Assembly: GCA_016234625.1 (NCBI GenBank)
Contig: JACRBD010000170.1
Span: forward strand, 1-42,050
Length of the DNA stretch: 42,050 nt
Source of the DNA: Caulobacterales bacterium
GTDB taxonomy: Bacteria; Pseudomonadota; Alphaproteobacteria; Caulobacterales; Caulobacteraceae
Direction of reading: 5' to 3'
Under the pieces are notes generated by a model. It did not search any database. It saw nothing but the letters and a program-made list of their open reading frames with translations, and was not told where the DNA came from. Shown piece by piece: positions 1 through 42,050 of the stretch (position 1 is its first letter; every line of letters begins with the position of its first letter). Made by a program: the position numbers and the translations under genes.

Positions 1-164
1 AGGTGCTTGGAGATCGCCGGCTGGCTCCTGGCGAACGGCTGGGCGAGCTCCGTGACGGAAGCCTCGCCCGAGGCCAGCCGCGCCAGGATCGCCCGCCGCG
101 TCGGATCCGCCAGCGCCGCGAAGGTCGCGTCGAGCGTAGCCTGTTGATAACCGGTCAGTTCCAT
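1..164 (-). CDS. ArsR-family transcriptional regulator, 5' part only
   Basis: The first 54 codons of a gene that runs off the left edge. The visible protein begins MELTGYQQATLDATFAALAD and continues with PTRRAILARL and a helix-turn-helix containing SQPAISKHL. This matches the N-terminal winged helix of ArsR-type repressors, especially the group that usually precedes an SRPBCC/AHSA1-domain gene. No metal-binding cysteines are visible in this part. The start is ATG at 162-164, with a TAAC-N6-GTTA dyad directly upstream that is likely its own operator. The partner gene would lie outside the window. Assignment to the ArsR family is firm; the signal sensed is unknown. Confidence 0.85.
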   Translation of the reverse strand, partial: MELTGYQQATLDATFAALADPTRRAILARLASGEASVTELAQPFARSQPAISKH

Positions 165-177
165 AACTGATTGGTTA
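164..177. promoter_or_regulatory. candidate ArsR operator
   Basis: TAAC, six bases, then GTTA forms a perfect dyad that abuts the ArsR start codon. ArsR-type repressors often bind AT-rich dyads overlapping their own start, so autoregulation is inferred. Confidence 0.45.
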
Positions 178-232
178 CATAGTGGGTGCGAGGCGTCAAT
201 CCCGACGCGCTGGACCAGCTTGCCTGGTTCGA

Positions 233-253
233 CCCCCGGATCAAGTCCGGGGG
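233..253. repeat. REP-like perfect hairpin
   Basis: CCCCCGGA and TCCGGGGG pair perfectly around the loop TCAAG. This is the form of short intergenic palindromes scattered through alphaproteobacterial genomes. It lies in the 267-base gap between the ArsR and ArsC-like genes, where no ORF is convincing. Confidence 0.6.
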
Positions 254-398
254 CCTTCGGCGCTGCTCACCATGACGCGGAGGGGCGGCCTCTTAAGTCC
301 ACGTCATCCTGAGCAGGCCCCCCGGGTCCGACCACAGGCCGGCCCGAGGATATACGCCGGGCCGTGTCGAAGGACGCACTTGCGGCTGAACAAGGGGT

Positions 399-417
399 CC
401 TCGCCACAAGGGCGAGG
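399..417. repeat. hairpin 3' of the ArsC-like gene
   Basis: CCTCGCC and GGCGAGG pair around a five-base loop and lie 15 bases beyond the stop of the minus-strand gene at 432. The sequence resembles a common alphaproteobacterial intergenic repeat. It could also slow or end transcription, but no T tract follows, so termination is uncertain. Confidence 0.5.
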
Positions 418-431
418 ATGACGGCGTAGGG

Positions 432-779
432 TCAGGCGAACACCTTCGCGTAAACCTCCGGCTTGAACCCGACCGTCAGCTTGCCGTCCACGTCCAGCAC
501 CGGCCGCTTGATCATCGACGGCTGGGCCAGCATCAGGGCGATGGCCTTGCCCTCGTCGAGGCCAGTCTTGTCGGCCTCGGGCAGCTTGCGGAAGGTCGTG
601 CCAGCCTTGTTGAGCAATACCTCCCAGCCGACCTTCTCCGCCCAGCGCTCCAGCGTCGCCCGATCGATCCCCACGACCTTGTAGTCATGGAAGCCGTAGG
701 CCACGCCGTGACCGTCCAGCCAGTCGCGGGCCTTCTTCATGGTGTCGCAGGCCTTGATGCCGTGGAGGGTCGTGGTCAT
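432..779 (-). CDS. ArsC/Spx (YffB)-family thioredoxin-like reductase
   Basis: A 115-residue protein of normal length for the ArsC/Spx/YffB family. The N-terminal GIKACDTMKKARDWL holds the single active-site cysteine in the family position (Cys11). It is followed by the region around FHDYK and a C-terminal IKRPVLDVDG segment, the conserved substrate-side loop with its arginine. Relatives are small cytoplasmic proteins with a thioredoxin fold. Some reduce arsenate; many, like YffB, have an uncertain substrate and probably act with glutathione. There is no arsenic-resistance gene nearby, so an arsenate role is not supported here. It is transcribed away from the SnoaL-like/MerR pair. Confidence 0.85.
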   Translation of the reverse strand: MTTTLHGIKACDTMKKARDWLDGHGVAYGFHDYKVVGIDRATLERWAEKVGWEVLLNKAGTTFRKLPEADKTGLDEGKAIALMLAQPSMIKRPVLDVDGKLTVGFKPEVYAKVFA

Positions 780-848
780 GGCGATTCCCGGTGCAGGCCG
801 TCTTGATGCCGCTCCGGAGGCCCGGCCGCAACGCCCGCCGTTAGCCCC

Positions 849-870
849 TTGACCTTGAGTGCGCTCAAGG
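849..870 (+). promoter_or_regulatory. MerR-type promoter/operator
   Basis: TTGACC at 849-854 resembles a -35 box and runs into the dyad CCTTGAG-TGCG-CTCAAGG (853-870), with 7-base arms. MerR-family regulators bind such dyads in overlong promoter spacers. It lies 38 bases before the start of a gene that is translationally coupled to a MerR gene, so autoregulation is the natural reading. No clear -10 box was found at the expected 19-20 base spacing. Confidence 0.65.
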
Positions 871-908
871 ATGTTCCCTCCGCGACTGGATCATATTGGA
901 GACCAGTC

Positions 909-1322
909 ATGACCGCCCGAACCGAACAGAGCCGCGCCCTCGTCACCGCCGCCATGGACGCCCTGGCCAAGGGTGACAGCCGTCCCTTCTACGAAGCCTG
1001 GGCCGACGACATCGCCTGGCGCCCGATGACCGTCGGCGTCTGGGGCAAGGTCCATCACGGGCGGAAGGCGGCCCGCGACGCGCTGTTCGTACCGCTGCGC
1101 GAGCAGTACGCCACGACCTACACCAACGCCCCCGAACGCATTTTCGCCGACGGCGATTTCGTGTTCGTCGAATGCCAGGGCGCGGTAACGCTGAAGTCCG
1201 GCAAACCGTACAACAACACCTATTGCTTCGTGATCCAGATGAAGGACGGCAAGATGGTCGAGGTGCGCGAGTACCTCGACTCCGCCCTGTCGGAAGCCGT
1301 GCTGGAGCCCTTTCCCGAATGA
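909..1322 (+). CDS. SnoaL-like / NTF2-fold protein
   Basis: A 137-residue protein with the SnoaL/NTF2-like pattern: an N-terminal helix with AAMDALAKGD, the stretch FYEAWADDIAW, and a C-terminal sheet with MKDGKMVEVREYLD. Members bind small hydrophobic ligands or isomerise/hydrate them in a cone-shaped cavity; the substrate here cannot be read. The start at 909 is preferred over an in-frame start at 849 because GGAG lies 8 bases upstream and the operator occupies the earlier stretch. Its stop overlaps the MerR start (ATGA), so both proteins are made from one transcript. It may bind or detoxify the compound sensed by the regulator. Confidence 0.75.
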   Translation: MTARTEQSRALVTAAMDALAKGDSRPFYEAWADDIAWRPMTVGVWGKVHHGRKAARDALFVPLREQYATTYTNAPERIFADGDFVFVECQGAVTLKSGKPYNNTYCFVIQMKDGKMVEVREYLDSALSEAVLEPFPE

Positions 1323-1747
1323 GCGAGCGATTCCATATCGGCGGTCTGGCCAAACGCACCGGCCGCAGCGTCCACACCATTCGCTGGTACGAGACGCAGG
1401 GCCTGATTCCGAGGGTCGAGCGCGACGGCGGCGGCCGGCGTGTCTACGAGCCCGACCATGTGGAACATCTGATCTTTCTGGACCGGATGCGCCGCACCGG
1501 CATGTCGGTGGCCGAGATGCGCCGCCTCACCAGCCTGGGCCTGGCCGGCTGGCGGACGCTGCCGGAGCGCCAGGCGCTCCTCCTCGCCCTCCGCGCGCGG
1601 GTGGAGGAGAGAATCCACGAGCTGCAGGCGGCGCGGACCCTGATCGACGAAAAGGTCGGCTACTACGACCAGTGGGCGCGCCAGAAGAAGCGCCCGCCGC
1701 CGTTGCCGGCCGTGCCTACCGCCGCCAGGGCCCGCGCCGCGCCGTGA
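1319..1747 (+). CDS. MerR-family transcriptional regulator
   Basis: A 142-residue regulator. The N-terminal winged helix contains FHIGGLAKRTGRSVHTIRWYE and the GLIPRVERDGGGRRVY wing, followed by a coiled-coil dimerisation helix around residues 80-115. It contains no cysteine, so it is unlikely to be a metal or redox sensor of the MerR/CueR/SoxR type and more likely senses a small organic compound. The tail is rich in proline and alanine. It overlaps the SnoaL-like gene by four bases and overlaps the convergent DUF6880-like gene tail to tail by 32 bases. The operator upstream of 909 is its probable target. Confidence 0.88.
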   Translation: MSERFHIGGLAKRTGRSVHTIRWYETQGLIPRVERDGGGRRVYEPDHVEHLIFLDRMRRTGMSVAEMRRLTSLGLAGWRTLPERQALLLALRARVEERIHELQAARTLIDEKVGYYDQWARQKKRPPPLPAVPTAARARAAP

Positions 1748-3077
1748 GCCGCAGGACGAAGGCCTCGTGGCTTTCCAGGTCGTCGAGATCGCCGATGCGG
1801 CGGGCGAGCCCTTCGGCTTCATCGGCCAGCGGCTCAGTGTCGGCCCGGCTGCGGGCATCGCTCCACAGCAGGGTGATGGCGGTCCGCAGCAGGACCAGGG
1901 CGGCGCGCGGGTAACGGGCGTCGAGCCGGGTGGCCCATTGCGCCAGATCGCCCGCCTCGCCGGCGACTTCGTCACGCCGCGCCAGGATCATGGCGGCGGC
2001 CTCCGGCAGCGCGGGCCAGTCCATCAGGAAGGCCAGACCGTCGCTGAACGGCCTGAAACGGGCGGCGACCTCGAAGGCGCGGTCCATCGCTTCCACATCG
2101 TCAAAGTCCGGCAAGGCCTTCAGGAACCGCCGCAGCTGGGCGGCGGACAGGGTGCGCTCGAAGGTCGCCCATCGCTCCTCGTGAGCCGCCCGCGTCTCAC
2201 CGGACTGTTCGAGGACTTCGATCCAGACCGCGTACCAGGGCTCGGCGGCCGGATCGGGCCGGCCGTCGAGGCCGCGGGCGCGGTTGCGCGGATCGGCGGC
2301 CTGCAGGGTCGCCAGGGCCTCATCGATCCGACCCGCGTCCAGCAGCCGCCGGCCCACCGCCGCCGCTGTGCCCGGATCGTGGCGCAGGGTCGAGGAGACG
2401 GTGTCGATGAACGCGTCCACGTCGCCAGCCGCGTCGGCCACGGCCCGGATGACCCGCGCCGACGGCTTGAACGCCGGCCTGGCCGCGATGCGGGCGTTGA
2501 GCTCGGCCAGCACGGCGGCGGCGAACGGCTGGCCAAAGCCGGCCAGCGCCGGGCCGAGGCGCTCGCCCCAGGCCGACGAGCCCTTGAACAGCATGTCGGC
2601 CACCTCCCCGGCCAGGCCGATGTCGGCCGGCGCGCGGGGCGCGAGCACCGCCATGTCGCCGGCGGCGGCGATGAACACCTGGTCGACCTCGCCCTTGGGG
2701 TCCTTGACCCGCAGCGACAGGCCGTCGGCCAGATCGAGAAAGGCCCAGAGGCGGCGCATGGCGATCCCGGGGTCCAGGTCGGCAAGAGACCCGGCGATCA
2801 TCCGGCGCAGGACATTCAGGTCGAGGATGAACTCCGGCCGCTTGCGCCACGAGATCTTGGCCCTGCTGTCGGCGATCATCGCCAGACGCTTGTCGATCTC
2901 CTCGGCCAGCGGCTCGGCGCCGATCTTCGCGGAGAGTTCCATCCGCAGGCGCCGCTTGAGCGCCGGCTGGCTGTCACTGAGTTCGAGCAACAGCGCCGCC
3001 AGGGCCTCGGGACCCAGGGCCTCGAGGTTGGCCGCCGTCAGCCGCTTGGCCGAGGCCGGTGGCTTCTTCGCTGTCAT
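1716..3077 (-). CDS. DUF6880-like protein of unknown function
   Basis: A 453-residue protein, probably cytoplasmic, with no signal peptide or membrane segment. It begins with a basic, alanine-rich stretch, then LEALGPEALAALLLELSD and a charged helix with KRRLRMELSAKIG and EEIDKRLAMI. Its remainder is helical and repeat-like, rich in Ala/Arg/Leu. This layout recalls the DUF6880 family of HEAT/TPR-like proteins, whose function is not known; the family name is from memory and unverified. It is a lone gene; its 3' end overlaps the convergent MerR gene by 32 bases, so the last 10 codons of both are constrained together. Confidence 0.7.
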   Translation of the reverse strand: MTAKKPPASAKRLTAANLEALGPEALAALLLELSDSQPALKRRLRMELSAKIGAEPLAEEIDKRLAMIADSRAKISWRKRPEFILDLNVLRRMIAGSLADLDPGIAMRRLWAFLDLADGLSLRVKDPKGEVDQVFIAAAGDMAVLAPRAPADIGLAGEVADMLFKGSSAWGERLGPALAGFGQPFAAAVLAELNARIAARPAFKPSARVIRAVADAAGDVDAFIDTVSSTLRHDPGTAAAVGRRLLDAGRIDEALATLQAADPRNRARGLDGRPDPAAEPWYAVWIEVLEQSGETRAAHEERWATFERTLSAAQLRRFLKALPDFDDVEAMDRAFEVAARFRPFSDGLAFLMDWPALPEAAAMILARRDEVAGEAGDLAQWATRLDARYPRAALVLLRTAITLLWSDARSRADTEPLADEAEGLARRIGDLDDLESHEAFVLRLTARRGPWRR

Positions 3078-3166
3078 GCGTCCGGGGGTAGCTGATCCGC
3101 TGTCCGGCGACCAGTCAAAGCAGGGCCGCCAACGACAGCCGGGCGACCTGGAAGCGCTCCGCTCCT

Positions 3167-3197
3167 CCCTTGCGTCTGTTCCTGCCCATGGCGACGA
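3167..3197 (+). pseudogene. 3'-end relic of a GNAT toxin gene
   Basis: This stretch matches the 3' part of the GNAT toxin gene at 9284-9835 almost base for base (one mismatch over about 29 bases) and reads PLRLFLPMAT in the same frame. The flanks do not match and the rest of the gene is absent. It lies in the 186-base gap between the DUF6880-like gene and the cyclase fragment. It is best read as a leftover of a second toxin-antitoxin locus; a small chance match cannot be excluded. Confidence 0.5.
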
Positions 3198-3263
3198 TTC
3201 AGGCGTCCCTCCAGGAGACCCCGGGGGCGGTGCCTTCTCTGTCCGCCCGCGCGGATTCGACGG

Positions 3264-3974
3264 CTACGGCACGAAGGCGACCACCCGCGCCGGCGAGGCG
3301 CTGCAGCGCGCCAGCGGAAGGGGGAAGACACGGACCTTGAAGCCCGAGTTCGGAACACCCGCCAGGTTGTGCATCTGCTGGATGATGAACTCCTCCTTCT
3401 CGCGGCCCGCGTAGTGGCCGTCCCAGATGACCGACCTGTCGCCCGTTTCCCGGAACATGCGGCGGATGACGGGGAAGGGTCTGTCCCAGCCGAGCGCGTC
3501 GGTGCCCAGTATTCTGGCGCCGGTATCGGCCAGGAACAGCGTCCCCTCCCGCGTCATGCCGGGGTAGGCATAGAACCCCGGATCGGCCAGGCCGAACGCC
3601 TCCTGGCCGGTGCGCAGCAGCAGGGCGCAGCCCGGGGTGATCGGCGCCCCGTTGTCGGCGATCGCCTGCCTCAGCGCCGCGACTTCAATGGCGGCGTTCG
3701 GCGTCACCTTGCCGCGCAGATCGAGCACCAGGCCGTCGACGTAGAGCTCTTCCAACCCAATGTCGCTGATGGTGCGTGCCGGCTTGCCCTCGCAGGTCGT
3801 TCCATAGTGCAGCGGCGCATCCAGGTGGGTGCCAAGGTGAGTGTTGATGTGCAGGCGTTCGGCGCCCCAGCCTTCGCCGTCGGGGAGGTCGGCCCGCGTG
3901 CAGCCGAAGCTCGCGCAGACCGCATCCGCCCCCTCGAAGCCCGGTCGTTGGTACTCGATGGTCGGAACCAGGAC
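3264..3974 (-). pseudogene. cyclase-family hydrolase, 5'-truncated
   Basis: Homology to the cyclase/kynurenine-formamidase-like family can be followed over about 236 codons. It includes the metal-binding HLGTHLDAPLHYG, the GTDALGWD segment and a C-terminal MHNLAGVPNSGF. Such enzymes open or close amide/lactone rings using an HxGTHxD metal site. The similarity stops near 3974, where roughly 25 N-terminal residues should still come, and no ATG or GTG is in frame upstream. The first available start is TTG at 3755, which would remove the metal-binding motif. The gene therefore appears to have lost its start in a rearrangement and is probably not functional. It neighbours the TetR-SDR-BVMO group, with which it may once have worked. 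Confidence 0.7.
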
Positions 3975-3985
3975 GTCGACGCCCG

Positions 3986-4105
3986 GCCCTGGTGTCCCTC
4001 TACCGCATCGACCGGGAGGGCCATCAGGCCACCGTCGACCGCCTGGCCGAACTCGCCGCGGCGGGCTCGGAAGGCGCCGGCGAGGGCTTGCGGCTGGGTG
4101 CCTGA
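3986..4105 (+). other. possible 3' fragment of an unidentified gene
   Basis: Immediately beyond the break in the cyclase gene, the plus strand is open for about 39 codons, with the protein-like segment ALVSLYRIDREGHQATVDRL followed by AELAAAGSEG and a stop at 4103. It is helical in character but too short to identify. It may be the tail of a gene joined to the truncated cyclase by a deletion, or a chance open frame. Confidence 0.25.
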
Positions 4106-4140
4106 TGGCCGCCAGCCCGGCGTTCGTCTATTCATGCGCC

Positions 4141-5382
4141 ATGCCTGACACCGCTGACACCGCCCAGATCGCCGCCCCTCCTGGCCAGACCGCGACCGCT
4201 CGCTTCACCAGGCGAAGGGAGGCGGTCCTGGCGGCTGCGATCGCCGCCCTCAACGAGGATGGCTACAAGGGCATGACCCTGGCCGACGTCGCGCAACGCG
4301 TCGGCCTGACGACGACCAGCGTGACCTACTATTTCCGCAAGAAAGATATCCTGGCGGTCGAGTGTTTCCGCCATGGCCTGCAACGGTTCGAAGCGATCGT
4401 GGATGCGGCGGCCGTGGAACCCGATCTGGCCGGCCGGCTCGATCGCCTTCTCGGCCTCTACCTCGACCTGCAGGCGCGTGCGCGGCGCGGCGAGGAACCG
4501 CCGATGACCATCTTCTCGGACATCCGCGCCCTGGCCGAACCCAGTCGCGGGGAGCTTCGCCGGCTCTATCAACGGGTCTTCCTCAAGGTGCGCGGCCTGT
4601 TCGAAACGCCGGACCGGCAGGTGATGCCGCCGCTCGGACTCAGCACCCGCGCGCACATCCTGATCGAGCAGCTGTTCTGGTCCGCCGCCTGGCTCCCGCG
4701 GTACGACGTCGAGGATTTTCCGCGCGTTCGGGCCCGGCTCTTCGACATTCTCGCGCACGGCCTTGCCGTTCCGGGCCGGCCATTCTCGCCCCGGCCGATC
4801 GAGGTGGTTCCCCGCGTCGGAGACCCGGCCCGGGAGACGTTCCTGCGCGCCGCCACGCCTCTGATCAACGAGCGCAGCTATCGCGGCGTGTCGGTCACCG
4901 ACCTCGCCGCCAAGCTGAACGTCACCAAGGGCAGCTTCTATCACCACATGGACGCCAAGGACGACGTGGTGGTCGCCTGTTTCGACCGGACCTTCGAGAC
5001 CATCCGGGCGGCTCAGCAGGCCGCGCTGGATCTTCAGGGCGACCAATGGCAGGCCCTCTCGAGCGCCGTCTCCGCCCTGATCGCGCGGCAAGGGACGGAA
5101 GATGGCCTGCTCCTGCGCACCTCCGCCCTGCAGGCCCTGCCCGAGCCCCTGAGGGTCCGCACCGTCTGGCACGCAGACCGGGCGACCCAACGGTTCGCCT
5201 CGATGATCGCCGACGGCATCGCCGAGGGCTCGATGCGGCCGGTTGATCCCTTCCTCGCTTCCCAGACGGTCAGCGCCTCGATCAACGCCGCCGCCGACCT
5301 GATCGCCTGGGTCGACGATCTGAGACCCGAGACGTTGGTCGGCCTTTACGCCCAGCCGGCCTTGCGGGGCCTCCTGGCATAG
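4141..5382 (+). CDS. tandem TetR/AcrR regulator, two TetR units in one chain
   Basis: A 413-residue protein, about twice the usual TetR length. Unit 1 has its helix-turn-helix at residues 41-70 (GMTLADVAQRVGLTTTSVTYYF); unit 2 has another at residues 249-272 (SVTDLAAKLNVTKGSFYHH). Each is followed by an all-helical ligand/dimerisation domain, with a proline-rich linker near 205-225. One chain could thus act as an internal pseudo-dimer. Such duplicated regulators are known in some proteobacterial catabolic clusters. The start at 4141 is chosen because the conserved sequence begins shortly after it; the open frame extends upstream without homology. It precedes the SDR by 128 bases and probably regulates the SDR-BVMO pair. 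Confidence 0.88.
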   Translation: MPDTADTAQIAAPPGQTATARFTRRREAVLAAAIAALNEDGYKGMTLADVAQRVGLTTTSVTYYFRKKDILAVECFRHGLQRFEAIVDAAAVEPDLAGRLDRLLGLYLDLQARARRGEEPPMTIFSDIRALAEPSRGELRRLYQRVFLKVRGLFETPDRQVMPPLGLSTRAHILIEQLFWSAAWLPRYDVEDFPRVRARLFDILAHGLAVPGRPFSPRPIEVVPRVGDPARETFLRAATPLINERSYRGVSVTDLAAKLNVTKGSFYHHMDAKDDVVVACFDRTFETIRAAQQAALDLQGDQWQALSSAVSALIARQGTEDGLLLRTSALQALPEPLRVRTVWHADRATQRFASMIADGIAEGSMRPVDPFLASQTVSASINAAADLIAWVDDLRPETLVGLYAQPALRGLLA

Positions 5383-5510
5383 AAGTTTATTTTCCTTCGT
5401 TGGGAATTTCTGAAGGCGGCCCAGAATCCGAATAATTGCATCTTTTCGAACGTTAGGTATGGCGGGGCGAACTCGGTGACGGTAGATTGCGTCATGGAGA
5501 AATCGACTCA

Positions 5511-6371
5511 ATGACCCACGAGCTTTCAGGCAAGGTTGCTGTCATCACCGGCGCCGCTTCCGGCATCGGCAAGGCATCGGTCGAGCGGTTCGTCGAAGCC
5601 GGCGCGCTCGTCCTGGCCGCCGACATCCGCGATGACGCCGGCCAGGCGCTGGAGGCGGCCCACCTTGGCAGGGTCCGCTACCAGCGCTGCGATGTGACCA
5701 ACGAAGACGACATCACCAGCGCCATGGACATGGCCGCTCGCACGTTCGGCGGCCTCGACATCCTGTTCAACAACGCCGGCGCTGGCGGCCCCCAGACCAC
5801 CCTGGAAGACATGACCGGCAAGGATTGGGACGCGGCGCAGACCCTCCTGCTGCGCTCGGTCGCGCTGGGGATGCGCCATGCCTTGCCCCACATGAAGCAG
5901 CGTGGCGGCGGGGCCATCGTCAACACCGCCTCGGTGGCGGGCCTTTCCGCCGGCATGGGCCCGCCGGCCTATTCGGCGGCCAAGGCCGGGGTCATCCATA
6001 TCAGCAAGGTCGCGGCGGCCGAGTTCGCCAAGTACGACGTGCGGGTCAACGCCATCTGCCCGGGCCTGATCCTGACCAACATCTTCACCCCGGACGACGC
6101 GATTCCTGGTCAGATCCGGACGGCGATCCAGGCCGGAATGCGGGCCTCCGCGCCTTCGGCCCAGCCGGTCCGCAGGGCTGGCGAGGCCGACGACATCGCC
6201 CGGACCGCCCTCTTCCTGGCCAGCCCCGCCGCCGCTTTCATCACCGGCATCCATGTCGTTGTCGATGGGGGCATGCTGGTCGGCCCGCGCCATGCCTGGG
6301 ATCCGGCGGAACAGGCCCGACGCCAGGAGATGCGCGAACGGGCCTGGGCCGGAGCTGAAGCGACCGCATGA
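5511..6371 (+). CDS. short-chain dehydrogenase/reductase
   Basis: A 286-residue classical SDR. The nucleotide site TGAASGIG lies at residues 13-20, NNAG at 87-90, and the catalytic Ser141, Tyr154 and Lys158 (YSAAK) are intact. Asp38 after the second strand (ADIRD) favours NAD(H) over NADP(H). The reaction is oxidation of an alcohol to a ketone or the reverse, in the cytoplasm. The start is ATG at 5511; an upstream TTG would add eight residues before the conserved fold. It is 49 bases before the Baeyer-Villiger monooxygenase, and the pair would convert a secondary or cyclic alcohol to a ketone and then to an ester or lactone. The true substrate is unknown. Confidence 0.9.
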   Translation: MTHELSGKVAVITGAASGIGKASVERFVEAGALVLAADIRDDAGQALEAAHLGRVRYQRCDVTNEDDITSAMDMAARTFGGLDILFNNAGAGGPQTTLEDMTGKDWDAAQTLLLRSVALGMRHALPHMKQRGGGAIVNTASVAGLSAGMGPPAYSAAKAGVIHISKVAAAEFAKYDVRVNAICPGLILTNIFTPDDAIPGQIRTAIQAGMRASAPSAQPVRRAGEADDIARTALFLASPAAAFITGIHVVVDGGMLVGPRHAWDPAEQARRQEMRERAWAGAEATA

Positions 6372-6420
6372 CCTGACGCCGACCCAGACCCCCCGTACCG
6401 ATCCAGACCGTGAGACCCCC

Positions 6421-8250
6421 ATGGCCGACAATGCCAAGACCCCGACCGACGCCCCGCCTGTCGCCGGCCGACAGATCGACAAGCCGGCGTTGCTCGCCAA
6501 GTACCAGGCAGAGCGCGACAAGCGCCTGCGGCCGGATGGCAACGCCCAGTATCTGCGCGTCAGCGGCCATCTCGCCCACTACCTCGAGGACCCCTACACG
6601 CCGCGGGTTGAACGCGCGCCGAAGACCGATCATGTGACCTTCGCCTTCGTCGGCGGTGGCTTCGCCGGACTCGTCACCGGCGCGCGGCTGGTCGAGGCGG
6701 GCGTCAAGGATGTGCGGATCATCGAGAAGGCCGGCGATTTCGGCGGAACTTGGTACTGGAACCGCTACCCGGGCGCCCAATGCGACACGGCCTCGATGGT
6801 CTATATGCCGCTCCTTGAGGAAACGGGTCACCGGCCATCCGAAAAGTACGCCCACGCGCCCGAGATCCTCGAGCAGTGCCGGCGGATCGGACGCCAGTTC
6901 GGCCTCTACGAAAACGCGGTCTTTCATACCGAGGTGGAGAGCATTGTCTGGGATGAGGCAGAGGCGCGGTGGGTCATCTGCACCAATCGCGGCGACCGGT
7001 TCACCGCCAGCTACATCGGCCTGGGCACCGGGCCGCTGCACGTTCCGAAACTTCCCGGGATCTCCGGTATCGAATCCTTCAAAGGCCATTCCTTCCACAC
7101 CAGCCGCTGGGATTACGACTACACGGGCGGGGACCCGGGCGGCGCGCCCCTCGCGAAGCTCGCCGACAAGCGGGTAGCGATCATCGGCACCGGAGCCACG
7201 GCGGTGCAGTGTGTGCCCCATCTCGCGAAGGCCTGCGGCGAGCTCTATGTCTTCCAGCGCACGCCCTCGTCGGTGGATGTGCGCGCCAATGTCCCCATCG
7301 ACGCCGACTGGTTCGCCTCGATCGCCACCCCGGGCTGGCAGCAACGCTGGCTGGAGAACTTCACCGCCAACCAGGGCGGCTTCGCCGAGGAGGATCTCGT
7401 TCAGGACGGCTGGACCGACCTCTCCCGCCGGGTTCGCGCCAAGCTGCAGCAGATGCCGCACGACCGGCGCAGCCCCAAGGACCTGTGGGCCGCGTTCGAG
7501 GACGCCGATTTCGAGAAGATGGAGGAAATCCGCGCGCGGGTGGACTCGATCGTCCAGGATCGCGAGACGGCGCAGAAGCTGAAGGCCTGGTATCGGCAGC
7601 TCTGCAAGCGGCCCTGCTTCCACGACTCCTATCTGCAGGCCTTCAACACGCCGGGCGCGCACCTGGTCGACACCGACGGCCAGGGCGTGGAACGGATCAC
7701 GGAGAAGGGCCTGGTCGTCGGCGGCCGGGAATACGAGGTCGACTGCATCATCTACGCCTCGGGCTTCGAGGTCGGCACGTCCTACGAGCGGCGTTCCGGC
7801 TTCGATCTGGTCGGGCGCGACGGGCTCAGGCTGTCCGAGGCCTGGGCCGAGGGTATGCAGTCCAAGCACGGCATTCATGTGCACGGCTTTCCCAACGCCT
7901 TCTTCGTGCAACCCACCCAGGGCGCAAACCTCATCTCCAATGTGCCGCACAATCTGACCGAGGCCGGACGGACGATCGCCACCGTCATCCGTCACGCGCT
8001 CGACAACGGCGCAAAGGAAGTCGAGGTCACGAAGGAAGCGCAGGACGAATGGGTCGCGCTGTTGTTGACCGGCATGGGCCGCATGATCGGATCGCCCGAC
8101 TGCACGCCCGGCTACTACAACAACGAGGGGCAGGATCCCGGCCCGGCCGCCCGGTTGAACGTTGGCTATCCGGCCGGCGCCGCCGCCTATTTCAGGTATC
8201 TCGACGGCTGGCGAAACGACGGCAAATTCGAGGGGCTTGCGTTCCGCTGA
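6421..8250 (+). CDS. type I Baeyer-Villiger monooxygenase
   Basis: A 609-residue flavoprotein. The FAD Rossmann motif GGGFAG is at residues 78-83 and the NADPH motif IIGTGATAVQ at 254-263. Between them, FKGHSFHTSRWD at 220-231 fits the type I Baeyer-Villiger fingerprint (FxGxxxHxxxW followed by P or D). GGTWYWNRYPGAQCD at 108-122 is also typical. The enzyme would insert oxygen next to a ketone using NADPH and O2 in the cytoplasm. An N-terminal extension of about 70 residues precedes the FAD site, as in the longer cyclic-ketone and steroid oxygenases of this family. It follows the SDR and is likely co-transcribed with it. The substrate cannot be deduced. Confidence 0.92.
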   Translation: MADNAKTPTDAPPVAGRQIDKPALLAKYQAERDKRLRPDGNAQYLRVSGHLAHYLEDPYTPRVERAPKTDHVTFAFVGGGFAGLVTGARLVEAGVKDVRIIEKAGDFGGTWYWNRYPGAQCDTASMVYMPLLEETGHRPSEKYAHAPEILEQCRRIGRQFGLYENAVFHTEVESIVWDEAEARWVICTNRGDRFTASYIGLGTGPLHVPKLPGISGIESFKGHSFHTSRWDYDYTGGDPGGAPLAKLADKRVAIIGTGATAVQCVPHLAKACGELYVFQRTPSSVDVRANVPIDADWFASIATPGWQQRWLENFTANQGGFAEEDLVQDGWTDLSRRVRAKLQQMPHDRRSPKDLWAAFEDADFEKMEEIRARVDSIVQDRETAQKLKAWYRQLCKRPCFHDSYLQAFNTPGAHLVDTDGQGVERITEKGLVVGGREYEVDCIIYASGFEVGTSYERRSGFDLVGRDGLRLSEAWAEGMQSKHGIHVHGFPNAFFVQPTQGANLISNVPHNLTEAGRTIATVIRHALDNGAKEVEVTKEAQDEWVALLLTGMGRMIGSPDCTPGYYNNEGQDPGPAARLNVGYPAGAAAYFRYLDGWRNDGKFEGLAFR

Positions 8251-8429
8251 GCACCTGGCGCGGACCTGGGCCTGCCTCCAGAACGCCGACAATCAACAGG
8301 CGAGCCCCGACAGGGATCGCGATGATCCGGCGCAACGGATTCACCCCTTACGCCGTGTCCGTTGGCACGTCCGGCCGAGGCGCCCGACTGGAGAACCACA
8401 GGGCGTGGAGGACCGGCAGGAAGAACAGC

Positions 8430-8917
8430 GTGGGCGCCCTGTCCCGGAGGCCGGTATTCGCATGCCCGCCGCCCTCATTCCCACGCGATTACTAAAGCGT
8501 CCACAAAACCTTGTTTTTGCTCATATTTTTACGTCAATACCGCGATCTGCGCCGATCCGCAAGCCGACAAAATACTGAGATGTTGATTTAATTGATGAAT
8601 ATAGACCACATGACATTTGCGTTATGGCGCTATCCTTCGAGACCTATTTCGAGGGTCACCCCTATCAAAGACCCAATCCTGGGATCGCCGTTTCTCCATC
8701 GGCCCGGATGGATACAATTTTCGAATATGCTGACATCGACCCTCTCCGCGACCTGATCAACGATTCACCTCCGTCATGATCGGCCACCTGGCCGGTCCCC
8801 GAATGCGCTGAAAGCGACGGTCGCTTGCTGTGGCCCGGCCGGAGCAGCCCCCGGTGAGGCGCTCGTTATAGTTCGGGACAAAGGCGTGTCGCCGCAGGGA
8901 CTAAGGCGAGCCGCCAC
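8430..8917. repeat. dispersed repeat, copy A
   Basis: About 490 bases with no convincing gene. It aligns over most of its length with copy B (27823-28340), roughly three quarters identical by eye with small gaps, including 38 identical bases at 8740-8777. It aligns more loosely with copy C (39190-39648). All copies face the same way. On the minus strand a VIAWE-stop reading near 8475-8495 corresponds to the VIEWE-stop of copies B and C, which resembles the end of guaA. Stops at equivalent places in the copies argue against coding function. The right edge lies just before the toxin-antitoxin promoter. Boundaries are approximate. The 180 bases to its left hold nothing recognised. Confidence 0.75.
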
Positions 8918-8924
8918 TTAATTT

Positions 8925-8943
8925 GTACGCCTGTGAGGCGTAC
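8925..8943. promoter_or_regulatory. toxin-antitoxin operator dyad
   Basis: GTACGCC-TGTGA-GGCGTAC is a perfect 7-base inverted repeat 35 bases before the antitoxin start. Ribbon-helix-helix antitoxins of the DUF1778/TacA type repress their own operon through such dyads, so this is the likely autoregulatory site. Confidence 0.65.
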
Positions 8944-8978
8944 GTGTTCCTCGAACTTGAGGAGTAAGGGAGGTGGCC

Positions 8979-9287
8979 ATGCTCACTTTCAATGATCAGG
9001 TCGGCGCAGTCGATGAGCGCAGCACGGAGCGGATGAACTTCCGGACCAAGCCACACATCAAACAGACCATCCAGCGCGCCGCGGCCTTGTCCGGCATGGA
9101 CGATTCCGTGTTCACGATGAACGCGGCCTACCGGTCTGCTCTCGAGACCATCGAAGCGCATGAGCGCACGGCCCTGGCCCCGCGGGACCATGCAGCGTTC
9201 TTCGCCGCCCTAGACGCGCCCCCGGCGCCCACGGACAAGCTCCGGGCAGCCTTCGCTCGTCACCGCGAGACGGTCGGCGGTCGGTGA
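8979..9287 (+). CDS. DUF1778 (TacA-like) antitoxin
   Basis: A 102-residue protein. The N-terminal part, with ERMNFRTKPHIKQTIQRAA and LSGMDDSVFTMNAAY, is the ribbon-helix-helix DNA-binding region of DUF1778. The C-terminal tail, with HAAFFAALDAPPAP, is the flexible segment that wraps the GNAT toxin. It would neutralise the toxin and repress the operon. ATG at 8979 is chosen because AAGGGAGG lies at proper distance; the GTG two codons earlier overlaps that ribosome-binding site. It overlaps the toxin gene by four bases. It lies directly beside repeat copy A, consistent with a mobile or island-stabilising locus. Confidence 0.9.
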   Translation: MLTFNDQVGAVDERSTERMNFRTKPHIKQTIQRAAALSGMDDSVFTMNAAYRSALETIEAHERTALAPRDHAAFFAALDAPPAPTDKLRAAFARHRETVGGR

Positions 9288-9835
9288 GCGCCGGCGAAGA
9301 CGCCCTGAACATCATTGAGCCGTTCGATCCTGAAAAACACGATCGGACGGCTTTTTCCTGCGGTATCGACCAGGTCGACAATTTCTTCAAAAGGACGGCC
9401 AACAAGCTGTCCAAGGCCGACAACCTGCGCGTCTGGGTGATGACCGATCCCGAAGGCGTCCTGATCGGCTTCCACGCCGTCAATGCCCACAGCGTTGACT
9501 ACCAGAATCTTCCGGCCAGGTACGCGCGCACCCGCCCTGGTCACGGACAGATCCCTGCCGCCTATATTTCGATGATCCGGGTCGACCGAACCTTACAAGG
9601 CAAGGGCTATGGCGTAGACCTCCTCGTCGATTGTCTGCGCCGCTTGGCACAGGCCAGCGAGACCCTCGGGCTCGCCGTCGTCATGCTGGATGTCCTGAAT
9701 TGTGGCGACGCCCGGAACCTCGAACAGCGGCTGGCGCTCTATCGGAGCTATGGCTTCGAGCCTCTCCCCAGCACCCCCTTGCGCCTGTTCCTGCCCATGG
9801 CGACGGTCATGGCCCTCTTCAGCGAAGAGCCTTAA
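9284..9835 (+). CDS. GNAT-family toxin (TacT-like acetyltransferase)
   Basis: A 183-residue GNAT protein with GTG start in the antitoxin stop region (GTGA). The acetyl-CoA loop QGKGYG is at residues 105-110 and the C-terminal LYRSYGFEPL holds the probable catalytic tyrosine (Tyr153). Relatives acetylate the amino acid on charged tRNAs and stop translation, and are held inactive by a DUF1778 antitoxin. The segment between residues 50 and 90 carries YARTRPGHGQIP, as in the family. A short piece of a second, decayed copy lies at 3167-3197. The family assignment is firm; the tRNA target is unknown. Confidence 0.9.
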   Translation: MSAGEDALNIIEPFDPEKHDRTAFSCGIDQVDNFFKRTANKLSKADNLRVWVMTDPEGVLIGFHAVNAHSVDYQNLPARYARTRPGHGQIPAAYISMIRVDRTLQGKGYGVDLLVDCLRRLAQASETLGLAVVMLDVLNCGDARNLEQRLALYRSYGFEPLPSTPLRLFLPMATVMALFSEEP

Positions 9836-10049
9836 GCCACCGCCGCGGCGCGGCTCAGGGAGAGGCCGCAAGCCTGCGCGCCGATAGATACGGCGCCGCG
9901 GGACGCGTCGTCGGGCGGTCGGCAGCGGCGCCAGGTCACGAGATGTGCGGGAGAATTCTACCGGTCGTGGCAACATGATTACGATTGCGGTGTGGGGGAT
10001 CCGCGATGAGTCTGCATCAGACGGGGATCGCCCAAGGCGAGGTGGCAGG

Positions 10050-11201
10050 ATGAGGCGCAGATATTTCCTGACGGGCGGCGTTGGCGCGCTGGCGGCGGCG
10101 GGCGCCGTGGTCGCCGGGCTGCGCATATTGCGCCCGGACGTCGCGCCCCTGGGTTTCGAGCCGGACGCGCGCTTCGTCGAGCGGGCCCGCGCGCTCTTGC
10201 GCCGAAACCCGGCCATCGACGTCCACGCCCATCCGGGCCGCACGTTCATCCGCGGGGCGACTGGCCTGAGCCCCGCGCTCATGGCGTTCTCCGTCCGTGG
10301 AACCTCGGAGGACGCAGCCTTCAATGACATGCGCGAAGGGCTGGTATGTGGCGGCAGTTTCTCGCTGGTCGCGGATTTCCAGACGCTCGACCTTCAAGGG
10401 GAAGGGCTCGCTTCGACGCGCGCGTTCGCCCCCGGGGAAGCCCGCGCGAGCTACCAGCGGCAACTCGCGAACCTGCGGGCCGCGGCCGCCGAACACGGGG
10501 CCACGATCGTCGCCGAGCCGGCGGACTTCGCGCGGACCAAAGGTGAGGATGGCGTGGCCGTGCTGATCACGGTTGAAGGCGCCGACTTTCTCGATGGCAA
10601 GATCGCCAATGTGGCCCACGCGTTCAAGGACGGCGTTCGCTCGATAACCCTGGTCCACTACCGCCCGAACGAAGTGGGAGACATTCAGACGGCGCCGGCG
10701 GTGCGCCGGGGGCTGACGCCTTTCGGGGCCGAAGTCATTCGCGAGATGGATCGCCTTGGCATGGTGGTGGATCTCGCGCACGCCGCCGAACCCGTCGTTG
10801 CGATGGCGCTGGAGGTCGGCGAACGCCCGATGATGTGCTCGCACACGCACCTGAAAGGTCACGGCGCGACCAACCCTCGCTTCCTGAGCGAGGGGCTGGC
10901 GCGGGCCATCGCCGAGCGCGGCGGCCTGATCGGCGCCTGGCCGGCCGGCATCGGCGCGACGACCATGAACGACTATGTGGATCGTATATTCGACCTCGGC
11001 GGAACGCTTGGACCGGACCATGTCGCGATGGGCACCGACATGGACGCCAACTACAAGCCGGTGTTCACCAGCTATCGGCAGATGCCGCTCCTGGTGTCGG
11101 AATTGCTGCGCCGCGGCTATGGCGAGGACAACGTCGTGAAGTTCGTGGGCGGCAATTTCCTGCGGCTATTCAAGGCCGTCCGGGAGGGGCGGCGCGCGTG
11201 A
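10050..11201 (+). CDS. membrane-dipeptidase (peptidase M19) family, Tat-exported
   Basis: A 383-residue protein starting with a twin-arginine signal, MRRRYFLTGG, and a hydrophobic alanine-rich segment to about residue 25. The mature part has the M19 metal ligands: HxH at residues 59-61 (DVHAHPG, where HND is more usual), a glutamate in VEGADF, then LVHYR, MCSHTH and GTDMD. M19 enzymes are zinc dipeptidases, some acting on D-amino-acid dipeptides or on other small amides. Tat export suggests folding with metal in the cytoplasm and action in the periplasm. It stands alone between the toxin and the nucleoside operon. An upstream in-frame start at 9945 would bury the Tat signal and is not favoured. 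Confidence 0.88.
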   Translation: MRRRYFLTGGVGALAAAGAVVAGLRILRPDVAPLGFEPDARFVERARALLRRNPAIDVHAHPGRTFIRGATGLSPALMAFSVRGTSEDAAFNDMREGLVCGGSFSLVADFQTLDLQGEGLASTRAFAPGEARASYQRQLANLRAAAAEHGATIVAEPADFARTKGEDGVAVLITVEGADFLDGKIANVAHAFKDGVRSITLVHYRPNEVGDIQTAPAVRRGLTPFGAEVIREMDRLGMVVDLAHAAEPVVAMALEVGERPMMCSHTHLKGHGATNPRFLSEGLARAIAERGGLIGAWPAGIGATTMNDYVDRIFDLGGTLGPDHVAMGTDMDANYKPVFTSYRQMPLLVSELLRRGYGEDNVVKFVGGNFLRLFKAVREGRRA

Positions 11202-11238
11202 GCGGCCGCCTTTGCGGCGCGACATTGTTACGATGTTG

Positions 11239-11257
11239 AGAGCCGCCGCCGGGCTCT
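11239..11257. terminator. weak bidirectional hairpin between convergent genes
   Basis: AGAGCC and GGCTCT pair around a seven-base loop in the 85-base gap between the dipeptidase and cdd stops. There is no T tract on either side, so this is a tentative terminator. Confidence 0.3.
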
Positions 11258-11286
11258 TCGATCAGGCGACCACACTCCCCTGACGG

Positions 11287-11688
11287 TCATGGAAGGCAAG
11301 CGCCGTGAAACGCGTCCGGGAGCAGGTCGCTGGCGCTGCCGACGTGGGAACGTCCGGTCAGGTCGGCGCGGATCACCAGCAGGTCGGGGCCGCCCAGTTC
11401 CAGCATCACCTGGCGGCAGGCGCCGCAGGGCGAGATCGGACCCTCGGACGGGCCAGCCACCGCCAGCGCGGTGAAGTCGCCGGGCGCATAGCCGGCGGCG
11501 ACAGCGCTGAACAGGGCGGTGCGCTCGGCGCAGTTGCACAGGCCGTAGGCCGCGTTCTCGACATTGCAGCCGTGGAACACTCGGCCATCGCGGCAGAGGA
11601 CGGCGGCGCCGACCTGGAACCGTGAATAGGGCGCGTAGGCGGCGCGGCGCGCGGCGAGGGCTTCCTCGATCAGCCTGGCGTGGTCCAT
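11287..11688 (-). CDS. cdd: cytidine deaminase
   Basis: A 133-residue protein of the tetrameric cytidine deaminase type. CNVENAAYG binds the ribose, CAERTAL carries the catalytic glutamate and one zinc cysteine, and PCGACRQ carries the other two. It turns cytidine and deoxycytidine into uridine and deoxyuridine. It is the last gene of the deo operon, nine bases after deoA, with AGGGA as ribosome-binding site. Together with the phosphorylase it feeds pyrimidine nucleosides into ribose-phosphate catabolism. Confidence 0.95.
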   Translation of the reverse strand: MDHARLIEEALAARRAAYAPYSRFQVGAAVLCRDGRVFHGCNVENAAYGLCNCAERTALFSAVAAGYAPGDFTALAVAGPSEGPISPCGACRQVMLELGGPDLLVIRADLTGRSHVGSASDLLPDAFHGACLP

Positions 11689-11697
11689 CGGTGGTCC

Positions 11698-13026
11698 CTA
11701 TTCCGGCGGCGGCGCGAGGCCCTGGATCAGCGGGCGTGGAGCCGGGGCGTCGTCGCCGATGGTGAAGGCGGCCCGCACGACCTCGCTGGCTTCGGCGGCG
11801 GCGTTGGCGTCGCGCGCGTGCACAAGGGCCAGCGCCTGGCCGGCCACGACGGGGTCGCCGATCCGCGTGATCGCGCTCAGGCCCACCGCGCCGTCCACAG
11901 GGTCGGCCGGATCGCGGCGACCGCCGCCCAGGCCAACCACCGCCAGCCCCAGGGCGCGGCAGTCGCAGGCTTGCACGAAGCCCGAGCGAGGCGCGGGCGC
12001 GGCCACCACCGTGTCGGCCAGGGCCAGATGCCGCCCGGGATGTTCGACCAGATCGACCGGACCGCCCAGAGCCGCGACCATGCGGGCGAAGCGCTCGGCG
12101 GCATGGCCCGACTCCAGCGCCTCCAGCAGCCTGCCGCGCGCCTGGGCTTCGTCGCCGGCGAGGCCGCCGAGGAACAGCATCCGGGCCCCCAGCGCCAGGG
12201 TGACCTCGTGCAGGCGGGCCGGACGCGAACCGCCGGTGAGATAGTCGATGGCGCAGCGCACCTCGATGGCGTTGCCGGCGCAGGGCGCCAGGGGCTCGTT
12301 CATGTCGGTCAGCAAGGCCGCGGTCTTCAGGCCTGCGCCGGCGCCGACGGCGACGATGCTTTGGGCCAGGGCCATGGATTGCTCCAGGGTCGCCATGACC
12401 GCGCCGGAGCCGGTCTTGACGTCCATGACCAGCACATCGAGCCCCGCCGCCAGCTTCTTCGACAGGATCGAGCCGGTGATCAGGGCGATGGAGTCGACCG
12501 TGGCGGTGACGTCGCGAACGCCGTACAGGCGCCGGTCGGCCGGCGCCAGTTGCGCCGTCTGGCCGATGATCGCCACGCCGGCGTCGCGCACCACCCGGCG
12601 CAGCAGGGCGAGGTCGGGCGCCACCTGGTACCCCGGGACGGCCTCGAGCTTGTCGACCGTGCCGCCGGTGTGGCCCAGGCCCCGGCCGGAGATCATCGGC
12701 ACATAGCCCCCGCAGGCCGCCACCATCGGCCCCAGCACCAGCGACACCAGATCGCCGACGCCGCCGGTGGAATGCTTGTCGAGGATCGGGCCGGGCAGAT
12801 CCAGCGCCCGCCAGTCCAGCACCTGGCCGGAGTCGCGCATCGCCCGGGTCAGAGCGATGCGCTCGTCGAGGTTCATGTCGTTGAAATGCACGGCCATCGC
12901 CAGCGCCGCGATCTGGCCGTCGCCAATACCGCCGTCGGCGATACCGCGCACGAAGAAGTCGATTTCGGCCCCGCTCAGCGCCGCCCCGTCGCGTTTCCGG
13001 CGGATGATTTCCTGCGGCAGCAACAT
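11698..13026 (-). CDS. deoA: thymidine phosphorylase
   Basis: A 442-residue protein of full length for this family. The N-terminal helical domain begins [11 protein letters not shown]; the phosphate-binding KHSTGGVGD follows near residue 85, then [11 protein letters not shown] and DVKTGSGA, all diagnostic for pyrimidine-nucleoside phosphorylases. It splits thymidine or deoxyuridine with phosphate, giving the base and deoxyribose-1-phosphate, the substrate of DeoB in the same operon. GGGAG lies five bases before the start. It is 10 bases from the aldehyde dehydrogenase gene. Confidence 0.95.
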
Positions 13027-13036
13027 CGGCTCCCGC

Positions 13037-15412
13037 TCAAACCCCGTAGGGAATCCAGATGTTCTTCACCTGGCTGGCGTGGGCCAGGACCGTCCGCCCG
13101 GCGGACTGGGCGTCATCGAACCAGTCGCGTCCCCTGCCGCCACTGACCCAGGTGCGCTTCAGGGTGTCCGCCGACAGACGTTCGACCTCGGCGCAGCCGG
13201 CGACGGAGCCGTCGTGGCGCCACACGGCGTCGATGTCGGCGTGCCCGGCCATCACTCGCGCCAACTCGTCGGCGTCGCCGGTGACGATGTTGAGCGCCCC
13301 GCCGGGCAGGTCGGAGGTATCGAGCACCTGATAGAAGTCGGTGGCCGACAGGGGGTGCGGACGCGACGGCACGGCGATCACCCGGTTGCCCAGCGCCAAC
13401 GCGGGGCCCGCCAGCGAGATCAGGCCGAGCAGCGGCGCTTCGTCGGGGCAGATCACGCCGATCACCCCGACCGGCTCATTGAGGGCGGCGGTGACGCCGT
13501 GCATCGGCGGCTGATGCACCACCCCCTCGTACTTGTCGGCCCAGGCAGCGCAAGTGAACAGCCGCTCGATGCTGGCGTCGACCTCGCGCTCGGCGTCGGC
13601 GGAGCCGGTCATCGCGACTATCCGCGCTGCGAACTCGGCCCGCCGGGCGGCCAGGTTTTCGGCGATGTAGTACAGCACCTGGGCCCGGTTGTGGCCGCTG
13701 GCCTCCGCCCAGCCTGACTGCTTGTGCGCGGCCTCGACGGCCTCGCGAATGTCCTTGCGGTTGCCGTCGGCCACCTCGCCCAGCAGACCGCCGTCCACGC
13801 CGTGGACTGGCCGGCTGTAGCCGCCGTCCGGCCGCGCCTGCTTGCCGCCGATGTAGTGTTTGGCCGTGCGGTCGATACCGCTGGCGGCGGGTTCAACGGC
13901 GCGGCCGCGATCGGCGACGATGGCCAGGGGCGCGCTCGGTCGGGCGTCCTCGGCGAGGGGCGTCAGATACTCCAGCAGGCCTTCCCGGCCGCCCTCGCGC
14001 CCGAAGCCGGACTCCCGATAGCCGCCGAATCCGCAGGAGGCGTCGAACTGGTTGGCGGTGTTTATCCAGACCACGCCGGCCTTGATCCGCGGCGCGATGT
14101 CCAGGGCCAGGCTGATGGACTCGGTCCAGACGCAGGAGGCCAGGCCATAGACGGTGTTGTTGGCCAGCTGCACCGCCTCCACGGGCGTGCGGAAGCTCAT
14201 CGCCACCAACACCGGGCCGAAGATCTCGGTCTGCGCCACGACAGCCGAGGTCGACGCGCCGGTGATCAGGGTCGGCGGATAGAAACAGCCGCGCTCGGGC
14301 AGCGCGCCAGGCGGCTGCCACACGGTGCAGCCTTCGTCCCGGGCGGTTTGCACCAGGTCGGCGATACGCCGCTGTTGAACCGGATCGATCAGGGCGCCGA
14401 TGTCGGTGGACTTGTCGAGCGGCGAACCGACGATCAGCCGGGCCATGCGCGCGCGCAGCTTGGCCAGGAACCGCGCCTCCACCGACTCCTGCACCAGCAG
14501 CCGCGAGCCGGCGCAGCAGACCTGTCCCTGGTTAAACCAGATGCTGTCCACCAGCCCCTCGACGGCGGCGTCCAGGTCGGCGTCCTCAAAGACGATAAAG
14601 GGGGACTTGCCGCCCAGCTCCAGTGACAGCTTTTTGCCGCTGCCGGCGGTGGCGCGGCGGATCAGCCGGCCGACCTCGGTGGAGCCGGTAAAGGCCAGCT
14701 TGTCGACGTCCGGATGGGTGACGATGGCGTCGCCGACCGCGCCATCGCCCGTGACGACGTTGACCACGCCGGCCGGCAGGTCCGCCTGCTGGCACAGTTC
14801 GGCGAACAGCAGGGCGCTCAGCGAGGTGAACTCGGCCGGCTTGAACACCACCGTGTTGCCGCAGGCCAGGGCCGGGGCGATCTTCCACGCCAGCATCAGC
14901 AGCGGGAAATTCCACGGCACGATTTGCCCGACCACACCCACGGCCCGATGGTCGGGGAACTCCCGCGACAGCAGTTGCGCCCAGCCGGCGTGGTAATAGA
15001 AGTGGCGGGCGGCCAGCGGGATGTCGATGTCGCGCGTCTCGCGGATCGGCTTGCCGTTGTCCAGGGTCTCGAGCACGGCGAACAGCCGGGCGTGTTTCTG
15101 GATCAGCCGCGCCAGCGCATACAGGATCCGCGCCCGGCCATGCCCGCCGAGCGCCGCCCAGCCCGGCTGGGCGCGCCGCGCCGCGGCCACCGCGCGGTCG
15201 ACGTTGTCCGTGGTCGCCTGGGTCAGTTCGGCCAGCGGCTCCCTATCGGCGGGATTGCGCGAGGCGAACGGGGCGGCCGGTTCGCTCCACTGACCGTCGA
15301 TGAACAGGCCGAAGCGACGCTGATGGCGATCAAGCCAGGCCTGGGCCTCCGCAGCGCTTTCCGGCGACGGTCCGTAGTCCATGGTGGCGAGAATCTCATT
15401 GATCGGGGGCAT
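13037..15412 (-). CDS. ALDH16-type aldehyde dehydrogenase with C-terminal pseudo-domain
   Basis: A 791-residue protein, about 1.6 times a normal aldehyde dehydrogenase. Residues 1 to about 480 form a complete enzyme: [26 protein letters not shown] with the general-base Glu, and QVCCAGSR with the nucleophilic Cys. The rest is a second ALDH-like unit ([23 protein letters not shown]) with no catalytic cysteine. This is the ALDH16 architecture, in which the dead domain is structural. In this operon it would oxidise the acetaldehyde released by DeoC to acetate, removing a toxic product. The start is ATG at 15412; the open frame continues upstream inside deoC without homology. Gaps of 10-11 bases on both sides support co-transcription. 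Confidence 0.9.
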
Positions 15413-15423
15413 GGCGGGATTTC

Positions 15424-16389
15424 TCACGGCATGGCGTGGCGGTGGGCCGCCGAGTATTGGCCGGTGACGAAGTGCTCGAGCTGGCGTTCGATGTCGGTCA
15501 GAAGGCTGGACGCGCCGATGCGGAACAGCCCGGGCCGCATCCAGTCGACACCCAGCTCCTCCCTCATCAGGACCAGGTACTGCAGCGCCGCCTTGGCGGT
15601 GCTGACGCCGCCGGCCGGCTTGAAGCCGACCTGGAAACCGGTCCGCTCGGCGTAGTCGCGAATGGCCCGCAGCATGGTCAGGGCCACCGGCAGGGTCGCG
15701 TTGACGGCTTCCTTGCCCGTCGAGGTCTTGATGAAATCGGCCCCGGCCATCATGCAGGTCCATGAGGCCCTGGCGACATTCTCCAGCGTCACCAGGTCGC
15801 CGGTGGCGAGGATGGCCTTCACATGGGCCTCGCCGCACGCCCGCCGATAGGCGCGCATCTCGTCGTACAGCGCCTGCCAGTCGCCGGTGAGGACATGCTG
15901 GCGGGTGATGACGATATCGATCTCGCGGGCGCCGGCGGCCACCGACAGCTCCACCTCGCGCAGCCGGGTCTCGAAACTCGACAGGCCGGCCGGAAAGCCC
16001 GTCGACACCGCCGCGACCGGCACGCCGCTGTCGCCCAACGCCCACAGGGCCGGCGCGATCATTTCGTGATAGACGCACACGGCGCCCACCCGCAGGTCGG
16101 GGACGTCCAGGGCGGCGGCGATGTCGGCGCGCAACGGCCGCAGCGCCTTGTGACACAGACGTTCAACCCGACCGGGCGTGTCGTCGCCGCCAAGGGTGGT
16201 CAGGTCCATGCAGCGGATCGCCTGGACCAGCCAGGCGGCCTGGTGCGCCTTCTTGACCGACCGCCGCGCCGCCAGGCTGGCCGTCCGGCGATCGGCGGCG
16301 TTGCGGTTGACCCGCAGGCGGCCCAGCCAGTCAAGGTCAAGGGCGCAGCCGTCGTTGCGCGGCATGGATGGAGGCCGGGAGCTCGTCAT
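15424..16389 (-). CDS. deoC: deoxyribose-phosphate aldolase
   Basis: A DERA of about 321 residues when started at 16389, longer than the 220-260 of many homologues because of an N-terminal extension. The Schiff-base lysine is in FIKTSTGKEAVNATL, with VCVYHEM, STGFPAG, EIDIVI and VGFKPAGGVST also conserved. It splits 2-deoxyribose-5-phosphate into acetaldehyde and glyceraldehyde-3-phosphate in the cytoplasm. It sits between deoD and the aldehyde dehydrogenase that would consume the acetaldehyde. The start is uncertain: in-frame ATGs at 16470 and 16365 are alternatives and none has a clear ribosome-binding site. Confidence 0.92.
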   Translation of the reverse strand: MTSSRPPSMPRNDGCALDLDWLGRLRVNRNAADRRTASLAARRSVKKAHQAAWLVQAIRCMDLTTLGGDDTPGRVERLCHKALRPLRADIAAALDVPDLRVGAVCVYHEMIAPALWALGDSGVPVAAVSTGFPAGLSSFETRLREVELSVAAGAREIDIVITRQHVLTGDWQALYDEMRAYRRACGEAHVKAILATGDLVTLENVARASWTCMMAGADFIKTSTGKEAVNATLPVALTMLRAIRDYAERTGFQVGFKPAGGVSTAKAALQYLVLMREELGVDWMRPGLFRIGASSLLTDIERQLEHFVTGQYSAAHRHAMP

Positions 16390-16487
16390 TGCACGCGGTG
16401 GTCCATGGTGAAGGGGCCCGGAATCCTGAACTCTATCCATTCTCGCGTCCCTGACCTTGTCCTGAATCAAGCCGGGCGGGCTGAACA

Positions 16488-16506
16488 GGGGCGCGGCGGG
16501 CGCCCC
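16488..16506 (-). other. GC hairpin between deoD and deoC
   Basis: GGGGCGC and GCGCCCC pair perfectly around five bases, 10 bases after the deoD stop. No T tract follows. It may act as an attenuator or stabilise the upstream message, giving different expression of deoB-deoD and deoC onward. Confidence 0.45.
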
Positions 16507-16516
16507 GTCCCGGTGG

Positions 16517-17224
16517 TCAGGCGCACAGGGCGTCGAGCGTCAATTCGACCATGGCGTCGACCCCGGTCTGCCGCTGGCGGACATCCATGTGCGCGTCGTG
16601 GCGCAGGTGATCCGACACCGTCAGCACGGCCAGGGCCTGGGCGCCGAACTCGGCGGCCAGACCGTACAGACCGGCCGCCTCCATCTCGACGGCCAGAATG
16701 CCCATTGCCGCCAGGGTGTCGGCCATGTTCGGGTTCGGCGAATAGAACAGGTCGGTGGAAAAGACATTGCCGACGTGCACGGCGACCCGGGCGCGCTCGG
16801 CCTGGTCGGCCACGTCGCGCAGCAGCCGGTAACTGGCCCCCGCGGCGAAATCCATCCCGGCGAAGCGCAGCCGGTTGACGTTGGAGTCGGTGCTGGCCGA
16901 CAGGGCCAGCACCAGGTCGCCGAGGTCCAGATCGTCGCTCACCGCCCCGCAGGTGCCCACCCGCACGATGCGCTTGACGCCGTAGTGACGGATGAGCTCG
17001 GTCGCGTAGATCGAGCTGGAGGCGATGCCCATGCCGGAGCCCATCACCGAGATCCGCTGGCCGCGATAGTCGCCGGTGTAGCCGAACATGTTGCGCGCCG
17101 AGGTGACCAGCACCGCGTCGGCCAGGAACCGCTGGGCGATGTGCTGCGCCCGCAGTGGATCGCCCGGAAACAGCACGGTCGGCGCGAAGGCGCCTTCGGG
17201 GGCATCGATATGGGGCGTGCTCAT
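16517..17224 (-). CDS. deoD: purine-nucleoside phosphorylase
   Basis: A 235-residue protein of the hexameric DeoD type. [12 protein letters not shown] near the N-terminus binds phosphate; [20 protein letters not shown] and the C-terminal [13 protein letters not shown] (nucleoside-binding Met/Glu) are typical, and Asp in TVSDHL is the general acid. It splits purine nucleosides with phosphate. Its start codon overlaps the deoB stop (ATGA), so the two are translated in sequence. The open frame extends well upstream in the wrong frame for deoB, which is a shadow. Confidence 0.95.
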
Positions 17225-18444
17225 GGGCGCTCCAGGAAGGAATGACCGTACGGCAGCGGCGGAAGGCCCAGGTGTTCGGCAAGACTCTGGCCAATGTCGG
17301 CGAAGCTGTCGCGGATGCCGATGCCGCCCGTCGGGACGCCGGCGCCGATGGCGAGGATCGGCACATGCTCGCGGGTGTGGTCGCTGCCCGGCCAGGTCGG
17401 ATCGTTCCCGTGGTCGGCGCTCAGGATCAGCAGGTCGTCGGGCGCCAGCGCCGCCAGCAGCCGCGGGATGCGCCGGTCGAACTGTTCCAGCGCCCCGGCG
17501 TAGCCGGCGACATCCCGGCGATGGCCGTACTCGGAATCGAAGTCGACGAAGTTGGTGAACATCAGGCTGCGGTCGGCGCAGCCGGCGAGCGTCTCCAGGG
17601 TGGCGTCGAACAGGCCGTCCAGACCATGCGCCTTGACCGCGTGCGAAATACCGCTGTGGGCGAAGATGTCCGGGACCTTGCCGACCCCATGCACCGCGCC
17701 GCCGGCCTCGCACAGCCGGTCCAGCAGCGTCAGCGCCGGCGGCGGCATCGAATAGTCGCGGCGATTGTGACTGCGCCGGAAACTGCCCGCGTCCTGACCC
17801 AGGAACGGACGGGCGATCACCCGGCCGATGCGATAGGCGTCCGCCATCTCGCGGGCGAGCTCGCACAGCCCGTAAAGTCGCTCCAGCCCGAACGCGGTTT
17901 CGTGCGCGGCGATCTGCAGGACGGAATCGGCGGAAGTGTAGACGATCGGCTTGCCGCCGCGGACATGCTCCTCGCCCAGCTCGGCGATGATCGCGGTGCC
18001 CGATGCGTGGCGATTGCCGAGCCAGCCGGGAAGGCCCGCGCGCGCCGCCAGGGCGTCCAGCAGTTCGGCGGGCGCGCTGTTCTCCCGATCGCGGAAATAG
18101 CCCCACTCCTCCAGCATCGGCACGCCCATCATTTCCCAATGGCCGGATGTGGTGTCCTTGCCCGTCGACAGCTCACGCGCCGCGCCCCAGGCGCCGATGG
18201 CGCTGACCTCGGGGTCGAACCCCGCCGGCAGGGCGCCGCTGGCCAGTCGCGCGGCCAGGCCCAAACCAAGCCGCTCCAGGTTCGGCGTTCGCAAGGGCCC
18301 GCTCCGATCAACGTCGGCCTCGCCCCGCGCGCACCGCTCGGCGATATGACCCAGGGTGTCGGCGCCCACATCGTCGAACTGCGCGGCGTCCGGCAGGGCG
18401 CCGACGCCGAGGGAGTCGAGGATCAGCAATACGGCTCGTGGCAT
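17221..18444 (-). CDS. deoB: phosphopentomutase
   Basis: A 407-residue phosphopentomutase of normal length. The metal-binding [14 protein letters not shown] opens the protein, followed by [34 protein letters not shown] and a C-terminal [11 protein letters not shown] and SDHTREHVP. These belong to the alkaline-phosphatase superfamily site with two Mn ions and a phosphothreonine (in the KDTTSGH region). It interconverts (deoxy)ribose-1- and 5-phosphate, linking DeoA/DeoD to DeoC. It is the first gene of the operon. The start at 18444 is preferred to 18471 because conserved sequence begins immediately after it. Confidence 0.95.
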
Positions 18445-18484
18445 GAACGTCCCGGGTTGCGACAGCGGCATCGGCCGGAGAATG

Positions 18485-18498
18485 ACACTGCCCAGTGT
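18485..18498. promoter_or_regulatory. candidate deo operon operator
   Basis: ACACTG-CC-CAGTGT is a 14-base palindrome 41 bases upstream of deoB, in the only gap before the operon. No repressor gene for it is present in the window. It may bind a nucleoside-responsive LacI or DeoR-type repressor; this is inferred only from position and symmetry. Confidence 0.4.
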
Positions 18499-18540
18499 AC
18501 CGACACAGGGCCACCCCGGCGACCTTCTCGATACGGCGCG

Positions 18541-20244
18541 TCAATAGCCCCCGTCGCCGTACCAGGAGGCGAACTCGTCGAAGCCGGGAACTTCCGCGGC
18601 GTTGGCCAGGGCGTCGATCGGAACCTGAACGACGGCGGGCCGGCCGCTCCTGAGCGCGCGTACCACCGCCGGTCCGATATCTTCGGCCCGCTCTACGAAT
18701 TCGCCGTGGGCGCCGAAACCCTCCGCGACCTTGTCCAGTCGCACCTGATCGCCCCAGTGGGCCTCGGTCTCGGGCGACTGCGGCCCGAAGGCGGCCCTGT
18801 AGACGGCGACCTCAAGGCCCCAAGAATAGTCGCAGCCGACGATGCAGACGATCGGCAGCTGCTTTCGCACCGCCGTCTCCAGTTCCGATATGTGGAACAG
18901 AAACGAGGAATCGCCGGTGATCAAAACCACGCGCCGCTGGTCACCCACCGCGATCTGGGCGCCGATCGCGTGCGGCAGGCCGGTGCCGAGGTGGCCGAAG
19001 TTCTGGCACCACAGCAGGTCCCTGGGCGCGATCTGGCCGTAGGCGCCGGTAAAGATGCTGACCGAGCCGCCGTCGCGCACGATCACGGCGTCCTCGGGGA
19101 GTCCCCTGGTGGCCTCGATGGCGAACCGCGCCGGGTGAATCGGCGAGGACCTCGTGGGCGCGGACGCCAGAAGCAGCGCCTTGAAGTCGCGGAACGCCGC
19201 CTCCGCCGCGAGCAGCGCGGGCGATGGTTTGCGGTTCAGGGCCCGGACCGGCGCGAGCAGTTGCGGAACGACATCGCGCAGGTCGCCCACCAGCGGCGCG
19301 TCGATCGGCCGGTTGACGCCGATCGCCAGCGGATCGCGCTCGATGTAGATCCATTTGCGCGCCGTATCGCCCTTGGCCCAGTGGCGGCCGACGCCGTAGT
19401 GGACCGGCTCGCCGATCTCGGTGCCGACAGCGATGACCAGGTCGGCCCCCGCCACGGCCTCTATCCCCATGGGCGAGGCGTAGGGGAAGGTCCGGTGCTC
19501 CAGGCCCGGCAACACCGCGGCGCCGCCCGGGGTCTGGATGACCGGGCACTCAAGGACTCTCGCCAATTCGGCCACCGCGTTATGCGCGCGGGAAACAAAC
19601 ACCCCCTGCCCGACCAGCAGGATCGGCGACGTCGCCGCCCGTACCAGCGCGACCGCTTCGGCGAGCCGGCTGGGGTCCGCCGCCTGCCGGGTCAGGCGAT
19701 AGCTGTCCGGTGGCGGCGCAGCGCTCAGCTCCAGCGGCGTCTGCATCACGCTCATCGGATACTCGATGTAGACCGGGCCCGGGGTTCCGGACAGGGCGCG
19801 CCGGAAGGCCTCGTGAAAGACCTCGTCCACCTGATCGGCGAACTCGATCACCCCGACATACTTCATCGCCTCTTCGAAATAGCGGGGCTGGCGGGTGTAC
19901 TGAAAACGCCCCTTGCGGACGCGTTGCTCGAAGACCCTTTGGCGCTGACCGGCGATAAACAGGGTCGGGGTGTTCTCCTTGGCCGCGCAGATCGCCCCGG
20001 CGACGAGGTTGGCGACGCCAGGCCCCTGATTGCCCACCACAACGCCTGGAATTCCGGTCACGCGCCACATGCCGTCGGCCATAAAGGCGCCCGCCTGTTC
20101 GTGGTGCGGGGCAATCACGCGCCAGCCGCGCGCTTCGGCGGCGATGAACATCGCCGCGAAACTGGGATCGGGGATGCCAAACAGGGTCTTGAGACCCTCC
20201 GCCTCCATCAGCTCCAGCATCCGGTCGTGCACGAACTGGGTCAT
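18541..20244 (-). CDS. thiamine-diphosphate-dependent decarboxylase/synthase-like enzyme
   Basis: A 567-residue enzyme of the acetolactate synthase/benzoylformate decarboxylase superfamily with all three domains. The ThDP-activating glutamate is Glu49 (PHHEQAGAFMADG), GNQGPGVAN follows, and the pyrophosphate-binding GDSSF begins at residue 444. The metal-binding residue that is usually Asn falls on Asp472 (GCDYSWG), so the site is recognisable but altered. There is no obvious FAD site, so a decarboxylase or carboligase for 2-oxoacids or acyl-CoAs is more likely than a true acetolactate synthase; the substrate is unknown. It follows the TetR gene by 105 bases on the same strand, divergent from the molybdoenzyme operon, and may act in the same pathway. 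Confidence 0.8.
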   Translation of the reverse strand: MTQFVHDRMLELMEAEGLKTLFGIPDPSFAAMFIAAEARGWRVIAPHHEQAGAFMADGMWRVTGIPGVVVGNQGPGVANLVAGAICAAKENTPTLFIAGQRQRVFEQRVRKGRFQYTRQPRYFEEAMKYVGVIEFADQVDEVFHEAFRRALSGTPGPVYIEYPMSVMQTPLELSAAPPPDSYRLTRQAADPSRLAEAVALVRAATSPILLVGQGVFVSRAHNAVAELARVLECPVIQTPGGAAVLPGLEHRTFPYASPMGIEAVAGADLVIAVGTEIGEPVHYGVGRHWAKGDTARKWIYIERDPLAIGVNRPIDAPLVGDLRDVVPQLLAPVRALNRKPSPALLAAEAAFRDFKALLLASAPTRSSPIHPARFAIEATRGLPEDAVIVRDGGSVSIFTGAYGQIAPRDLLWCQNFGHLGTGLPHAIGAQIAVGDQRRVVLITGDSSFLFHISELETAVRKQLPIVCIVGCDYSWGLEVAVYRAAFGPQSPETEAHWGDQVRLDKVAEGFGAHGEFVERAEDIGPAVVRALRSGRPAVVQVPIDALANAAEVPGFDEFASWYGDGGY

Positions 20245-20325
20245 GGGCCTTCCTCCGCTGTTCGGTCGCCGCTTTCGCGAGGCTTCGAAACAGACGCCCA
20301 TCAGGACGGCGCGGCATTGATCTGA

Positions 20326-20339
20326 CGCCGATGTCGGCG
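20326..20339. other. small palindrome between TetR gene and ThDP gene
   Basis: CGCCGA-TG-TCGGCG is a perfect 6-base-arm palindrome in the 105-base gap. It could be a second binding site of the TetR protein or a hairpin after its stop; position alone does not decide. Confidence 0.3.
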
Positions 20340-20349
20340 GTCTCGGAGA

Positions 20350-21000
20350 TCAGGCTCCGCCCAGCAACCGTTCGGTCGCGGCGACGATATTTTGCCGCGC
20401 CTGTTCAGGGGAGGCGATCTCTGGATCCACCAGCCAGATCAGGGTGTGGCCGGTGGCCAGGCTCATCAGGGTGGTCGCCAGCTTGCCCGCGTCGATATCG
20501 GCGGGGATCGAGCCATCCAGCTGACCATCCAGCGCCTTCTGTCGCAGATGGGCGTGGAACTGGCGGTTGGCCGCGACAAAGGCGCTTCGAATCTCGGGGA
20601 TCACGCCGATCGATTCCGACATCAGCACGAAATAGGCGCGCACCGGCGCCAGATCCTCCGCTATGTGCGCCATGTAGTAGTCGACGACGCTGAGAATCGC
20701 CGACCGCCCGTCCCGATGAGGCTCGGGGTTTTCGAACGTGGCCATGGCGAAGCCCCGGTGGAGTACCTCCACGAGCCTGGCGACCAGCCCTTCCTTGGAT
20801 CCGAACCTCTGGGTGACCAGGCCGCGGCTGTAGCCCGCCCGTTGGCCAATCTGCTCCAGGGTCGTGGCGCCGTAGCCCTGCTCCGACATCAGCGCCGCCG
20901 CCGACTCGAGCAACGACCGTTCCGACTCAGCCCTGCGCTCGGCCTGCGAGCGCCGGGGGCGGCGCGGAGCGGCGGCGAGCGTCGGGAGTGGCTTGTCCAT
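20350..21000 (-). CDS. TetR/AcrR-family regulator
   Basis: A 216-residue regulator. A basic N-terminus (RRPRRSQAERRAESERSLL) leads to the helix-turn-helix in TTLEQIGQRAGYSRGLVTQRFGSKEGL (about residues 55-80), then a helical ligand-binding domain. It is divergent from the molybdoenzyme operon with 122 bases between, and co-directional with the ThDP enzyme, so it probably controls both by binding between them. The start at 21000 is preferred; an in-frame start at 21087 would use a stretch that overlaps the divergent promoter. The inducer is unknown. Confidence 0.9.
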   Translation of the reverse strand: MDKPLPTLAAAPRRPRRSQAERRAESERSLLESAAALMSEQGYGATTLEQIGQRAGYSRGLVTQRFGSKEGLVARLVEVLHRGFAMATFENPEPHRDGRSAILSVVDYYMAHIAEDLAPVRAYFVLMSESIGVIPEIRSAFVAANRQFHAHLRQKALDGQLDGSIPADIDAGKLATTLMSLATGHTLIWLVDPEIASPEQARQNIVAATERLLGGA

Positions 21001-21013
21001 ACGCAATTCCCTT

Positions 21014-21041
21014 GTTACTTGTTGGCTGGATAGCAACTTAC
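21014..21041. promoter_or_regulatory. imperfect dyad, possible TetR operator
   Basis: The 28-base stretch beginning GTTACTTGTT and ending GCAACTTAC is an imperfect dyad (8 of 14 arm positions symmetric) within the divergent gap. TetR proteins usually bind such sites. The symmetry is modest, so this is only a candidate. Confidence 0.3.
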
Positions 21042-21122
21042 ATGCGGAAGCACCAAACACGCGCTCCTTGTACCGCTCCGCGCCCAACGCGCCTTCGACC
21101 CCAGGTGGGAAGGACTCCAGGC

Positions 21123-24062
21123 ATGACCACGACCAAGTTCGACAGACGCGTATTCCTCAATCTTACCGGCCTTACGGCCCTGTCGGTGGGGCTCCCCTCC
21201 TGCCATCTGAAGCCATCGACGCCCGACGCGGGCGGCCCGGTCGCCAAGCTGGGAACGTGGGAGGATATCTACCGCCAGCGCTGGACCTGGGACAGCGTGA
21301 CCAAGGGCTCCCATGGCTGGCTCAACTGCCGCAGCGCCTGCAACTGGGACCTTTATGTAAAGGACGGCGTCGTCGTCCGTGAAGAACAGACAGCCAACTA
21401 CGAGGCCTCCGAGGACGGCGTCCCCGACTTCAACCCGCGTGGTTGCCAGAAGGGCGGCTGCTACACCGAGGTCATGTACGGCCCGACCCGGCTGACCGTG
21501 CCGATGAAGCGGGCCGGCGCCCGGGGCGAGGGCAAATGGCGGCGCATCTCGTGGGATCAGGCGATCCAGGAAATCGCGGAAAAGCTCGTCGATATCTCCG
21601 AGAAGCACGGCCCGGAGACCATCGTCCAGGACCTCGGTCCACATTTTGACTACGGCGCGACCACCGTGGCCCGAAACCGCTTTTTCGGCATGATGGGCGC
21701 CGCGATGCCCGACGACTGGGCCGAGATCGGCGACCTCAACATGGGCGCCACCCTGACCCTGGGCATGCCGCACATCGGAGGGTCGAGCGACGAGTGGTTC
21801 CTGTCGGATTTTCTCGTGGTCTGGATGATGAACCCGTCCGTGACCCAGATCCCCGACGCGCATTTCCTCTTCGAGGCGCGCTACAACGGCGCCCAGCTTA
21901 CGGTCATCGATCCGATCTACAGCGCCACCGCGATCCATGCCGACCATTGGCTGCCGCTGAAACCCGGAACCGACTCGGGTCTGGCCCTGGCCACGGCGCG
22001 GCACATCTGGGCGACCGGCCGCATCGACCTCGACTATGTCCGCGAGCAGACGGACTTCCCCATCCTCGTGCGCCTGGATACCGGCCGCTTCCTGCGGCAG
22101 AGCGATCTGGAGACGGGCGGCAAGGACAACATCCTCTACATGTGGGACCCCAAGGCGAAGGTGGCGGTTCCAGCCCCCGGCTGCGAGGGCGACCGCACGT
22201 CAAAGCTCGGGCTTGGCGATCTGGTCCCGCCGATCGAGGGTCTCTTCGAGGTCCGCCTGAAGGGCGGCGCCAAGGTGCGGGTCGTTCCGGTCGGCGCGCT
22301 GATCAAGGAGCATCTGGCGCCCTGGACCTTCGAACGCGCGGCCGCCCTGACCGGCCTGGGCGTCGATGCGGTCAAGGCGTTCGCGGAGGGCTTCGCCGCC
22401 GCCAAGCGTCCGATGGTGCTGTCGAGCTGGGGATCGAACCGCTACCTCCACTCCGACCAGATGAACCGCGCGAAGCTGCTGTGCCTGTCGCTGAAAGGCG
22501 CGCTCGGCAAGGAAAAGGGCGCCGGCTATCACTCCACCGGCTGGATCGGGATGACCGGCTTCAACAAGGCGGTCAGCGAAGGAACCACCGGCGCCTTTGG
22601 CGGCGTGAAGAGCCTGGCCGCGATCCTTGGCAACGATTACACATATGGCCTCATCCTCGACAAGATCGCTGGACGGAAGTCCGCGGCCCAGGTCGACCAC
22701 CGCACCGCCAAGAGCATCGTCTCCGCGGCGGCGACGCTGACCAATTCCGGCAGCCAGAACTACAATCACCAGGGCATCAAGGAGATCCTCGCCAGGGAAG
22801 AGGACCACCTCTACCCCCGGCCGCTCGCCGCCTATGTGGGGGAATCGCAGGACAAGGGCTGGGTGCCTGTGTGCCCGGCGCCGAACAAGCCGCCCCGCGC
22901 CTGGATCACTGGTGGCAGCAACGTGCTGCGGCGGTCGAACATGCCGCAGCGCTTCCTCGAACACGTCTGGCCCAAACTCGACCTGGTGGTCGACATCAAC
23001 CAGAAGAACACCTTCACCGGCCTCCACGCCGATTACCTGCTTCCGGCGGCGGGTTACTATGAAAAGCCGGGCATCAAGTACACGGTCGCCTACATTCCCT
23101 ACCTGCAATATTGCGGCGCGGCGGTGAAACCCGTCGGGGAATCGAAGGACGAATGGGAGATCTTCTATCTCCTGTCCCGGGCGGTGCAGCGCATCGCCAA
23201 AAAGCGTCGAACGGGCGCCCTCGCGGGCTGTGGCGGCAAGGCTGTCGACCTGCGAACCATCGGCGACCGCTTCACCTCCGGCGGCAAGCACGGCCCGCAC
23301 GACGCGGAGAAGGTTACTGACTCCATCATCCGGAAGAGCTCCTCGACCAAGGGCGTGAAGCTGAGAGCCCTGAAGAAGAACGGCATCGCCAAGTTCGAAA
23401 ACTCCGGCGGCACCGGCATTCAGGAGAACATCTACAATTCAGACTGGGACGGCGAGGGCGTCCTGCAGGCGATGACCGATTTCGTGCGGCACAAGGCATC
23501 CTACATGACCCTGACCGGTCGCCAGCAGTATTACATCGATCACCCCTGGTTCCTCGAAGCGGGCGAGGCGCTGCCCACCCACATCGACAGCCCCAAGGCC
23601 GGCGGCGACCACCCCTTCCAGATGGTGTCCTGCCATTCCCGCTGGAGCGTCCATAGCGTCTGGCGCGACACGCCCATGCTGCTGCGACTTCAGCGGGGTG
23701 AGCCACAGCTCTATCTCAATCCCGTCGACGCCAAGGCCATCGGCGTCAAGGACGGTGCATGGGGCGAGATCAGCAACGACTATGGCAAAATCCGTATGCG
23801 GATCAAATACTCGACCATGGTCCGCCCCAAGGTCGCCTACTACTTCCACGCCTGGGAGCCACACCAGTTCCCCGACCATCGCAGCTACAAGTTCCTCACA
23901 CCGGGATTGATGAACCCCTTGCACTTCGCCGGCGGCGAGGGCGGGCAACTGGGCTTCTTCTTCGGCCATTTCGAGCCGGGAACTCATGTTCAGGACACGC
24001 GAGTCGCAATTGCGCCATGGCGGGACGTTGAACCCACGCAGACTAGGGAGACCGCGACGTGA
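21123..24062 (+). CDS. type II DMSO-reductase-family molybdenum enzyme, catalytic alpha subunit (EbdA/S25dA-like)
   Basis: A 979-residue molybdopterin enzyme. A Tat signal, DRRVFLNLTG, sits at residues 7-16 with a lipobox-like LPSC ending at Cys27. The cluster site has His64, Cys69, Cys73 and Cys108 (PRGCQKGG), the N-terminal pattern of nitrate-reductase/type II enzymes but with one extra residue after the histidine. A probable molybdenum ligand is Asp204 in EIGDLN. IPDAHFLFEARYNGAQLTVIDP and the C-terminal dinucleotide-binding domain follow. Relatives are periplasmic: ethylbenzene, p-cymene and C25-steroid dehydrogenases (water-dependent hydroxylation), DMS dehydrogenase, selenate and chlorate reductases. 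The operon order matches ebdABCD. The substrate is not determined. Confidence 0.85.
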   Translation: MTTTKFDRRVFLNLTGLTALSVGLPSCHLKPSTPDAGGPVAKLGTWEDIYRQRWTWDSVTKGSHGWLNCRSACNWDLYVKDGVVVREEQTANYEASEDGVPDFNPRGCQKGGCYTEVMYGPTRLTVPMKRAGARGEGKWRRISWDQAIQEIAEKLVDISEKHGPETIVQDLGPHFDYGATTVARNRFFGMMGAAMPDDWAEIGDLNMGATLTLGMPHIGGSSDEWFLSDFLVVWMMNPSVTQIPDAHFLFEARYNGAQLTVIDPIYSATAIHADHWLPLKPGTDSGLALATARHIWATGRIDLDYVREQTDFPILVRLDTGRFLRQSDLETGGKDNILYMWDPKAKVAVPAPGCEGDRTSKLGLGDLVPPIEGLFEVRLKGGAKVRVVPVGALIKEHLAPWTFERAAALTGLGVDAVKAFAEGFAAAKRPMVLSSWGSNRYLHSDQMNRAKLLCLSLKGALGKEKGAGYHSTGWIGMTGFNKAVSEGTTGAFGGVKSLAAILGNDYTYGLILDKIAGRKSAAQVDHRTAKSIVSAAATLTNSGSQNYNHQGIKEILAREEDHLYPRPLAAYVGESQDKGWVPVCPAPNKPPRAWITGGSNVLRRSNMPQRFLEHVWPKLDLVVDINQKNTFTGLHADYLLPAAGYYEKPGIKYTVAYIPYLQYCGAAVKPVGESKDEWEIFYLLSRAVQRIAKKRRTGALAGCGGKAVDLRTIGDRFTSGGKHGPHDAEKVTDSIIRKSSSTKGVKLRALKKNGIAKFENSGGTGIQENIYNSDWDGEGVLQAMTDFVRHKASYMTLTGRQQYYIDHPWFLEAGEALPTHIDSPKAGGDHPFQMVSCHSRWSVHSVWRDTPMLLRLQRGEPQLYLNPVDAKAIGVKDGAWGEISNDYGKIRMRIKYSTMVRPKVAYYFHAWEPHQFPDHRSYKFLTPGLMNPLHFAGGEGGQLGFFFGHFEPGTHVQDTRVAIAPWRDVEPTQTRETAT

Positions 24063-25099
24063 CCGCCAAAGCCTCGCCATCCGTCCGGCCCCCGCGCCAG
24101 CTCGCGATGGTTCTCGACCTCAACAAATGCCTCGGCTGCCAGACCTGCACCATCGCCTGCAAGAAGCTCTGGAACACCGATTCCGGCGCCGCCTACGCCT
24201 ACTGGAACAACGTCGAAACCCGGCCGGGAAAGGGGTATCCCAAGGACTGGCGGGTGACCGGCGGGCGCAAGGCGGACGGCTCGGTCAAACGGGGCGAGAT
24301 CCGGGACCTCAAGACCGGCTACGGCGAGCCGTGGACCTTCAATCACCAGCGGGTCGTCAAATCCGACTCCAACAAGGGCAAGGAGTGGCTGCGCCCCACG
24401 GAATCCCCCGACTGGGGCCCCAATTGGGACGAGGACGAGGGCGCCGGCGAATACCCCGCCACCAACCACCACTTCTACCTGCCCCGGCTGTGCAATCACT
24501 GCACGCATCCAGCCTGTATGGACGCCTGTCCGAGGGGGGCGATCTACAAACGCTCGGAGGACGGGATCGTCCTGGTCAACCAGGACCGGTGCCACGGCTA
24601 TCGCTTCTGCGTCGAGGCCTGCCCCTACAAGAAGGTGTTCTTCGATCCGGAGCGGTCGGTCTCGACCAAATGCATCTTCTGCCTGCCGCGGGTGGAGAAG
24701 GGCGTCGCGCCGGCCTGCGCGCGGCAGTGCCCTGGCCGGTTGCGCTTCGTCGGTTATCGCGACGATCCGGAAGGCCCGATCTGGAAGCTGGTCCACAAAT
24801 GGAAGGTGGCCATTCCCCTGCACCCGGAGTTCAGGCTGGAGCCAAACGTGTTCTACGTGCCGCCCGTCAGCCCGCCGAAGATCGGTCCCGGCGGCCGCGC
24901 CATGGCCGAGGACCGCATCCCGCTCGCCTATCTTGAGAGCCTGTTCGGCGACGCCGTGGGGCCCGCGCTCGACGTGCTGCGCGCCGAACGGGCCAAACGC
25001 AAACGGGGCGAGGCCAGCGAGCTCATGGAGTTGCTGATTGCCTACGACTGGAACAACAACTTCAAGCTCGACCAGGGCGCGCGCGAGGTGTTCAAGTGA
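24059..25099 (+). CDS. iron-sulfur beta subunit of the molybdenum enzyme
   Basis: A 346-residue electron-transfer subunit with GTG start inside the alpha stop (GTGA). Four cysteine clusters are visible: CLGCQTCTIAC (24-34), CNHCTHPACMDAC (145-157), CHGYRFCVEAC (178-188) and Cys205/208/220/224. In the third group Tyr181 replaces a cysteine, the sign of one [3Fe-4S] besides three [4Fe-4S] clusters, as in NarH and EbdB. It has no signal peptide and would be exported with the alpha subunit by Tat. It passes electrons from the alpha-subunit cluster to the heme of the gamma subunit. Confidence 0.9.
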   Translation: MTAKASPSVRPPRQLAMVLDLNKCLGCQTCTIACKKLWNTDSGAAYAYWNNVETRPGKGYPKDWRVTGGRKADGSVKRGEIRDLKTGYGEPWTFNHQRVVKSDSNKGKEWLRPTESPDWGPNWDEDEGAGEYPATNHHFYLPRLCNHCTHPACMDACPRGAIYKRSEDGIVLVNQDRCHGYRFCVEACPYKKVFFDPERSVSTKCIFCLPRVEKGVAPACARQCPGRLRFVGYRDDPEGPIWKLVHKWKVAIPLHPEFRLEPNVFYVPPVSPPKIGPGGRAMAEDRIPLAYLESLFGDAVGPALDVLRAERAKRKRGEASELMELLIAYDWNNNFKLDQGAREVFK

Positions 25100-25647
25100 A
25101 ACAGACGATCAATCTGGTCCGCGCGCCCACGATGATCCAGCCCGGAGGCTATGTCCCCACGGCCTATCCCGACGCCGGCCAGCCGCTCACGCCGAACGCC
25201 GTCCTGATGGTCGACCGGAACGGCGCCCGCGGCTGGATCGTGCATCTGGCCTGGCCCTGCGCCGAGCCGGTCGATGAGATCAAGTCCGACACCAACCGCT
25301 TCGCCGACGCCGCGGCGCTGCTCGCGCCCGTGCTGGAAGACACGCCGATGATTTCCATGGGCGGTCCTGACGTTCCCGTCGAAGGGATATTGTGGCGGGC
25401 GGATTGGACCGCACCGGTCAAGATTGTCGCGGAAGGATTCGGGACCGTGGCGCGTCATCCTGCGCCGGCCGGCTGGAGCGCGCGGGGAACCTGGAAAGAC
25501 GGCGTCCGGACCGCCCGCTTCGAGATTCCGGACTGGCCCGCCCTGGCCGCCCGCAAGCTGCTGGGCGTAGCCATCTGGCAGGGGGCGGGACGCGAGCGCG
25601 CGGGGCTGAAATCCGTGTGCGCCGACTGGATCCCGGTGACCGCATGA
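25096..25647 (+). CDS. heme b gamma subunit (EbdC-like)
   Basis: A 183-residue protein with GTG start overlapping the beta stop. The region MISMGGPDVPVEGILWRADW (residues 85-104) corresponds to the heme b domain of ethylbenzene-dehydrogenase-type gamma subunits, where a methionine and a lysine ligate the heme; Met85 or Met88 and Lys154 are candidates. A beta-rich fold is expected. Unlike described gamma subunits, the N-terminus (MKQTINLVRAPTM) has no visible signal peptide. It may travel with the alpha-beta complex, or the start may be misjudged. Identification rests on context and short motifs, so it is less sure than its neighbours. Confidence 0.7.
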   Translation: MKQTINLVRAPTMIQPGGYVPTAYPDAGQPLTPNAVLMVDRNGARGWIVHLAWPCAEPVDEIKSDTNRFADAAALLAPVLEDTPMISMGGPDVPVEGILWRADWTAPVKIVAEGFGTVARHPAPAGWSARGTWKDGVRTARFEIPDWPALAARKLLGVAIWQGAGRERAGLKSVCADWIPVTA

Positions 25648-26129
25648 CCCGCCTCGCCGTCTCGACCGAAAGCCTCGTCCTGTTCGCCTGGGCGCGGGTG
25701 TGGAGCCCCATGGTCCCGGTCGCCTGGTTTCAGGAGGCCTGGCAAGCCCTGCGGCTTCCGGACGATCCGGATCTGCGGGACTTGGAATTCTGCAGCCTGT
25801 TCCATGTCGGGGTCCCGGCGCCGCGCGTGCCGCTGCTCCTGCACGCGACCCTGAACCGGCCTGGCGATGTCGTACGGATGGACTGGATGCGGGTCATGTC
25901 GCACCTGGCGCTCAAGCCGGGCGACCATGTGCTGCCGCCCGATCATCTGGCGATCTGCTGCGAGATCTTCGCCCAGGCCGCCGCCCGGGGCGAGGACCTG
26001 ATCGTCCACGAACTTCGCGCGCGCTACCTGCTGCCCTGGTGTGACGCCGCGGCGCGACGCCTGTCGGGCGAGGATCCGCGGTTCGCGGTGATCGTCGAGG
26101 AATTCCGCGAGGCGGTGGAAGCGGCGTGA
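25644..26129 (+). CDS. TorD-like molybdoenzyme chaperone (delta)
   Basis: A 161-residue, mostly helical protein whose ATG overlaps the gamma stop (ATGA). It has the shape and position of the NarJ/TorD/EbdD chaperones that hold the alpha subunit while the cofactor is inserted and prevent early Tat export. A conserved-looking LPPDHLAICCEIFAQAA segment lies at residues 97-113, like the PxDH motif of TorD proteins. It is cytoplasmic and not part of the final enzyme. The four overlapping genes and the hairpin after this stop mark the end of the operon. Confidence 0.75.
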   Translation: MTRLAVSTESLVLFAWARVWSPMVPVAWFQEAWQALRLPDDPDLRDLEFCSLFHVGVPAPRVPLLLHATLNRPGDVVRMDWMRVMSHLALKPGDHVLPPDHLAICCEIFAQAAARGEDLIVHELRARYLLPWCDAAARRLSGEDPRFAVIVEEFREAVEAA

Positions 26130-26141
26130 ATACCCAGGCGA

Positions 26142-26163
26142 CGCCTGGCGGTTTGGCCAGGCG
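26142..26163 (+). terminator. hairpin ending the molybdoenzyme operon
   Basis: CGCCTGGC and GCCAGGCG form a perfect 8-base stem with a 6-base loop, 12 bases after the delta stop. An upstream CCAGGCG at 26134-26140 can pair alternatively with the first arm. There is no T tract. Confidence 0.5.
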
Positions 26164-26198
26164 ATGACCGCGGCGCTCACTCGCGAGAACAGCCAACG

Positions 26199-26216
26199 GG
26201 AACGCCGGTTCGTTCC
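26199..26216 (-). terminator. hairpin 3' of the epoxide-hydrolase-like gene
   Basis: GGAACG and CGTTCC pair around six bases, 8 bases beyond the stop of the minus-strand gene at 26224. It is short, with no T tract, and is a weak candidate. Confidence 0.35.
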
Positions 26217-26223
26217 GGCCCCC

Positions 26224-26598
26224 TCAATCCCGCAAGGCGGCGACGTAGGTTCCCATGTCGAAATAGTCGCGCCAGACCTTTATGCGGCCATCCCGCATCT
26301 CGAATACGCCGCAACAGGGTAGGTTGACCGGCTTGCCGCCGACGACGGTTCGATCAAGGCGTTCGGCGAAAACCGTATCACCCGCGGAAGCCAAGCCCAG
26401 GACATCCCACTCGGTCGAGGCCCAGTCCTTCAGAAAGGCAGAGATGAACGGGCGAAGCGCGTCATGCCCCGTGACCGGCTTCATCGGCATGTTGTGGTAG
26501 ACGCCATCCTCGCAAAAATACTGGACCAACTCCTCGACATCCAACCGCGTCCAGGCAGCGATGAAATCGCGGACCACCTGCTCATTGGTCGTCATCAT
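26224..26598 (-). CDS. limonene-1,2-epoxide hydrolase-like protein
   Basis: A 124-residue NTF2-fold protein. The residues that make up the limonene-epoxide-hydrolase active site are all present in order: Tyr34 and Asn36 (YHNMP), Arg80 and Asp82 (ERLDR), and Asp111 (WRDYFD). This is a better match than generic SnoaL proteins, which lack the Arg-Asp-Asp set. Such enzymes add water to epoxides in one step, without a covalent intermediate, in the cytoplasm. Start ATG 26598 has GGGGGA just upstream. The gene is convergent with the molybdoenzyme operon and abuts a broken TonB receptor. An epoxide of a terpene or sterol is a plausible but unproven substrate. Confidence 0.75.
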   Translation of the reverse strand: MMTTNEQVVRDFIAAWTRLDVEELVQYFCEDGVYHNMPMKPVTGHDALRPFISAFLKDWASTEWDVLGLASAGDTVFAERLDRTVVGGKPVNLPCCGVFEMRDGRIKVWRDYFDMGTYVAALRD

Positions 26599-26636
26599 GT
26601 TCCCCCATCTCGTCGACCGAGCGTTCTTACCCGACG

Positions 26637-27654
26637 ATCTGGTCGGGGAACCTGTTCCGGTCGCGAAACGTCATACACCGGCACATCGAACAGGCAACGA
26701 CCGTCATCGCCGAGGCCTTGAAGCCGCAGTTCGATACCGGCGGCTTCATCGACCTGAAATACGGCGTCAACAACGAAAACGTCATGGTCCAGGGAGTCTA
26801 CAACCAAAAGGTCAACGACAACTTCGCGATCCGCCTCGGCGCACAGTATTTCGACCAGGATGGCGGCGTCTTCTACAACGCCACCCGCGACGAGTATTTC
26901 GACCATGAGGAAGGCAACATCGTCCGCGGCCAGATGCGCTTCGCTAGCGGCGCGCTGGACGTAAACGTCCTGCTCGAAAACCAGGTCGCTTCGCTGCCAG
27001 CGCTGAACTGGCAACTGGACATCGCCCCCGGCCCCGGGTTTCCGGTCGGCTTCACCGAGCAGAAGCGGGTCTACCACTGGAACTCGCCCTCGCGGGCCAA
27101 GCAGCAGATAACCGGGGCGGTACTGTCGGTGAACTATGACCTGGGCTGGGGCGAACTGGTCTCGGTGTCGGCCAGCCGCATCCGCTATACCCAGAACGCC
27201 TTCGATGGCGAGGGCGAGGCCTGGGGGATCGAGGGGGTGATCGACGGCCGCTTCGAGCTAGGGGCCGGCGATCTGCCGGTCAGCCTGGGCGCCTCGCGCC
27301 AGGAGGGCGAGATCGTCTCCGGGGCCGTTCGCGGGCGCGACCATGCCGCAGGTGCCCGAATGGGTCACGTCGGCTCCGGTCAACTTCCGCCATCCCTTCG
27401 TCGGCGACTCGACGGTGGCCTTCAACCTCGCCTATCGCGGCCAACGCGGCGGCGTCCAGGAGATCGCCGGCACGCCGCTGCTGTCGGCCTACGACGTGAT
27501 CGACGCCCGGGTCATGTTCGACTTCGGCGGCTGGCAGGTCGCGGCCTTCGCCGACAACGCCACCAACGAGATGTACGTCAACTTCGCCAGCGCCACGAAC
27601 AAGCGCTGGAGCCAGCCCCGGCACTATGGCCTGCAGGTCCGCAAGGCCTGGTAG
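26637..27654 (+). pseudogene. broken TonB-dependent receptor
   Basis: The frame is open from the region of IWSGNLFRSRNV (near 26640) through EALKPQFDTGG, FIDLKYG and DLGWGELVSVSASR, all typical of the plug-barrel junction and barrel of TonB receptors, then ends in SLGASRQEGEIVSG near 27325. From 27343 a different frame continues with PEWVTSAPVNFRHPF and ends in HYGLQVRKAW at 27654, the usual receptor C-terminus. A signal peptide, TonB box and most of the plug are missing, and the two parts together are about half the normal barrel. A frameshift with deletions is inferred; a sequencing error could explain the frameshift but not the missing parts. It lies next to the epoxide-hydrolase-like gene. 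Confidence 0.75.
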
Positions 27655-27660
27655 GCGGAC

Positions 27661-27695
27661 GGCGGCGGGAACTCCGATGCCCCCCTCCCGCCGCC
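27661..27695 (+). terminator. terminator-like stem after the receptor remnant
   Basis: GGCGGCGGGA and TCCCGCCGCC form a perfect 10-base stem with a 15-base loop, seven bases after the receptor stop, followed by a mixed T-rich stretch (TGCTGCTGTTGTTT). It probably ended transcription of the original receptor gene. Confidence 0.55.
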
Positions 27696-27822
27696 TGCTG
27701 CTGTTGTTTCCGGGTCGTCACGCAAGCGCTCGCAGTGTGGTTCTTGTGAACGTCGGCAGCGTGTCAGGAGCGGGCGCCGAACCGTGAATTTGCACCGTAG
27801 AGCGCGGGGTCGAACGGACCTG

Positions 27823-28340
27823 TTCAGCCGGCTAAAGTCGCCCCGTCATCAACGAAGCCCCTCGGCGGAGACCGCCCCCACATGCCCGCCGCCCCTCATT
27901 CCCACTCGATTACTCAAATTCCCGCAAAACTTTGTTTTTGCTGGAGTATTTACGTCAAAACCGCGATCTACACCGACCCGCAAGCCAGCAAAATACTAAG
28001 GCGTTGATCTAATTAAGGAATATAGCCCGTGTAACATTTGCGTGATGACGCTTTCTTTCGAGGCCTATTTCGAGGATCACGCCTATCAAAGACCAAGTCC
28101 GAGATCAGCGTTACTCTATCATCTCGGATCGATACTATCGTCGAATATCCTGACCTCGCCCCTCTCCGCGACCTGATCAACGATTCACCTCCGTCATCGT
28201 CGTCCACCTGGCCGGTTCCCGAAAGTGCTGGAAGCGGCGGCTTTTGTTGTGGCCCGGCCGGAGCAAGCCCCCGTGAGGCCCCGGATTATTTCGGGGCATG
28301 GACGTGTAGGCACTGTGACCCGGGCGAGCCGCCGAAACAG
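27823..28340. repeat. dispersed repeat, copy B
   Basis: About 515 bases and the best-preserved copy. It starts with TTCAGCCGGCTAAAGTC, shared almost exactly with copy C, and includes 28160-28197, identical to copy A. Near 27893-27908 the minus strand reads VIEWE-stop, like the end of GMP synthase (guaA), with the core GAGTGGGA. A minus-strand open frame of 64 codons inside is not conserved between copies. Copy B precedes partial copy D. The stretch 27696-27822 holds no recognised gene. Confidence 0.75.
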
Positions 28341-28489
28341 GCGGGAGAAATTTACCTTCACGTTCATCGCTCCACTCCGATACGGCGCGAAGCGGTCTTC
28401 TTAGGTGTTTCAAGAGAAATGAGAGGCCGACGCTGAAGCACGTGTCTGCCACCCCAGTGTCCCTGGTCGAAACGCACAGGTTTGGGTGG

Positions 28490-28640
28490 CTGGAGTGCCC
28501 CGACATCAAGGAAGCCCAACCGACCGGCTGCCTCCGCATGCCTTGCCCTCACCCTCGCTCGCCTGCCCGATTGCCCCCACCAAATCGGTTTTGCCGGCGT
28601 TTTCGTCAATGCCGTGATCGGTGTAGGCTCACAGGCCGAT
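28490..28640. repeat. dispersed repeat, partial copy D
   Basis: A shorter, more diverged copy in the same orientation. GCCCCGACATCAAGGAAGCCC matches GCCCCGTCATCAACGAAGCCC of copy B, and GTTTTCGTCAATGCCGTGATC matches copies B and C. The guaA-like core is not preserved. The 150 bases between copies B and D (28341-28489) contain no gene I can support. Copy D ends about 50 bases before the enoyl-CoA hydratase stop. Confidence 0.55.
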
Positions 28641-28690
28641 GATCCGCGGCCATTGCTCTCGTTCGTCCGGCCGGTTGCGGAAGGCTCGGT

Positions 28691-29479
28691 TCACCCTCGA
28701 TTGAACACTGGCGTTCGCTTCTCGAGAAAGGCCGCCATGCCCTCCAGGGCGTCCGGAGATCCCGCGTTCCCGCGCACGGCCTGCCGTTCCTCCGAAAGCG
28801 CCTGGACGAGCGACTTCTCCTCCATGCCGACCAGGCAGGCCAGCATCGACCGTACCGCCAGGCGCGGCTGGCGCGCAAGATCCTCCGCCAACGCGACGGC
28901 CCGGTCCTTCAGCTCGGCCATCGGCCAGACCTCTGTGACCAGGCCAATCCGGAGCGCCTCGGGACCGGTTATCTTCTTCCCGCGCAGGATCATGTCGATC
29001 GCCCGGTCGCGTCCGATCACACGCGGAAGACGCGCGCTCCCGCCCCACGACGGGACCGTCCCCAGATCCATTTCGGGCAGTCCGATCTGCGCGCCTTCCG
29101 CAGCCGCCAACCGGAAGTGGCATCCCAGGGGCACTTCGAGTCCTCCGCCAAGACAGTAGCCGAACAGGGTGGCGATCCAGGGCTTGCCCATGGTCTCGAT
29201 CGCCGAAATGACCATGAGCCTTTGGTCGAACAGCTGGTCTCTGCCGCCCTTGATCCTGATACCCTCGGGCAGCTGTTTCAGGTCCATCCCGACCGAGAAG
29301 TTGCGGTCGCCGGCGCCGGTGAGCACGATCGCCCTGACCCCCTCGTCGGCGGCGATTTCGGCGACGAGGCGTTCAAGCTCGTCCATGAACGACAAGGTCA
29401 TCCGGTTCCACGGAGGATCGTTGATGGTGACGATCCCGACCGCGTCGTGCTTCTCGTAGATCAAGGGACGGTCTGTCAT
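28691..29479 (-). CDS. enoyl-CoA hydratase/isomerase family protein
   Basis: A 262-residue crotonase-fold protein. The CoA/oxyanion motifs NFSVGMDL and FGYCLGGGLEVPLGCHF are present, with Glu in GGLEVP and a second acidic residue in LPEMDLGTVP, so hydratase activity is possible. SWGGSARLPRVIG continues the signature. ATG 29479 is chosen because GGAGGAG lies 9 bases upstream; an in-frame start at 29524 lacks one. It is the last gene of the minus-strand block, 41 bases after the HupE-like gene. It may carry out a beta-oxidation-type step on the acid produced after P450 oxidation. Confidence 0.88.
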   Translation of the reverse strand: MTDRPLIYEKHDAVGIVTINDPPWNRMTLSFMDELERLVAEIAADEGVRAIVLTGAGDRNFSVGMDLKQLPEGIRIKGGRDQLFDQRLMVISAIETMGKPWIATLFGYCLGGGLEVPLGCHFRLAAAEGAQIGLPEMDLGTVPSWGGSARLPRVIGRDRAIDMILRGKKITGPEALRIGLVTEVWPMAELKDRAVALAEDLARQPRLAVRSMLACLVGMEEKSLVQALSEERQAVRGNAGSPDALEGMAAFLEKRTPVFNRG

Positions 29480-29520
29480 CGAATAGTCTCCTCCAGCGGA
29501 GGGCCGCGGTTTGCGCCCTC

Positions 29521-30516
29521 TCATCCGAACGCGCTGATCCTTTGCAGGGTCAGGAAAACCGCCAGGGACCCCACCAGATAGGCGCTTGCGGTCACCGCCG
29601 CCTCGCGGCGACGCTCATCCAGCCCGGCGCCCAGGCGCGCCACGCCGACCAGGGTCAGGATGAACGCCACCTGCCCGACTTCCACCCCGAGGTTGAACGC
29701 CAGCAGCGCGGCCGGGATCTCATGTTGCGGCAGGCCGATCCGGGCCAGGGCGCTGGCGAAGCCGAGGCCGTGGAGAAGGCCGAAGCCGAAGGCGAGGGTC
29801 GCTGGACGAACACCCTGGGCGAGATGGGGGACTCGTCGAGAACGGATGACCTCAAGGGCGACGAACAGGATCGACAGAGCGATCAGGGCTTCAACCGGCG
29901 GAACGGGCAGCCGCACGACGCCCAGAGCCGCCGCGGACAATGTGATGCTGTGCGCCAGGGTGAAGGCTGTGGCGGTGATCAGAAGCCGCCGGGCGTCCCG
30001 CACCAGCAGCACCAGCCCGAAGACAAACATCAGGTGATCCCAGCCGAACAGGATGTGTTCAACGCCCAGCCGAAGATAGGCGCCGAAGACTTCCAGCGCA
30101 CCCGTCGATGCAGGCGCGCGCCAGACAGGGGCCTGGGGCCGGACCACCGCCGTCGACGTTTGCCCCGACAGCATTTCGACGCGAACCAGGCCGTCGATCA
30201 TCAGGCTGGACAGGCCCGCCAGGGTGATCCGGCTTCCAGCGATAGTGGCAGGACAGCGAAGCACGAACCGCTCGGTCACGGAATCTGCCGCACGGTCGAT
30301 CCGGGCGCCGGGCTGGATGCGGCAGCCGGCCTCGAAACGCGGCTCGACCCGCACCGGATGCTGCCCGAATACGGGCCGCTTCCATGTCCCGGCATAGAGG
30401 CCCGGGGCCGTTTCGCGCAGGTCGAGAAATACGGGCCGGGTCTCGTGGGCGGCGGCGGCGGCGGCGCAGGCAACGACGATCAACGCCAGGAGCGGCGGCA
30501 GGAGGGACCGGATCAC
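29521..30516 (-). CDS. HupE/UreJ-like membrane protein
   Basis: A 331-residue protein with GTG start overlapping the stop of the parvulin gene. A signal peptide (SLLPPLLALIVVACAAAAAA) is followed by a periplasmic beta-rich region of about 130 residues, then about six membrane helices. The membrane part has HILFGWDHLMFVFGL, TLAHSITLS and FGLLHGLGFA, the histidine-rich motifs of the HupE/UreJ_2 family. Some relatives carry nickel or cobalt, but the long periplasmic domain marks a group of unknown role. No nickel enzyme is nearby. The coupling to the parvulin suggests a membrane-bound unit. Confidence 0.8.
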   Translation of the reverse strand: MIRSLLPPLLALIVVACAAAAAAHETRPVFLDLRETAPGLYAGTWKRPVFGQHPVRVEPRFEAGCRIQPGARIDRAADSVTERFVLRCPATIAGSRITLAGLSSLMIDGLVRVEMLSGQTSTAVVRPQAPVWRAPASTGALEVFGAYLRLGVEHILFGWDHLMFVFGLVLLVRDARRLLITATAFTLAHSITLSAAALGVVRLPVPPVEALIALSILFVALEVIRSRRVPHLAQGVRPATLAFGFGLLHGLGFASALARIGLPQHEIPAALLAFNLGVEVGQVAFILTLVGVARLGAGLDERRREAAVTASAYLVGSLAVFLTLQRISAFG

Positions 30517-31427
30517 GGGGCCGGTCGGCTGAACCGGGTCAGCGCGCCTTCGTCGATCGAGATCCTGTAACGCCGGCGCAGCTTCGCCTCGTCGGCCTGT
30601 CTGGCCCTGACGACCGCATCCGCTCGCCAGTCGGTCTCGGCCCTCGCGCGGGCCTGGTCGAAGGACAGCGGGCCGCCCGGCTCTGCCGCCGTGACTCGCA
30701 CCAGATGATAGCCGTAGCCGGACTGCACCGGCCCCGCCCACGTTCCGCGCGGCATGCGCGGCAGGGCGGCGGCGAAGTCGGGGCCCATGGCGGCGGCCAG
30801 ACGATCCGCCGGGATGCGATCCTGGCATCGTGGCGCGGGCAACAGGTCCAGGCCGGCAAGCCGGGTCGCCGGACCGGCCCGCTCGGCCGCGGACAGGCCC
30901 GCGAGCGCGGTTCTGGCCCGCGCCAGACCCGTCCCGTCGGAGTCGCCGCCATAGAAGACCTGGCAATAGCTGTAGGTTGTCGGGGCCTGGTACCTTGCCT
31001 GGTGGGCCGCGTGATAGGCCCGCAGTTCCCGATCAGACGGCTGTGAGGGCGCCGAGCCCTCCCCCAGCAGGAAATCATGCTTCTGCGCCATGCGCCGGCG
31101 CACCACGGTGTCGTCGCGGTCAAGACCCAGCGCCATCGCCTCGCGATAGCGCATCTCTTCGGACGCCTGCCTTTCGATCGCCGTGCGCAGCTGTGGCGGC
31201 GTGGGCGCCCGGCCGAACTGCGCGCGCCAGCTATCGCTCAGCCAGCGCACCTGGCCTTCATCAAAGCGGATCAGGGTGTCGGCCGGCTCCCGCCCCCCGG
31301 ACATCGCCGCGTGGAGCGCGAAGACCACACCGCCCAGAATGACGAAATGGACCAGGGGCTGCGCCACCGCGAGACGCAGCCACCCCAGCAGGCGGGGAGC
31401 GGGCCTGTCAGGCGCCGCCAAACGCAT
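30513..31427 (-). CDS. membrane-anchored parvulin-type peptidyl-prolyl isomerase
   Basis: About 304 residues. An N-terminal membrane segment (QPLVHFVILGGVVFALHAAM) is followed by a SurA/PpiD-like helical region with RQASEEMRYREAMALGLD, and a parvulin-like C-terminal domain ending in GPVQSGYGYHLVRV. It would face the periplasm and help fold exported proteins. The start ATG 31427 overlaps the upstream gene by 20 bases; GGAGG lies very close to it. The 3' end overlaps the HupE-like start. Its presence inside a catabolic block, rather than near the outer-membrane assembly genes, points to a dedicated client such as its neighbours. Confidence 0.8.
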   Translation of the reverse strand: MRLAAPDRPAPRLLGWLRLAVAQPLVHFVILGGVVFALHAAMSGGREPADTLIRFDEGQVRWLSDSWRAQFGRAPTPPQLRTAIERQASEEMRYREAMALGLDRDDTVVRRRMAQKHDFLLGEGSAPSQPSDRELRAYHAAHQARYQAPTTYSYCQVFYGGDSDGTGLARARTALAGLSAAERAGPATRLAGLDLLPAPRCQDRIPADRLAAAMGPDFAAALPRMPRGTWAGPVQSGYGYHLVRVTAAEPGGPLSFDQARARAETDWRADAVVRARQADEAKLRRRYRISIDEGALTRFSRPAP

Positions 31428-32100
31428 CCCTCCGGCGTGTTCCGACCAGGAGCAGGGCGGCAATGATCAACAACCCCAGCGCGCCGAAGAGAGTCCTGAC
31501 CATAAACAGGGAGAGGGCCGGCCTGACGACGACGAGGCGAGTGCTTTCAACCGCCGACCATTTCAGGGGCGCGACCTTCTGATACTCGGCGCTCGTGCCG
31601 AACCGGAGAAAGTCGCGCAGGCTGCGCCAGCGCACGATGGCGATCCGATCGAACCCGGGCTCCGCGCCCAGGAAGTCGCCCTGGAATCCCGCCACCAGGA
31701 CCGGAACGCCGCCGGCCTTGAGTTGCATCGGGAGAATCGCGCCGGCATATCGCCTCTCGGCCTCGGCGATGTCTTTGGGCGGCGAAAACCCTGGCGGCTT
31801 GGCGGGTCTGTCGCGGGTCTTCTCGATGTTGACCATGTAGAGTTCGCCGCCGTTGTCACGGTCCATCAAGGCCCGGATCCGATGAAACGTGGCCGTGTCC
31901 CCGGACGTGGCGTCCTGCGGGAGCTGGCGTTGCAAGGCCGCGATCAGGCTCGCCTTTTCCGTCGCCGACAGCGGCGCGCCTGACCCGCCCCACCACAGGC
32001 AGAAGGCCCCGAAGGCCGCGATCACCGCGATGATCGCCAGGCTTCTGACCGGCCCCGGCGCCCACGTCCTCAAGCGGGTCAGGAGTTCAGCTCGCGGCAC
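31408..32100 (-). CDS. membrane protein with a DUF1330-like domain
   Basis: A 230-residue protein with membrane helices at about residues 20-37 and 197-220. The part between them, with GGELYMVNIEKTRDRP, then GGVPVLVAGFQGDFLG and IAIVRWRSLRDFLRF, resembles the dimeric alpha-beta barrel of DUF1330 proteins, here placed between two anchors. Function unknown. It overlaps DUF3604 (by 14 bases) upstream and the parvulin gene (by 20 bases) downstream, so it belongs to the same translated unit. The domain assignment rests on pattern only and needs a profile search. Confidence 0.65.
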   Translation of the reverse strand: MPRAELLTRLRTWAPGPVRSLAIIAVIAAFGAFCLWWGGSGAPLSATEKASLIAALQRQLPQDATSGDTATFHRIRALMDRDNGGELYMVNIEKTRDRPAKPPGFSPPKDIAEAERRYAGAILPMQLKAGGVPVLVAGFQGDFLGAEPGFDRIAIVRWRSLRDFLRFGTSAEYQKVAPLKWSAVESTRLVVVRPALSLFMVRTLFGALGLLIIAALLLVGTRRRDAFGGA

Positions 32101-33961
32101 GGCCGTCGTACCAGATTGGCGAGGTGAAGGCCCGTTCCTGAATGGAGGCGGGAAGGCCGGCGGGAACCGGGCGGCCCAGAGTCCTGGCGTCGAAGGTCGA
32201 CCAGCGCGGGGTCGGGATCTCCAACACCCGGACGTAGTAGGCCGCCTGGTCGCCCGGCTTGAAATCGGGGTCGGTCCAGGTCGTGGTCAGGGCCCCCGTA
32301 CCGATGGTGTTGGTGTAGGTCGCCGCGGCCACATTGACGGTGTTGCCCACGGCCGGCGCTTTGCCGGTTCGCGGATCAACCCGGCGATCGCCAGACAGCG
32401 CGACGTCGTAGATTTTCTCGCCCGTGACGCCGCCGCGGCTCCAGACCTTGATGATCTGGATGCGGTCGAGGTTGGCGCCGGTGACATCCTTTACCGCCCA
32501 GACCGCGAAGCTGGGCGCGCGGCCCTTCGACGGGGCAAGGGCGCCGCCCATGGGAACGCCCTGGCGGTAGCCTCGCAGCACCCAGCCCTCGGCGCCGGGC
32601 CGGACCCCGGACATGCCGTAGCCGGCGAATACCCGCACCTGCATGCGCGGGCCGGTGGTGGCGTAGGTTTCGCGGCGCGCCAGAGCATCAAAGATCGCCG
32701 CCCGCGTGTTCTCGCGCGCCCAGACAACCGCCAGGCCCGAGGCGCTGAACTTGCGCAACTCCATGTTGCCGGCGCAGAACGTGCAGTCGAGGCGCACCGC
32801 GGGCGTGCCGTCCAGCACCCCGACCTTGCCGGAGTAGCGGTCCTCCAGGATTGGCGACATGCCGATGTGGGTGTCGGTGGAGCCGATAATGCCGAGCCGG
32901 AAGGGGTTGAAACCTTCGCCGTCCTGCATCGCCAAGCCGGTCTTGAGCGCGTCCCGCACGTAGCTGCCAGCGAACTGGGTCACCGGCTTGTCGGAGCCGA
33001 CATAGGTCTCGATCAGTTCGTGGTCGGCGAACTCGTCATTGGGCGACAGCATCGGATGGGTTTCCGACGTTCCCTTGGTCTGGGTGATCTCGACAATCGG
33101 CTCGTTGCGCGACCGGGCGGCCGCATAGGCCGCGTCGATCGGCTTTCCGTCGGAATCGACGCGAGCGAACATCGCGCCATCGCTGAGATTCGAGTTGTGG
33201 GGGATAGCCAAGACCGGGAAGCCCTCGCGGCGAATCCGGTCGAGATATTTCCACAGGTCCTCAGGGCGGTCGCTGTCGATCGAACTGAATGGCGGCGGCG
33301 CCTTGTCGCCACGGAAGATGACGTTGCGGTGCAGGTTCTGGCCGTTCGGAGAGGCGCTCCATTCATAGCCGATGAGCGCCGTGAACTTGCCCGGCTCGTT
33401 GTTGCGGTTCGCGGACTCTATGATCCGGTCCCAGGTTTCGCCGGGAACCGCCCGCACCCGATCCTCGGCCCCGGCGAACACCGACAGGTCGCGGGTCCTC
33501 AGGGCCCGGACGATCTTGAGGAACACCTTGGCGACCACGTTTGGATCGGGATCGAGGGCGCCGGCCGCCACCGGGGTCCGCGACAACGGACTCTCCGGGT
33601 CCCGCATGCCGCTCATCACGCCGAGGAATTCAGAGTGGTCGGTGACCGCCACGAAATCCAGCGGCCGATCCAGTTGGTAGGTCCCTCCGCTCGGATGCTG
33701 CAACGGCGCGCCCCGGGCGAACCGGTAGGCGTCGTCCGGCGTCGAGGTGGTCTTGAAGACGAAGGCGTCGAACGACCAGGAGGTATGAATGTGCAGGTCG
33801 CCGAACAACGCACGGGATTGAGCCAGGTCTTCCGGCGTCGGGGCCGAGGCGGCGGGAGGCGTGGGCCTGAGCGGCGGCAGGGGACGGGCGCCGGGCGCGC
33901 AGGCGGCAAGCAGGCCCGACAGGACGGCCATCGACATCCAGGCTGAGGGTCGCGACTTCAT
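32087..33961 (-). CDS. DUF3604 lipoprotein with PHP-like metal site
   Basis: A 624-residue protein. An N-terminal hydrophobic stretch ends in a lipobox (GLLAAC, Cys21), so it is probably a lipoprotein in the periplasm or outer membrane. The DUF3604 domain has GDLHIHTSWSFDAF, FVAVTDHSEF, IPHNSN and GSTDTHIG, a set of His/Asp residues like the metal site of PHP-fold phosphoesterases. Enzymatic activity is expected but no reaction is established for the family. The start has AAGGA upstream, and it follows the ferredoxin gene by 14 bases. It often co-occurs with hydrolytic or hydrocarbon-degrading genes; that association is recollection, not tested here. Confidence 0.88.
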   Translation of the reverse strand: MKSRPSAWMSMAVLSGLLAACAPGARPLPPLRPTPPAASAPTPEDLAQSRALFGDLHIHTSWSFDAFVFKTTSTPDDAYRFARGAPLQHPSGGTYQLDRPLDFVAVTDHSEFLGVMSGMRDPESPLSRTPVAAGALDPDPNVVAKVFLKIVRALRTRDLSVFAGAEDRVRAVPGETWDRIIESANRNNEPGKFTALIGYEWSASPNGQNLHRNVIFRGDKAPPPFSSIDSDRPEDLWKYLDRIRREGFPVLAIPHNSNLSDGAMFARVDSDGKPIDAAYAAARSRNEPIVEITQTKGTSETHPMLSPNDEFADHELIETYVGSDKPVTQFAGSYVRDALKTGLAMQDGEGFNPFRLGIIGSTDTHIGMSPILEDRYSGKVGVLDGTPAVRLDCTFCAGNMELRKFSASGLAVVWARENTRAAIFDALARRETYATTGPRMQVRVFAGYGMSGVRPGAEGWVLRGYRQGVPMGGALAPSKGRAPSFAVWAVKDVTGANLDRIQIIKVWSRGGVTGEKIYDVALSGDRRVDPRTGKAPAVGNTVNVAAATYTNTIGTGALTTTWTDPDFKPGDQAAYYVRVLEIPTPRWSTFDARTLGRPVPAGLPASIQERAFTSPIWYDGRAAS

Positions 33962-33975
33962 CGATGGTATCCTTG

Positions 33976-34296
33976 CTAGTGCTGGGCTTCGGGCAGCCGG
34001 ACGACAAGGCCATCGAGCCCGTCCGACATCTTGATCTGGCAGGCCAGGCGGGAGTTCGGCGCGGCCCCCTCGGCGAAACCGAGCATTGACTGCTCCATTC
34101 CGCCGGCGAGTCCGATGCGGCCCATCCAGGCGGGATCAACAAAGACATGGCAGGTCGCGCAAGCGCAGGCGCCGCCGCAGTCTGCGTCAATGCCAGGCAG
34201 GCCCCTGGCGACCGCCGCCTGCATGAGCGACTGGCCGGCGGGAACCTCGATGATCGTCATCGCTCCGTTCGGGCTGATAAACGTCACCCGGCTCAT
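33976..34296 (-). CDS. [2Fe-2S] ferredoxin, adrenodoxin/P450 type
   Basis: A 106-residue ferredoxin. CGGACACATC supplies three cluster cysteines and SRLACQI the fourth, the pattern of vertebrate-type ferredoxins that reduce P450s. It overlaps the P450 gene by four bases (ATGA), so the two are made together and this is its natural electron donor. No ferredoxin reductase is present in the window; one encoded elsewhere must serve. Confidence 0.93.
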
Positions 34297-35516
34297 GCCG
34301 GAATCCGCACGGGCAGGGATTCATAGCCCCTGACGAAGCAGGAATTGACCCGCAGCGGGTCGCCCATGATCTCGATCCTGGGAAACCGGCCGAGGATCTC
34401 CTCCCAGACGATGCGAAGCTGCATCTCCGCCAGCCGGTTGCCGACACAACGATGGACGCCGAACCCGAAGGACAGGTGATGGCGGGGCCGCTCGCGGTCG
34501 ATGATGTAGCGATCCGGCTGGTCGATCGCGGTCTCGTCGCGATTGCCCGAGATGTACCACATGACCACCTTGTCGCCCTTGCGGATCGTCTTGCCGCCCA
34601 GCTCCACATCCTGTGTTGCGGTACGTCGCATGTGAGCCAGCGGCGTCTGCCAGCGAATGGTCTCCGACACCATCGAGGGGATGAGGGACGGATCGGCCCG
34701 CAGCTTGGCGAACTGTTCCGGGTTCTCGCTCAGCGCCAGAAGGGATCCGGTGATCGAGTTCCGAGTGGTGTCGTTGCCGCCGACGATGAGCAGGACGATG
34801 TTGCCGAGGAATTCCTCGGGCGGCATGTTCTGCGTGGCTTGGCCATGCGCCAGCATGGAGATGAGATCGTTCTTCGGCGGGGCGGCGGCTCGATCGAGCA
34901 GCAAGGTCGTGAATTCCCTCAGGCACTCCATGAGCACCGCGACCTTTTCGTCGTCTGTCTCGACGATTGCCCCCGGTTGGGGAATGACGGTGGCCACGTC
35001 GGACCAGTATGTCAGCTTGCGACGGTCCTCGAAGGGAAAGTCGAACAGGGTCGCCAGCATCTGGGTGGTCAGTTCGATGGAAACCCGGTCGACCCAGTCA
35101 AACGTCTCCCCGCGCGGCAGGGCGTCGAGAATGCGCCCCGCCCGCTCCCGGATTATCGGCTCGAAATCGGCCAGGCTGGCCGGCGCGACGATGGGGCTGA
35201 CCACCTTGCGCTGCGCGTCGTGCTTGGGTGGATCCATGGCGATGAACATCGGCAGGCGCAGGTCCTGCCGTGCGTCAAGGATGGCGATGCCGCCGAGTTC
35301 CGCCTCCGAGGAAAAGGCCTGATGGTTCGTATCCACCGCCAGGATGTCGTCGAACCGTGTGATCGACCAATAGGGGCCGAACATGCTCTCGGCGCACCAA
35401 TGGACCGGGTCTTCGCGGCGCAGGCGTTCGAACAACGGCAGGTGCCGGTTCTCGCGCCAGAGCTCCAGGGCGCTGACATCAATCTTGTCGATGGGGATGC
35501 TCTGGGGGTCGATCAT
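34293..35516 (-). CDS. cytochrome P450, CYP153-like
   Basis: A 407-residue P450. The I-helix oxygen site GGNDTT is at 246-251, ExxR at 285-288 (ETIR), and the heme-binding FGFGVHRC ends at Cys357. [14 protein letters not shown] after the heme and the C-terminal [14 protein letters not shown] are hallmarks of CYP153, bacterial enzymes that hydroxylate terminal carbons of alkanes and related chains. [14 protein letters not shown] also fits. It is cytoplasmic and paired with its ferredoxin. A terminator separates it from the TonB receptor upstream, so it likely has its own promoter or relies on read-through. A terpene or sterol side chain cannot be excluded as substrate. Confidence 0.9.
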
Positions 35517-35527
35517 GGCTCGTCTTC

Positions 35528-35567
35528 AAAAAAGAGGGCGGCCGCCGGGTTGAGCCGACGACCGCCC
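35528..35567 (-). terminator. rho-independent terminator after the TonB receptor
   Basis: On the minus strand GGGCGG pairs with CCGCCC (extendable inside the stem) and is followed by TCTTTTTT, a classic intrinsic terminator. It starts 13 bases beyond the receptor stop and lies just before the P450 gene. Confidence 0.75.
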
Positions 35568-35579
35568 GCAGGAGGAAGG

Positions 35580-37916
35580 CTAGAAGGACTTGGTCAGCCG
35601 GAGGCCCACTGTCCGTGGCGTTCCTACGAAGCCGCGCATCAGCGTGGCGCCGGTGGCCGGGACCCGAACGCCGAACACTGCGTCCAGGACCTGGGGGAAC
35701 TTCATTCTGAAATACTGCTCGTCGGCGAGGTTCTGGCCGTAGGCGGCGAGCGTCCAGCTGTTGTCGGGGCTGGTGAGGGTGATCCGGCCGCCGTAGATGG
35801 TGAACTCGTCGACGATCCCCTGGGGATTGAGATCGTTGGTGGAATAGATGCTGGAGCTGTAGTTCGCATCGCCCCGAATGGTGGCCGTGAACCCACCCAG
35901 GAACGGGCCGGTTGTGTACTGGCCGCCGATGTTCGCCTGCCACTTCGGAGAGAAGGTCGGGGTCCGCCCGGTCAGATCCTGGGTCGTCGGACATGACCCG
36001 ACGGCGCCGGTGCAGGCGGGCAGGCCCGGCGCGAGGCGGTTGGCGGTGAACGTCGAGTCGAGGAAGGCCGCGCCGAAATCCACGCTGATCCGCGAGGTCG
36101 GACGCACCTGTCCCTCGACTTCCACGCCCTGGGCGCGGATCGAGCCGGCATTCCGGATGATGAAGCTGACGCCGTCGAAGGACCGCTCCTGGAAGTCGTC
36201 CAGTTCGGTGCGATAGGCGGTGAGGTTGAGCAGAAGGCGGCGGTCGAACAGCACAGACTTGACCCCCAGCTCCCAGTCGGTCGCGAGTTCCGAGTTGAAC
36301 AGCCGCCTGGCGCCGAGCGGGGCCGAACCGCCGGCGGAGTTCAGGCCGCCCGACTTGTAGCCCGTCGAATAGGTGACGAAGGCCATGACGTTGTCGGTGG
36401 CATGCCAGCTCAGGTTGGCCCGCCAGGACGGCTGGCTGTCCGAAAAGTCGAGGGCGATGCTCTCCGGCGCGCGGAGAAGCGCCGCTGTGGGATTGGCCAG
36501 GGTCTGGACAAAACCGCCCGACTTCTCGTCCTCGGTCTGTCGGGCGCCGAGGATCAGGTCGATGGTCGGCGTGACCGCGAATGTGGCCTGCAGATAGGCG
36601 GCTTTGCTCGTGGCTGACTGGGTAAAGACATTGGTCGCCGCGTTTTGCTTGGGAAACGCGTTGCAGGCGGGGACCAGCGGCGGAGCCGCGGCGCCGATGA
36701 CGAAACTGCAGTACTGGCTGCCGAGGTTCAGATTTTCGGAGATCAGATAGTCTTCGTCGAAATAGTAGAGGCCGGCGACGAAATCGAGACGACCATCAAG
36801 CAGCGCCCCTTCCGGTGAGATCAGCTGGACCTCCGCGCTCCGGCTGTCGCTGTCGAACCCGGCGTCGCGGGTCAGCAGGTCCTTGGGCGTGAACACCACG
36901 TCCCCGTCGCTCTGCTGGTTGCTCCAGTCGCGGCTCGAGCCGATCAGCCGCAGCGTGTAACCCTCGCCGAACTCCCAGGACAGGTCGCTGGTCAGGCCGG
37001 TCTGGCGGTCGGTCAGGTTCGGATCGACGATGAGCTGGTTGAGGGTGGTGGTTGGCGGATTGGCCAGGGTCGGCGTGTTTCCGCCGAGCCGGAAGGTGAA
37101 TGCGCCGATCTGCGCCGGCGTGGCGGTCGCGATGTCCACCGGGTTTGCCACCACCCCGTCGCCGGAGGTCCGGGCGTAGTCCGCCCTCAGCGTCCAGGTG
37201 AGGTTGTCGGTGATCAGCCACTTGGCGGACACCCGGCCAGCGACGGTCGAGTTCTCACCATAGGTCTGGCCGTCGAGGCGATTTTCGACAAAGCCGTCCG
37301 TCGATGAGCCGATCGCGGCGAACCGCAGCCCGAACCGGTCGGACACAGGCAGGTTGACGATGGCCACGCCCTCCCGACCGCCGTGGGAACTGGCCTGGAG
37401 GGCGAACTGGCCGCCGAAGCCGGAAAGGTCCGGATCATGGGTGCGGACCGACAGGGCGCCGACCGTGGCGTTGCGCCCAAACAGGGTGCCCTGCGGGCCG
37501 CGCAGGATCTCGACGCTTTCCACGTCCAGGAAACTGGTCAGCAGGGCGCCGGGCCGCGGAATGAAGACGCCATCGACATAGGGCGCGACGCTCGGATCGA
37601 TGGCCGCGTTGGAACTGGCCCCAAAGCCGCGAATCCGAAGGGTCAGGCCGGCGGCCTGTGAAATCGTGTCGAGGCGCAGGTTGGGAACCAGCCGCTCCAG
37701 GTCGGTGACGTCCTCGACACCGCGCGCCTCGAGGGCCTTCTCGGATACCGCCATGATCGACAGCGGCACGTCCTGGATATTCTCCGACCGCTTCTGCGCG
37801 GTGACGATGACTTCTTCCACGGCGACCGTGTCCGGCTCGGCCGCCTGGACGACCCCGCCGTATGTCACGAGCGCCAGCGTGGATGCGCCAAGCAGAAGAT
37901 TGCGACGACCGACCAT
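35580..37916 (-). CDS. TonB-dependent outer-membrane receptor
   Basis: A 778-residue receptor. A signal peptide ends near AAEPD; the TonB box is in EEVIVTAQKR (about residues 34-43), followed by the plug with VPLSIMAVS, LRIRGFG and VEILRGPQGTLFGRN, then a beta-barrel ending in GFVGTPRTVGLRLTKSF with the terminal phenylalanine that barrels need. It imports a large or scarce compound using TonB energy. GGGGAGG precedes the start. It is divergent from the LysR gene and first in the minus-strand block that includes the P450, so the likely cargo is the P450 substrate. The barrel shows no iron-siderophore features. Confidence 0.95.
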   Translation of the reverse strand: MVGRRNLLLGASTLALVTYGGVVQAAEPDTVAVEEVIVTAQKRSENIQDVPLSIMAVSEKALEARGVEDVTDLERLVPNLRLDTISQAAGLTLRIRGFGASSNAAIDPSVAPYVDGVFIPRPGALLTSFLDVESVEILRGPQGTLFGRNATVGALSVRTHDPDLSGFGGQFALQASSHGGREGVAIVNLPVSDRFGLRFAAIGSSTDGFVENRLDGQTYGENSTVAGRVSAKWLITDNLTWTLRADYARTSGDGVVANPVDIATATPAQIGAFTFRLGGNTPTLANPPTTTLNQLIVDPNLTDRQTGLTSDLSWEFGEGYTLRLIGSSRDWSNQQSDGDVVFTPKDLLTRDAGFDSDSRSAEVQLISPEGALLDGRLDFVAGLYYFDEDYLISENLNLGSQYCSFVIGAAAPPLVPACNAFPKQNAATNVFTQSATSKAAYLQATFAVTPTIDLILGARQTEDEKSGGFVQTLANPTAALLRAPESIALDFSDSQPSWRANLSWHATDNVMAFVTYSTGYKSGGLNSAGGSAPLGARRLFNSELATDWELGVKSVLFDRRLLLNLTAYRTELDDFQERSFDGVSFIIRNAGSIRAQGVEVEGQVRPTSRISVDFGAAFLDSTFTANRLAPGLPACTGAVGSCPTTQDLTGRTPTFSPKWQANIGGQYTTGPFLGGFTATIRGDANYSSSIYSTNDLNPQGIVDEFTIYGGRITLTSPDNSWTLAAYGQNLADEQYFRMKFPQVLDAVFGVRVPATGATLMRGFVGTPRTVGLRLTKSF

Positions 37917-38008
37917 GTGTTTGCCTCCCCGTGGTCCAGTTTCGGACCTTCCGCTCAGGAAGCCACGGACGAGGGCAAGGATTGAAGTGAAACTATTTTC
38001 GTGGAGTC

Positions 38009-38023
38009 ATAGCCAAAAGCTAT
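38009..38023. promoter_or_regulatory. LysR-type binding site
   Basis: ATAGC-CAAAA-GCTAT is a dyad that contains the T-N11-A pattern of LysR boxes, 11 bases before the LysR start and inside the 118-base gap to the divergent TonB receptor. AGGAG (38024-38028), the ribosome-binding site of the LysR gene, follows directly, so binding would repress the regulator while activating the receptor. Confidence 0.6.
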
Positions 38024-38034
38024 AGGAGCCCTGA

Positions 38035-38952
38035 ATGGACGTCCGGCATATGCGGCAGGTGACGGCTATCCACCGCCTGGGCAGCTTCGCCCGGGCGGCG
38101 GACGAGCTGGGTATCGCCCAGCCAACGCTCTCAAAGAGTATCGCCAGGCTTGAGGACGAGCTTAAGTTGACGCTGTTCGACCGGTCGGGGTCCGGCGCGC
38201 GGGTCACCCCCATGGGCGCCCTGCTGGTCGAGCGGGCGGAGCGGATCATCGGCGAGGCCGACCGGCTGGCCCGGGACGTCGAACTTGTCGGCGCCGGAGA
38301 GATTGGCGAGGCGCGTATCGGCGTTGGCGCGGCGCTTCGGTCGGAATTCCTGCCCCATTTCGTCGAGGATGTCGCCACCCGGTTTCCCGGACTCCGCCTT
38401 CAGGTGCTGGTGGAGGCCAGGGACAAGCTGGTGACGAGGCTGCTGTCAGGCAATCTGGACATGGTCATCCTCGTCGACGCCGCGGACCTGACGCCCCAGG
38501 ATGTGGTCAAGCACGAGGTCTTCCGCGAGAACTCGATCGCCGTCACGAGTCCGGATCACCCCCTGGCGGGACGAGCGTCGGTGTCGCTGGCCGAGTTCGC
38601 CGAGCATCCGGGCATCAGCTCGCCCGTTGAGACCGGTTTCGCCAATGTCGTCATCCTGGGGCTGACGGACGCCAGGGCCGCCAATTCCTCGTTCTTCGTC
38701 TGCAACGACTATGAAGTGGCCCGCCGGCTGGCCATCGCGGGCCTGGCGACGTGGCTCGGGCCGGCATTCATCGTCCGCGACGAACTGCGCGAGGGCCGGC
38801 TGGTCAAGGTCGACCTGGACTGGCGCTTTCAACTCACCTTCGTCGCCGCCATGACCCGCGCGGCCAGCCATTCGCCCGTTTTGCGCCAGATCGCCAGCAG
38901 CGCGCAGAGACTTGGCAAGCGCCTTGTTGGCGGGGGCCCCGCGTCGCCATAG
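38035..38952 (+). CDS. LysR-family transcriptional regulator
   Basis: A 305-residue regulator. The helix-turn-helix is within VTAIHRLGSFARAADELGIA and QPTLSKSIARLEDEL (residues 8-43), with the linker helix next and a periplasmic-binding-like effector domain after residue 90. It is divergent from the TonB receptor and has a matching dyad in the shared gap. By the usual LysR scheme it activates the divergent gene when its ligand, probably a substrate or intermediate of the P450 pathway, is bound. The C-terminal part is typical in length. Confidence 0.9.
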   Translation: MDVRHMRQVTAIHRLGSFARAADELGIAQPTLSKSIARLEDELKLTLFDRSGSGARVTPMGALLVERAERIIGEADRLARDVELVGAGEIGEARIGVGAALRSEFLPHFVEDVATRFPGLRLQVLVEARDKLVTRLLSGNLDMVILVDAADLTPQDVVKHEVFRENSIAVTSPDHPLAGRASVSLAEFAEHPGISSPVETGFANVVILGLTDARAANSSFFVCNDYEVARRLAIAGLATWLGPAFIVRDELREGRLVKVDLDWRFQLTFVAAMTRAASHSPVLRQIASSAQRLGKRLVGGGPASP

Positions 38953-39189
38953 CCAATCCGCCGAAGCCTGCCCTTCCCCCTTGGAGCGTCTGCGTCATTG
39001 TCGAGCGGGTTGAGCAGGCGCGGCAGTCGAAGCGGGTCCCTGCATCGCGCGATTTTTCGGCGCGCACGCGTCGCCCTGATGGCGGCGGCGTGGAATTCGG
39101 AGAAGCGCCCGATCCCGGGCAGCCGCCCGGTGACCCGGTTCGATCCGCCGCCACCACTACCCACCACCGTAGAGATCCGGGTCGAGTAG
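38953..39189. other. noncoding gap before repeat C
   Basis: No gene, hairpin or promoter that I can support. Several short overlapping open frames on both strands have no family pattern. Confidence 0.5.
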
Positions 39190-39648
39190 ATCGGGTCAGC
39201 CGGCTAAAGTCTCCCTGTCGTCAACCAAGCCCCTCACCGGAGGCCGCACCCCCATTCTCGCCGCCCCTCACTCCCACTCGATAACTCAACCCCAGCAAAA
39301 CCTTGTCCTTGCCGGGATTTTTCGTCAATGCCGCAATCGACGCCAACCCGCCAGCCGACAAAATACTGAGGTGTTGAATTAGTTCAGGGATATGGTTTGT
39401 ATAACGTTTGCGATATGGTGCTATCTTTCGGAACCCATTTCGAAGGTCACGCCATCGAATACAAAATCCGGGATCGGCATTACTTCACCTTCGGGGATGG
39501 GTATTATCGCCGAATGCCCTGACGGTGACCCATTCCGGAACTGATCGACGATTCGTCTCCGTCTCCATCGTCCACCTGGCCGGTTCCCGAAAACGCCGAA
39601 AGCGATGGCCATGGCTCGAATCCCTGGACGTGACGAAACAGCGGCGAG
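39190..39648. repeat. dispersed repeat, copy C
   Basis: About 460 bases, similar to copies A and B in the same orientation, more diverged. It shares TCAGCCGGCTAAAGT at the start with B, ACAAAATACTGAG with A, and CCACCTGGCCGGTTCCCGAAA with B near 39570. The minus strand reads VIEWE-stop with GAGTGGGAGTGA at 39267-39285. Part of a minus-strand open frame (to 39876) crosses it, fusing into an IS256 transposase fragment, and is not conserved in the other copies. Confidence 0.7.
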
Positions 39649-39708
39649 GTAGTCACCGAGTTCTTCGGCGATGCCTGGGTTGATCAGCTTGCCGGGATAG
39701 ACAGGCTG

Positions 39709-39843
39709 ATGAGCGGCCCCGGTCAGCCCACCCACCTCCAGCTCCATCAGCCGTGTCGCCGCAAAGTCGATCATCTCGCGCAGCAAATCGGCGTCCGGGC
39801 ACTTTTCCACTAGCCCGCGCAAGGCCGTCATCTCGTCGGTCAT
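39709..39843 (-). pseudogene. IS256-family transposase, N-terminal fragment
   Basis: The 45 codons from ATG 39843 read [20 protein letters not shown] and then [26 protein letters not shown] with the ladder of charged helices typical of the start of IS256 transposases (the Dx[12 protein letters not shown] pattern). The sequence then leaves the family at the junction and no catalytic DDE part is found. No terminal inverted repeats were recognised. It is a remnant of an insertion sequence beside repeat C. Confidence 0.75.
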
Positions 39844-39969
39844 CCTCGGTTCCTTGGTCAGGGCTGTGATGCACAAACCAACCCTACCGAAGACTGCAGG
39901 TGACCACCGCTTCGCCGGGGAGCCACTCTACCACATGGGTCACGACCTCGTGTCAGCCTCTGAGGTCAT

Positions 39970-40443
39970 GTGCCTTCATTGCCTGTGTCGGCGGCCGCTG
40001 CTAGTGATCGACTCGTGAGTCTGCCCCCGCGCTCCTTTCCGAAGGCCGCCATCGCAACGCTCTGCGTCGCGCTGTCGCTTGTCTTCGCCGGTGCGTCCGC
40101 CGCCTCTTTGTCCAGTCGGCTTCAGCATGATCTCCAGTTGGAGCACGCTCACGATAATCATGATGGACCGTTGGCCTTCGTGATCGTCGACGACCACCAC
40201 GGTGGCGGCAACGAGCTTCCGGTTGATCCGGACCGCCAAGACCCTGGGACCGATCCAGAAGACAGTCCCGGCGGCCACAGTCACGCCGATGGACCGGCCG
40301 GCTTCGTCGCGGCTGCCTTCGTCGGTACGTCCGAAATGTCCGCCAGAGACTTGCGGTTGGACAGCGGCTCCGACGCGCCGCTACGCGGCTGGCCGCCGAA
40401 GGGGCCTGAACGCCCTCCCAGACCTCTCACGACCAGAGCCTGA
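39970..40443 (+). CDS. histidine-rich exported protein ahead of czc genes
   Basis: A 157-residue protein. A hydrophobic stretch (IATLCVALSLVFAGASA) looks like a signal peptide; the mature part has histidine/aspartate clusters (LEHAHDNHDG, DDHHGGGN, GGHSHADG) suited to metal binding in the periplasm, and a basic proline-rich tail. Such short proteins precede czcCBA operons in related bacteria, without known function. GTG 39970 has GAGG four bases before it; GTG 40015, which gives a shorter leader, is the alternative. It is 51 bases from czcC. Confidence 0.65.
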   Translation: MPSLPVSAAAASDRLVSLPPRSFPKAAIATLCVALSLVFAGASAASLSSRLQHDLQLEHAHDNHDGPLAFVIVDDHHGGGNELPVDPDRQDPGTDPEDSPGGHSHADGPAGFVAAAFVGTSEMSARDLRLDSGSDAPLRGWPPKGPERPPRPLTTRA

Positions 40444-40494
40444 GCCCCCGCGTCTTTCGGCGCGGGACGATCCTGCCTGCTTCGTGAGACCATC

Positions 40495-41775
40495 ATGTCC
40501 ATTCAATCTGGCGGGCGCCGTGTTGCACCCCTGCGCGCCGTCCTCTTCGCGGGCGCGTTCTCTCTGGACCTGGGCTCCGTCGCCTTCGCCGCTGACGGCC
40601 TGAGCCTGCGGGATGCGCTCATGCGCGCCGCCGCCTTCGACCCGAGCGTTCCGGCGACCCAGGCCCGCCTCGATGCGGCCGAGGCCGGTCTTCGGCAGGT
40701 CGGGGTCCGGCCAAATCCAACGGTCGGCGTCGATCTGGAGAACTTCGCGGGCACGGGCAGCGCGTCGCTGCTCGACCGGTCGGAGACCACGCTCTACTAC
40801 CAGCAGACCCTGGAACGCGGCGGCAAGCGGGAAGCCCGCACGGATGTGGCCCGCGCGGAGATCACGCTGGCGGTCTCGCGTGGCGATGTCCGCGCGCTCG
40901 ACCTTCTCGCGCAGGTCCAGACCGCCTGGATCGAGGCTCTGGCGAGCCAGGCCCAGGTCTCGGTCGCCGAGCAGAGACTGGAGATCGCCCTACGGCTCGA
41001 ACGCGATGTCGGCCGCAGGGTAGCGGCGGCTCGGGACCCGTTGTTCACGGGCGAACGCGCTCGCACCGCCGTGGCGCAGGCGAGGATCGACCTCGACCAG
41101 GCAAGAGAGGCTGCCCGGAACGCGCGAGCGGCTCTGGCGGCCTATTGGGGCGGCTCTTCGGATTTCACCCTCGATACGCCCCCCTTCTTCACCCTTGACC
41201 TGACCGCTCCGCCGCCGCTCGGCAATACGCCGGACCTGCTGCTGCTGGTCGCCGATAGGGATGTAGCCAGCGCCCGTATCCAGCTTGAGCGCAGCCGGTC
41301 GGTTCAGGACCCTACCCTGCGGGGCGGCGTCCGCTATTTCGGCGACGGCAATGAGGCGGCCTTTGTCGTGGGCGGCTCCATCCCGCTGGGCCGCTACGAC
41401 ACCAACAAGGGGGCCATCGAACAGGCCCAGGCCCTGCGGGTCGCGGCGGAGCGAGACCTGGACGCGGCTCGCATCGAACGGGAGCGTGAAATCGCCCGCC
41501 TGACGGCCCGCCGGTCCGCCGCCGCGTCTGAGATCGCCCGCATCGACGCCGAGGTCCTGCCCAGCGCTGACCGCGCCGTGCGCCTGGTCCGTGACGGCTT
41601 CAATCAGGGCGGCGGCGCCTTCACCTACATGGAGGTCGTCGAGGCTGAACGGGCGATCATCGACGCTCGCGCCCGGCGCCTCGACCTTCTCCGATCCATC
41701 CATCTCGACGGCGTGCGGCTCGACCGCATCCTCGCCCGTCACCTTCCCCTCATCGCCCGACTGGAGGCCCGCTGA
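40495..41775 (+). CDS. czcC: CzcC-type outer-membrane efflux protein
   Basis: A 426-residue TolC/OMF-family protein. The signal peptide ends around VAFAADG, and the body shows the two long coiled-coil repeats (LSLRDALMRAAAFDPSVPAT, then QARLDAAEAGLRQVG with PNPTVGVDLEN, and later IARIDAEVLPSADRAVRL), as in CzcC/CusC. It forms the outer-membrane channel of a tripartite RND efflux pump for divalent metals such as Co, Zn and Cd. Its stop overlaps the start of the adaptor gene. The metal is inferred from the family. Confidence 0.88.
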   Translation: MSIQSGGRRVAPLRAVLFAGAFSLDLGSVAFAADGLSLRDALMRAAAFDPSVPATQARLDAAEAGLRQVGVRPNPTVGVDLENFAGTGSASLLDRSETTLYYQQTLERGGKREARTDVARAEITLAVSRGDVRALDLLAQVQTAWIEALASQAQVSVAEQRLEIALRLERDVGRRVAAARDPLFTGERARTAVAQARIDLDQAREAARNARAALAAYWGGSSDFTLDTPPFFTLDLTAPPPLGNTPDLLLLVADRDVASARIQLERSRSVQDPTLRGGVRYFGDGNEAAFVVGGSIPLGRYDTNKGAIEQAQALRVAAERDLDAARIEREREIARLTARRSAAASEIARIDAEVLPSADRAVRLVRDGFNQGGGAFTYMEVVEAERAIIDARARRLDLLRSIHLDGVRLDRILARHLPLIARLEAR

Positions 41776-42050
41776 TGCCCCGTATCTCTCGACGCGGCTC
41801 GGCCGCCGTTCTGCTCGTTGCAAGCCTGATCGCCGTGCTGGGTGTCTCCGCATGCGGGGGCAAATCGTCTGCCTCAAAGGCCGAGGAGGGGCATGCCGCC
41901 GCCCCTGCGGAATACGAACGCGGACCCCATCGCGGCCGGATGCTTCGCGACGGCGACTTCGCCATCGAGATGACCATCTTCGAGGATGGCGTCGATCCCG
42001 AGTTCCACGTCTACGCCTACCGCAAGGACAAGCCGGTCGATCCAAAATCC
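41775..42050 (+). CDS. CzcB-type membrane fusion protein, 5' part
   Basis: The first 92 codons of a gene leaving the window. The start ATG overlaps the CzcC stop (TGATG). A lipobox ends in GVSACGG (Cys27), so this adaptor is probably a lipoprotein tethered to the inner membrane. The visible periplasmic start, with EYERGPHRGRMLRDGDFAIE, resembles the N-terminal beta domain of CzcB proteins. The RND pump gene is expected just downstream. Confidence 0.82.
   Translation, partial: MPRISRRGSAAVLLVASLIAVLGVSACGGKSSASKAEEGHAAAPAEYERGPHRGRMLRDGDFAIEMTIFEDGVDPEFHVYAYRKDKPVDPKS

Follow-up and report, generated by a model that had tools for sequence, protein, structure and literature searches.

The window analysed here, a stretch of 42,050 nucleotides from a Caulobacterales bacterium, carries four overlapping genes for an enzyme of the type II DMSO-reductase family, and the question they raise is whether this enzyme hydroxylates C-H bonds with water, as an earlier note on this DNA proposed, and if so what its substrate may be. 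We note that 'molybdenum hydroxylase', the label given to it at that time, usually denotes the xanthine-oxidase family. The genes concerned are the following.

20350..21087, minus strand: TetR-type regulator, divergent from the operon (PF00440, 54.3 bits; start codon not fixed)
21123-26129, plus strand: operon of four intact genes, alpha-beta-gamma-delta, type II DMSO-reductase family
21123..24062, plus strand: alpha, Mo-bis-MGD catalytic subunit, 979 aa (TIGR03479, PF00384, PF01568)
24059..25099, plus strand: beta, Fe-S protein, 346 aa (TIGR03478)
25096..25647, plus strand: gamma, predicted heme b protein, 183 aa (TIGR03477)
25644..26129, plus strand: delta, NarJ/TorD-like assembly chaperone, 161 aa (PF02613)

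Each of the three junctions (alpha/beta, beta/gamma and gamma/delta) is a 4 bp overlap, and there are no internal stops. The beta subunit scores 492.7 bits against TIGR03478, above the cut-off of 480.7, with PcrB and EbdB as its best PDB matches, and delta lies marginally over the PF02613 cut-off (23.3 bits against 22.2) and has no NCBIfam match. Alpha and gamma fall under their NCBIfam cut-offs, which counts against the main reading that we give below: alpha matches TIGR03479 with 825 bits (E 7e-248; curated cut-off 984.75), and gamma matches TIGR03477 with 69.9 bits (cut-off 169.85) and EbdC with an E value of 1.4e-9. Because the alpha match spans 912 of the 913 model positions, we take alpha to be a divergent member of the type II family; against the ethylbenzene dehydrogenase model NF042978 it reaches 501 bits, where the cut-off is 2000.

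A related genome, G026, carries these four genes in identical order, and there too a TetR-type gene adjoins them. Comparison of the two copies gives dN/dS values of 0.07-0.19, which together with the shared gene order argues that the operon is not a chance arrangement and indicates purifying selection; the overlaps, the family matches and this second copy all bear out the earlier description of a complete four-gene type II operon. The host assembly (G000) is MAG-like, with 365 contigs, 91.75% completeness and 2% contamination, and in such an assembly the operon could in principle be a defunct remnant, or its contig could belong to another genome; however, in G026 the operon and its upstream neighbours lie together on a 217-kb contig, and with dN/dS well under 1 and open frames throughout we regard this as the least probable of the explanations considered.

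We compared 16 other related loci: alpha has homologues of beta and gamma beside it at 12 of them, and a homologue of delta is present at 13, with neither beta nor gamma seen beside alpha at L065, L069, L073 and L076. At L065, which belongs to the same subclade as the window (see below), alpha is followed directly by delta; the subunit plan thus varies within that subclade, and this also counts against the main reading. Viral contigs gave no match, and the 858 plasmid records that do match are all below 60% identity, the top-ranked at 34.8%.

The subunits carry the features expected of a soluble periplasmic alpha-beta-gamma enzyme that would be matured by the delta chaperone. An RRVFL Tat motif is apparent by eye at the alpha N-terminus, and gamma is short and by eye has no obvious signal peptide; we infer that alpha is exported by Tat with beta and gamma carried along. 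In the type II family a conserved Asp is described as the Mo ligand, and the FS0 cluster as held by one His and three Cys (PMC8840923). Asp204 of the window alpha aligns with EbdA Asp223 and is thus a candidate Mo ligand, and His64, Cys69, Cys73 and Cys108, invariant in an alignment of 10 alphas, are candidate FS0 ligands. The 15 Cys of beta fit the four Fe-S clusters typical of beta in this family, three [4Fe-4S] and one [3Fe-4S]. The family gamma binds heme b through a Met and a Lys, and in the aligned gammas one Met (in MG) and one Lys (in LKS) are kept in all 17 aligned sequences, including EbdC, ClrC and the S26DH gammas, and are candidate heme b ligands. EbdABCD shares with the window operon its subunit plan, the Mo-ligand Asp and the FS0 His, and ClrA and PcrA share the family, the region of the Mo-ligand Asp and the FS0 His. 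The FS0 spacing is more discriminating: it is H-x4-C-x3-C in the window alpha, in S25DH1-4 and in S26DH1-3, but H-x3-C-x5-C in EbdA and H-x3-C-x3-C in ClrA, PcrA and a haloarchaeal enzyme.

Phylogenetic comparison of the alpha subunits shows where the window enzyme lies. It is 54-56% identical to the S26DH1-3 alphas of genome G590 (taken as Sterolibacterium denitrificans from its 4+3+1 pattern, not from its name), 39-41% to S25DH-like alphas, 36% to PcrA, 33% to ClrA and 31% to EbdA. In trees built without sequences of SerA, CmdA, AhyA and DdhA, the window alpha and S26DH1-3 fall into one 24-row clade (support 100* and 100/100 in two trees), whereas S25DH1-4 (PMC6016249) lie outside it. Judged by sequence, the nearest characterised relatives of the window alpha are therefore the steroid C26 dehydrogenases of Sterolibacterium, S26DH1-3 (as described in PMC7411048 and PMC11061730), which also share its alpha-beta-gamma gene order and its short gamma with the conserved Met and Lys. 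We also considered kinship with the uncharacterised S. denitrificans DH8 and rejected it, as the G590 alpha of 39% identity falls with the EbdA branch.

Since the family and subunit plan are shared with respiratory oxyanion reductases, and the best PDB matches include PcrA and PcrB, a chlorate, perchlorate or selenate reductase has to be weighed. Approximately unbiased (AU) tests reject a common clade for ClrA (p 2.3e-88) and likewise for PcrA (p 8.4e-6); these were tested singly because, in the tree of the joint test, ClrA, PcrA and the haloarchaeal row do not form one group. Uniting those three by constraint carries a cost of just 2.5 log units (p 0.356). The joint test, in which five rows were constrained together, likewise rejects a clade of these enzymes with the window (p 2.2e-44). 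With the difference in FS0 spacing, and in a tree that is without SerA, we consider a reductase very improbable, and the outcome named earlier as refuting a hydroxylase, a firm branching of alpha with a characterised reductase, does not occur for ClrA or PcrA.

Another enzyme of the same class would be one that hydroxylates aromatic side chains or n-alkanes, in the manner of ethylbenzene dehydrogenase or of the proposed alkane C2 hydroxylase; the window encodes a CYP153 of the alkane type, and one member of the clade, at 59% identity, comes from the alkane-degrading nitrate reducer HdN1. However, KshA and KstD are matched in HdN1 too, and its copy may therefore act on steroids, and EbdA sits on another branch, with a common clade rejected (p 1.1e-30). 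The special likeness to ebdABCD that had been seen in this operon thus gives way to S26DH, and an aromatic or alkane substrate appears unlikely, as judged from a tree without AhyA and CmdA. No set of genes for a recognisable substrate lies beside the operon in the window, and neither the CYP153 nor a BVMO-like protein also encoded there is tied to it by any of our results; a reading of this P450 as a steroid monooxygenase was rejected, its best PDB match being CYP153A7.

Within the S26DH clade there are two subclades, A with the window alpha (support 99/98) and B with S26DH1-3 (100/98). A residue of the window alpha, His174, mirrors this division: the position is Asn in all 15 subclade B rows, and His in all seven subclade A rows as well as in HdN1 and a Moraxellaceae row. 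It is a marker chosen in this analysis and not a published criterion. His174 probably lies near the active site, as it aligns with EbdA His192 or His194 (two alignments differ by two residues), of which we take His192 to have an active-site role. Two genomes carry members of both subclades, from which A and B look like paralogues. Given the subclade split and His174, the substrate of the window enzyme cannot simply be read from that of S26DH.

The reading that we favor, with a probability of roughly 0.55, is a periplasmic water-dependent hydroxylase of an allylic or isoprenoid methyl group, with the chemistry of S26DH, electrons passing to a cytochrome c and a substrate that is likelier non-steroid; a C-H hydroxylase using water, as first suggested for this operon, thus seems the most likely activity. 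S26DH1 is reported to contain 0.89 heme b and 0.81 Mo per enzyme and to yield an allylic C26 alcohol (PMC7411048), and water-dependent hydroxylation is described for the S25DH enzymes (PMC6016249). By analogy with the steroid C26 dehydrogenases, Mo(VI)=O would abstract a hydride at an activated (allylic) C-H and the hydroxyl would come from water, with two electrons leaving through FS0-FS4 and the gamma heme b to a high-potential cytochrome c.

As to the substrate, two steroid-ring genes, KstD and KshA, were searched for in the host. KstD gave no match in the host (9 candidates scored) or in G026 (10 candidates; 99% complete), whereas the same search exceeds 420 bits in six of eight other genomes bearing clade members, none of which reaches the model cut-off of 793. 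KshA likewise has no match in the host or in G026, although G590 itself lacks one too. On the strength of these empty searches we think a non-steroid isoprenoid or terpenoid side chain more likely as the natural substrate than a sterol used for growth. Three genomes of the window subclade (those of L064, L065 and L066) nevertheless have strong KstD matches, above 430 bits, out of four tested besides the host and G026 (the exception being L068), and this counts against our preference. A true steroid side-chain C26 hydroxylase, with which the host would transform sterols in part or which would work alongside ring-degrading genes that escaped the searches, would accord with those matches and with S26DH1-3 as nearest characterised enzymes; it is a possible but doubtful reading, in view of the KstD and KshA results, His174 in place of Asn, and a host with a single such alpha. 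In that host the remaining TIGR03479 matches are pieces of NarG and distant molybdoenzymes below 40 bits; none is a further alpha like those of S25DH.

Where the electrons of such a hydroxylase would go depends on the respiration of the host, which had been judged likely to be aerobic. It encodes aa3 and cbb3 oxidases, which agrees with this; but NarG, NarK and the UbiU/UbiV proteins of O2-independent ubiquinone synthesis are also encoded, and the gene content suggests that both oxygen and nitrate are respired. NirS was not found in the host assembly, and the NirK model, whose cut-off is 296.3 bits, gives weak matches only; they reach at most 47.6 bits, lie in frames of 550-636 aa and are taken here to be other multicopper proteins. 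NosZ was not found either, in a search without a positive control, so that its absence is not established. With both oxidases present, NirS not found and NirK only weakly matched, the electrons may still end on O2.

Only a small number of hydroxylases that act on unactivated carbon with water have, to our knowledge, been characterised, and these come mostly from denitrifiers. The operon bears on whether such an enzyme can work in a bacterium in which searches did not turn up the later denitrification genes, as high-potential electrons would then have to reach an oxidase. We tentatively raise the further possibility that the window subclade is an enzyme type of its own next to S26DH, one that in a facultative alphaproteobacterium uses water to hydroxylate a non-steroid isoprenoid, passing electrons through cytochrome c to a cbb3 or aa3 oxidase; if true, this would be a water-using hydroxylase running with O2 only as a distant electron sink. 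Hydroxylation that is site-selective and uses water has practical value, as in the formation of 25-hydroxyvitamin D3 by S25DH (PMC6016249). That two genomes with a member of the window's paralogous subclade have no KstD or KshA match suggests that substrates extend beyond sterols, and the subclade provides a defined set of loci with which this can be tested.

The four-gene operon is real, complete and under selection. An earlier note had claimed a complete set of four overlapping genes, and this is borne out by the 4-bp overlaps and by the family matches: alpha scores 825 bits against TIGR03479 over 912 of 913 positions, below the curated cut-off of 984.75, beta exceeds the TIGR03478 cut-off, and the matches of gamma and delta are weaker.

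Features of the window in and around the operon
8973-9835: TacA1-like antitoxin gene, then a GNAT acetyltransferase-like gene; likely a toxin-antitoxin pair
21123-26129: operon alpha-beta-gamma-delta, with a 4-bp overlap at each junction
26224-26598, strand opposite the operon: limonene-epoxide-hydrolase-like SnoaL protein, after the operon
26718-27749: what look by eye like remains of a TonB receptor, frames broken; no Pfam match
33976-37916: alkane hydroxylase set that depends on oxygen (CYP153-type P450 with a 2Fe-2S ferredoxin and a TonB receptor), sharing the contig with the operon

Alpha carries a Tat motif (RRVFL, read by eye), a predicted molybdenum ligand in Asp204, which aligns with Asp223 of EbdA, the ethylbenzene dehydrogenase alpha subunit, and putative FS0 ligands His64, Cys69, Cys73 and Cys108. 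Beta has 15 cysteines, and one methionine and one lysine of gamma are kept in all 17 aligned gammas, including EbdC and ClrC; the heme ligands of ethylbenzene dehydrogenase (EbDH) are described as Met and Lys (PMC8840923). A lipobox-like LPSC lies within the Tat signal region (21123-21210), with a cysteine there also in the three S26DH-like alphas of G590, a Sterolibacterium genome described below, and a lipid anchor at this site is possible.

The window makes up an entire contig, C90, of 42,050 bases, in a 3.77-Mb genome (365 contigs, 91.75% complete). Full-length copies are present in two of the 199 genomes searched as relatives, this one included, the other being the same-genus G026 at 96%; in a class-level sample, 5 of 385 genomes match at E <= 1e-60 (own included), the remaining four at just 34-44%. 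G026 carries the operon and a TetR gene on a 217-kb contig and is collinear with window positions 10022-26202, apart from about 5 kb extra in G026 between 20352 and 20360; beyond that region there is no match within the 59.9 kb compared. Between the two genomes, dN/dS is 0.073 for alpha, 0.101 for beta, 0.090 for gamma and 0.192 for delta. A further genome of the class encodes two type II alphas separated by about 9 kb (L046 and L050, on G313:C63), which fall on the same side of the tree as EbdA.

A contig scan with an alignment of 10 alphas gave at least 568 relatives, the best 80 of which were retained as 77 loci. Among the matches listed, the closest are from the MAG Bpl_16 (68%) and Deltaproteobacteria OFTM73 (66%), followed by two more from Myxococcota and Deltaproteobacteria (64%), Pseudomonadales (62%), strain HdN1 (59%), Moraxellaceae (58%) and Sterolibacterium MAGs (56-57%). 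The genus of one of these MAGs is represented by four genomes in our set, including the single-contig G590. It encodes eight alphas, three of them 56-58% identical to the window alpha (two in tandem), four at about 42-46% and one at 39%; with N-termini untrimmed, mutual identities are 82.4, 78.5 and 76.3% among the three and 70-82% among the four. Published accounts of Sterolibacterium denitrificans describe the steroid C25 dehydrogenases S25DH1-4, with alpha2-4 at 72-82% to alpha1 (PMC6016249), DH5-7 as the C26 dehydrogenases S26DH1-3 with >80% mutual identity (PMC7411048), neighbouring accessions for S26DH1 and S26DH2 (PMC11061730), and a distant DH8. Because alpha numbers, identities and the tandem pair agree, G590 fits S. 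denitrificans; two of the three S26DH-like pairs fall slightly under the published 80%, and the assignment is by pattern, not by name. In denitrifying sludge, alphas are reported to form two major clades, S25dA1-4 and S25dA5-7 (PMC6208644). Among the papers listed by full-text literature searches, judged by title or abstract start and with most subscription papers outside their scope, none treats an S26DH-type enzyme of Alphaproteobacteria.

In a tree of 49 rows, chosen from 203 homologous ORFs and a few references, a 24-row clade (100) unites the window, G026 and the three S26DH-like alphas; outside it lie S25DH, EbdA with DH8, and the chlorate and perchlorate reductases ClrA and PcrA, with long branches for ClrA, EbdA and NarG. 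The earlier note had held that a firm grouping with a characterised reductase would count against a hydroxylase; such a grouping of the window pair with ClrA is rejected (p-AU 2.3e-88), as are its groupings with PcrA (8.4e-6) and EbdA (1.1e-30; all with 46 rows), and jointly with ClrA, PcrA and a haloarchaeal row (2.2e-44). The FS0 ligands are spaced H-x4-C-x3-C in the four S25DH-like rows of G590 and in all clade rows but L070, on which the pattern failed (23 of 24), whereas ClrA, PcrA and the haloarchaeal enzyme have H-x3-C-x3-C, and EbdA and DH8 H-x3-C-x5-C. A careful 29-row tree splits the clade into A, which has 7 rows including the window (99/98), and B, which has 15 including S26DH1-3 (100/98), with the HdN1 and Moraxellaceae rows in neither. 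The column of window His174 is His in all seven A rows and in the HdN1 and Moraxellaceae rows, and Asn in all 15 B rows. The two subclades look like paralogues, since both Bpl_16 and OFTM73 carry one or more copies in A as well as in B. By descent, the product would be a type II water-dependent hydroxylase, nearest S26DH yet in its own subclade.

At 12 of 16 related loci beta and gamma homologues lie beside alpha, and a delta homologue at 13 of 16. Delta directly follows alpha at L065 (7965-11417, OFTM73) and L069 (2387-5798), both of which lack beta and gamma, and alpha stands alone on the short contigs of L073 and L076. There is precedent for an alpha that lacks a beta-gamma pair of its own, as in S. 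denitrificans the alpha genes outnumber those for beta-gamma (PMC6016249), and the alphas of L065 and L069 may borrow theirs from elsewhere. Type II alphas are very strongly expanded in the OFTM73 genome (29 stretches matching the window alpha, some being pieces of one gene), alongside 20 KstD-family matches. A single 1984-codon frame at L081 (7-5958) has two alpha-like halves, 37% and 42% identical to the window, and is possibly a double-alpha fusion.

Across the clade, no common neighbour was seen apart from the four genes themselves and a TetR gene close by, assigned by eye at L064, L065 and HdN1. A relative of the SnoaL protein, at 43%, is encoded some 5 kb away from the copy at L067, which is only a weak hint. 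Downstream of the G026 operon are acyl-CoA dehydrogenase, thiolase and acyl-CoA ligase genes, none above curated cut-off.

Judging by its gene content, the host seems to be facultative and capable of nitrate reduction as far as nitrite. NarG, at 1473 bits against a cut-off of 1084, is encoded on its contig C223 together with a pair of NarK-type transporters, each under cut-off, and an FtrB-type regulator; UbiU and UbiV, of the O2-independent ubiquinone pathway (PMC6747719), are above cut-offs on contig C125, and aa3 and cbb3 oxidases are above cut-off in both genomes. NirS was found in neither genome, and NirK gives weak matches alone in the host and none in G026. The G026 operon has UbiV about 5 kb upstream, and immediately downstream an FtrB gene that shares 89% identity with the host FtrB beside narK/narG. 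Should the gamma heme prove as oxidising as that of EbDH (+256 mV; PMC8840923), electrons would pass to cytochrome c and an oxidase, not to NarG.

Of two steroid-ring genes, KstD (NF009479) has no match in the host or G026, although 9 and 10 candidates, respectively, were scored, and exceeds 420 bits in six of the eight other clade-bearing genomes (74 in G582, 26.5 in G587); the model cut-off of 793 is reached by no hit in any genome searched. KshA (PF19298) is matched in 3 of 10 genomes searched, and not in the host, G026 or G590. An S25DH-like alpha is absent from the host, where TIGR03479 otherwise matches pieces of NarG and molybdoenzymes that are distant. Strain HdN1, in which anaerobic alkane activation is still to be explained, is a clade member with an alpha-beta-gamma-delta operon (L077, 7962-13042) and matches both KshA and KstD; the term molybd is absent from the main text of its 2011 paper.

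With cholesterol, S26DH of S. denitrificans is described as acting only once a double bond has been introduced by S25DH followed by two more steps, and with stigmasterol after a desaturase has introduced it (PMC7411048, PMC11061730). The window enzyme would therefore need a substrate in which a double bond is already present, or another enzyme making it. Since this holds and KstD, KshA and an S25DH-like alpha were not found in the host, we favor, with modest confidence, an isoprenoid or terpenoid as the substrate.
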